Below are positions 1-39,897 of a stretch of 39,897 nt of DNA, in pieces. The DNA comes from Rhodospirillales bacterium. GTDB taxonomy: Bacteria > Pseudomonadota > Alphaproteobacteria > Kiloniellales > JAKSDN01. The stretch is taken from assembly GCA_029859805.1 (NCBI GenBank), contig JAOUCL010000011.1:1-39897 (forward strand). Reading direction: 5' to 3'. Numbering within the stretch: position 1 is the first letter of the stretch; each line of letters begins with the position of its first letter. A program made the translations under genes and the position numbers. The notes below the pieces were generated by a model. It was not told the origin of the DNA. It ran no database searches and saw only the letters and a list, made by a program, of their open reading frames with translations.

Positions 1-16
1 ACGCCGTTTAGGCAAG

Positions 17-191
17 GCTAGCAGGCTGCTGAACAAGCCCGCAGCGGCCCGTCGCCCTCGTCCTTCGGCAAGCTCAGGATGAGGGCAACTCCTTGAAAAA
101 GCTCACCCTCACACTGAGCTTCCTCATCCCGAGCCTGTCGAGGGACGCAGTGCGAGGGTGAGCCTTCGCACCTCTTCAGCAACCTGCTAGC
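17..191. repeat. Composite palindromic intergenic element
   Basis: Three inverted-repeat pairs are visible. The outer arms are 17-33 and 175-191 and match at 16 of 17 bases (GCTAGCAGGCTGCTGAA against GCTAGCAGGTTGCTGAA). A second pair lies at 61-84 and 122-145 (20 of 24). A third lies at 101-118 and 146-163 (16 of 18). Pairs two and three interleave, so the transcript could fold in alternative ways. The inner sequences resemble the 'CCTCATCCTGAGC..GTCGAAGG' palindromes scattered between genes in many alphaproteobacteria (from memory). The stop codon of the neighbouring gene (TAG, complement of 187-189) lies inside the right outer arm. It may be a non-autonomous, REP- or MITE-like element that also works as a terminator. 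Confidence 0.75.
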
Positions 192-1005
192 TGCCGCCCG
201 AGGCGAGGATCTGCCGCACCAGGGCGAGGTCCGCGGGCTTGTCGACGTCGATGGGCGCGGTCGGAAACGGCATTTTCAAGACCTTGGCCCGGACCTTCAT
301 GACCCGCGAGGCGCGCGCGAAGGCGTCGTCGAGAGTGAGCCAGCCGAGCAGGAACAATACCAACGACCCGAGGCCAAAGGTCGCTACCAGGCGCCAGGGG
401 CGCTTGCGGTGGCGCTCGGCCGCGGCCCAGAACCGGACCGCCCCGAGGCCGGCCTCGCGCGTCAGGGCATAGAGGTTGCAGCCGGAATACCGCCCGTCGC
501 GGAAGCGCAGGAAGGTCCGCTGGGCGGTCGGGACGGCCTCCCGGACCACGGTCTCCGAGGCCAGGGCCACGGACAGATCGGCGTCCGAGGCCAGGGACCC
601 GGCGCAGAAGTGCTCGACCATCCCGGGGGCGAGCAGGGGATTGTCCGCCGTCGCGATCAGCAGGGGATAGGGGTTGCCCAGGGCCTCGGCGGCGCGTAAT
701 ACGCTCGCGCTCGTCGTTGGTCCGCTGGTCAGCACCGTGATGTGGCCGGCCGCGACCGCCTCGGCGACCGGCGCCAGGGCCTCAAGCACTTCGGGCGCCT
801 CGATCGAAATGGCGATGGCGCCGATCGAAGGGCTGGCGATCAGGGTCTCCACGACCCGGGTCAGCATGGGGGTTCCAACCACGTCGACCAGGCACTTGTG
901 GCTGGTCCCCTCGCTCTTCGCGACCGGGTCCGCCGCGCCGCGCGAGGCGGCCAGGATCAGGGCGGTAAAGCGCCGGCCGTTACCGGCCTGGGTCTCTCCA
1001 CTCAA
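187..1005 (-). CDS. MobA/CobY-like NTP transferase domain protein
   Basis: A 272-residue nucleotidyltransferase with the MobA-like fold. The N-terminal nucleotide loop is ALILAASRGAADPVAK (residues 15-30), followed by a conserved HKCL segment (37-40) and a putative metal-binding Asp in TADNPLL (D121). The C-terminal IDVDKPADL motif (252-260) is typical of the family. A hydrophobic stretch at about 206-225 suggests membrane contact. The start is TTG at 1005, overlapping the TGA stop of the upstream acyltransferase gene as TTGA, with GAGAAGG upstream as ribosome site, so the two genes are translationally coupled. By context it may activate a headgroup alcohol phosphate or sugar phosphate for sphingolipid synthesis; the substrate cannot be read from sequence. 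The last codons run into a palindromic repeat. Confidence 0.7.
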   Translation of the reverse strand: MSGETQAGNGRRFTALILAASRGAADPVAKSEGTSHKCLVDVVGTPMLTRVVETLIASPSIGAIAISIEAPEVLEALAPVAEAVAAGHITVLTSGPTTSASVLRAAEALGNPYPLLIATADNPLLAPGMVEHFCAGSLASDADLSVALASETVVREAVPTAQRTFLRFRDGRYSGCNLYALTREAGLGAVRFWAAAERHRKRPWRLVATFGLGSLVLFLLGWLTLDDAFARASRVMKVRAKVLKMPFPTAPIDVDKPADLALVRQILASGGS

Positions 1006-2201
1006 GCGAGGGCCTTCTCATAGATCCGGTAGGTCTTGTAGGGCACCCCGCCGGCCGCCTCGATGACCTTGCGGGCCGGCAGGTTGTCCTCGAGCACCCA
1101 GGAGAGCTCGGCGCCCTTGTAGCCGGCCCGCCGGACGTTCTCGTGGACCTTCTCGATGACCGTGTAGGCCAGCCCCGCGCCCATCGCGCCCCCCTGGTAT
1201 TTCTTGCGCACCCCCATGAGCGGCATCCGTACCCGGGTGATCTTGCCGGCCTTCAGCCGGTAGAGCAGCTTGGCCCAGCCGAAGGGCAGGAGCGCGCCGT
1301 CCAGGTCGGCCATCGCTTCGTTGAGATCGGGCAGGGCGAGCGCGAAGGCGGCCGGATCGCCGTCGATCTCGACGATGCAGACGAAGTCCTCCCGGATCAG
1401 CGGTTTCATGTCCTTGGCGATCTTGGCGATCTCCACCTCCGAGAAGGGGATGAAGCCCCAGTTGTTCGACCAGGCGTCGTTGAAGACCTCCAGCACCGCC
1501 TTCAGGTCCCGGCCGAGCTGCGATTTCCGCAGCCGGCGCACGGTCACGTTCGGCCTCTTGGCCAGGTTGTCGACCAGGCGCCGCACCGCGCGCGGCACCG
1601 ATCTGGCCGTGACCACGTCGAAGTCGTAGGCGATGAGGTCCCTGACCTTGGCGTAGCCCTGGTCCTCCAGACGTCCGGCATAGTAAGGCCGCGCGTGGCC
1701 CATCATGAGCGACGGCGGCCTCTCATATCCTTGGATCAGCAGGCCGGATTCGTCGTTGATCGACAGGCTGAAGGGGCCGCGGACGCCGCGCATGCCCCGG
1801 TCCCTGAGCCAGTCCTCGGCGGTCCGCAGCAGGGCTGCGAAGGTCTCGCCGTCGTCCTCGGCCTCCAGGAAGCCGAAGTGCCCGGTGGCGTCCCGGTGCT
1901 GGTCGAGCGCGGCCTGATCGATCTGGGCGCTGATCCGGCCGACCGGCTCGCCGCCGCGCAGGGCCAACCAAAACTGCACCTCGGCGTGACCGAAAAAAGG
2001 GTTGGCGGCGCGATCCAGGTGCTGGCGGCGTTCGAACACCAGGGGCGGCACCCACTGCGGGTCGTCCCGGTAGATCCGCCAGGGCACGCGGATGAAGCGG
2101 TCCAGATCGGCCTTGTTCCGGACCTGGACGATCTCGACCGCCGAAGTGCCGGATGCCCGCTGCTCGCCCGCCGGGTCCGGACGGGACTCAGGAAGCGCCA
2201 T
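1002..2201 (-). CDS. bcerS: GNAT-fold acyltransferase, likely bacterial ceramide synthase (bCerS)
   Basis: A 399-residue protein of the GNAT-like family often annotated only as N-acetyltransferase. Visible family features are the N-terminal VPWRIYRDDPQWVPPL block (about residues 39-54), the central GPFSLSINDESGLLIQGY block, and a C-terminal segment ending in SWVLEDNLPARKVIEAAGG before KTYRIYEK. In Caulobacter crescentus a GNAT-superfamily protein encoded near spt is the ceramide synthase that N-acylates the long-chain base using acyl-CoA. The presence of all other ceramide genes here supports that role by analogy, though I cannot align the two. The gene overlaps the hydroxylase gene by 14 bp, and GAGGGAAGG precedes its ATG. 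A different acyl acceptor remains possible. Confidence 0.72.
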   Translation of the reverse strand: MALPESRPDPAGEQRASGTSAVEIVQVRNKADLDRFIRVPWRIYRDDPQWVPPLVFERRQHLDRAANPFFGHAEVQFWLALRGGEPVGRISAQIDQAALDQHRDATGHFGFLEAEDDGETFAALLRTAEDWLRDRGMRGVRGPFSLSINDESGLLIQGYERPPSLMMGHARPYYAGRLEDQGYAKVRDLIAYDFDVVTARSVPRAVRRLVDNLAKRPNVTVRRLRKSQLGRDLKAVLEVFNDAWSNNWGFIPFSEVEIAKIAKDMKPLIREDFVCIVEIDGDPAAFALALPDLNEAMADLDGALLPFGWAKLLYRLKAGKITRVRMPLMGVRKKYQGGAMGAGLAYTVIEKVHENVRRAGYKGAELSWVLEDNLPARKVIEAAGGVPYKTYRIYEKALA

Positions 2202-2985
2202 GGCCTTCCCTCGCCAGTGCGTCGTCGCCCTCTGCTTCGGTCAGATCCGCCACCCAGGGGTAACGCTCCCGCTCCTGGTCGGTGTAGCCGAGATTCCGGG
2301 CCGTGGGGCTGCGCGGTACGGCGCCGGGCTTGCCGTAGTAGGTGCCGAACACGTGGTCCCAGATATTGCTGGTGATGCCGAAATTGCCGGTCTCGTTATG
2401 AAAGTGATGCGCCAGGTGCAGCCGCTTGATCCGTTGCAGGTAGCGCAGTCTCGGTTTGTAAGACAGGTGCTGGATGCAGTGGCCGTACTCGTAGAAGCAG
2501 ATGATCACGAAGCCTGCGGCGAGGCCGGCGGGTATGCCGGGCAGTCCGGCCGCGAGCCAGCCGATCGGGGCGGTAACCAGCACGATGATCGGCAGGGTGG
2601 TGTGCAGGGCACCGAACAGGACCGACAGCTCGTTGGGGTTCTGGTGGTGGTCGAAATGGATGCGCTTCCAGAGCGCCGCGGTCTTCGGCGACCGGTAAAG
2701 CCAGCGCCCGTGCAGCAGGAAGCGGTGCAGCAGGTATTCGACCAGAGGATAGACCAGAAAGCACAGCCCTGCTGCCAGAAGCAGCGGCAGCGGGGCTTCC
2801 ATCAGATAGACCGCCGCGCCGACGCAGACCGCGAACAGCAGGAGATAGACCTGGATCGCGGGATAGGTGAAATAGGCCTTCACCAGATCGCTGAGGGTCA
2901 TTCTGTCGAGAAGGTAGTCTTGCTCGAGCCAGCGTTTGTATCCGATATCCACGTAGTCACCCGATGTTGCCGAAATGCCGCCCAC
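2188..2985 (-). CDS. Fatty acid hydroxylase / sterol desaturase family membrane protein
   Basis: A 265-residue integral membrane di-iron oxygenase. The histidine boxes are all present: LLHRFLLHG (H87, H92), HFDHH (H110, H113, H114), HCIQH (H169, H173) and HLAHHFH (H190, H193, H194, H196). Hydrophobic segments lie at about 43-62, 66-84, 128-146 and 150-166. This superfamily contains sphingolipid C4-hydroxylases (SUR2), ceramide fatty acid 2-hydroxylases (FA2H) and sterol C5 desaturases. Because the gene overlaps the ceramide synthase candidate by 14 bp, hydroxylation of the long-chain base or N-acyl chain of ceramide is the best guess. It is the first gene of a minus-strand operon that also holds the acyltransferase and nucleotidyltransferase. 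A promoter candidate lies about 120 bp upstream. Confidence 0.8.
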   Translation of the reverse strand: MGGISATSGDYVDIGYKRWLEQDYLLDRMTLSDLVKAYFTYPAIQVYLLLFAVCVGAAVYLMEAPLPLLLAAGLCFLVYPLVEYLLHRFLLHGRWLYRSPKTAALWKRIHFDHHQNPNELSVLFGALHTTLPIIVLVTAPIGWLAAGLPGIPAGLAAGFVIICFYEYGHCIQHLSYKPRLRYLQRIKRLHLAHHFHNETGNFGITSNIWDHVFGTYYGKPGAVPRSPTARNLGYTDQERERYPWVADLTEAEGDDALAREGHGAS

Positions 2986-3380
2986 GCCGTGCCTGTTCCA
3001 GCTAGTCGTCTGCGAGAGCCGTTGGGCCGTGAAGCGCCTGCGCTTGGCGATGCCGCACGACGACGGCGCAGGTCCCGCTCGCGGCGGCCCACCGGGCCGA
3101 TCCGCTGATAGCGCGTCCTTTTAACCGATCTCAAGGGATTATCCTAGTATCGTTCGACACCCGTTGCGTCGGTCGGAACGTCCTGCGGATCGCCCTTTTG
3201 CTTGGTGCACCGTCTCGACCACGGCGCATACGGCGTTGGCCTGATCGGCATTGGCCGTCGGGCGGTGCGGCGCGCCGCACGAAAGGCCTGTTTTCGGCCG
3301 GTCCGGCGCGCTAAACCTAGCCCCGCCAAGGAACGCCCCCCGCTGGCAGAGGGCACTCATAGGGCACGCAAGCAGACGGC
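2986..3380. other. Divergent intergenic region between hydroxylase and lptF
   Basis: This 395-bp stretch separates two diverging operons. Short open frames in it (for example on the minus strand at 3139-3360) show no family resemblance and overlap one another, so I do not call them genes. It is less GC-dense around 3115-3160. A minus-strand promoter candidate is listed separately. I see no convincing promoter for lptF, and the lptF start has no strong ribosome site. Confidence 0.6.
3106..3134 (-). promoter_or_regulatory. Candidate promoter for the hydroxylase-bcerS operon
   Basis: Read on the minus strand, TTGAGA (3134-3129) is followed after 17 bases by CTATCA (3111-3106). The -35 box matches the sigma70 consensus at four of six positions and the -10 box is weaker. 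It would leave a leader of roughly 110 nt before the hydroxylase start at 2985. This is pattern matching only. Confidence 0.3.
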
Positions 3381-4562
3381 ATGATCAACACCATCGATCG
3401 TTACATCCTGCGACAGGTCATCATGACGTCGGCGGCGATGATCGGTGTTGCGCTGGCCGTCCTGCTGTTGGAGCGGCTGCTCCGAATCCTCGAACGCGCG
3501 GTCAACGCCGACCAGGTGCTCGGCTACGTGTCCCGGATGTTGGTGACCCTGATCCCGCACTATCTGGGAGTTTCCCTGCCGCTCGCCTTCTTCCTCGGCG
3601 TCATGTTGACCTTCAACCGCTTGAACCGCGACAACGAGCTTGCGGTCATGACTGCTGCCGGGGCGGGCCTGCGGCGGCTGATGGCACCGGTCATGGGCCT
3701 GGCCCTGCTGCTTGCGGTGTTCGCCGCAATCACCCTCAGCTATCTCCAACCGCTGGCGCGCTACAACTATCGGGCCTTGAACGTGGCGGCGGCTCACGCA
3801 TCGCTCAGCGCGGCGGTAAAGGAGGGTACCTTTGTACATGCCGACGGCATGACCTTCATTGCGGAGGAGACGTCGCGCGACGGCCAGAACCTTCGCAAGG
3901 TCTTCGTCTACGAAGAGAACGACGACGGAAAGTCCATCGTCACGACCGCCAACGATGCCACTTTGCGCAGGGCCGCCGACGATGCGGGCTCGATATTGGT
4001 CCTTAGAGACGGACGGCGATCCAAGATCGGCCGGGATCAAGGGGATGGCACCCTCATATTCGAGCAGTTCCAATGGCCCATCGACTCATCCGACAAGGCG
4101 GTTCGGGCCCGGGGCAAGGACGAGCGAGAGCTTACCATACCGGAACTCTGGGCGGTGATGTCAGCGCCGCTGGCCCGGATCAGTGCATCGGAGGCCCGTG
4201 CGGAGCTGCATGCCCGCCTGGTCAGATTGTCGTCGATTCTCGTCCTGCCGTTGCTTGCCGTGCCGCTGGCCCTCGGTGGCGGGCGCGGCGGCCAATCCTA
4301 CGGGATCGCCGTCGGACTGCTGGTTCTGGTGGTTTACGAGCAGGTCGTAAAGTTCGGCGAGTCCATGGCGGACCTCGATCGTCTTACGCCATGGCTCGGC
4401 ATGTGGCTTCCCCTCGCCGTGCTGGCAGCGGGCAGCGGCTTCCTGTCCTACCGGGCGGCCTCCAAGGTTTCGAAAGGCAGACTGCGCAGGCTGCCGGCAC
4501 CCGTCGAGATCCTCCTCGCAATCAGGAGACGTCTGAGACCATGGCGGCGGTGGCGCAGATGA
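3381..4562 (+). CDS. lptF: LptF-family permease (YjgP/YjgQ), possibly for sphingolipid export
   Basis: A 393-residue inner-membrane protein of the LptF/LptG family. It begins with the typical amphipathic IDRYILRQV start and has N-terminal membrane helices (about 16-40, 54-78 and 103-123), a central periplasmic beta domain (about 130-270) and three C-terminal helices (about 280-375). In LptB2FG this family forms the transmembrane part of the ABC complex that extracts LPS from the inner membrane. Here it is paired with lptG (22-bp overlap) and sits immediately before a ceramide-kinase-like gene. Either these are the cell's only LptFG, or a second pair dedicated to sphingolipid transport; the context favours a lipid-specific role but cannot prove it. 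No lptA, lptB or lptC is in the window. Confidence 0.85.
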   Translation: MINTIDRYILRQVIMTSAAMIGVALAVLLLERLLRILERAVNADQVLGYVSRMLVTLIPHYLGVSLPLAFFLGVMLTFNRLNRDNELAVMTAAGAGLRRLMAPVMGLALLLAVFAAITLSYLQPLARYNYRALNVAAAHASLSAAVKEGTFVHADGMTFIAEETSRDGQNLRKVFVYEENDDGKSIVTTANDATLRRAADDAGSILVLRDGRRSKIGRDQGDGTLIFEQFQWPIDSSDKAVRARGKDERELTIPELWAVMSAPLARISASEARAELHARLVRLSSILVLPLLAVPLALGGGRGGQSYGIAVGLLVLVVYEQVVKFGESMADLDRLTPWLGMWLPLAVLAAGSGFLSYRAASKVSKGRLRRLPAPVEILLAIRRRLRPWRRWRR

Positions 4563-5632
4563 TCTCCATCGTCGGCGGATATGTTGCGCGCCTGTTCCTC
4601 GCCCGCCTGCTGGTGATCCTGGTAGCGCTTGCCGCACTGATGGTCATGGCCGATCTGCTGGCCAACAGCGACGAGATCATCGAGACCAATCAGGACGTGG
4701 CGTGGTCCTTGAGCAGATACAGCGTTCTCAGGCTGCCGGCCATTCTGGCACAAGTCATACCCATATCGGTCCTGTTGGCCTCCCTGACTCTGCTGATCGG
4801 ACTTGCGCGGCACAGCGAGCTCACCGCCATCTTTGGCGCCGGGCTGTCCCACTTCAGGGTGATCCTGATGCTGATGCCGGCAACCCTGTCGATCGCCGTG
4901 GCGCAGTTCTTGGTCGAGGACCAGGCGGTGCCGCCGGCCAGCGCTCGCCTGCGCGTCTGGGGCGTCGGTGATTACAAGGTTTTTGCCGCGGGCGCATCGC
5001 ACCATATGACCTGGGTCCGTCAAGGCGCAAATCTTGTTCGGATTGGCCGCGTCGAGGCGGCTCGAGACGAGATCTTCGACGTGACGATCTTTCACCGGGA
5101 TATCGAGGGTCAGTTGATCGAAAAGGTCGAGGCCCGGAGTGCCGCCTACGACAACGGAAACTGGACCCTGAGGGAGGTTGTGCGGACCGATCGGGATACC
5201 GGAGTGCCGACCCGCGTCGCGCGCCTGACCTGGCCGGGGGCCATTGAAAGCGCCGTGCTGCATTCGCTCAGCATCCATCCCCGGGAACTGCCCTGGACCG
5301 AGGTCAAGCGGCTGGCCGGAAAGTCGGGCTACGGCAACCAACCGCCCTATCTCTACGACGTCTGGATTCAGAAAAGGATCGCCCGCCCGCTTGGCACCGT
5401 TCTTCTGGTCTTCCTGGCGGTGGCGTCGGTGCAGCGCATGCATCCGCGCCGGCCCGCCGGGCTCATGCTGGCGGCCGGCATCGGGATAGGGTTCGTCTAT
5501 TGGATCTTCGACGAGTTGGTGGTGACGATCGGCGAGGCGGGGCTCCTGCCCTCGGTCCTGGCAGCCTGGGCCGCGCCCTTCGTTCTGGGCGCCATCGCCA
5601 CCGCGATGATCCTGCGTCAGGATGGGCATTAA
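4541..5632 (+). CDS. lptG: LptG-family permease (YjgP/YjgQ)
   Basis: A 363-residue partner of the LptF-like protein with the same layout. N-terminal helices include the conserved hydrophobic run through VLLASLTLLIGLARHSEL (about residues 75-92). A periplasmic domain follows (about 125-255), then C-terminal helices containing VLLVFLAVASVQR. The reading frame is open far upstream to 4073, but that part is antisense-like sequence overlapping lptF. The ATG at 4541 is preceded by AGGAG (4524-4528) and gives the normal family length, so I chose it. It overlaps the end of lptF by 22 bp, implying coupled translation and a one-to-one heterodimer. AGGTG and GGAG sequences in the 29-bp gap lead into the lipid kinase gene. 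Confidence 0.85.
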   Translation: MAAVAQMISIVGGYVARLFLARLLVILVALAALMVMADLLANSDEIIETNQDVAWSLSRYSVLRLPAILAQVIPISVLLASLTLLIGLARHSELTAIFGAGLSHFRVILMLMPATLSIAVAQFLVEDQAVPPASARLRVWGVGDYKVFAAGASHHMTWVRQGANLVRIGRVEAARDEIFDVTIFHRDIEGQLIEKVEARSAAYDNGNWTLREVVRTDRDTGVPTRVARLTWPGAIESAVLHSLSIHPRELPWTEVKRLAGKSGYGNQPPYLYDVWIQKRIARPLGTVLLVFLAVASVQRMHPRRPAGLMLAAGIGIGFVYWIFDELVVTIGEAGLLPSVLAAWAAPFVLGAIATAMILRQDGH

Positions 5633-5661
5633 CGCCAAGAATATGAGGTGATCGCGGAGCA

Positions 5662-6618
5662 ATGAAGATCGGTCTGATCAGCAATACGCTGAGCCAGCGC
5701 AACAAACGCGGCCTGCCGAGGCCTTCCGGGGCGTCCTCCTACGGCGTCGAGGTGCTCCACAGGCCGCTCGACGGCATTACCGGCATGGCCGAGGTTCTCG
5801 ACGAATTCGCGGCGGCCGAAGTCGGGTTGATCGCCGTCAACGGGGGCGACGGGACCATCTCGGCGGCCCTGACCGGGCTCATGGAACGGCCACGCTTCGA
5901 GGAGTTGCCACCGCTTGCGCTTCTGTCCGGCGGTATGCTCAACATGAGCGCGGCAGACGCGGGCCTCAGAGGGCCGCCCGAAAAAGCCTTGGCACGCTTG
6001 GCCGCGCGTGCCGCCGAGCCCGATCTGGCCGGCGCCTGTATCGAGCGCGAGGTGATCCGGCTGAGCCATAGCAGGAACAAGCCTCCGGTCTACGGGTTGT
6101 TTTTCGGCACGGCCGCCATTTATCGAGGTATCGTGCTGTGCAGCGAACGGGTGCACACGGTCAAGCTCAAATCCACGACCGCCGCGGCCGCGACATTCGC
6201 CTATATGCTGGGCCGCTATTTCTTCGGGCGCGGCACAGCCGATCCCTTGCTGGCCGGCGACGACATGACCGTGCGGTTCGATGGCGCGCCGGGCCAGGAA
6301 GTGACCCAGTTCCTGGCACTGGTCACCACATTGGATCGCTTGATGTTGAAATCGCGGCCCTATTGGGGCCGGGAAGCCGGGCGGCTACGCTACATGGGGA
6401 TCACCTATCCGCCCAGGCGGTTGGGCCGTTCGGCCTACCGCGTCCTCTACGGCCCCCCGGATCGCCGTCTGCCGGAGAATTACGTGAGCCACAATGCCGA
6501 CAAGGTGGCCTTCGAGATGACCTGTCCCTTTACGCTGGACGGCGAGCTCTTCGACCCGGAACCCGGCACGCCGGTGGAACTGAGCGGGGCCGGCCGCTTG
6601 CGCTTCGTACAGTGTTGA
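5662..6618 (+). CDS. DAGK-catalytic-domain lipid kinase, likely ceramide kinase
   Basis: A 318-residue protein with the diacylglycerol/sphingosine/ceramide kinase fold. The nucleotide-binding GGDGT motif is at residues 61-65 (within AVNGGDGTISAAL) and a second conserved glycine block, LSGGMLNMSAADAG, lies near residues 93-106. The C-terminal half is the beta-rich lipid-binding domain of the family. Related enzymes phosphorylate diacylglycerol, sphingosine or ceramide with ATP. In Caulobacter a homologous enzyme is a ceramide kinase needed for ceramide phosphoglycerate. With ceramide genes on both sides, ceramide 1-phosphate is the most likely product here. It lies 29 bp after lptG, and the next gene starts within about 30 bp of its stop, so all four plus-strand genes probably form one operon. 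Confidence 0.8.
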   Translation: MKIGLISNTLSQRNKRGLPRPSGASSYGVEVLHRPLDGITGMAEVLDEFAAAEVGLIAVNGGDGTISAALTGLMERPRFEELPPLALLSGGMLNMSAADAGLRGPPEKALARLAARAAEPDLAGACIEREVIRLSHSRNKPPVYGLFFGTAAIYRGIVLCSERVHTVKLKSTTAAAATFAYMLGRYFFGRGTADPLLAGDDMTVRFDGAPGQEVTQFLALVTTLDRLMLKSRPYWGREAGRLRYMGITYPPRRLGRSAYRVLYGPPDRRLPENYVSHNADKVAFEMTCPFTLDGELFDPEPGTPVELSGAGRLRFVQC

Positions 6619-6644
6619 GCGAACCGCCGACGGGCGACCGGTCG

Positions 6645-7568
6645 ATGGGCGCGATGATTCTGAGCGAACTTCGCCAGCCGGTCGCGGCATCGGTCCGGGC
6701 GGCCGCACAGGAGGTCCGTCGGCGTCACGGCGCTTCGCTTGTCGCGTGCCTGTTCTATGGGTCCTGTCTCAGGGACGGCCGGGACGAGGACCGTGTCATC
6801 GACTTCTACGCCATAGCTGACGACTACCGGCACTTCTACGATAGCCGGCTCTCGGCTGTCCTGAACGCCATACTGCCGCCCAACGTCTACTATCTCGAAA
6901 CCAATTTCGGAGACCGGGTGGTCCGGGCGAAGTACGCGGTCGTGTCGCTCGGGCAATTGATCCGCCGCACCTCGCCGGCGGCCTTCCAACCTTCGCTCTG
7001 GGGCCGGCTCGCGCAGCCTTGCGCGCTGGTCTATGCGCGCGATTCCGTGGTCGAAGAGACAGTGGCCGGCGCGCTTGCGGCGGCGGCAAAGACAATGGCG
7101 GCCGAGACGCTTGCCTTGATGCCGGCCGAATTCACGCCGGACCAGCTCTGGATCCGGGCCTTTCGGGAAAGCTACGGCACGGAGTTGAGGGCCGAGCGAT
7201 CCAATCGGCCCCAGGACCTGTATTGCGCCTACTCTGAGCGCTATGACGGCCTGACCGCCGCGGCGCTGTCCGGTTCGGAGTGCCTAGCGGCAGCGGGCGC
7301 GCCGGCGATCCGCCATCGGGCCAGTGCGGGCAAGCGCCGAGCGGCCCGGCTGCGTTGGATGATCAGGCGTCTGCTTGGGAAGACCACGCACGTGCTGAGG
7401 CTCCTGAAGGCCGCTTATACCTTCAAGGACGGGCTGGACTACATCCTCTGGAAGATCGAGAAGCACTCGGGCGTGCACACGACCCCCACGCCATGGCAGC
7501 GGCGTCATCCGCTCATGGCTGCGCCATCGCTAGCCTGGCGGCTCTATCGGCGCGGCGCCTTCCGCTGA
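6645..7568 (+). CDS. Tam41/Mmp37-like lipid cytidylyltransferase
   Basis: A 307-residue protein resembling mitochondrial Tam41, which makes CDP-diacylglycerol from phosphatidic acid and CTP. Shared features, recalled from the eukaryotic family, are the YGS loop (38-40), a following acidic ID pair (D53), a KYAVVS strand (96-101), the GRLAQP segment (120-125), the MPAEFTPDQLW block (159-169), and RESYGTELRAERSN (174-187) matching the family's SY-GD-R segment. Placed directly behind the lipid kinase, it could convert ceramide 1-phosphate to CDP-ceramide; activity on phosphatidic acid is the alternative. The frame is open upstream to 6138. GTG (6612) and TTG (6615) touching the kinase stop, and ATG at 6645 or 6654, are all possible starts; none has a strong ribosome site. 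Confidence 0.72.
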   Translation: MGAMILSELRQPVAASVRAAAQEVRRRHGASLVACLFYGSCLRDGRDEDRVIDFYAIADDYRHFYDSRLSAVLNAILPPNVYYLETNFGDRVVRAKYAVVSLGQLIRRTSPAAFQPSLWGRLAQPCALVYARDSVVEETVAGALAAAAKTMAAETLALMPAEFTPDQLWIRAFRESYGTELRAERSNRPQDLYCAYSERYDGLTAAALSGSECLAAAGAPAIRHRASAGKRRAARLRWMIRRLLGKTTHVLRLLKAAYTFKDGLDYILWKIEKHSGVHTTPTPWQRRHPLMAAPSLAWRLYRRGAFR

Positions 7569-7569
7569 A

Positions 7570-7586
7570 CGCGGGCCGCGCCCGCG
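7570..7586. terminator. GC hairpin between convergent genes
   Basis: CGCGGGC (7570-7576) and GCCCGCG (7580-7586) form a perfect 7-bp stem with a 3-base loop between the convergent ends of the Tam41-like gene and spt. There is no clear T-tract on either strand, so a bidirectional terminator role is only plausible. Confidence 0.35.
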
Positions 7587-7594
7587 CGGTCAGG

Positions 7595-8830
7595 CTACTC
7601 GGCCGACTGGCGCAGCAGATACCGCCCGGCGTTCTGCGCCTCGTAGGCGTGCATTTCCTCGGCCACCTGCCCAAAGGCCTCCGCGATCCAGTCGATCTGC
7701 TCCGGCGTATGGGCGGCGGACGCGCTGCAACGTAGCAGCGAGGTGCTGTTCGGCGTTCCGGGCGGTATTGCGAGGTTCACGTAGACGCCGGCCTGGAGCA
7801 GCTTGTTCCAGTACATGACCGCCTGCTCCTGCGTCGCGATCTTCACCGCGATGATTGGGCTGGGCGGCGCGGCGAGGGTCAATCCGAAACCGCTCAACCG
7901 GTCGTACAGCGCGTGCGCATTGCGCCACAGCGTCTCCTGCAGTCCCGGATCGCTCCGCAGCCGCCCGAGGGCCGTCGTGACCGAGGCCACGTTGGACGGC
8001 GAAAGGGAGGCCGTGAACATGTACGGCCGGCTCGCGAAGCGCAGGAACGGGAACTTCGGATGGTCCGAGGCGCAAAAGCCGCCGATCGAGCCCAGGCTCT
8101 TGCTGAAGGTGCCCACGACGAAATCGACGTCGTCCAGCACCCCGGCGTGCTCGGCAACACCGCGGCCTTTCTCGCCGAAGACGCCGACCGAATGGGCCTC
8201 GTCGACATAGAGATAGGCCTTGTGCCGGCGTTTGACCTCGGCAAACTCGGCCAGCGGCGCAATGTCGCCGAACATGCTGTACAGGCCTTCGACGATGATC
8301 AGCTTGTTCGTGTCCTTGCTGTCGAGCCGCTTAAGCCTCTTATCCAGGTCCTCCGGGCAGTTGTGCCGGAAGCGGATGACCGTGGCCCCGGTCATGCGGC
8401 AGCCGTCGTAGATGCAGGCGTGACAGTCGGCGTCCAGCAGGATGTAATCGCCGGGTCCGGCCAGGGCGGAGATTACGCCGAGATTGGCCTGATAGCCTGT
8501 CGGGAAGACCATGGACGAGGCGAATCCAAAGAAGGAGGCGATATCGTCCTCCAGCCTGCGGTGTTCCGAATAGGTGCCGTTGGCGATCCGCGATCCGGTC
8601 GTGCCCGTGCCTAGCCGATCGAGCGCATCGTGGGCTGAGTCCACGCAATCCTGGTCGAAGGTCAGGCCGAGATAGTTGTTGGTGCCGGCCAGCACGACAT
8701 TTCGCCCCCGGATAATAGCTTCCGTGGCGGAGCACATCTTATCCATGCACACACCGAAGGGGTCACTGCCGGCTGCAACGATTTGCTCGTGCAGTCCTGG
8801 CAGACCGGCAATTTTGTCAAAAAGATCCAT
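7595..8830 (-). CDS. spt: Serine palmitoyltransferase (alpha-oxoamine synthase)
   Basis: A 411-residue PLP-dependent enzyme condensing serine with an acyl thioester to give 3-ketosphinganine, the first step of sphingolipid synthesis. The PLP lysine is K244 in GTFSKSLGS. DEAHS (210-214) holds the Asp and His that contact PLP, and H138 in DADCHACI is the residue expected to stack on the ring. Related enzymes (KBL, AONS, ALAS) share these motifs. I prefer serine palmitoyltransferase because the upstream gene encodes an acyl carrier protein and the three further ceramide genes follow on the same strand. The frame opens at 8881 inside the carrier-protein gene, but ATG at 8830 falls 5 bp after that gene's stop and fits the normal N-terminus (MDLFDKI). 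Confidence 0.88.
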   Translation of the reverse strand: MDLFDKIAGLPGLHEQIVAAGSDPFGVCMDKMCSATEAIIRGRNVVLAGTNNYLGLTFDQDCVDSAHDALDRLGTGTTGSRIANGTYSEHRRLEDDIASFFGFASSMVFPTGYQANLGVISALAGPGDYILLDADCHACIYDGCRMTGATVIRFRHNCPEDLDKRLKRLDSKDTNKLIIVEGLYSMFGDIAPLAEFAEVKRRHKAYLYVDEAHSVGVFGEKGRGVAEHAGVLDDVDFVVGTFSKSLGSIGGFCASDHPKFPFLRFASRPYMFTASLSPSNVASVTTALGRLRSDPGLQETLWRNAHALYDRLSGFGLTLAAPPSPIIAVKIATQEQAVMYWNKLLQAGVYVNLAIPPGTPNSTSLLRCSASAAHTPEQIDWIAEAFGQVAEEMHAYEAQNAGRYLLRQSAE

Positions 8831-8834
8831 GTGC

Positions 8835-9086
8835 CTACTGGGCCCCCGCCTGTTTGTGTATTGCTCGGACCAGATCCCCAACTGTCCGAATTTCCGATAA
8901 GAGATTCATCGGAAATGAAATGCCGTACTCATCCTCGACTTCCATGATCAAGTCGAGCACTGCAACCGAATCGATCTCCAAGTCTCCCGTGATGTCGGTT
9001 TCGGCCGTCAGATCTAGGTTTCTGACGTTGAACTGCTGCAACTTTCGGCAGACTTTACGCAAAACCAAGTCGTCTGCGACATCCAT
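8835..9086 (-). CDS. acpR: Dedicated acyl carrier protein of the sphingolipid pathway
   Basis: A short acidic acyl carrier protein. The phosphopantetheine serine is in EIDSVAVLDL (S40 with the start used here), a variant of the usual DSL motif, followed by the helix MEVEDEYGISFP typical of carrier proteins. It directly precedes spt, matching the Caulobacter arrangement in which a specialised carrier delivers the fatty acyl chain to serine palmitoyltransferase. An ATG at 9101 gives an 88-residue product, but AGG directly touches it. ATG at 9086 has AGGATGG 11 bases upstream, so I prefer 9086 (83 residues). The 296 bp upstream to cerR hold no gene; they are relatively AT-rich and presumably contain the promoter for acpR-spt, though I see no strong match. 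Confidence 0.85.
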   Translation of the reverse strand: MDVADDLVLRKVCRKLQQFNVRNLDLTAETDITGDLEIDSVAVLDLIMEVEDEYGISFPMNLLSEIRTVGDLVRAIHKQAGAQ

Positions 9087-9382
9087 CGAGCCAGATACCA
9101 TCCTAATCGTTACTGTTTGGTTTAGCTCTTCGGGTGACTTTCCGCCGCAACCTGCCCAAAGTGTTTAGCAATGTTGCCTGCAAGCACTCAAATCACCGTT
9201 TGTTACAATATGTTTCTAGGTCACCATGCTGTGTTCTTTGCGCTAGCGCCTTTGTGCTAATCGCCAACAATTCCGTAATTCTTGGCCCTGACCGGCGCGG
9301 CGTCCAGCACCGCCCGACCGGGCACCATCGGTCCCTTCCTCCGCGCTTTGTCGTGACGACCTGCGTCTCCTTAGGCTTCCCG

Positions 9383-10324
9383 TTAGAGCCAGCGGTGGTC
9401 TTCGTACCAATTCAGGGTCAGTCGCATTCCTTCGTCCAGGCCCACTTTCGGGCGCCACGGCGAAAGGCGCGTCAGCGGGTTGTCCCGGCACACCCAGTCG
9501 TCATGGTATAGCTCTCGCACTTTGCCCGGGGAAATTCTAGGAACATGCCCGGTGATCCGCGATAAAGAGTGGTTTGCAACCGCGGCCGCGCGCATTAGGG
9601 ACCGGGGCACCGGCACGCAGGTGATCTTCCGTCCGATATGGCGACCACCTGCCTCGGCGACCGCGCGCCACGAATAGCCCTCCTCGCAGGCATCTCTGAT
9701 TTCGAACAGGGATCCGCTTTCGATCGAGGCCGAAAGCAACGTCCCGATGGCTTCGCAAAGATCCTCGACATAAATGAGTGAAATGCGTGCGCTTTCAAGG
9801 GCCGGTGTGGGAAGCAAGCCATGACGCAACAGCCGGAACAGTTGAAACGTCTCCCGGTCGCCGGGACCGTAGACCGCCGGTGGCCGAAGCGCGATCCAGT
9901 GAACGCCCTTGGCCTGTTGTGCCAGTTCCTCTTCCGCGCGCCTCTTGCTGGCGGCGTAGTCGGACAGCTCGGGATGGCGCGCAGCTAGTGAAGACAGAAA
10001 GATCAGGCGCGGCGGCCTTGGCTGGAGGGCGCAAGCCTGGACAAGCCTTGCCGTCCCGTTCGCGTTGACCCGGTGCAGGTCCTTGCTCGCGGCCGCCTTG
10101 ATCAGGCCCGCGCAGTGGACCAGGGCGTCGGCGCCCTCTACCAGGCGCGCCAGACTTGCATCGTTCTCAAGGGCGCCTTCGATGACGGTGACCCCGGCCG
10201 GCAAACGCGCCTTCTCGGGATGGCGGCACAGAGCGCGCACCTGCAGCCCCGCGGCCAGCAGGGACTCGACCAAATGGCGGCCGATGAAGCCGGTCGCTCC
10301 GGTCAGCGCTACGCTCTTCACCAT
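9383..10324 (-). CDS. cerR: NAD(P)-dependent epimerase/dehydratase-type SDR, probable ceramide reductase (CerR)
   Basis: A 313-residue extended short-chain dehydrogenase. The nucleotide-binding glycine motif is TGATGFIGRH (8-17) and the catalytic YxxxK is Y123-K127 in SDYAASKRRA, with a serine pair (SSL, 111-113) ahead of it. In Caulobacter a protein of this class reduces the keto group of the ceramide precursor, replacing the eukaryotic 3-ketosphinganine reductase. It lies 37 bp downstream of the acyl-AMP ligase gene and is probably co-transcribed with it from the promoter at 12171-12198. CAGGG sits just before the ATG. The C-terminal third (after about 230) would form the substrate-binding domain. 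Other SDR roles are possible, but the context is specific. Confidence 0.8.
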   Translation of the reverse strand: MVKSVALTGATGFIGRHLVESLLAAGLQVRALCRHPEKARLPAGVTVIEGALENDASLARLVEGADALVHCAGLIKAAASKDLHRVNANGTARLVQACALQPRPPRLIFLSSLAARHPELSDYAASKRRAEEELAQQAKGVHWIALRPPAVYGPGDRETFQLFRLLRHGLLPTPALESARISLIYVEDLCEAIGTLLSASIESGSLFEIRDACEEGYSWRAVAEAGGRHIGRKITCVPVPRSLMRAAAVANHSLSRITGHVPRISPGKVRELYHDDWVCRDNPLTRLSPWRPKVGLDEGMRLTLNWYEDHRWL

Positions 10325-10361
10325 GGTTGCCCTGCCGCTTTGGAACTGCGCCGAAGCCCGA

Positions 10362-12092
10362 TTAGTTCGGCGCAGCCGCGAAATATCCCGATAGATACCT
10401 GACCTTGGTAAAGGTCCGGCTTATCTTTCCCGACGATGTAAGCGGCAGGCTTCGTGTTGGTGCCAGAACGACCTTTGTATCGACCCCAACCGACTTGCGT
10501 ACGATCGCGGTCACGTCCTGCAAGAGCTGCTCGCGCGCATCCTCTTCATTGGTTCGGCATTGCACAATCGTGACCACTTCCTCTCCCGTCTCCGGGAAGT
10601 CCACGGAGAAGGCTGCCACGTCGCCGTTACGGATGCCCGGCAGCCGTTCCACCGCCCACTCTATGTCCTGCGGCCAGATGTTTCGGCCGTTGCAGATGAT
10701 CAGGTCCTTGCTTCGGCCGGTGATGACCAGGGAGCCGTTGATCGTGTATCCCAGGTCGCCGGTATCGAGCCATCCGTCTTCCGACAGCACGGCGGCGGTG
10801 CTTTCCGGGTCCTGGAAGAAGCCGACCATTACGCTCGGCCCCCTGACCAGGATGCGGCCCACCTCGCGGTCGGGCAGACGCTTGCCGTCCTGGTCCCGGA
10901 TCTCCACCTCGTGCTCCGGCATGGCCTTACCGCACAGTACGAAGGACCTGGCTTTCTCGGCGGGCACATCGGTGGCCGCCGGCACCGCCCGGCCGGCCTG
11001 GGCGAGTTCCTGTTTATTGACCCTATCGACCTCGAAATCGCCGTCCAAGGGGGCAAAGCTGACCGCCAGCGTCGATTCCGCCAATCCGTAGCTCGGTACG
11101 AATGCCGAACGTTTGAAGCCCGCGCCGGCGAAAGTCTCGGCAAATCGATTGAGGACACCGGCCCTGACCATGTCGCCGCCGATGCCGGCCACGCGCCACG
11201 AGGACAGGTCCAACGATTCCGCGGCTCCGTTGCCGCCCTGGCGCCGGCACAGGTCGTATCCGAAGGAGGGGCTGAATCCAACGGTGCCGCGGTTTTCCGA
11301 GATCAGGCGCAGCCAAATCAGGGGGCGCCGGGCAAAATCGGCGGTGGCGATGTAGTCCACGGACAGCTGGGATAGCGTGGGCGATATGCAGAATCCGATC
11401 AGCCCCATGTCGTGATAGAGGGGAAGCCAGGAGGCGCAGCGGTCGCCTGGGCGCACGTCCAGGCCATGCAGGGTAATCGCCCTGACGTTACTGCTGGCCG
11501 AACGCTGCGAGACGATAACGCCCTTAGGATCGCTCGTGCTGCCCGAGGAATACTGGATATAACAGAGATCGTCCCGACCGGTCGGGCGGAACTCCGGGCC
11601 CTCTGGCTGCGCGTAGAAGTCTTGCGGCGTGCCGACCATCGGGATTTCCAGGCCGTCGACCGCCTGCCGCAGCAGATCGATCATGTCCGAAGAGGCCATG
11701 GCGGCCGAAGGATCGGCCGAGACGATCATGCGCCGCAGCTGCTCGACGTAGGCGTCCTTGCCGCCCAGGTTCATGGGAACGGGAAGCTGGACCGGAAGCA
11801 GACTGGCGTACTGACAGGCGAAGAAGAAACAGTGGAAGTCCGGTGTCGTCTCCGCGACCAGGGCAACTCTGGCGCCGCGCGGCAGCTTGAGATTGACCAG
11901 CTTCCTGGCCAGCGAAATGGCATTCTCGCGAAGTTCGGCATAGGAGAGGATTTGCCTGAGTTCGCCTCGTCTCGTGTAGTAATTGTAACCGGTTTCGCCC
12001 TTGGCGGCGTAATCGAGCCCCTCCACCAGAGTTTCAAACGTGCCTAGTTGGAAGGGTAGGGCGTTATTGGATGTCGGGGTAGGGCGTTGCAT
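10362..12092 (-). CDS. acps: Fatty acyl-AMP ligase / acyl-ACP synthetase of sphingolipid synthesis
   Basis: A 576-residue adenylate-forming enzyme of the fatty acyl-AMP ligase class. The AMP/ATP loop is [11 protein letters not shown] (181-191). Downstream lie [13 protein letters not shown], which fits the class's conserved YGLAE motif, and the hinge region [22 protein letters not shown] in its first part. The enzyme should activate a fatty acid to acyl-AMP and load it onto the neighbouring carrier protein, supplying serine palmitoyltransferase. The Caulobacter ceramide cluster has the same gene order, spt, acpR, cerR, ligase. It is the first gene of a two-gene minus-strand operon, with a TATAAT promoter about 80 bp upstream. 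Confidence 0.85.
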
Positions 12093-12469
12093 CAGGGTTG
12101 CGGTGTATCACACGCAGAAACGTTCGCCGGTGTCAGAGAAGGCCGGCTCGGCCAGGAATCCATGGTGGTGATTATACGACCGTCCTCGTTTTTGTCTTCC
12201 GTTTCGTGCGAACGAAGCCGTATGCGCGCCTGGCAGTGGAGTCCCTCGGCCGGCCGCCCGCGAAGATGCTTTCTCCAACATTTTGCCCAAAAAGCAAGCT
12301 CAAAGTGCCTGAGCGGCCCTTAGGATCTTCTTAATTTGCCGATCCATTTTCGGGAAACATCCCGCCGACCGGTACGGAAGTCTCCGAAGGAAACGGCAAC
12401 CGGCCGTATCTTCCGCAAAAGTGGCAAATCGTGCCGATGCCACCATGAACGGGGAACGGGGCGCTCCGG
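12093..12469. other. Intergenic region upstream of the acyl-AMP ligase gene
   Basis: A 377-bp gap between the end of the ABC exporter gene and the start of the acyl-AMP ligase gene, both on the minus strand. Its left part holds the promoter listed at 12171-12198. The rest is less GC-rich around 12190-12360. Small open frames (for example 12098-12334) have no recognisable features, and I do not call them genes. Confidence 0.6.
12171..12198 (-). promoter_or_regulatory. Sigma70-type promoter for the ligase-cerR operon
   Basis: On the minus strand AAGACA (12198-12193) is followed after 16 bases by a perfect TATAAT (12176-12171). It points to the ligase start at 12092 and gives a leader of about 75 nt. 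A perfect -10 box is rare in this GC-rich sequence, which makes it stand out. Confidence 0.6.
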
Positions 12470-14188
12470 TCACAGCAGGTTGGCGCGGGACTCTGACTCT
12501 CGAACCAGGCTGTATTGGTCCGCGCCCAACTCGAAGAGCTGGTCGGCCACAGCGATCCAGGCCGGCCGATGCGTGATGGAGAGGATCGTCAAGGAGCTCG
12601 AAAGGTCACGTATGTTGCCGCAGATCGCCAATTCGGTTTCCGGGTCGAGCGCGCTGGTCACCTCGTCTAGGATCAGCAGCGAGGGCTTGTGGACCAGGGC
12701 GCGCGCGAGGGCGATGCGCTGGCGCTCGCCGCCCGACAGCTTGATGCCCCGCTCCCCCGCCTCGGACATGAGGCCGTCCGGCAGGGCCGAAACGAAGTCC
12801 CACGCGCCGGCCGCCTCGAGCGCCGCGCGCACTTGTTCGGTTCCCAACGATTGGTCGCCGAGGGTGATGTTCGCCAGGATCGTGTCGTGGAACAGGATCA
12901 GCTCCTGTGGCACATAGCCGATCATGGCGCGCCATGCCTGCAGGTCGATCTGCTCCAGCGGTACGCCGTCGATCAGTATGTCGCCCTGGTCGGGCCGATA
13001 GAGGCCGAGCAGGAGGTCGGTCAGCGTCGTCTTGCCGACGCCGGACGTCCCCATGATCACCGTCACCTGCTTGGCTGGGATCTCGACGGAAACGCCTTGC
13101 AGGACGGGCTTCGATCCGAAGGCGAAGGAGATATCCCGCATCGAGCAGCCGCGGTCGAGCGTCGGCTGGACCGTGCCGTAGAGGACCTCTCTCTCCCGCT
13201 CGGATTCGGCCACCAGATTGTGGATCGACCAGTAGGCGCTCTCGACGATGGCGGCGTCCTGGAAGAGTCTCTGCATCTTGTTGATCCGACTGACCGTCCG
13301 CTGCAGCACCAGACCCATGACGAGCAACTCGGAGATCGGCAGGGACCAGATCCTGACCACCAGGTAGAAACTGATCGCCAGGCAGACGGTCAATAGCGGT
13401 TCCTGCAGGTTCTGCATGATCTGGCGGCTGATCACTTGGCGGCGCAGGGCCTGCCGCAGCTCACCGGTCTTTCGCCGGAACAGATTGGCGAAATGGGTCT
13501 GCCGGGACATCGCCTTGAGCGGCTTGATGCCGACCAGCGCGTCGCTCAGATAGGTGACCAGTTCCTTGGTCCGCTTGGTTTGGCGCCGGCCTGCCTTGCG
13601 CGCCTTGCGCACCATCGAACTCAGCACGAGCGCGATAAGACCGCCGATACCGAAAGCCACGACGGCAAGCTTCCAGGACAGCAGCAAGGCCACCGCCAGG
13701 TAGGCAAGGCATTGGATCGCGCCGGCCAGGAACTGGACGGCAAATACGTAGGCCTGGGCCGAGCGCGTAGCCTCGAAGCTGACTGCGTTGGCGATCCGTC
13801 CGACAGGCTGGCGCGTGAAGTAGCTCCATTTGACCCGGAGGAGACTGTCGATCAGCCTGGTCCTGAGTTGGGTCGCGACTTCGGCCGCCGCATATCCGAC
13901 GTGCCTCATGGCGAGGATACCCAGCGCAGCCCGCAGGCTGATACCTAGAACCACGATGATGACCAAGGTTTCCAGGTTGGCCGACAGGCCGAGACTTTCG
14001 AGCGATTCCACCACCAGCCGGCTGGCCGGCGAGGACTGCGCCGCGGCGTCGCCGCCGGCGATCGAGACCAGGGGCAGCAGGCTGGTCAGGCCAACACCCT
14101 CCGCCAGGCCCGCGAGCAGCAGGAGGATCAAGACCGTCCAGCGGGTCGTGCCCTGGGAGGCCAGGAATATGCGTATCACACCGAGCAC
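12470..14188 (-). CDS. MsbA-like ABC exporter (fused membrane and ATPase domains)
   Basis: A 572-residue half-transporter that should act as a homodimer in the inner membrane. Residues 1-310 carry the transmembrane domain, with helices at about 17-42, 73-93, 147-171, 173-192 and 265-280. The ATPase domain has Walker A GTSGVGKTT (380-388), signature LSGGERQR (484-491), Walker B LLILDE (504-509) and a switch histidine in SITHRP. The family flips lipids (MsbA) or exports glycolipids and peptides. Its place directly behind the ceramide operon suggests flipping of ceramide or its headgroup-bearing product. The start is GTG at 14188 (MLGVIRIF); a nearby GTG could serve instead. Export of a glycan intermediate is the main alternative. 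Confidence 0.8.
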   Translation of the reverse strand: MLGVIRIFLASQGTTRWTVLILLLLAGLAEGVGLTSLLPLVSIAGGDAAAQSSPASRLVVESLESLGLSANLETLVIIVVLGISLRAALGILAMRHVGYAAAEVATQLRTRLIDSLLRVKWSYFTRQPVGRIANAVSFEATRSAQAYVFAVQFLAGAIQCLAYLAVALLLSWKLAVVAFGIGGLIALVLSSMVRKARKAGRRQTKRTKELVTYLSDALVGIKPLKAMSRQTHFANLFRRKTGELRQALRRQVISRQIMQNLQEPLLTVCLAISFYLVVRIWSLPISELLVMGLVLQRTVSRINKMQRLFQDAAIVESAYWSIHNLVAESEREREVLYGTVQPTLDRGCSMRDISFAFGSKPVLQGVSVEIPAKQVTVIMGTSGVGKTTLTDLLLGLYRPDQGDILIDGVPLEQIDLQAWRAMIGYVPQELILFHDTILANITLGDQSLGTEQVRAALEAAGAWDFVSALPDGLMSEAGERGIKLSGGERQRIALARALVHKPSLLILDEVTSALDPETELAICGNIRDLSSSLTILSITHRPAWIAVADQLFELGADQYSLVRESESRANLL

Positions 14189-14373
14189 AGGTTTCGCCGC
14201 CTAAAGCGGACTCTCCTTTCGGTCGCGATTTCATATGCCCGGAACACCCGCCCGGGAGCGAGTCAAGGTTCCAGGCACGACTCTTTGGCGAATCAAGGGC
14301 TTCCTAACAGACTGAACGAGTTTTCGCCAGCTACCAATACGGGCTGGAGCAGGGCCCGGGCCGCAAGGCCGGA

Positions 14374-14838
14374 TTATCCGGCGGGCCAACGGCCGCGCAG
14401 AAAATCGGCTAAGGCCGCGATTTGGGTTTGATCGAGCGCGGCCGCCGCGCTCAGGTCGGGGACGCCGGGCCAGCCGGCGTCGGCAAAGGCGACCCCGCCG
14501 AATTCCTTGGTTTCCGCATACCTCGGAATGACGTGGAAATGGACGTGCGGGTCGACCATCATGAGCATCAGGTAGTTGAGCTTGTCGTAAGAAAAGGCCT
14601 GGCCCAAAACGGCCTCGATGTCTCCGGTTGCGGCCGCCAGGCTGGTGAAGGCGCCCTGGCTGATGTCCGAGAAGCGCGTTGCCTGTTCCCGGCAGGCCAG
14701 CACAAGGGACCCGAGGGTCACCTGCTGCGGCCGCAGCAGGACAGTCCAGTGCTCGTAATTCGCCAGCAGGGTGTGCGGATATCCGAACTTCGCGATGGTC
14801 TCGTTGGCGGCAACCGGATGTTCAGCGTCCTGGGGCAT
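14374..14838 (-). CDS. HIT-family nucleotide hydrolase/transferase
   Basis: A 154-residue histidine-triad protein. The signature is DPHVHFHVIPRY with H98, H100 and H102; H100 would be the nucleophile forming the nucleotidyl-histidine intermediate. The family cleaves nucleoside 5'-phosphate esters such as dinucleoside polyphosphates, AMP-lysine or nucleotide sugars. The gene is single on the minus strand and diverges from the CDP-alcohol transferase gene. Since neighbours probably make CDP-activated intermediates and acyl-AMP, a clean-up role on such nucleotides is conceivable but not shown. The ATG at 14838 gives a compact normal-length HIT protein. Confidence 0.85.
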   Translation of the reverse strand: MPQDAEHPVAANETIAKFGYPHTLLANYEHWTVLLRPQQVTLGSLVLACREQATRFSDISQGAFTSLAAATGDIEAVLGQAFSYDKLNYLMLMMVDPHVHFHVIPRYAETKEFGGVAFADAGWPGVPDLSAAAALDQTQIAALADFLRGRWPAG

Positions 14839-15133
14839 GTGGCGGTCTCCACGTCCTTCGTATCGTAGCTGCGTCGCCCGGTGGCGCCGGCAGTCTAAGC
14901 GTTAGCGGGGAAATCGCAAAGCACAAGCCATCTGGGCGTTTCCTTTCGGCATGGGATGCACTATGTACCCAGCCAAATCCGCAGGGTCCGGGTGGCGGGC
15001 CGTCGGTACGGGCCAGGGCCGACTGGCCAGGGTCGACTGGACTGCCGCCGCGCGGGGGGGCGTGGCCGATGCGGGGGAGGGCCTCGGCCGCAGCTTCGCC
15101 GGCCGGGTGACGAAGTTTTGGAGTGATGCTTTG

Positions 15134-16327
15134 GTGAATACAACTGTCCCCGGGGCGGACGAGGCCGGGTCGCCCAATCTGTATCTCGTCGGAAGTTGCG
15201 ACACCGAGATCTGGGGCTTGACCGAGGTCGAGCGTCACACCCGCGCCTTTCGGCGGGCCGGCGTGTCCTCGGTTCTGTCGGCCGGACAGCCCCTGCCGCA
15301 AGAGGGCGCCGTGATCATGGTCCGGAGCGAGTATGTCTTTGCCGCGGAGCTGGTCCAGGCCCTGGCCGAGACGCCGGGTGTCGTCCTCGCGGTCGAGAGC
15401 GAGCGTCCCGGCGAAAGGATGGCCGTCGCGGCCCACATCGATGCCGCGCAGGCCGGCGTGGTCGAGAAGCTCCTGGCGCGCGGCGTCTTCGGCGGAGACG
15501 ATCATGTGCCGTCGAACCTGCGTGTTCTGTCGCCCGAGGAGCTCGGTCCCTCGTACAACAGGTCGCTGCGCAAGCGCGCTGTTCCCTTCGTCCTGCCACT
15601 GAACGAGCGCTCGCGCGCCGAGGTCGAAAAGAAGACCTTCGCGGCGGTCTACAAGGGCGCGACCGACTTCGTCACCAAGTGGTGCTGGCCCGTCCCCGCC
15701 CGCTGGGTGACCCGCTGGGCCGCCGCATGGCGCATCTCGCCCAACACCGTCACCACGGTCAGCCTGGTCTTCGTGCTCCTCGCCATGTACCTCTTCGCCG
15801 AGGGCCAGTTCCTGCTGGGCGTGGCCGCGGCCTGGTTCATGACCTTTCTCGACACGGTCGACGGCAAGCTCGCCAGGGTGACCATGACCTCCTCCGCCTG
15901 GGGCAACGTCTACGACCACGGGATCGACCTGATCCATCCGCCCTTCTGGTGGTGGGCCTGGTGGCATGGTCTGCAGCAGGCCGGGACCGCCGCCGCGCCG
16001 GCGACCCTCGATCTGGCGCTGTGGATCGTCGTCGTGGGCTATGTCGTCGGCCGGCTCCTGGAGGGGGTGTTCCACTGGACCTTCAAGATCCAGACCCACA
16101 TCTGGCGTCCCGTCGATTATTTCTTCCGCACGATCACCGCGCGGCGCAATCCCAACCTGGCGATCCTCATGGTGGCCACGGTCTTCGGCCGGCCCGACCT
16201 GGGGCTCATCGCCGTCGCGGCCTGGACCGTCCTCTCCATCGTCTTTCATGTCGAGCGCATCGCCCAGGCCGCCTTCGTCCGCGCCCGAGGCGGCCGGATC
16301 ACGTCCTGGCTGAGCGAGCCGGGGTGA
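15134..16327 (+). CDS. CDP-alcohol phosphatidyltransferase with N-terminal degenerate nucleotidyltransferase-like domain
   Basis: A 397-residue membrane enzyme. The full CDP-alcohol phosphotransferase motif, D-x2-DG-x2-AR-x8-G-x3-D-x3-D, is present with D240, D243, D261 and D265. Helices surround it from about 205 to 385. Residues 15-135 resemble the nucleotidyltransferase-fold domain seen ahead of some CDP-alcohol transferases (WGLTEVERHTRAFRRAGV; VRSEYVFAAELVQAL) but lack the glycine-rich nucleotide loop, so this part is probably non-catalytic. The enzyme swaps CMP for an alcohol or sugar phosphate; here it could use CDP-ceramide or a CDP-headgroup to build the sphingolipid head. The frame extends upstream to 14951, but GTG at 15134 has GGAG (15120-15123) ten bases ahead. 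The 295 bp upstream hold no other gene. Confidence 0.82.
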   Translation: MNTTVPGADEAGSPNLYLVGSCDTEIWGLTEVERHTRAFRRAGVSSVLSAGQPLPQEGAVIMVRSEYVFAAELVQALAETPGVVLAVESERPGERMAVAAHIDAAQAGVVEKLLARGVFGGDDHVPSNLRVLSPEELGPSYNRSLRKRAVPFVLPLNERSRAEVEKKTFAAVYKGATDFVTKWCWPVPARWVTRWAAAWRISPNTVTTVSLVFVLLAMYLFAEGQFLLGVAAAWFMTFLDTVDGKLARVTMTSSAWGNVYDHGIDLIHPPFWWWAWWHGLQQAGTAAAPATLDLALWIVVVGYVVGRLLEGVFHWTFKIQTHIWRPVDYFFRTITARRNPNLAILMVATVFGRPDLGLIAVAAWTVLSIVFHVERIAQAAFVRARGGRITSWLSEPG

Positions 16328-16386
16328 GCGGCAAGGCGACGCGCGTCGGTTCGACGGCGGCGGCTCGGCCGGTATCGGATACCGTC

Positions 16387-17088
16387 ATGACCGGACAGTC
16401 GAGTCCCCCCGATGTCGCGGCGCGCCCGGTGGCGGCCGTCTTCGATCTGGACAAGACCATCACCAGGCAGGCGACCTACATTCCCTTTCTGCTGTCGGTT
16501 GCCCGTCACAAGGTCTTCAAGCTGCTCTACGTGGTGCCGATCGTCGGAGCGGGGCTGGCCTACAAGATCGGCCTGATTTCAAGGGGCCGGGTCAAGGAGC
16601 TCATGCTGACGGCCATTCTGGGCAAAGCCTCGCGCGCCGAGGTCGCGGCCTACGCCGAGGCCTTCGTCGCCGAGTGCGTCGGCCGCGGACTCCGTCCCGG
16701 CGCCCTGCGCGCCATTGCAGAGCACCGCGCCCGGGGCCACAACTTGATCCTTGCAACGGCCAGCTTCGACTTCTATGTAGAGCGCCTTGGCCGGGAACTC
16801 GGCTTCGACGCGGTGATCGCCACCCGTTCGGCCTGGGACGAGAGCGGGCGTCTGCTCGGCAGGATCGATGGCGAGAACTGCTATGGAGCGGAAAAGCTGC
16901 GCCGGCTGGAAGAGGCGCTGCCTGACCTGCGGGGGAGCTATCGGGTGGTCGCCTATTCCGACAGCCACGTCGACCTGCCCTTGCTGTGTTGGGCGGACAG
17001 CGGCGTGGCGGTCAACCCGTCGCGCAGGCTGCGCCGGCGCGCCCGGTCAGGAGGACTGGATGTCGTCGATTGGAACGAGGTCTCGTGA
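16387..17088 (+). CDS. HAD-IB family phosphatase
   Basis: A 233-residue haloacid dehalogenase-type phosphatase. The nucleophile motif is FDLDKT (19-24), with D20 the phosphoryl acceptor and D22 the acid/base. Motif II is the Thr/Ser of LATASFDFY, and motif IV is YSDSHVDLPLL with two aspartates. Its class includes phosphoserine phosphatase and the phosphatidylglycerophosphatase PgpC. A hydrophobic cap stretch at about 35-60 suggests membrane or lipid contact. The gene follows the CDP-alcohol transferase by 59 bp; a GTG at 16324 overlapping the upstream stop would make them directly coupled. It could remove a terminal phosphate from the lipid made by that transferase, as PGP phosphatases do. 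Confidence 0.78.
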   Translation: MTGQSSPPDVAARPVAAVFDLDKTITRQATYIPFLLSVARHKVFKLLYVVPIVGAGLAYKIGLISRGRVKELMLTAILGKASRAEVAAYAEAFVAECVGRGLRPGALRAIAEHRARGHNLILATASFDFYVERLGRELGFDAVIATRSAWDESGRLLGRIDGENCYGAEKLRRLEEALPDLRGSYRVVAYSDSHVDLPLLCWADSGVAVNPSRRLRRRARSGGLDVVDWNEVS

Positions 17089-17125
17089 CACGGCGGGCGC
17101 CGGTCCGGTCGACAACCGGAATATC

Positions 17126-17140
17126 TTAAGGGAGCCTTAA
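17126..17140. promoter_or_regulatory. Small perfect inverted repeat
   Basis: TTAAGG (17126-17131) and CCTTAA (17135-17140) flank GAG. It lies 54 bp ahead of the nucleotidyltransferase start. It may be an operator half-site pair or a weak hairpin; too short to assign. Confidence 0.25.
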
Positions 17141-17193
17141 CCCGCCATCCGCCATCTACTCGTTTGACCCCTAGCGACTCGTGGAAAGCCCAA

Positions 17194-17955
17194 ATGAAAG
17201 CACTCATCCTTAGCGCCGGGCAGGGCTCGCGCCTGCTGCCTTTGACCGAGGACCGTCCCAAATGCCTGCTGCCGATCAACTCCTCCAGGATGATCGAGCT
17301 GCAGATCCGCGCGCTGATCGACTGCGGGATCGACGAGATCGCGGTGGTGGTCGGCTTTCGCGCGGCGGCCGTGGCGCATTTCCTCGAGGAGCTCGATCAC
17401 ACGGGCGCGGCGATCCGCACCCTGTTCAATCCCTTCTTCAACGTGGCGGACAACCTGGCCAGCTGCTGGATGGCCAGGGGCGAGATGGACCGGGACTTCG
17501 TTCTGCTGAACGGCGACACCCTGTTCGAGCCGGCGGTGCTCGACCGCCTGCTCTCCGCCCCGGCGGCACCGATCACCATGGCCATCGACCGCAAGGCGGC
17601 CTACGATTCGGACGACATGAAGGTGCGGCTCAACGGCAGCCGCCTGGTCGAGGTCGGCAAGACTCTGTCCAGCGAGCTGGTCGACGGCGAGTCGATCGGC
17701 ATGATGCGCTTCCTGGATGAGGGGCCGAGGCGCTTTGCCAGTGTGCTCGACGAGATCATGCACACGCCGAACGGCATCAGCTGGTGGTACCTGAAGGCGA
17801 TCGGCGTGCTGGCCGACCAGGCCCTGGTCGAGACCCGCTCGATCGAGGGGCTGACCTGGGGGGAGGTCGACTTCCGCGAGGACCTCGAGCGCGCCGAGAC
17901 GCTGTTTCCGGACCAGCCCTCCGTGCTCGGCGCCGCGGCGGGCGGCGCCGGGTGA
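17194..17955 (+). CDS. Sugar/alcohol-phosphate nucleotidyltransferase (LicC-like)
   Basis: A 253-residue NTP transferase. The nucleotide loop is LSAGQGSRLLPLTEDRPKCLLP, split here as the glycine-rich part at residues 6-12 and the RPKCLLP part at 20-26. The metal-binding Asp is in LLNGDTLF. Overall it resembles CTP:phosphocholine cytidylyltransferases and related small NTP transferases rather than large UDP-glucose pyrophosphorylases. ATG at 17194 follows GGAAAG; the TTG at 17164 is less likely. It lies between the CDP-alcohol transferase/phosphatase pair and neuA. It could make the CDP-alcohol used by the former, or an NDP-sugar for nonulosonate synthesis, as a GlcN-1-P nucleotidyltransferase does in the legionaminate route. 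Confidence 0.75.
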   Translation: MKALILSAGQGSRLLPLTEDRPKCLLPINSSRMIELQIRALIDCGIDEIAVVVGFRAAAVAHFLEELDHTGAAIRTLFNPFFNVADNLASCWMARGEMDRDFVLLNGDTLFEPAVLDRLLSAPAAPITMAIDRKAAYDSDDMKVRLNGSRLVEVGKTLSSELVDGESIGMMRFLDEGPRRFASVLDEIMHTPNGISWWYLKAIGVLADQALVETRSIEGLTWGEVDFREDLERAETLFPDQPSVLGAAAGGAG

Positions 17956-18003
17956 CCGCGTTCTCCAGGACTAACCAACGCCGGGGATTGCTGTAGGAGT
18001 TCG

Positions 18004-18726
18004 ATGTCAGCAAGCAACGGTCCGGCCCCGAAACGGCTGGCCATCATCCCGGCGCGCAGCGGCAGCAAGGGCGTGCCGGACAAGAACATGCAGCTGGTCG
18101 GCGGCGAGACCCTGATTGCCAGGGCCGTGCGCGTAGCGCGGGAAACCGGCCTGTTCGACACCATCCTGGTATCGACCGATTCGCCGGACTATGCCGAGGA
18201 GGCCAAGCGCGCCGGCGCCGAGGCGCCGTTCCTGAGGCCGGCGGACTTGGCCGGCGACAGAGCCGTCGTTCTGGACGCTATCCGGCATGTCCTCGACGAG
18301 CTGGCGGCGGCCGGGCGCGCGTTCGACCTGTTCGCCCTGCTCGAGCCCACCTCGCCCCTGCGCAGCGTGGCGATCGTCCGCGAGGTCGTCGCCGCGGCCG
18401 AGGCCGAGGGCTGGGACGCCGCCATGGCCGTCAGCCCTGTTCCGTCTCAGATGCACCCCCTCAAACAGCTCGTCGTCGATGCCGAGGGGCGCTCGCAGCG
18501 CTTCGTGAAGCAGGCGGCGAAGGTGATCAACCGCCAGGAGCTGACGCCGACCTACGTGCACAATGGCATGTGCTACGCCATACGCGTCCCGGCGTTCAGA
18601 GAAACGGGGGCGATTTTCGGCACGCGCGCCCGCGCGATTGTCATCGAACGGCCCTACGTCAGCATCGACACGCCGGAGGACCTGGAGACGGCGCGGGAGT
18701 TGATTGGAGCCGGTCCTTTCCGATAG
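18004..18726 (+). CDS. neuA: CMP-nonulosonate (acylneuraminate-type) cytidylyltransferase
   Basis: A 240-residue enzyme that activates a nine-carbon acidic sugar with CTP. Diagnostic are IIPARSGSKGVPDKN (14-28), the STDS substrate loop, LEPTSPLR in the middle, and the C-terminal SIDTPEDLETA. The exact sugar (neuraminic, legionaminic or pseudaminic) cannot be read from these motifs. Partner genes neuB-like and neuC-like lie 9 kb away at 27601-29798 on the same strand, separated by glycan genes. The start ATG at 18004 follows TAGGAG directly upstream. It is the last plus-strand gene before a convergent methyltransferase. Confidence 0.85.
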   Translation: MSASNGPAPKRLAIIPARSGSKGVPDKNMQLVGGETLIARAVRVARETGLFDTILVSTDSPDYAEEAKRAGAEAPFLRPADLAGDRAVVLDAIRHVLDELAAAGRAFDLFALLEPTSPLRSVAIVREVVAAAEAEGWDAAMAVSPVPSQMHPLKQLVVDAEGRSQRFVKQAAKVINRQELTPTYVHNGMCYAIRVPAFRETGAIFGTRARAIVIERPYVSIDTPEDLETARELIGAGPFR

Positions 18727-18730
18727 GCCG

Positions 18731-18752
18731 CGCACTTTTGTCGACGAGTGCG
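18731..18752. terminator. Hairpin between convergent neuA and methyltransferase genes
   Basis: CGCACT (18731-18736) and AGTGCG (18747-18752) form a perfect 6-bp stem around a 10-base loop that contains TTTTG. It fills the 26-bp space between two convergent stops, so a shared terminator is likely even without a strong T-tract. Confidence 0.4.
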
Positions 18753-19721
18753 TCAATTAACGCGACTGACGACTAGACCTTGACCCAGCAGGACGTGCTG
18801 CGGGAACGAAGACGTCTCGAGCACAGGGGCGATGCCGAAGTCGGCAAGCCCTGCCACCGGAAGGTTGAAATAATCCTTCGCCCGGACGTAATTCCGCTGG
18901 AGCGCACTCCGGTTGAAGTCCGCGAAGGGCTCGACCATGAGAACATGGTCGCGGGCTACCCGGGTAATTTCCGAGAGGGCCGCGTCACGTACCATTTCCA
19001 TCTGTTCGACGGCCTGTCGGCTGAAGACAAGGTCGAAGGCCTTGTCCTCGAACGGAAGCTTGGTCGCGTCGCCTTGCCGGAATTCGATTCGGCGATACGC
19101 GGTTTCATCGACATGATCCCATGGGCAGTATGCACGTAACGCATCAGGGAACGCTTCACTTTGCTGCGCAGTTTGCGCCCGCTGCACGCCACTCGTCGTG
19201 AGCTCGATGCCCTGCCAAGTGATCTCCGGAAAGCGGCACGACAGGACGAACAGGTTGATGCCATGCCCGGCCCCCACCTCGAGGACCGAGCGGGGCTGAA
19301 GAGCCTCGATCGCCCGGGCCATCAGCATGAGATGGACCCTCGGCAGACCACCCCGGCGAACCAGCAGTCCCTCGCCTCGCCATTCCGCTGGTACCAGTTC
19401 CTTGCGCGGGGGGACTGATGTGGTTTCCGGCCAGGCTCTTGCCGCGAACGTCTGTTCGTAGCTTTGGCGGACATAGTCCTGGGTGCGTCGACCCCGCAGG
19501 ACCCTCGGGATATTCCCGCCCTTTGGCAGCCAACCGAAGAAGGCACGCCGCCACCTCCGCCGCCGCCAGCGTTTTTCCAAGCCAGCCCTGTAATCGCGCC
19601 ACCGTTCGCTGTCCAACGGCATGCGTTCGACTACATAGGGATCGAGGACCGGCGCGATGGTCTCGAGGTCAAGGTCGATATCCGAGATTTTCGGCTGAGC
19701 AGTGAGAGGCTGTCCCTGCAT
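18753..19721 (-). CDS. Class I SAM-dependent methyltransferase
   Basis: A 322-residue protein with a basic N-terminal region (RRRRWRRAFFGW) and a Rossmann methyltransferase domain. Motif I is SVLEVGAGHGINLF. The acidic ribose-binding segment (GIELT) follows, then GDATKLPFEDKAFDLVFSRQ, the usual Methyltransf_11 pattern. The frame opens with GTG at 19739, but ATG at 19721 has a strong AGGAG six bases upstream and is preferred. The gene faces neuA tail to tail and diverges from the next two SAM-fold genes. Substrate unknown; a sugar or lipid in surface glycan synthesis is likely from context. Confidence 0.75.
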   Translation of the reverse strand: MQGQPLTAQPKISDIDLDLETIAPVLDPYVVERMPLDSERWRDYRAGLEKRWRRRRWRRAFFGWLPKGGNIPRVLRGRRTQDYVRQSYEQTFAARAWPETTSVPPRKELVPAEWRGEGLLVRRGGLPRVHLMLMARAIEALQPRSVLEVGAGHGINLFVLSCRFPEITWQGIELTTSGVQRAQTAQQSEAFPDALRAYCPWDHVDETAYRRIEFRQGDATKLPFEDKAFDLVFSRQAVEQMEMVRDAALSEITRVARDHVLMVEPFADFNRSALQRNYVRAKDYFNLPVAGLADFGIAPVLETSSFPQHVLLGQGLVVSRVN

Positions 19722-19967
19722 GTGTTCTCCTAGCCGCACCCGAGAATACCATGATTTTGGCGGGGACGGCTTTCTCGCGTATTCATCGCTTCGAGGGCTG
19801 CAAACGGACCCGTTGTAGTCCTCGGGGAGACGATTTCCAACACTTTAGATGGTTCGAATTGGTCCGTGCGGCCTGGGCGACTTTGCTCTTCTCATGTCTA
19901 AGCCCTGGGCGAAAAAGAAGCCTTTTAGCTGCATGCTTGTGATCTCATCGCTGCTTGACCGCAGTCG

Positions 19968-21194
19968 GTGGAAACACTATCTAAGCGCATCCGAATGCAA
20001 AGGCTGCTGACGTCAAGAATGCCGAGCGCCGGTTCGGCGTCGGCCTTTCTTGATATCCCAGTCACTTCCGTAGGCGCGAGGCTCCAGAACTTCATGCAGT
20101 ATTTCACGAAAGATGATGGGCGGCAGCTGCCGGTCAGCGATGATTTTCTGTTGCCGTTCCTGTCACCGACCAGCCCCGGCACGAATTATTGGGACTCCCC
20201 GCCACCGGGGCCGGTAACGGACCGTCAGCGGGGACGGACGGTATTGCAAGTCCACCAGGTGCTGCAGCTTCTGCGAAAATGCGGCGTCGAACTGAAAGGC
20301 AGGAAGCTACTGGACATCGGCACAGGGCCGGGACTCATTCCGCGCCTCATGCTGGAATTCTCGGATTTGGGCTCTGCGGTCGGCATAGATCCCTATCTCA
20401 GTGGCGAGCACGCGACCAGCTGGCAAGGCCACAACGAGGACGAGGCTTTGCGAGAAATGCGGGATTTCATTCGTGCCGCCTCGCCGGTTGCTCTGGACTA
20501 CGGCAACTATCGAGAGTTAATGGGCTACGAGCACCACACGCTGATACCCGACCGCTTCCCATACGAGGTGCAGCCTGCCAAGCCGTACCGTTTTGAGCAG
20601 ATCGGCGCTCACGATCTCAGCGAGCTGGATGAGCTATTCGACATTCTTTATGTCAAGGCGATCGATCACATTCCCGACTGGAGCGGCATCTTCGCTGCGG
20701 CTTCAGCGGTTGCCGCCGAGGATGCGGTCTTCTGCATCAAGCATTTTTCGTTCTTTTCCTTCTTGGGTCCGCATCGCTATGCCACGACCAACATCCCCTG
20801 GGGTCACCTGCTTCTGAATGATGACGAATACCGGCGTTTCGCCAAGGAGTTTCATGGTCATCGGGCTGAGCAGATGATCGATTTCTACTTCACCGGCCTT
20901 GCTTATCCGCGCAAGACCATGTCGGGCCTCGTGAAAATCGCTTATGAGCACGGTTTCCTTCCGGTGACGATCATCAACGAACCCTTGCGCAATCTGGCGG
21001 AGTTCCACCGATTGGCGGAAAGCGTGGAAGGTTTCTGGGATATGGCACGGGAAAACTATCCGGACCTCGGCGCCGAAGAGATGTTCTCTGGCCGCTATCA
21101 CATCGTGTTCCGACGGATTCCGGCGGATACTGGGAGCCAGAAGACTGGGAACGGCAGCGCCCCAATCGGAAGCGGCAAACAAACGGGACACTGA
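19968..21194 (+). CDS. SAM-binding-fold protein of surface glycan cluster
   Basis: A 408-residue protein whose central part has a SAM-binding motif, KLLDIGTGPGLIPRLML (about residues 113-129), followed by an acidic turn GIDPYLS. The regions before (1-100) and after (200-400) are long and not recognised. A carboxy-methyl or methyl transferase, or another group transferase, would all fit. It is 2 bp from the CmoA-like gene downstream, implying a functional pair. The start is uncertain: GTG at 19968 or ATG at 19995; neither has a clear ribosome site. Base composition looks less GC-rich than the flanking lipid genes. Confidence 0.65.
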   Translation: METLSKRIRMQRLLTSRMPSAGSASAFLDIPVTSVGARLQNFMQYFTKDDGRQLPVSDDFLLPFLSPTSPGTNYWDSPPPGPVTDRQRGRTVLQVHQVLQLLRKCGVELKGRKLLDIGTGPGLIPRLMLEFSDLGSAVGIDPYLSGEHATSWQGHNEDEALREMRDFIRAASPVALDYGNYRELMGYEHHTLIPDRFPYEVQPAKPYRFEQIGAHDLSELDELFDILYVKAIDHIPDWSGIFAAASAVAAEDAVFCIKHFSFFSFLGPHRYATTNIPWGHLLLNDDEYRRFAKEFHGHRAEQMIDFYFTGLAYPRKTMSGLVKIAYEHGFLPVTIINEPLRNLAEFHRLAESVEGFWDMARENYPDLGAEEMFSGRYHIVFRRIPADTGSQKTGNGSAPIGSGKQTGH

Positions 21195-21196
21195 AC

Positions 21197-21913
21197 ATGA
21201 CAGTCGGCGACGGCCTGAAGGTCGAGAAAGCAAACTGGCGGTTTCGTGGCGACGTCGTCGACAAGTTCGACGAGCACGTCGCCAAATCCGTGCCCTTATA
21301 CCTCGAAGGGCACGAGCTGATCTGCAATTTGGCGGATTACTTCGTGAAGGACGGCTCGACGTGTTACGAACTCGGCTGTTCCACAGGCACTCTCACACTC
21401 AAGCTCGCGGCGCACAACAAGCATCGCGTGGGTGCGGAATTCATAGGCATCGACTGCGAAGACGACATGATCAACCGGGCCCGTGCCAAGCAGAAAGAGG
21501 CGGACGTAACAAATGCGCGCTTCGAGATGGATGACGTCGTGGTAGCCGAACTTGCACCCTGCGATCTCGTGACGGCCTATTACACGGTGCAGTTCGTGCG
21601 GCCAAGCGTCCGTCAGGATTTGATCAACAAGGTCTACAACAGCCTGAAGTGGGGCGGTGCCTTTCTCTTGTTCGAGAAGGTTCGGGCCAACGACGCGCGG
21701 TTCCAGGATATCATGAGCGGCCTCTATCTCGATTTCAAACTGTCCCAGGGCTATACGGCGGAGGAAATCATCGGCAAGTCGCGCAGCCTGAAGGGTGTGC
21801 TCGAACCGTTTTCCACGCAAGGCAACATTGATCTGCTCAAGCGCGCAGGTTTCGTCGATATAGTCAGCGTGTCAAAGTTCGTGTGTTTCGAGGGCTTTCT
21901 GGCCATCAAGTAG
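21197..21913 (+). CDS. CmoA-like carboxy-SAM synthase homologue
   Basis: A 238-residue class I SAM protein that closely follows the pattern of E. coli CmoA, which turns SAM and prephenate into carboxy-SAM. Shared blocks are FDEHVAKSVPLY (24-35), ELGCSTGTLTLKL (58-70), AYYTVQFVRPSVRQDLINK, GGAFLLFEK, DFKLSQGYTAEEI and a conserved KSRSLKGVL holding the Arg equivalent to one that binds the carboxyl group in CmoA. The genuine housekeeping CmoA normally sits with cmoB; no cmoB is here. The neighbour 2 bp upstream is another SAM-fold protein. The product may supply a carboxymethyl donor for glycan modification, or the protein may be a plain methyltransferase derived from CmoA. Confidence 0.68.
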   Translation: MTVGDGLKVEKANWRFRGDVVDKFDEHVAKSVPLYLEGHELICNLADYFVKDGSTCYELGCSTGTLTLKLAAHNKHRVGAEFIGIDCEDDMINRARAKQKEADVTNARFEMDDVVVAELAPCDLVTAYYTVQFVRPSVRQDLINKVYNSLKWGGAFLLFEKVRANDARFQDIMSGLYLDFKLSQGYTAEEIIGKSRSLKGVLEPFSTQGNIDLLKRAGFVDIVSVSKFVCFEGFLAIK

Positions 21914-21965
21914 GGCGTATCTGTAGCCCGGCCAGACAAGAAGTCGACACCGCAAGGCCAGCAGC

Positions 21966-23345
21966 ATGCCATCGTCAAGGATGTCATTGATCATCCCTGT
22001 TGAAACCCAAAGCCGGGAATTCGACGCCAAATTATTGCTCGCCTGTGTCGCCGCAGAGCGCGGATTTCCGGTGATTATGGGGCAACGCACTGAAATCCAT
22101 ATGAAGATTTCCTCGATGCCGAGGAGCATCTACCTAGCCAAGGACATGCGGCAGAGCAGCCTGCGCATGTTTGAGATAATGCACAAGCTCGGACACGAGA
22201 TCGTCGCCTGGGACGAAGAAGGGTTGGTACCCTACGACCGCGAACGGGAGTACAAGATTCGATTCTGCGCGGCTTCGATGAGCCATGTCTCGGACATTTT
22301 CGCCTGGGGTGAGGAAAACGCCGATATGATCAAAGGTTTTCCCGCCTATAAAGATGCGCCAGTTCATGTCACGGGCAATGTCCGATTTGACATGATGCGT
22401 GCGGAGTTTCAACCATTCTTCGATGAAGAAGTGGCGAAGATTCGCGAGCGCTTTGGTAAATTTGTCCTAATCAATACGAATTTTGGCGCGAACAACCACT
22501 ATATCCCCGAACTTTCTTTGGTGACGCCCGGATCACAGCCAGGGAAGTCGATCGCGAGCCGCCAATCCCAACGATACGACGCGGGCTTGATCAAATATCG
22601 GACGGCGTTGTTTTCCAAGTTCCTGGAGTTTGTTCCCGCGATTGCCGGCGCGTTTCCGAGTCAGCATTTCATCATCCGCCCACATCCAGCGGAAAATCAC
22701 GATCCCTGGGAATCTGCGGCCGCTGGCCTGGACAACATCGATGTTGTCCATGAAGGCAGCGTCGTTCCGTGGCTCCTGGCCTCCACGGCCTTGATCCACA
22801 ACAACTGTACAACAGGTATTGAGGCCTTCGTGATGCGCGTCCCGGCAATCTCCTACCGGCCGATTGCTTCGGAAGAATTCGATCGTGATCTGCCCAACGC
22901 TCTTTGCTACGAGATGTATGACTTTGATTCCTTGTGCGCGAAACTGCGCTCTATCATAGACGGCCAGATCGGCAGCTGTGATGCACCGGCGCAATGGGGG
23001 CTTATCGAACTCCATCTCGCTTCGCTCGACGGTAAGCTGGCTTCGGAGCGGATCATAGACGTTCTTGACCAAGACGAAGCCGCCTTCAAACAAGGCGCAA
23101 AGCCCAGTGTGAATGATTTTCTTGGCGGCTGGTTCGAGGCGGTCGCACGTGGCGCCCGGAAGCGATTGAACGCCCTCAAACCCGGCCACAAGAACAGTGC
23201 CCAATATCAACGCCGCCGGTTTCCGGGAATATCGCTCGAAGAGGTTCGTGATCGCATGGGCCGGTTCCGGAGGCTGCTCGGGCGCTTTTCAAATCTCGAA
23301 GTGGACCAGATTTCTCGCAATATTTTCCGGATCAAGGCGAACTGA
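21966..23345 (+). CDS. Surface carbohydrate biosynthesis protein (GT-B-like)
   Basis: A 459-residue protein like those named 'surface carbohydrate biosynthesis protein'. The N-terminus MSLIIPVETQSREFDAKLLLA resembles this family. A second domain contains HFIIRPHPAEN (about residues 237-247), VVPWLLASTALIHNNCTTGIEA (about 268-289) and VPAISYRP, the pattern found in capsule-type glycosyltransferases and CDP-glycerol glycerophosphotransferases. It may transfer a sugar or alcohol phosphate during surface glycan assembly; the exact reaction is unknown. Codon use is visibly more AT-tolerant than in the flanking lipid genes. The C-terminal tail (400-459) is basic and of unknown role. The 239 bp after it hold no gene. 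Confidence 0.7.
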   Translation: MPSSRMSLIIPVETQSREFDAKLLLACVAAERGFPVIMGQRTEIHMKISSMPRSIYLAKDMRQSSLRMFEIMHKLGHEIVAWDEEGLVPYDREREYKIRFCAASMSHVSDIFAWGEENADMIKGFPAYKDAPVHVTGNVRFDMMRAEFQPFFDEEVAKIRERFGKFVLINTNFGANNHYIPELSLVTPGSQPGKSIASRQSQRYDAGLIKYRTALFSKFLEFVPAIAGAFPSQHFIIRPHPAENHDPWESAAAGLDNIDVVHEGSVVPWLLASTALIHNNCTTGIEAFVMRVPAISYRPIASEEFDRDLPNALCYEMYDFDSLCAKLRSIIDGQIGSCDAPAQWGLIELHLASLDGKLASERIIDVLDQDEAAFKQGAKPSVNDFLGGWFEAVARGARKRLNALKPGHKNSAQYQRRRFPGISLEEVRDRMGRFRRLLGRFSNLEVDQISRNIFRIKAN

Positions 23346-23584
23346 ACGTCTGTGGCAATTCAAACTCTCAACCTCGAAGGCGGAAGCTGTAGCTTTGTCT
23401 GCGGAAAACCAGGTGTTGATGATCCGATCAGTGCTGCCAGTCGTGGGCAATTGGGGCAGGCCGACGCGGTCGACCTCGAACCCAGCATTGCGTCCAAACA
23501 AGAGGTTTGTTTCCATTGGCTGGAAACTTAGGGCTACCCTCACATGCGGCGGCTAACCTCTCAGGAATAGGCGGGTCCTAGTCC

Positions 23585-24568
23585 GTGAAGTCGATCATGT
23601 ATCACTATGTCCGGCCGGTTCCGACACAGTTGGACTACTCTCGCTATCTGCACGTCGACGACTTCTGCCGACAACTCGATTGGTTCGCGGCTCGTTACAC
23701 TTTTATCGAGCGCGATGCCTTCCTTGGGTCGCTGCGGGAAGGACGTGCCTGCGAGGGTGTCGTGCTTACGTTCGACGACGGTCTTTCTGATCACTATTGC
23801 TATGTGGTCCCCGAACTGATCAAGCGCGGCCTTTGGGGCGTCTTTTATGTGCCAACGGGCATGTACTCCAAGGGCAAGTTGCTTGACGTGCACCGAATTC
23901 ATCTCTTATTGGGGCGCTTTGGCGGCGATATGGCGCTTAAACTGCTCCAGGATATTCTCACTGAAGAGATGATGTCACACCATCACGTCAAGGATTTTCA
24001 CGAGGCCACATATGGCTCCCAGAGAAATGATCCTGCGACGAATTCGTTCAAGCGCATTCTCAATTTCTTCATCTCCTACGAGTGGCGAGAACGGGTGTTG
24101 GACCAGCTGATGGAGCGTTTCCTAGCTGGCGGTAACGAGCGAGATCTAGTTGACGAGTTCTATACGACCCCGCGGCAAATTCGCGCAATTCACGATGCGG
24201 GCATGATCGTCGGCAGCCACGGCGTGAGCCACCTGGTCATGAGCAAGCTCGGTTTAGAGGAACAGGAGCGCGAGATCGTGGACTCGTTCGCCTTCCTTGA
24301 AGATGCAACGGGAAGTCGGCCAATCACCTTCTGTTATCCACATGGGGGCTTTCACACCTTTACTAGGGAGACCGAACAGCTGCTGGCGACACAGGGCGCC
24401 TTGTTCTCGTTTAATGTAGAGGCGCGCGACGTGACAGCTGACGACGTTCGGCTTAGACCGCAAGCGTTGCCGCGCTATGACTGCAATAAGTTCCCCTTTG
24501 GCACGGCCTCCTTTGGGCCGAAGCGGCCTGTGAGCCCTCAACCAGCCGCTGGCCACGGGCTAGAATGA
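23585..24568 (+). CDS. Polysaccharide deacetylase family protein (NodB-like)
   Basis: A 327-residue protein with a NodB homology domain. The catalytic TFDDG motif is at about residues 62-66, the metal-binding histidine pair is in SHGVSHLVMSKL, and FCYPHGG supplies a later motif. It starts with the family's IMYHYVRP segment. Such enzymes remove N- or O-acetyl groups from sugars, often during surface polysaccharide synthesis. The start is GTG at 23585 (MKSIMYH). A long helical insert (about 100-190) lies between the first and second motifs. It is followed by a transposase remnant and then a GNAT gene. Confidence 0.85.
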   Translation: MKSIMYHYVRPVPTQLDYSRYLHVDDFCRQLDWFAARYTFIERDAFLGSLREGRACEGVVLTFDDGLSDHYCYVVPELIKRGLWGVFYVPTGMYSKGKLLDVHRIHLLLGRFGGDMALKLLQDILTEEMMSHHHVKDFHEATYGSQRNDPATNSFKRILNFFISYEWRERVLDQLMERFLAGGNERDLVDEFYTTPRQIRAIHDAGMIVGSHGVSHLVMSKLGLEEQEREIVDSFAFLEDATGSRPITFCYPHGGFHTFTRETEQLLATQGALFSFNVEARDVTADDVRLRPQALPRYDCNKFPFGTASFGPKRPVSPQPAAGHGLE

Positions 24569-24653
24569 CGTGAGGCGGAATTCGACTGCACCGGCTTGGT
24601 TTTTCAGTTTGCCCTCTTTGGCAAAGTCCTCGGGTGAGGCCTAAGTCATGGAC

Positions 24654-24758
24654 TTATTCATGACTCAGCCAGATTTGGGCTGCAGCGAGGCTGAGCATGG
24701 CGTGGTAATTTGAGGCGTGTTTTTCATGGTGCGTGGCGATACGCCAGAAATCCAGCTG
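24654..24758 (-). pseudogene. C-terminal remnant of an IS5-type transposase
   Basis: Read on the minus strand, this 105-bp piece encodes 34 residues and a TAA stop. It contains FWRIATHHEKHASNYHAML and then LAAAQIWL. This matches the C-terminal tail of IS5/IS427-group DDE transposases (pattern R-x-AT-x-x-x-K-x-x-x-N-(Y/F)-x-A-(V/M)-x-x-AA-x-x-x-WL). The frame does not extend as a recognisable transposase further upstream, and the catalytic domain is missing. No terminal inverted repeats are obvious. It marks an old insertion between the deacetylase and GNAT genes. The rest of the 230-bp gap holds nothing I can name. Confidence 0.7.
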
Positions 24759-24798
24759 TGAGTAACATTGAGCGGAAAAACGCGAGGAGAAGAAGGCT

Positions 24799-25965
24799 AT
24801 GGCCGAGAGGTCAGCAGACTATCGGGTCGGTGAAGCCGGGGACCTCGGCGTATCGGTTGAAGACGTGTGCGCGTTCTATCGCAGACACTGGCGGCGTGAG
24901 GTCGCCATTGGGCTTCCGTCCTTCTATCAGTGGCAGTTCTGCGAAACGCCGGAAAACGCCGGCAAAGATGTGAATTGCGTCGTGCTGGACAAGAACGACG
25001 AGGTCGCCGGCATTGTGGGCGTCAACAGGCGGACGTTCTGGCTCAATGGAAAGCCTCGAAAAGCCGCCGACTTGACAACCTGGATCATCGCGGAACGGCT
25101 CCAAGGCAAGGGGCTGGGTCGCAAAGTCCTTGGCTTTCTTCAGGAAAGCTACGACGCGATTTTGGGGCTGGGCGTCACGCCACAGGCGCTCGTTCTATAC
25201 ATGACATCCGGTTTTCAGTACTTGCGCTATGTGCCCAGATTTGTTCGCGTCTTCGACATAGAGGCCATTGCCGAGCATGCGCAAATCGAAAAGCTGGGCG
25301 AAAGGCTAATTCACAATTGGAAGCAAGCGGAAAGGACCCCTTACGCTGTTCACCCCGTGGAAGCGGGCAAACTGGTAGACTGCGCCCACTTTCTGGAGGG
25401 GTCATTCAACTATTTCACGCGCGACGAAGACTTGCTTGCGTGGCGCTACGACAGACATCCGTTCTTCGCTTACGAGTCTTTTCTCATAGAGAGCCAAGGG
25501 GGAAAGGCGGCCATCATTTTGCGAGTCGATCATGTGGCAGGGATGAAAGTCGTGCATGTCATCGACTGCTTTGGAAGCGACGCCGCGCTTGCCGGCGCCG
25601 TGAGTTTCATCGACGATTATTGCCTGGAAAACGCGGCGTCGGTCACAGATTTTTACTGTACTGCGCCGGCGATCAGCCGCCACTTTCGCGCTAGGGGTTG
25701 GTTTTCCATGGTCGATGATTTCTGGTTCCAATTCATTCCTTTGTTCTATCCCCCAGAATGGCGGACGCCTCCGACCACTTCTATGATCTATTGGGCTCGC
25801 GACGACATGATCGACCTGATGGATGTGGCCCGTCTTCATGTCACGAAGGGAGACATGGACATGGATCGCCCTACAATAGCCTCATACCGATCTGCTGGCG
25901 TTGTCGACGAAATCAGCAAATTTGGTTATGGAAAGCCGTCATCGTCCAAACAAAAGACGGACTAA
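24799..25965 (+). CDS. GNAT-like acyltransferase of glycan cluster
   Basis: A 388-residue protein with an N-terminal GNAT-like domain. The acetyl-CoA segment would be WIIAERLQGKGLGRKVLGFLQ (first part at about residues 96-105, glycine-rich RLQGKGLGRKV). The second half (about 190-350) looks like a second acyltransferase-type domain, an arrangement common in GNAT/FemAB-type proteins of polysaccharide loci. It might add an acetyl or other acyl group to a sugar amine, which would fit with a deacetylase gene upstream. A very strong ribosome site (GAGGAGAAGAAGG) precedes the ATG. It ends convergently with the SGNH hydrolase gene. Confidence 0.68.
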   Translation: MAERSADYRVGEAGDLGVSVEDVCAFYRRHWRREVAIGLPSFYQWQFCETPENAGKDVNCVVLDKNDEVAGIVGVNRRTFWLNGKPRKAADLTTWIIAERLQGKGLGRKVLGFLQESYDAILGLGVTPQALVLYMTSGFQYLRYVPRFVRVFDIEAIAEHAQIEKLGERLIHNWKQAERTPYAVHPVEAGKLVDCAHFLEGSFNYFTRDEDLLAWRYDRHPFFAYESFLIESQGGKAAIILRVDHVAGMKVVHVIDCFGSDAALAGAVSFIDDYCLENAASVTDFYCTAPAISRHFRARGWFSMVDDFWFQFIPLFYPPEWRTPPTTSMIYWARDDMIDLMDVARLHVTKGDMDMDRPTIASYRSAGVVDEISKFGYGKPSSSKQKTD

Positions 25966-25987
25966 TTAAACTCCTTAAGCGCAAGCC

Positions 25988-27193
25988 CTACTTCGTCAAC
26001 AGGTCGCCCGCCGTCAGCTGCCGAGCCAGCGCTTCGGCGGCGATCTCGTGGCCGCGCGCCGTCCAGTGCTCGTCGGCGAAGTCGAAATAGACATCTTGCT
26101 CGCCGCGGCGGATCGCCTCGTCGAGCGCGGCCGCTACCTCGAAGGTCGGGATGCCCTCGGCATCGCCGAGCGACTTCAGCTCTCGATAAATCTTTCGGAT
26201 GTTGATGCGCGCGGCCGGAAAGGCCTCCTGCACGCTTTGCCGGAATTCCGAATCGCCCTCGATCTTCGAGGGCGCAATGAACATGGCGAACTTCGCGCCG
26301 ATCCCTTGCGCCTTGTCGCGCATGTCCAGGATGAGCGCTTTGGTGACCGCCCAGCCTCCGGCCCAGAGGCGCTCGTAGTCCGCGCGCGTCATGCCGGGCT
26401 CGGCGTAGTCCATCGCGAAGTCCTCGAGGAAGGCCCAGCCGAGGAAGATGTTGGGATCGACGGGCTTGCCGCCGCGGAACTTTCCCACAGCCGCGCGGAG
26501 CAGGCGGTAGGTCACGCTGTGATCGGTCACGTAGTTCCGCAGCCAGCTGCGCAGCGCGCGCTTCTTGGCGCGGCGCTCGGTACGGTCGCCCGCAGTGCTG
26601 TAGTCGATCGCCAGCTTGCCGTTCTGGAGCGAGGCGTAGGGCCGGCCCAGTGACTTCTGGTACTTCTCCTGCAGCGGCTGGTAGTTGGTCTGGATGTCGT
26701 TGACCGGCGCGAAGCCAAGCAGCACTAGGTCGGGCCGGTACTTCAGCCCCTCCTCGAGGAAGAACACGTACTCCTGCACCGTGCTGTAGGCGGCGAGGCT
26801 GAGGTTGATCACCTCGAAGCGGTCTCTGCCCAGGAGCGCTTCGAGCTGGGCGGGCGTCGTCTCATCGTCGCGCACGCCGGTGCCGAACATGGCGGAATCC
26901 GAGACGATCAGGATGCGGAATCGCTTTGGGTCCGGCTCCAGGCTGTGCTCGGGTCCACGCAGGCCGCGCGAGTTCATGCTCAGCGGCACGTTGAAAGCGA
27001 GATCCTGAAGTCGCGTCTCCAGGTTCGGCCGCGCCGCCCAGCCACGGGTCGGATGGGGTTCGTAAAGCTGGGTGTGGTAGTCCGGCTGGTCGAGATTGCC
27101 GTAGAAATAGAGCCGCAGGGACATCTCGATAAAAACCAACGCCACGCAGAGGCTGACCAACAGCGCCAGAAAGTTGCCGAGCTGTCGACGCAT
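25988..27193 (-). CDS. Membrane-anchored SGNH/GDSL hydrolase
   Basis: A 401-residue protein anchored by an N-terminal helix (FLALLVSLCVALVFIEMSL, about residues 7-25) with the rest periplasmic. The SGNH blocks are recognisable: block I reads IVSDSAMFGTGV, with SDS in place of the usual GDS; block III carries the Asn of FAPVND; block V is DEHWTARGHEIAAEAL with Asp and His. Homologues act as O-acetylesterases or O-acetyltransferases on surface polysaccharides. The frame is open to 27340, but ATG at 27193 has AAGGAAGAG upstream and puts the membrane helix at the N-terminus, so it is preferred. Single minus-strand gene in the glycan region. Confidence 0.78.
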   Translation of the reverse strand: MRRQLGNFLALLVSLCVALVFIEMSLRLYFYGNLDQPDYHTQLYEPHPTRGWAARPNLETRLQDLAFNVPLSMNSRGLRGPEHSLEPDPKRFRILIVSDSAMFGTGVRDDETTPAQLEALLGRDRFEVINLSLAAYSTVQEYVFFLEEGLKYRPDLVLLGFAPVNDIQTNYQPLQEKYQKSLGRPYASLQNGKLAIDYSTAGDRTERRAKKRALRSWLRNYVTDHSVTYRLLRAAVGKFRGGKPVDPNIFLGWAFLEDFAMDYAEPGMTRADYERLWAGGWAVTKALILDMRDKAQGIGAKFAMFIAPSKIEGDSEFRQSVQEAFPAARINIRKIYRELKSLGDAEGIPTFEVAAALDEAIRRGEQDVYFDFADEHWTARGHEIAAEALARQLTAGDLLTK

Positions 27194-27600
27194 AATCGGG
27201 CTCTTCCTTGAAATGAGGGCCTGCGGTGGACGGCGAGAGACGACATGCCGGCCTTGTGTTGGAACAGTCGTCGTATCGGATTCGATCCGCCTGTGCAATC
27301 GAACGAAGGGCCCACATCGCCTGCTGGTCGGGCGGCTCATCGTCGACTCGCGTTCCCCGACAAGACGGGTGGCTCGTGCGGCGCCGTGGTGGGGATCTTA
27401 ATAAGCCTTGAAAGCGCCCGGCTTCTGGGCTAGGTGAGGCGGCCTTGGCACGCGGGAACCGAGCGAGCCTGTGCCGTCTTGAGCTCGAGGCCACTTGCGA
27501 GGCGTGCCGAGGCTGATTGGCGACACCCACTCGACACGATGACCGCGCGTCCCAACATTCTAGCCTTGACGCTGCCCTATATGCGCGACGCGGCCCTTTG
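27194..27600. other. Divergent intergenic region between SGNH hydrolase and neuB
   Basis: A 407-bp gap with no convincing gene. Overlapping short frames on both strands lack known features. It should contain promoters in both directions, but I found no good sigma70 match. The neuB ATG at 27601 has no ribosome site, so translation may begin differently or the mRNA may be leaderless. Confidence 0.55.
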
Positions 27601-28650
27601 ATGACTGAAACCTGGCTACAGACCTGCGATCCTGCCGCGCCCTGCACCGTGATCGGGGAGGTCGCACAGGCCCATGACGGCAGTCTGGGCATGGCGCACG
27701 CCTTCATCGACGCGATTGCCGCCGCCGGGGCGGACGCGGTCAAGTTCCAGACCCATATCGCCGAGGCGGAGAGCTCGCCCCACGAGCCCTGGCGCAAGCG
27801 CTTCAGCCCGCAGGACGAGAGCCGCTTCGACTACTGGAAGCGCATGGAGTTCTCTGAGGACCAGTGGGCCGGCCTGCGCCGGCATGCGGAGGAAGAGGGC
27901 CTGCTGTTCCTGTCCTCGCCGTTCTCCCTGGAAGCTGTCGAGCTGCTGAAGCGCGTCTGCGTGGCGGCCTGGAAGATCGCTTCGGGCGAGATCACCAACA
28001 CGCCCCTGCTGGCCGCGGCCTGCGCGACCGGCCAGCCTGTGGTGCTCTCCAGCGGCATGTCGCCGCTCGACGAGATCGACGGCGCGGTCGCGCAGGTCAA
28101 GGCGGCGAAGGTGCCGCTCGCGCTGTTGCAGTGCGCCTCGATCTATCCGACGCCGCCGGAGGCCGTGGGGCTCAACCTGCTCGAGGTTTTCAAGACACGC
28201 TACAGCTGTGCGGTCGGGCTTTCCGACCATTCGGCCACGATCTTTCCGGGCCTCGGGGCGGCGCTTATGGGCGCGCAGGTGCTCGAGGTCCACGTGACCT
28301 TGAGCCGCGAAGCCTTCGGCCCGGACGTCGCGGCCTCGCTGACCACGGCCGAGCTGGCCCAGCTCGTCCAAGGCGTGCGCTACATGGAGGCACTGCGCGA
28401 CAGCCCCGTGGACAAGAGCCTGGCCGATGCCGCCGCCGCGCCCCTGCGCGAGATCTTCATGAAGAGCCTCACCCCGTGTCGCGATCTGCCCTCTGGCCAT
28501 CTGCTCAAGCCCGATGACCTGACAGCCAAGAAGCCGGGCACGGGCATCCCGGTCCAGCGGCTGGACCTCGTAGTCGGCCGCACGCTTGCCAGGGGCGTGG
28601 CGCGGGACCAGCCCCTCACCGAGGACGACTTGCAGCCGGAGACCTCATGA
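27601..28650 (+). CDS. neuB: N-acetylneuraminate synthase-family enzyme (NeuB-like)
   Basis: A 349-residue enzyme that would condense phosphoenolpyruvate with an N-acetylmannosamine-type sugar to give a nonulosonic acid. The TIM-barrel part shows VIGEVAQAHDGSLGMAHAFI (first half at 17-27), AGADAVKFQTH, KIASGEI, SSGMS and GLSDHSA. The C-terminal SAF antifreeze-like domain is also present (about 285-345: SGHLLKPDDLTAKKPGTGIP). The specific product (neuraminic, legionaminic or pseudaminic type) is open. ATG at 27601 is chosen because homology begins near residue 15; TTG at 27517 would add 28 unlike residues. It overlaps neuC by four bases (ATGA). Confidence 0.86.
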   Translation: MTETWLQTCDPAAPCTVIGEVAQAHDGSLGMAHAFIDAIAAAGADAVKFQTHIAEAESSPHEPWRKRFSPQDESRFDYWKRMEFSEDQWAGLRRHAEEEGLLFLSSPFSLEAVELLKRVCVAAWKIASGEITNTPLLAAACATGQPVVLSSGMSPLDEIDGAVAQVKAAKVPLALLQCASIYPTPPEAVGLNLLEVFKTRYSCAVGLSDHSATIFPGLGAALMGAQVLEVHVTLSREAFGPDVAASLTTAELAQLVQGVRYMEALRDSPVDKSLADAAAAPLREIFMKSLTPCRDLPSGHLLKPDDLTAKKPGTGIPVQRLDLVVGRTLARGVARDQPLTEDDLQPETS

Positions 28651-29798
28651 AACGTAAAGTCTGTGTGGTGATCACCGCGCGCCCCAGCTACTCGCGCATC
28701 AAGACCGCCCTGGCGGCGATACGGGAGCACCCGGAGCTCGAGCTTCAGCTCGTGCTGGCCGCCTCGGCACTGCTCGAGCGCTACGGCAGCGTGGTCGACG
28801 TCATCGAGAAGGACGGCTTCAAGGTGGACCGGCGGGTTCACATGATCCTGGAGGGCGAGAACCTGGTGACCTCGGCCAAGTCCACCGGCCTGGGCCTGGT
28901 CGAGCTGGCCACCGTCTTCGACGATCTCAAGCCCGATATGGTGGTGACCATCGCCGACCGTTTCGAGACCCTGGCGACGGCTGTCTGCGCATCCTACATG
29001 AACATCCCGCTGGTCCATGTCCAGGGCGGCGAGGTCACCGGCTCGATCGACGACAAGGTGCGCCACGCCGTCACCAAGCTGGCGGACCTGCATCTCGTGG
29101 CGAGCCCGAACGCGGCCGAGCGCCTGGCCCGCATGGGCGAGGAACCGGAACGGACCATCGTGACAGGCTGTCCCTCCATCGACATCGCGCGCGCCTGCGT
29201 CGAGAACGGCCGCGAGGCGCCCGACGTGTTCGAATTCGGCGGCGTCGGCGCGCAATTCGACCTTTCCGAGGGCTTTCTCGTGGTCATGCAGCACCCGGTA
29301 ACGACCGAATACGAGGCCGCCTACCAACAGGCCAGTCAGACGATCGAGGCGATCGACCGCCTCGACCGGCCGACGCTCTGGTTCTGGCCGAATGTCGATG
29401 CCGGGTCCGACGGAACCTCCAAGTGCATCCGTGTGTATCGCGAGCGGCACGTGCTCGAGCATGTGCATTTCTTCAGGAACCTGCCTCCGGAGGCCTTTCT
29501 GAGGCTGCTCAAGAAGTCGCTGTGCATCGTCGGCAATTCCAGCGTCGCGATCCGGGAATGCGCCTACCTGGGCGTCCCGGCGGTGAACATCGGGACGCGC
29601 CAGAACGGCCGCGACAGGGGGCCGAACGTGATCGATGTCGCGCACGATACCAAAGCTATCGAGAACGCGATCGGGATCCAGTGCGAGCGCGGGCCCTACC
29701 CTTCCAGCGACATCTACGGCGACGGCCAGGCGAGCCGGCGGATCGCGGATGCACTCTCCACCGCGTCCCTTTCGATCGACAAGCGCCTGACGATCTAG
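28647..29798 (+). CDS. neuC: UDP-N-acetylglucosamine 2-epimerase, hydrolysing (NeuC-like)
   Basis: A 383-residue GT-B-fold epimerase. The N-terminus VVITARPSYSRIKTAL is the family start. TIADRFETLATAVCASYMNIP and VHVQGGEVTGSIDDKVRHA are conserved substrate-binding blocks, and GNSSVAIRECAYLGVPAVNIG lies in the C-domain. It should hydrolyse UDP-GlcNAc, or a related NDP-sugar, to ManNAc-type sugar and nucleotide, feeding the NeuB-like enzyme encoded just upstream (ATGA overlap). A GDP-sugar-specific version exists in legionaminate pathways, so nucleotide choice is uncertain. It precedes the UDP-sugar dehydrogenase gene by 16 bp. Confidence 0.85.
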   Translation: MKRKVCVVITARPSYSRIKTALAAIREHPELELQLVLAASALLERYGSVVDVIEKDGFKVDRRVHMILEGENLVTSAKSTGLGLVELATVFDDLKPDMVVTIADRFETLATAVCASYMNIPLVHVQGGEVTGSIDDKVRHAVTKLADLHLVASPNAAERLARMGEEPERTIVTGCPSIDIARACVENGREAPDVFEFGGVGAQFDLSEGFLVVMQHPVTTEYEAAYQQASQTIEAIDRLDRPTLWFWPNVDAGSDGTSKCIRVYRERHVLEHVHFFRNLPPEAFLRLLKKSLCIVGNSSVAIRECAYLGVPAVNIGTRQNGRDRGPNVIDVAHDTKAIENAIGIQCERGPYPSSDIYGDGQASRRIADALSTASLSIDKRLTI

Positions 29799-29814
29799 CA
29801 GGGGGGCACACGCG

Positions 29815-31212
29815 GTGCCGGCTGGGGACCGATTGGCGGGCGAGAAAGGCAGAGTCGTGACGCACGTGAAGACAGACGCTCAGACATCCGCGGCGAACCT
29901 CGAGGCTCGGTTCCTGGAACATCGAGCCAAGGTCGGCGTCATCGGGCTCGGCTATGTCGGGCTCCCCTTGGCGCGCAGCATCTGCCACGCCGGCTTCACG
30001 ACCCTCGGGCTGGACAACGACGCGGACAAGGTGGCCCAGCTGAACGAGGGCCGGTCCTACATCCGCCACATCCCCGCCGATGACATCGGCGCGCTGGTCG
30101 CCTCGGGCCGGTTCCGCGCGACCTCCGACTTCGCCGAGGTTTCCGGCCTCGATGCGATCCTCATATGCGTCCCGACGCCCTTGACCCGCCACCGCGAGCC
30201 GGACCTGTCCTTCGTCCTCGGCATCGGCCGCTCGATCGCCCCGCACCTTCAGGCCGGCCAGCTCGTCGTCCTCGAGTCGACCACCTATCCGGGCACCACG
30301 ATGCAGGAGCTCAGGCCCGAGCTCGAGGCCGGAGGGCTCAAGTCCGCTGTCGATTTCTTCCTGGCCTATTCGCCCGAGCGCGAGGACCCCGGCAACCCGG
30401 TTCACAGCGGTACGACCGTCCCCAAGGTCGTGGGCGGCGACGGCGCCGAGGCGACCGCGCTGGCCTGCGCGCTCTACGACCAGGTCGCCGTGCGGACCGT
30501 TCCCGTCTCCTCCGTCGACACGGCCGAAGCGGTCAAGCTGACCGAGAACGTCTTCCGCGCGGTCAACATCGCTCTGGTCAACGAGCTCAAGGTGATCTAC
30601 TCGCGCATGGGCATCGATATCTGGGAGGTGATCGAGGCGGCCAGCACCAAGCCGTTCGGCTACATGCCCTTCTACCCGGGCCCGGGGTTGGGCGGCCACT
30701 GCATCCCGATCGACCCGTTCTACCTAACCTGGAAGGCGCGCGAGTTCGAAGTGCCGACCCGCTTCATCGAGCTGGCCGGCGAGATCAACGCCACCATGCC
30801 GAGCTACGTCGTCGAGCGCCTGGCTTTGGCCCTGAACGACCGATTCGCCAAGAGCCTCAAGGGTTCGCGGATTCTTCTGCTTGGCTTTGCCTACAAGAAG
30901 AATGTCGGCGACGAGCGCGAAAGCCCGGCCTTCAAACTGGTCGAGCTTCTCGAAGCGCGCGGCGCCCGGGTCGACTACTACGATCCCTACGTGGCGCGCA
31001 TACCGCTGTCCCGTGAGCATCCTCATCTGGCCGGCCGGACCAGCGTGGCCTGGGACGAGATCTTCGCCGGTGGCTACGACGCGGCGCTGATCTGCACCGA
31101 TCACGACGAGGTTGATTATACCGCGCTGGTCGAGGCCCTGCCGCTCGTCGTTGATACCCGAAACGCCACCCGTGGCCTACATGGCGTCCGCGACAACATC
31201 GTCATGGCCTGA
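29815..31212 (+). CDS. UDP-N-acetyl-sugar 6-dehydrogenase (WbpA/TviB-like)
   Basis: A 465-residue NAD-dependent nucleotide-sugar dehydrogenase that would oxidise UDP-GlcNAc or UDP-ManNAc to the uronic acid. The NAD-binding loop is VGVIGLGYVGLPLA (about residues 41-54), the middle contains DTAEAVKLTENVFRAVNIAL with the conserved KLTEN, and the catalytic Cys is in GLGGHCIPIDPFYL. The C-terminal domain holds GFAYKKNVGDERESPA. GTG at 29815 follows AGGGGGG; GTG at 29857 is an alternative. It completes an operon neuB-neuC-dehydrogenase, so a glycan with both a nonulosonic acid and an amino-uronic acid is likely. Confidence 0.85.
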   Translation: MPAGDRLAGEKGRVVTHVKTDAQTSAANLEARFLEHRAKVGVIGLGYVGLPLARSICHAGFTTLGLDNDADKVAQLNEGRSYIRHIPADDIGALVASGRFRATSDFAEVSGLDAILICVPTPLTRHREPDLSFVLGIGRSIAPHLQAGQLVVLESTTYPGTTMQELRPELEAGGLKSAVDFFLAYSPEREDPGNPVHSGTTVPKVVGGDGAEATALACALYDQVAVRTVPVSSVDTAEAVKLTENVFRAVNIALVNELKVIYSRMGIDIWEVIEAASTKPFGYMPFYPGPGLGGHCIPIDPFYLTWKAREFEVPTRFIELAGEINATMPSYVVERLALALNDRFAKSLKGSRILLLGFAYKKNVGDERESPAFKLVELLEARGARVDYYDPYVARIPLSREHPHLAGRTSVAWDEIFAGGYDAALICTDHDEVDYTALVEALPLVVDTRNATRGLHGVRDNIVMA

Positions 31213-31236
31213 GCAGAATTGCCCGGCCGGCGGGCC

Positions 31237-32445
31237 TCACGGAAATAGCGCGCGTACGCGCGCGGTCGCCCGCTCCAAATCGTCGGCCGGTCTGTCGGCC
31301 TGGGCGGCGAAAGTCTCGCCCAGCCGGACGGCGAGGCCGCGATCAATGAGGCTTCGGTGGAACTGCGACATGTCCCGGGTCGATTTGATCAATCCCAAGT
31401 CGACCAGAGAATCGTAGGCTCGGGCCAGCCAGCCCTCCCGTTCACGGCCCGCGTCCGGCCGTTTGCGGTGCCGCGCGGCGAGCGCCCGCAGTCGCCGGGC
31501 ATTGCGCATCTTCCGATCCAGCCGCTCCGGCAGCGGGAAGACGAAGACCGGCTTGCCGGTGGCGCAGGCCTCGGACAGCATCGAGGCGCTGTCGCCGGTC
31601 ACCACGAAGCTGTCGGCCAGGGACAGGAAGGCGAAGTAGGGATTCTCCGCGCCTTCCGTCCAGCGATGCCGATAGGCCGGGCAGGAGATTGCTTCGAAGA
31701 GCGCGTCGACCACCCCGGCCTCGGTGCGTCTGCTGGTGGTGACGAGCAGGGATCCCCCCGCCGCCGCGGCCAAGGCGTTGGCCTGGCGACCCAATTTCCG
31801 CGCTGTCGCTGCATCCAGATGATAGGGCCGGGCGCTGCCGCCGACGACCAGCGCCACGTGAGGTTTGGGCAGCCGCCCCAGCTGGGATTTCCACGCATCC
31901 GTCGCCTCGGCCAGACGGGCCGGATCGACCCGGTTCAGCGTCAGCGTGTTGTGCAGTACGTTCGATCGGCGGGGTAGGCAGTACTGCGGCGTCGTGACGA
32001 TCAGGTCGAAGTGCTGGAGCGGAGCCCAGGGCCGGCCGATGTGCACCAGACGCGTCCGGCCGCCCGATCGCTTGCGGATCCAGCGCGCGATCGGCGTGCA
32101 GCGTCGACCGCTCGCGATCACGAGATCCGGCCAGGGCGGCGCAGGCCGGCTCGATGCCTCTCTGTCCAAGCTTCGGGGCGACGCGCCCAGCACGACGTTG
32201 GGGAGCTTGTAGCGCTTGTTGAAGACCAACCGCTTTTCTTCGAAGGGCCAGCCGAGAGCCTGTGCAAGGGCGAGGACCTGTGCCCTGTCACCGGCCCGCT
32301 CTGTCGTCAGAAGCCAAACCCGTCGGGGCGCCGCGCTCGCGCTGGGGACGGCGTCCTCCGTTTCGTCGGTGCCGGTGGCGGCGGGCAAGGTCACAAAGCC
32401 AATTCCTTTTCGGATCTCGGGAATTTGTTGTCTTTTCCCGGCCAA
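31237..32445 (-). CDS. ELM1-family (mitochondrial fission ELM1-like) protein
   Basis: A 402-residue protein of the ELM1/DUF1022 family, found in alphaproteobacteria and plants. Family marks are LLTTERAGDRAQVLALAQALG near the N-terminus, PDLVIASGRRCTPIARWI, HIGRPWAPLQHFDLIVTTPQY in its first part, and SLADSFVVTGDSASMLSEACATGKPV in the C-half, which looks like the nucleotide-sugar region of GT-B enzymes. The bacterial role is not established. Its place beside glycan genes would suit a glycosyltransferase-like activity. The start is uncertain: the first 35 residues look unlike the family and translation could begin downstream. Confidence 0.82.
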   Translation of the reverse strand: MAGKRQQIPEIRKGIGFVTLPAATGTDETEDAVPSASAAPRRVWLLTTERAGDRAQVLALAQALGWPFEEKRLVFNKRYKLPNVVLGASPRSLDREASSRPAPPWPDLVIASGRRCTPIARWIRKRSGGRTRLVHIGRPWAPLQHFDLIVTTPQYCLPRRSNVLHNTLTLNRVDPARLAEATDAWKSQLGRLPKPHVALVVGGSARPYHLDAATARKLGRQANALAAAAGGSLLVTTSRRTEAGVVDALFEAISCPAYRHRWTEGAENPYFAFLSLADSFVVTGDSASMLSEACATGKPVFVFPLPERLDRKMRNARRLRALAARHRKRPDAGREREGWLARAYDSLVDLGLIKSTRDMSQFHRSLIDRGLAVRLGETFAAQADRPADDLERATARVRALFP

Positions 32446-32576
32446 GGCAAGGCCCCTTCCGGGGGCATCGGAGGCGGGCGCTTAACATTTCGCCTTCCTG
32501 CCCATATTCCTCTATCATGGCGTGGGGTTGCCGCGACGCGCGGGCGCCCGTCGGCGGCTGGCTACAGGGAGGCGGA

Positions 32577-33128
32577 GTGGTACAAAAACAGGAGACCCTG
32601 CCGCTTGGCGTGGTGCTCGAGCGGCGCAGGATGGAGAACCCGTGGCAGGACTACGCCTGGAAGCCGGTGGCGGTGATCCCGGGTGCCGGGGCCTGCGATC
32701 CGCGCGGCGAATGGCCCGTCCTGAAAGCCGGCGAGGACTGGGCCCAATTCCACGCCGGGACCCTGCCGCTCGAGCTCTTCCGCAAGGAGACCGAGGGCTA
32801 CAAGGTGAATCTCACGCAGAAGCCGCCGCGCCTCTTCGTCGTCCTGCGCAGCGGCGAGGACATGGACTGCGATCACGATATGGCGCCCTTCCTGGTCACC
32901 GCCTGTCCCTATGAGGCGCAGGACTATATGGACAGCGGCGAGGAGACCGTCGAGGTGGTCACCATGCCCGACGGCGTGATCGCCTTCGTCCAGGCCTATA
33001 TCGACGCGCACCACGTCGACGAGCCCTTCCACAAGCGCAAGCGCAAACGCCACGCGAGCGGCGACGACAGCTTCGGCCGGCGTTCGGCGCTCGATCCCGG
33101 ACGGCGGGGCAACGGCCGCCATGGCTGA
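32577..33128 (+). CDS. DUF3305 domain protein of formate dehydrogenase locus
   Basis: A 183-residue DUF3305 protein. Characteristic are LPLGVVLERRRMENPWQDYAW at the start and VNLTQKPPRLFVVLR in the middle. These proteins occur beside FDH operons in proteobacteria; their function is not known. GTG at 32577 gives the expected N-terminus and follows AGGGAGG closely; ATG at 32517 is an alternative that adds 20 residues. It overlaps the DUF3306 gene by 8 bp, indicating an operon. The C-terminal tail is highly basic (KRKRKRH). Confidence 0.82.
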   Translation: MVQKQETLPLGVVLERRRMENPWQDYAWKPVAVIPGAGACDPRGEWPVLKAGEDWAQFHAGTLPLELFRKETEGYKVNLTQKPPRLFVVLRSGEDMDCDHDMAPFLVTACPYEAQDYMDSGEETVEVVTMPDGVIAFVQAYIDAHHVDEPFHKRKRKRHASGDDSFGRRSALDPGRRGNGRHG

Positions 33129-33789
33129 GTCCGACGACGGCTTCGTCGGACGCTGGTCGCGTCTGAAGCGCGGCGAGCGGATCCGCGACGAGATCCCCGG
33201 TTCGGTCGAGCGCGGGCCGGCGCCCGCGCCGCTGCCGGCGGGGGACGCCGAGGTCGCGGACCCGGCGGACAGCGCGGTCGTCGAGCACCTCCCCGACATC
33301 GACAGTCTGGACGAGAGCGCGGACTTCACCGTTTTCCTGAAGGAGGGCGTGCCCGAGGAGTTGCGCAAGCGGGCGTTGCGCAAGCTGTGGCGCCTCAATC
33401 CGGTCTTCGCCAACCTGGATGGACTCAACGACTACGACGAGGATTTCACCGCCGCTGGCGCCGCACTCGAGGGCGTGAAGACCCTCTATCAGGTCGGCAA
33501 AGGCATGGTCCTGCCAGAAGAGCCGGCCAGGGAGGCTGCGGCCGATACCGACCCCGTCGCGGATACGGGTGAGCCACTGGCGGAGGTGGAGGGGTCCGCC
33601 GACGGCGGCGCCGAGGCCGGCCCTGGGCAGATCGGACAAATGGTGCACGCGCCGGCTCCGGATTCCACAGAAGGGGCGGAAGCGACTCGGACGGTCGAGT
33701 CGGAGGCCGCCGGCGCCCCGGTCGAGCCGGCTCAGGCGCCGACCGGCCGTTCCGCCGCTCGCCGCCGCTGGGGTCGATTCGAAAGCTGA
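33121..33789 (+). CDS. DUF3306 domain protein of formate dehydrogenase locus
   Basis: A 222-residue DUF3306 protein. It begins with the conserved GFVGRWSRLKR block (7-17), followed by a middle domain with KEGVPEELRKRALRKLWRLNPVFANLDGLNDYDEDFT (split by position: about 76-112), a shared family core. The last 80 residues are low-complexity, rich in Ala, Glu, Gly and Pro. Always linked to FDH genes, perhaps an accessory or maturation factor; no reaction is known. It overlaps DUF3305 by 8 bp. The operon probably ends here, since a 386-bp gap with its own promoter follows. Confidence 0.82.
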   Translation: MAESDDGFVGRWSRLKRGERIRDEIPGSVERGPAPAPLPAGDAEVADPADSAVVEHLPDIDSLDESADFTVFLKEGVPEELRKRALRKLWRLNPVFANLDGLNDYDEDFTAAGAALEGVKTLYQVGKGMVLPEEPAREAAADTDPVADTGEPLAEVEGSADGGAEAGPGQIGQMVHAPAPDSTEGAEATRTVESEAAGAPVEPAQAPTGRSAARRRWGRFES

Positions 33790-33824
33790 ATCCACGGTAT
33801 AACTGTGCCAAGGGCCCGGTGGAT

Positions 33825-33840
33825 TCGCCCTGTGGGGCGA
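33825..33840 (+). terminator. Possible terminator of the DUF3305/DUF3306 operon
   Basis: TCGCCC (33825-33830) pairs with GGGCGA (33835-33840) around TGTG; a short T-containing run (TTCCTTCAATTC) follows. It lies 36 bp after the DUF3306 stop. Stem length is modest. Confidence 0.35.
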
Positions 33841-34007
33841 TTCCTTCAATTCATGGATCTCCCGTCAATAATTCTGTGAGGCCGATCAAGTTCCGGTGGT
33901 GAAATAATGTCACCTTTCTATTGCGGGTGATTTGCCTGCGCTTGCCTACTTCTTGAGCAAGTTTTCACAGAGGTTTTGTGTGTTCGCTCATGCAGCATGC
34001 TAACTTG

Positions 34008-34037
34008 TTGACAGAACCCCGATCTTGGGTCTCTAAT
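34008..34037 (+). promoter_or_regulatory. Sigma70-type promoter for the formate dehydrogenase operon
   Basis: A perfect TTGACA (34008-34013) is followed after 18 bases by TCTAAT (34032-34037, five of six to consensus). It points to the torD start and predicts a leader of about 130 nt. This is the best promoter match I found in the window by eye. Confidence 0.65.
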
Positions 34038-34056
34038 TCACGGGAACGAAGACCAA

Positions 34057-34077
34057 ACCCCTTTAAAAACAAGGGGT
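34057..34077 (+). promoter_or_regulatory. Leader hairpin ahead of torD
   Basis: ACCCCTT (34057-34063) and AAGGGGT (34071-34077) form a perfect 7-bp stem around TAAAAAC. It sits just downstream of the predicted start of transcription. It might be an early terminator or a regulatory leader structure. Confidence 0.35.
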
Positions 34078-34175
34078 AATGGCATTGGCCTAAAAGTCCT
34101 GCGTAGCGGTCCTTTATCCTTATCCGGAGGGAGCGTGTCGCGGGGGTGAGCCGAGAGCGGGGAGGCACGGCTTAG

Positions 34176-34781
34176 TTGGCGGCGGTTTTGCAGGCACAGC
34201 AGGCAGCAGAGGAAGACCGGCTCCGGGCCGGTTGGTACTCCCTGCTCGCGCGCCTTCTGGCCGCGCCGGCCGACGACGAGGTCATTGCAGTTCTGCGCGG
34301 CCTCGGGGACGACGAGACCGAGTTGGGGGCAGCGCTCCGGGCGCTCAAGGCGGCTGCCGGGGCGGCCTCGCCAAGCGCGGTCGAGCAGGAGTTTTTCGAT
34401 CTCTTCGTCGGCGTCGGGCAGGGCGAGCTGGTGCCCTACGGCTCCTACTATTTGACCGGGTTCCTGCACGAGAAGCCCCTGGCGCGGCTGCGCGACGACA
34501 TGGCGGCTCTGCGCATTGCCCGGTCCGAGGGAGTGCCGGAATCCGAGGACCACATCGCCGCGCTCTGCGACATGATGGCGGGCCTTATCACCGGCGCGTT
34601 CGGTGCGCCGGCCGATCTGGCCACCCAGCGCAAGTTCTTCGACGATCACATCGGCTGTTGGGCGCCTCGGTTCTTCGAGAACCTGGAGGCCGCGCCCTCG
34701 GCCGCGTTCTACATGCCGGTCGGCACCCTGGGCCGCCTCTTCATGGCGGTCGAAAGCCAGGCATTCGAGATGGCGGCCTAG
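34176..34781 (+). CDS. TorD/DmsD-family molybdoenzyme chaperone
   Basis: A 201-residue cytoplasmic all-helical chaperone of the TorD family. The pattern RAGWYSLLARLLAAPADDEV at the N-terminus, EQEFFDLFVGVGQGELVPYGSYYLTGFLHEKPLA in the centre (about 71-104) and DHIGCWAPRFFENLE near the C-terminus (about 150-164) are typical. Family members bind Tat signal peptides of molybdenum enzymes and help cofactor insertion before export. Here it precedes the FdhA gene and should serve that subunit. The start is TTG at 34176, with GGAGG ten bases upstream. First gene of the FDH operon. Confidence 0.85.
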   Translation: MAAVLQAQQAAEEDRLRAGWYSLLARLLAAPADDEVIAVLRGLGDDETELGAALRALKAAAGAASPSAVEQEFFDLFVGVGQGELVPYGSYYLTGFLHEKPLARLRDDMAALRIARSEGVPESEDHIAALCDMMAGLITGAFGAPADLATQRKFFDDHIGCWAPRFFENLEAAPSAAFYMPVGTLGRLFMAVESQAFEMAA

Positions 34782-34873
34782 CGCTTCACGCAAGAGTGAT
34801 AGGGGTCCGGGGCGGGCCCCCTAGGCGACGATCCGCTCCGTGCAACGTTCACCAAGGAAGGAAAGGTGGGCAG

Positions 34874-35080
34874 ATGAGCAAAAAGAAGGAAGAGGCTTCC
34901 ATCGGACGCCGTGACTTCTTCCGCAAGGCCGGCCTCGGGGCCGGCGCGGTCGGCGCGGCCGCGGTCGGTCTCTCGGCCGAGCAAGGCGAGGCCGCCGAGC
35001 CCGCCAAGACAGCGCCGGGCCGTGCCGGGTACCGCGAGACCGCGCACGTGAAGAAGTACTACGAGCTATCCAGGTTCTGA
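34874..35080 (+). CDS. Small Tat-signal protein of formate dehydrogenase operon
   Basis: A 68-residue protein dominated by a twin-arginine signal, IGRRDFFRKAGLGAGA (about residues 10-25), followed by an AEQGEAAEPAK linker and a conserved tail ending in VKKYYELSRF. Proteins like this sit in front of fdhA in many proteobacterial FDH loci. The tail pattern is like that of a family sometimes called FdhX. It is probably exported folded by Tat with, or near, the FDH complex; its role is unknown. GGAAGGAAAGGTGGG precedes the ATG. It lies 26 bp before fdhA. Confidence 0.75.
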   Translation: MSKKKEEASIGRRDFFRKAGLGAGAVGAAAVGLSAEQGEAAEPAKTAPGRAGYRETAHVKKYYELSRF

Positions 35081-35106
35081 TAACAGAAGCAAGTTAGGAG
35101 ACGTCA

Positions 35107-37980
35107 ATGCTTACCAAGAAGACGAATGGGGTGGCGAATGGCCCCCGTTTGTCCAAAGCCTTGGCTGGCATGGTCGGCAGCGCAATCGACCGTCGAACCT
35201 TCCTGAAACGCTCGGGGCTGACCGCGGGTGGTGCCGTGGCGGTGGCGAGTCTGTCTTCGGGAATGGTCAAGAAGGCCGAGGCCCAGGCCTCGACTTCCGG
35301 CGGCGAGGTGCAAATGGTCAAATCCGTTTGCACGCACTGTTCGGTCGGCTGCACGGTCATGGCCGAGGTCCGGAACGGGGTTTGGGTCGGGCAGGAGCCC
35401 GGTTGGGACAGCCCCTTCAACCTCGGGGCCCACTGCTCCAAGGGCGCCTCGGTGCGCGAGCACGCGCACGGCGAGCGCCGGCTGAAGACTCCGACCAAGC
35501 TGGTCGGCGGCAAGTGGCAGAAGGTCAGCTGGGAAGACGCCATCAACGAGATCGGCGACAAGATGCTGGAGATTCGCCAGCAGTCCGGTCCCGATTCGGT
35601 GTACTGGCTCGGCTCGGCCAAGCACAGCAACGAGCAGGCCTACCTGTTCCGCAAGCTCTACGCCTTCTGGGGCTCCAACAACGGAGATCACCAGGCGCGG
35701 ATCTGTCATTCCACCACGGTCGCGGGTGTCGCCAACACCTGGGGCTATGGCGCGATGACGAACAGCTACAACGACATCCACAACTCGCGCGCCATCTTCC
35801 AGATCGGCGGCAATCCCGCCGAGGCGCACCCGGTCGCCATGCAGCACATGCTCAAGGCGAAGGAGCAGAACAACGCCGCCTTCATCGTGTGCGATCCGCG
35901 CTTCACGCGCACGGCCGCGCATGCCGACGAGTTCGTGCGGTTCCGTCCCGGGACCGACGTGGGGCTGATCTGGGGCATCCTCTGGCATGTCTTCGAGAAC
36001 GGCTGGGAGGACAGGGAGTTCATTCGCCAACGCGTCTGGGGGCTGGACCAAGTCAAGGCCGAGGTGGCCAAGTGGACGCCCGAGGAGACCGAGCGCGTGA
36101 CCGGGGTGCCGGGCTCGCAGCTGAGGCGCGTCGCGCGGACGCTGGCCAACAACCGGCCCTTCACGATCATCTGGTGCATGGGCGGCACCCAGCACACCAA
36201 CGGCAACAACAACACCCGTGCCTACTGTGCCCTGGGTCTGACGCTGGGCGTGATCGGCACCTCGGGCGGCGGCGCCAACATCTACCGCGGCCACGACAAC
36301 GTGCAGGGCGCGACCGACTTCTGCGTGCTGTCGCACAGCCTGCCCGGCTACTACGGCCTCAAGACCGGCTCGTGGAAGCACTGGGCCCGTGTCTGGGATG
36401 TCGAGTACGACTATCTGCTCGGACGCTTCGCGGACAAGAAGCTCATGGAGAGCAAGGGCATCCCGGTCTCGCGCTGGATCGACGGCGTTCTCGAAGCCAA
36501 GGAGAACATCGATCAGCCGGACAACCTCCGGGCCATGGTGTTCTGGGGTCATGCACCGAACTCGCAGACCCGCGGCCTCGAGATGAAGAAGGCCATGGAG
36601 AAGCTCGATCTCCTGGTGGTGATCGATCCCTATCCGACGGCCACCGCGATCATGCACGACCGCACGGACGGCGTTTATCTGCTGCCGGCGGCGACGCAGT
36701 TCGAGACCTACGGCTCGGTCACCGCGTCGAACCGCTCGCTGCAATGGCGCGACAAGATCTTCGACCCGCTGTACGAGTCGAAGACCGACCAGGAGATCAT
36801 GTATCTCTTCGCGCAGAAGCTCGGCTTCGCTGACGAGATGTTCAAGAACATCAAGGTCAACGAGAACGAGCCCTTGGTCGAGGACGTTACCCTCGAGTTC
36901 AACAAGGGAATGTGGACGATCGGCTACACCGGCCAGTCGCCGGATCGCCTGCGCGCCCACATGGCCAACCAGCACACCTTCGACAAGACCACGCTCCAGG
37001 CGGTGGGTGGCCCGGTCGACGGCGAGTACTACGGCCTGCCGTGGCCGTGCTGGGGGACGGCGGAAATGGGTCATCCGGGGACACCGATCCTCTACGATCC
37101 GTCCAAGCCCGTGGCAGAGGGTGGCCTGTGCTTCCGCGCCCGGTTCGGCGTGGAGCGCAACGGCGACAACCTGCTCGCCGAGGGCAGCTATCCGGTCGGC
37201 TCCGAGATCAAGGACGGCTATCCGGAGTTCACGATGGCGATGCTCAAGAAGCTCGGTTGGGACGGCGATCTGACCGACGACGAGCGCGCGGCCATCGAGA
37301 AGGTCGCCGGCGACAAGACCAACTGGAAGACCGACCTGTCGGGCGGCATCCAGCGGGTCGCGATCAAGCACGGCTGTGCGCCCTTCGGCAACGCCAAGGC
37401 CCGTACCGTGGTGTGGAACTTCCCGGATCCGGTGCCGACGCACCGCGAGCCGCTCTACACCTCGCGGCGCGACCTAGTGGCCGACTACCCGACCTACGCC
37501 GACAAGCAGGCCTACCGCGTGCCCACGCTTTACGAATCGATCCAGAAGAAGGATTTCTCGGGCGACTATCCGCTGATCCTCACCTCTGGGCGTCTCGTGG
37601 AGTACGAGGGCGGCGGCGACGAGACCCGGTCCAACCCGTGGCTCGCCGAGCTCCAGCAGGACATGTTCGTCGAGATCAACCCGTTCGACGCCAACGAAAA
37701 CGGCGTCAGGGACGGCGTGATGGTCTGGGTGCACACGCCTGAAGGGGCCAAGATCAAGGTCAAGGCCATGGTCACCGAGCGGGTCGGGCGCGGCGTCACG
37801 TTCCTGCCGTTCCACTTCGCCGGCCACTGGCAGGGCGAGGACCGGCGCTCGAAGTATCCGAAGGGCGCGGACCCCTACGTCCTGGGTGAGGCGGCAAACA
37901 CGGCCATGACCTATGGCTACGACTCCGTCACCCAGATGCAGGAGACCAAAGCCTCCCTGTGCCGGATCGAACTTGCCTAA
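35107..37980 (+). CDS. fdhA: Formate dehydrogenase alpha subunit, periplasmic molybdo/tungsto-enzyme
   Basis: A 957-residue catalytic subunit oxidising formate to CO2. A Tat signal is at DRRTFLK (28-34). The [4Fe-4S] cluster ligands are C75, C78, C82 and C110. The active-site ligand is cysteine, C200 in ARICHSTTVAG; the codon is TGT, not TGA, so this is the Cys form rather than a selenoprotein. The C-terminal domain carries a cofactor-binding run (LTSGRLVEYEGGG; FHFAGHW). AGGAG precedes the ATG. It is followed after 13 bp by the Fe-S subunit. It should pass electrons through FdhB to a membrane cytochrome b and the quinone pool. A long open frame on the opposite strand (35104-37443) is a codon shadow. 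Confidence 0.93.
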   Translation: MLTKKTNGVANGPRLSKALAGMVGSAIDRRTFLKRSGLTAGGAVAVASLSSGMVKKAEAQASTSGGEVQMVKSVCTHCSVGCTVMAEVRNGVWVGQEPGWDSPFNLGAHCSKGASVREHAHGERRLKTPTKLVGGKWQKVSWEDAINEIGDKMLEIRQQSGPDSVYWLGSAKHSNEQAYLFRKLYAFWGSNNGDHQARICHSTTVAGVANTWGYGAMTNSYNDIHNSRAIFQIGGNPAEAHPVAMQHMLKAKEQNNAAFIVCDPRFTRTAAHADEFVRFRPGTDVGLIWGILWHVFENGWEDREFIRQRVWGLDQVKAEVAKWTPEETERVTGVPGSQLRRVARTLANNRPFTIIWCMGGTQHTNGNNNTRAYCALGLTLGVIGTSGGGANIYRGHDNVQGATDFCVLSHSLPGYYGLKTGSWKHWARVWDVEYDYLLGRFADKKLMESKGIPVSRWIDGVLEAKENIDQPDNLRAMVFWGHAPNSQTRGLEMKKAMEKLDLLVVIDPYPTATAIMHDRTDGVYLLPAATQFETYGSVTASNRSLQWRDKIFDPLYESKTDQEIMYLFAQKLGFADEMFKNIKVNENEPLVEDVTLEFNKGMWTIGYTGQSPDRLRAHMANQHTFDKTTLQAVGGPVDGEYYGLPWPCWGTAEMGHPGTPILYDPSKPVAEGGLCFRARFGVERNGDNLLAEGSYPVGSEIKDGYPEFTMAMLKKLGWDGDLTDDERAAIEKVAGDKTNWKTDLSGGIQRVAIKHGCAPFGNAKARTVVWNFPDPVPTHREPLYTSRRDLVADYPTYADKQAYRVPTLYESIQKKDFSGDYPLILTSGRLVEYEGGGDETRSNPWLAELQQDMFVEINPFDANENGVRDGVMVWVHTPEGAKIKVKAMVTERVGRGVTFLPFHFAGHWQGEDRRSKYPKGADPYVLGEAANTAMTYGYDSVTQMQETKASLCRIELA

Positions 37981-37993
37981 GGAGACCTGAGCT

Positions 37994-38590
37994 ATGGCAC
38001 GTATGAAGTTCCTTTGCGATGCCGAGCGTTGCATCGAGTGCAACGCCTGCGTCACCGCATGCAAGAACGAGAACGAGGTCCCCTGGGGCATCAACCGCCG
38101 TCGCGTCGTCACCATCAACGACGGCAAGCCCGGCGAGCGTTCGATCTCGGTCGCTTGCATGCACTGCTCCGATGCGCCCTGCATCGCGGTCTGTCCGGTG
38201 GATTGCATCTATCAGACCGAGGAAGGGGTGGTCCTGCATTCCAAGGACCTGTGCATCGGTTGCGGCTACTGCTTCTACGCCTGTCCTTTCGGCGCGCCGC
38301 AGTATCCGCAGGCCGGCAACTTCGGAAGCCGGGGCAAGATGGACAAGTGCACGTTCTGCGGCGGCGGGCCGGAGGAGGACAACTCCTCGGCCGAGTTCCA
38401 GAAGTACGGGCGCAACCGTCTTGCCGAGGGCAAGCTGCCGCTTTGTGCCGAGATGTGCTCGACCAAGGCGCTGCTCGGCGGCGACGGCGACGTGGTGTCC
38501 GATATCTACCGCGAGCGCGTGGTCGCCCGCGGGTTCGGTTCGGGCGCCTGGGGTTGGGGCACGGCTTATCAGCAGAAGTCGGGCTCTTGA
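37994..38590 (+). CDS. fdhB: Formate dehydrogenase iron-sulfur subunit beta (FDH3 type)
   Basis: A 198-residue electron-transfer subunit. Four [4Fe-4S] clusters are implied by cysteine groups: CIECNACVTAC (about 13-23), CMHCSDAPCIAVCP (about 55-68), CIGCGYCFYACP (about 87-98) and CTFCGGG with CAEMC (about 119-155). It lacks the C-terminal membrane helix of E. coli FdnH and so belongs to the shorter FDH3-type beta subunits. It carries electrons from FdhA to the cytochrome b subunit. The ribosome site is AAGGAGACC. A strong stem-loop and a small lipoprotein gene separate it from the cytochrome gene. Confidence 0.92.
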   Translation: MARMKFLCDAERCIECNACVTACKNENEVPWGINRRRVVTINDGKPGERSISVACMHCSDAPCIAVCPVDCIYQTEEGVVLHSKDLCIGCGYCFYACPFGAPQYPQAGNFGSRGKMDKCTFCGGGPEEDNSSAEFQKYGRNRLAEGKLPLCAEMCSTKALLGGDGDVVSDIYRERVVARGFGSGAWGWGTAYQQKSGS

Positions 38591-38620
38591 ACCCTGCATC
38601 GCCCCGATGACGGGCGGGGT

Positions 38621-38660
38621 CGAAATCCGGGGGCGGCGGCCAGCCGCCGCCCCCGTTTCG
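38621..38660 (+). terminator. Strong GC stem-loop after fdhB
   Basis: GGGGGCGGCGGC (38629-38640) pairs perfectly with GCCGCCGCCCCC (38643-38654), extended by CGAAA (38621-38625) against TTTCG (38656-38660). In RNA this would be about 16 bp with a small bulge and a tight loop. T residues are few, so it may attenuate transcription or protect the upstream mRNA end, rather than fully stop it, since FDH genes continue beyond it. Confidence 0.55.
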
Positions 38661-38815
38661 GCACATCTCCCCCCGGGGCGCTCAATTGCGCGTGCTGGTT
38701 GGTCCCCGCCGGGGCCGCCACACCCTTAATGGATTTTAACGATCTACTGATAACCAGGAATGCCGATCGACCCCCTCGCCCGCTTGTCCGGGCTAAAGTG
38801 GAGGCCCGAATTGCA

Positions 38816-39013
38816 ATGTACAGCAAGACCCCGGTTTTGACCTTCGCCGCCCTGCTGGTTGCGGGGATGACGCTTGCCGCCTGCGACCAGGACGAGCAGG
38901 GCCGGCTCCTGAGCTATGAAAAAGGGACCTATCTCGGCGAGCCGGACACGCCGCTCACCGAAGAACAGGTCAACGAATTGCGGCATCGTGCGATGCAGCA
39001 GGCAGGCGGCTGA
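38816..39013 (+). CDS. Small lipoprotein within the formate dehydrogenase operon
   Basis: A 65-residue protein with a lipoprotein signal: a hydrophobic helix (TFAALLVAGMTLAA, about 9-22) ending in the lipobox LAAC, with Cys at residue 23. The mature part is about 43 polar residues, with a motif YEKGTYLGEPDTPLTEEQ. I recall similar short lipoproteins next to fdhC in other proteobacteria, but have no name for it. ATG at 38816 follows GGAGG; an in-frame start at 38699 would put 39 residues before the signal and is rejected. It could help anchor or stabilise the FDH complex in the periplasm. Confidence 0.68.
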   Translation: MYSKTPVLTFAALLVAGMTLAACDQDEQGRLLSYEKGTYLGEPDTPLTEEQVNELRHRAMQQAGG

Positions 39014-39089
39014 GGACGGCCGCCGTCTCGAGGCAGCCGAACGAGAAAAACGCGCTACCACACGGAAAACTCTGTTGGGAGAGGCAGTC

Positions 39090-39897
39090 ATGCGTGACGC
39101 CATGAGATTGGGATTGCAGCGCCTGACGACCGGGCTGGCGGCGTTCGGGCTTTGCTTGATGCTCGTCGCCGGACTTTCGCCGGTCGATCCGTTCGGACAA
39201 GCCGCCTACGCCCAGACCGAAGGGCGGAGCGTGGAGGAACCCTCGCCGCTCTCCGGCAACGTCCCCGGCGGCCACCTGGGCGCCACGAGCGACAGCCAGA
39301 TCTGGAAGGCGGTGCGCGACGGTGCCCGGGGCACGGTCTCGATCCCGGACAAGCTGGCCGGCCAGATGATCCAGTCCGAAGGGGACACCTGGCGCGCCCG
39401 GCGCAACGGTCCGATCACGCAGGGCGGGATCTGGGCGATCCTCGGGATGCTGGCGATAACGGCCCTGTTCTTCGCGTGGCGCGGCCGGATCCGCATCGAA
39501 GGCGGACCGAGCGGCCGGACGATCGAGCGCTTCAACGACTTGGAGCGTTTTGCGCACTGGCTGTCGGCCACCTGTTTTCTCACCCTGGCCCTGACCGGCC
39601 TCAACATGCTCTACGGCAAGCACGTCCTGCTGCCGGTCCTGGGACCGGAGGCCTTTTCCGCTGTGGCCCAGGTCGGCAAGTATGTGCACAACTTCGTCTC
39701 CTTCGGGTTCATGGTCGGCATAGTGCTGATGTTCGTGATCTGGGTGCGCCACAACATCCCGAACAAGTACGATCTGGAGTGGCTCGCCAAGGGCGGCGGA
39801 CTGTTCAAGAAGGGGGTGCACGTGTCCTCCGAGAAGTTCAATGCCGGCCAGAAGATCCAGTTTTGGCTGGTCTTCGTGGGGCCTGTCGCTCAGCCTG
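39090..39897 (+). CDS. fdhC: Formate dehydrogenase cytochrome b subunit gamma, 3' end outside window
   Basis: The first 269 codons of the membrane subunit that takes electrons from FdhB to quinone through b haems. Residues 1-41 look like a signal sequence (AFGLCLMLVAG, ending near AYA). A periplasmic stretch follows, with helices at about 117-131 (IWAILGMLAITALFFAW), 158-175 and 206-225. Candidate haem ligands are the His in RFAHWLS and the His in KYVHNFV. The N-terminal extension before the first core helix is usual for FDH3-type gamma subunits. GGGAGAGG precedes the ATG. The very last codons (from about 39,870) read GPVAQP where a hydrophobic helix is expected; see findings. Confidence 0.88.
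   Translation, partial: MRDAMRLGLQRLTTGLAAFGLCLMLVAGLSPVDPFGQAAYAQTEGRSVEEPSPLSGNVPGGHLGATSDSQIWKAVRDGARGTVSIPDKLAGQMIQSEGDTWRARRNGPITQGGIWAILGMLAITALFFAWRGRIRIEGGPSGRTIERFNDLERFAHWLSATCFLTLALTGLNMLYGKHVLLPVLGPEAFSAVAQVGKYVHNFVSFGFMVGIVLMFVIWVRHNIPNKYDLEWLAKGGGLFKKGVHVSSEKFNAGQKIQFWLVFVGPVAQP

Follow-up and report, generated by a model that had tools for sequence, protein, structure and literature searches.

A Tam41-family protein, CpgC, as a candidate CTP:ceramide-1-phosphate cytidylyltransferase in a ceramide phosphoglycerate gene cluster of a Kiloniellales bacterium

The window, which is the whole stretch of 39,897 nucleotides analyzed here, is part of a 5.36-Mb MAG from Kiloniellales. ORF, Pfam, and NCBIfam annotation of the window revealed a single cluster spanning positions 187 to 17955. 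Its gene content is the full Caulobacter CPG2 set: SPT, AcpR, CerR, AasR, CerS, CpgA to CpgD, a CofC-like enzyme, LptF2/G2, and an ABC exporter. We assigned orthologs in Caulobacter by gene content, families, and published annotations. Its genes alone mark the locus as a ceramide phosphoglycerate (CPG/CPG2) cluster. In itself it is ordinary, a further CPG/CPG2 locus from a lineage new to this family. By CpgC, the nearest relatives are the uncultured Kiloniellales bacteria L028 and L029 (91-92% identity), and L028 belongs to the same genus as the window organism. The span 5662-17088 omits the CofC-like, CerS, hydroxylase, and LptFG genes on the left and CpgD on the right.

Three genes on the minus strand open the cluster. 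A CofC/MobA-like NTP transferase (187-1005; PF12804, E 1e-10) is the counterpart of CC_1153, which is needed for CPG2 in Caulobacter (PMC11324152), and it adjoins cerS in most related loci. The bCerS-type ceramide synthase with a GNAT fold (1002-2201; PF00583, E 1e-5) is syntenic in 46 of 80 loci and takes its role from cerS (PMC11324152). The fatty-acid hydroxylase family protein (2188-2985; PF04116, E 2.8e-22), syntenic in 29 loci, possibly acts on the ceramide acyl chain. On the plus strand follow LptF2 (3381-4562; PF03739, E 6.1e-73), putatively for phosphosphingolipid export, and LptG2 (4541-5632; PF03739, E 3.8e-61).

The ceramide synthesis genes lie on the minus strand in the middle of the cluster. 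Both SPT, the serine palmitoyltransferase (7595-8881; NF047599, 621 bits, cut-off 500), and AasR, a fatty acyl-AMP ligase (10362-12092; NF006624, 783 bits, cut-off 600), scored above the cut-off, and the CerR and CerS families were matched. CerR (9383-10324; PF01370, E 6.1e-26) is a member of the NAD-dependent epimerase/dehydratase family and is syntenic in 35 loci. The AcpR-type acyl carrier protein (8835-9101) was assigned by its DSVAVLDLIMEVEDE motif and its position, and is syntenic with spt. Further along the same strand are an ABC exporter (12470-14188; PF00005, E 4e-31, and PF00664, E 6.7e-22), the counterpart of the putative flippase CC_1166, and a HIT-domain protein (14374-14838; PF01230, E 8.7e-6).

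The CpgB-CpgC pair, CpgA, and CpgD are all present on the plus strand. The earlier note, made from the sequence alone, had described a DAGK-type kinase directly before a Tam41-like gene, and both were recovered. CpgB, the ceramide kinase (5662-6618; PF00781 DAGK_cat, E 3.5e-10; Caulobacter ortholog in PMC10331486), carries the GGDG motif as NGGDGT from position 5839, and CpgC (6645-7568) begins 26 bp downstream. The four blocks that had been read in the CpgC product were located in the 307-residue protein, with YGS at residue 38, KYAVVS at 96, GRLAQP at 120, and MPAEFT at 159. About 7.4 kb from this pair, across a gap occupied mostly by the opposite-strand ceramide genes, the CDP-alcohol phosphotransferase CpgA (15128-16327; PF01066, E 1.5e-8) possesses the complete motif that had been reported (DTVDGKLAR...GNVYDHGID) and is followed, as also claimed, by a HAD-IB phosphatase (16372-17088; TIGR01490, 138.8 bits, cut-off 98.3). 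CpgD, a COG1213-like CTP:phosphoglycerate cytidylyltransferase assigned by its family match, CpgA co-occurrence, and the Caulobacter ortholog (17194-17955; PF00483, E 1.3e-12; PMC12275187), closes the cluster.

To place CpgC in a family, we used profiles, a predicted structure, and conserved residues. No Pfam match was obtained for the window CpgC in a single-sequence search; thus, a PF09139 search with this protein alone would have failed. PF09139 was matched by 4 of 20 close homologs (best E 2.1e-4) and by 21 of 34 diverse homologs (best E 8e-10), a result that holds at the family level only, the window protein itself being below the threshold. The smaller alignment consists of the window CpgC and relatives from the same order, and the larger one adds Desulfobacterota, Nitrospirota, and others. 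Against PDB sequences, phmmer with the window CpgC gave no match, and the profile of the 20 close sequences gave chance matches only. In a search of the full PDB sequence set, the profile of the 34 diverse sequences found 6ig2 (S. pombe Tam41; E 5.5e-5), in an alignment covering the KY, GR..QP, FT, and SY...R blocks. A PF09139 search of the window's own genome and 299 genomes of the phylum yielded almost no matches, which means little because the Pfam model lacks the sensitivity to detect the CpgC subfamily.

The structure of CpgC, predicted with the 20-sequence alignment, has a mean pLDDT of 90.9. The best five Foldseek hits of this model were all Tam41 (E 1.6e-8 to 2.5e-7). In VIA-align, the model gave Z 19.0 against 7ecd, a bacterial Tam41 from Firmicutes (230 residues aligned, 3.3 A), and Z 16.6 against S. 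pombe Tam41, whereas the next fold, that of aminoglycoside nucleotidyltransferases, reached Z 8.1. Both the NTase domain and the second (winged-helix) domain of Tam41 are present, and together the Tam41 fold covers residues 11-260 of the model; a second catalytic domain was not seen there. Invariant in the 34 sequences are Y38-G39-S40, D53, K96, W119, R121, Q124-P125, and E180-L181-R182. D53 is the sole invariant NTase acid, and the position two residues on is Tyr in nearly all sequences. In Tam41, too, only a single one of the usual three NTase acids is reported to be kept (PMC11646218). The Tam41 kinship of CpgC is therefore firm at the family level.

The characterized Tam41 enzymes use phosphatidic acid (PMC7018664, PMC11646218). 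From this, CpgC could be a second CDP-DAG synthase, with CDP-DAG or PG derived from it indirectly supplying the phosphoglycerate head of ceramide. Genome comparisons argue against this reading. Among 47 good relatives (at least 90% complete and at most 5% contaminated), SPT (E <= 1e-135) was found in 20 of 20 genomes with CpgC and in 0 of 27 without it, counts that ignore shared ancestry. CpgC thus tracks SPT in the relatives almost perfectly. A separate CdsA (PF01148) is encoded in 21 of 24 CpgC genomes, including that of the window; accordingly, CpgC is not needed for CDP-DAG. CpgC has a CpgB homolog beside it in 74 of 80 loci, and the Caulobacter CpgB ortholog makes ceramide-1-phosphate in vitro, while loss of that kinase leaves phosphatidic acid unchanged (PMC10331486). 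We regard a CDP-DAG synthase role for CpgC as very unlikely. In the mutant of CC_1161, the Caulobacter CpgC, CPG and CPG2 are both absent and ceramide is moderately raised (PMC11324152). Taken together, the SPT linkage, the CpgB adjacency, the separate CdsA, and the CC_1161 mutant favor ceramide-1-phosphate, and hence CDP-ceramide. It is likely that the substrate of CpgC is ceramide-1-phosphate and its product CDP-ceramide, as a candidate activity.

The earlier note had proposed a ceramide route parallel to mitochondrial PG synthesis, in which CpgA would couple an alcohol phosphate to CDP-ceramide before the HAD phosphatase takes off the phosphate. Its first two steps, from ceramide through ceramide-1-phosphate to CDP-ceramide, are supported as likely by the family, the fold, the SPT linkage, the separate CdsA, and the published finding that Caulobacter needs the orthologs to make CPG (PMC11324152). 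The last two steps did not hold up. All four enzyme classes of the scheme do occur in the window, and the NCBIfam models nearest to CpgA describe enzymes with phosphorylated acceptors, namely archaetidylinositol-phosphate and PIP synthases. However, CpgA and CpgD are both absent from 11 of 25 CpgC genomes and occur in an identical set of 14 of 58 relatives, all with CpgC, and CC_1159, the Caulobacter CpgA, is dispensable for CPG; the mutants place CpgA after CPG (PMC11324152). The fold of CpgA also speaks against the scheme. Over its full length, the CpgA model matched AF2299 (Z 24.0) and IPCT-DIPPS (Z 22.6). Like DIPPS/AF2299-type phosphotransferases, CpgA combines an N-terminal cytidylyltransferase-like domain, here degenerate, with a CDP-AP domain, whose motif residues (DxxDGxxAR...GxxxDxxxD) are invariant in 26 sequences, and CpgD matches the cytidylyltransferase half of the bifunctional IPCT-DIPPS family (E 9.3e-17). 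Therefore, CpgA and CpgD resemble the two halves of IPCT-DIPPS in separate proteins, in keeping with the use by CpgA of CDP-glycerate made by CpgD; the Caulobacter CpgD ortholog makes this compound (PMC12275187). CpgA probably does not act on CDP-ceramide, and we consider the route modelled on mitochondrial PG synthesis highly improbable.

In a set of 39 long loci, the presence of CpgA goes with that of CpgD (Fisher p 2e-5). The HIT protein accompanies CpgA in 18 of 25 loci and is found in 0 of the 14 that lack CpgA (p 8e-6); as the loci are related, both p values are indicative only. The phosphoesterase and CofC-like genes occur in these long loci both with and without CpgA. CpgB-CpgC is the core, and CpgA-CpgD is an optional module. 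The genome of Fodinicurvata fenggangensis, for example, is without CpgA and CpgD.

A calcineurin-like phosphoesterase (metallophosphoesterase; PF00149, E 3.8e-15) is encoded in 51 of 80 related loci. None was found at the window locus, and the window's own genome gave only a weak match (E 1.3e-6). Among the related loci compared, a HAD-IB gene at the CPG locus is confined to the window and L028. The HAD-IB phosphatase probably stands in for the metallophosphoesterase of the related loci.

We also searched for a CDP-alcohol transferase common to all CpgC genomes, with classes defined by score and by reading about 20 sequences. Among the matches listed, no dedicated CDP-alcohol transferase fits as the consumer of CDP-ceramide in the CpgC genomes. 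PgsA alone seems universal there; PssA, a YnjF-like class, and a further PgsA-like class each have a patchy distribution, the last of them extending to genomes without CpgC (all among the matches listed). In G017, a genome scored as 100% complete that has CpgB and CpgC without CpgA, the only two PF01066 proteins among the matches listed are both PgsA-like. In the minimal loci, only the CofC-like protein and the calcineurin-type phosphoesterase remain as uncharacterized enzymes. These results suggest that the consumer is PgsA or a paralog acting broadly, the CofC-like protein, the phosphoesterase, or the product of a gene elsewhere. A second CpgA-like subfamily was considered as a general consumer and rejected, since it is confined to Dongia-type loci.

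That no transferase consuming CDP-ceramide could be identified among the matches listed would also suit a CpgC that forms CPG without CDP-ceramide, for example with a glycerate or phosphoglycerate intermediate as its substrate or by way of a bifunctional reaction. The known gene requirement for CPG is limited to CpgB and CpgC (PMC11324152), and papers of 2025-2026 leave the CpgC mechanism open. Against this, Tam41-type NTases put CMP on a lipid phosphate (PMC7018664), and the Tam41 fold accounts for the model over residues 11-260, where an additional catalytic domain was not seen. Formation of CPG in this manner appears unlikely.

With CDP-ceramide as the preferred product of CpgC, the pathway would run as follows. 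Five enzymes, AasR, AcpR, SPT, CerR, and CerS, would provide ceramide, which CpgB would convert into ceramide-1-phosphate, as its Caulobacter ortholog does. Most likely, CpgC then transfers CMP from CTP onto ceramide-1-phosphate, giving CDP-ceramide and pyrophosphate, and another enzyme would exchange CMP for glycerate to give CPG. CpgD would make CDP-glycerate, as its ortholog does, from which CpgA would add the second phosphoglycerate to form CPG2, an order backed by genetics. At this later stage, help may come from the CofC-like protein and from the HAD phosphatase, and LptF2/G2 and the ABC exporter would move the lipid outward. We consider this full CPG/CPG2 scheme, with CDP-ceramide made by CpgC and CpgA acting after CPG, to be reasonably probable.

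The idea of a CDP-activated ceramide, which the earlier note had called notable, is not new: it has been in print as a hypothesis since 2024, when PMC11324152 pointed to a CDP-DAG-synthase InterPro domain in CC_1161 and proposed an 'NDP-activated ceramide'. Papers of 2025-2026 (up to May 2026) still give CpgC 'an unidentified mechanism', and a literature search of incomplete coverage, over 5.39 million papers, found none with the term CDP-ceramide. CpgC homologs were found in bins of Desulfobacterota, Nitrospirota, Planctomycetota, and Calditrichota; thus, the CpgB-CpgC pair extends past the Proteobacteria listed in PMC11324152. The wide distribution of CpgB alone was noted earlier (PMC10331486). 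We lean towards a broader reading, with CpgC acting as a CTP:ceramide-1-phosphate cytidylyltransferase. CDP-ceramide would then be a genuine intermediate in Alphaproteobacteria, Desulfobacterota, Nitrospirota, and other groups, and the first sphingolipid to be activated with CDP. In the minimal loci that hold only CpgB, CpgC, the CofC-like protein, and the phosphoesterase, its consumer would be a transferase that is either new or repurposed.

The interest of the locus is that of a test case, in which a key CpgC step with a printed hypothesis gains family-level and linkage support. The Tam41 membership and the division into core and optional module reduce the CpgC question to one enzyme assay, with CTP and ceramide-1-phosphate, and name the genomes to use. 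If the proposal is true, ceramide activation in bacteria parallels the cellular activation of phosphatidic acid, and a CDP-activated ceramide lies on the route to the lipid that allows Caulobacter to live without LPS.

Three known systems can be compared with the locus. The CPG2 locus of Caulobacter crescentus (CC_1152-CC_1168; PMC11324152, PMC12275187, PMC10331486) shares with the window the genes for ceramide synthesis, the ceramide kinase, the CDP-DAG-synthase-like CpgC, CpgA, CpgD, the CofC-like protein, LptF2/G2, and the ABC exporter. In contrast, the phosphatase beside CpgA is of the HAD-IB type in the window and a calcineurin-like phosphoesterase in most related loci, LptC2 was not recognized within the window cluster, and a sialic-acid-like sugar cluster directly follows it. 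With the CDP-DAG synthase Tam41/TAMM41 (PF09139; 6IG2, 6IG4, 7ECD), CpgC has in common the fold of the NTase and second domains, the GS motif, the single invariant NTase Asp, and the KY and GR..xP blocks. However, identity is about 14% over the structural alignment, and CpgC is genetically linked to ceramide synthesis, with a putative substrate. AF2299 and IPCT-DIPPS (4O6N, 4MND), of the di-myo-inositol-phosphate type of pathway, are like CpgA over its full length, and CpgD is like the cytidylyltransferase half. Unlike in IPCT-DIPPS, the two activities reside in separate proteins in the window, and the activated group, by orthology, would be glycerate.

The HIT-domain gene (window 14374-14838, minus strand) was found only in loci containing CpgA, the CDP-alcohol phosphotransferase proposed to add the second phosphoglycerate (the CPG2 step). 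Among 39 long, mutually related loci, it was present in 18 of the 25 with CpgA versus 0 of the 14 without it. Thus, the HIT-domain protein may participate in the CPG2 step. CDP-lipid hydrolases are among the enzymes of the HIT superfamily.

Six related loci encode, in addition to an ordinary CpgA, another CDP-alcohol transferase that is CpgA-like but deeply divergent; its gene, on the minus strand in all six (L042:2474-3682, L044:2511-3800, L071:3132-4358, L078:3154-4383, L082:2713-3924 and L098:2735-3937), adjoins that of the putative lipid-export protein LptG2. The divergent protein could be a dedicated transferase for CDP-ceramide or another headgroup. The genome to which the window belongs carries, outside the window, a second CdsA-family gene adjacent to a CDP-alcohol transferase (G000:C33:9980-11433).

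A nonulosonate (sialic-acid-like) sugar cluster directly adjoins the sphingolipid cluster (window 18004-31212; CMP-sugar synthetase, NeuB, UDP-GlcNAc 2-epimerase, UDP-sugar dehydrogenase and methyltransferases). An ELM1 (mitochondrial fission) family protein (31237-32445, minus strand; PF06258, E 8.4e-74) and a formate-dehydrogenase-like set (32262-38590), in which DUF3305/DUF3306 genes adjoin those for a molybdopterin oxidoreductase together with a 4Fe-4S subunit, were also detected.

Most relatives keep a calcineurin-like phosphoesterase at the sphingolipid locus; the HAD-IB phosphatase of the window (16372-17088, plus strand) is likely its non-homologous replacement.
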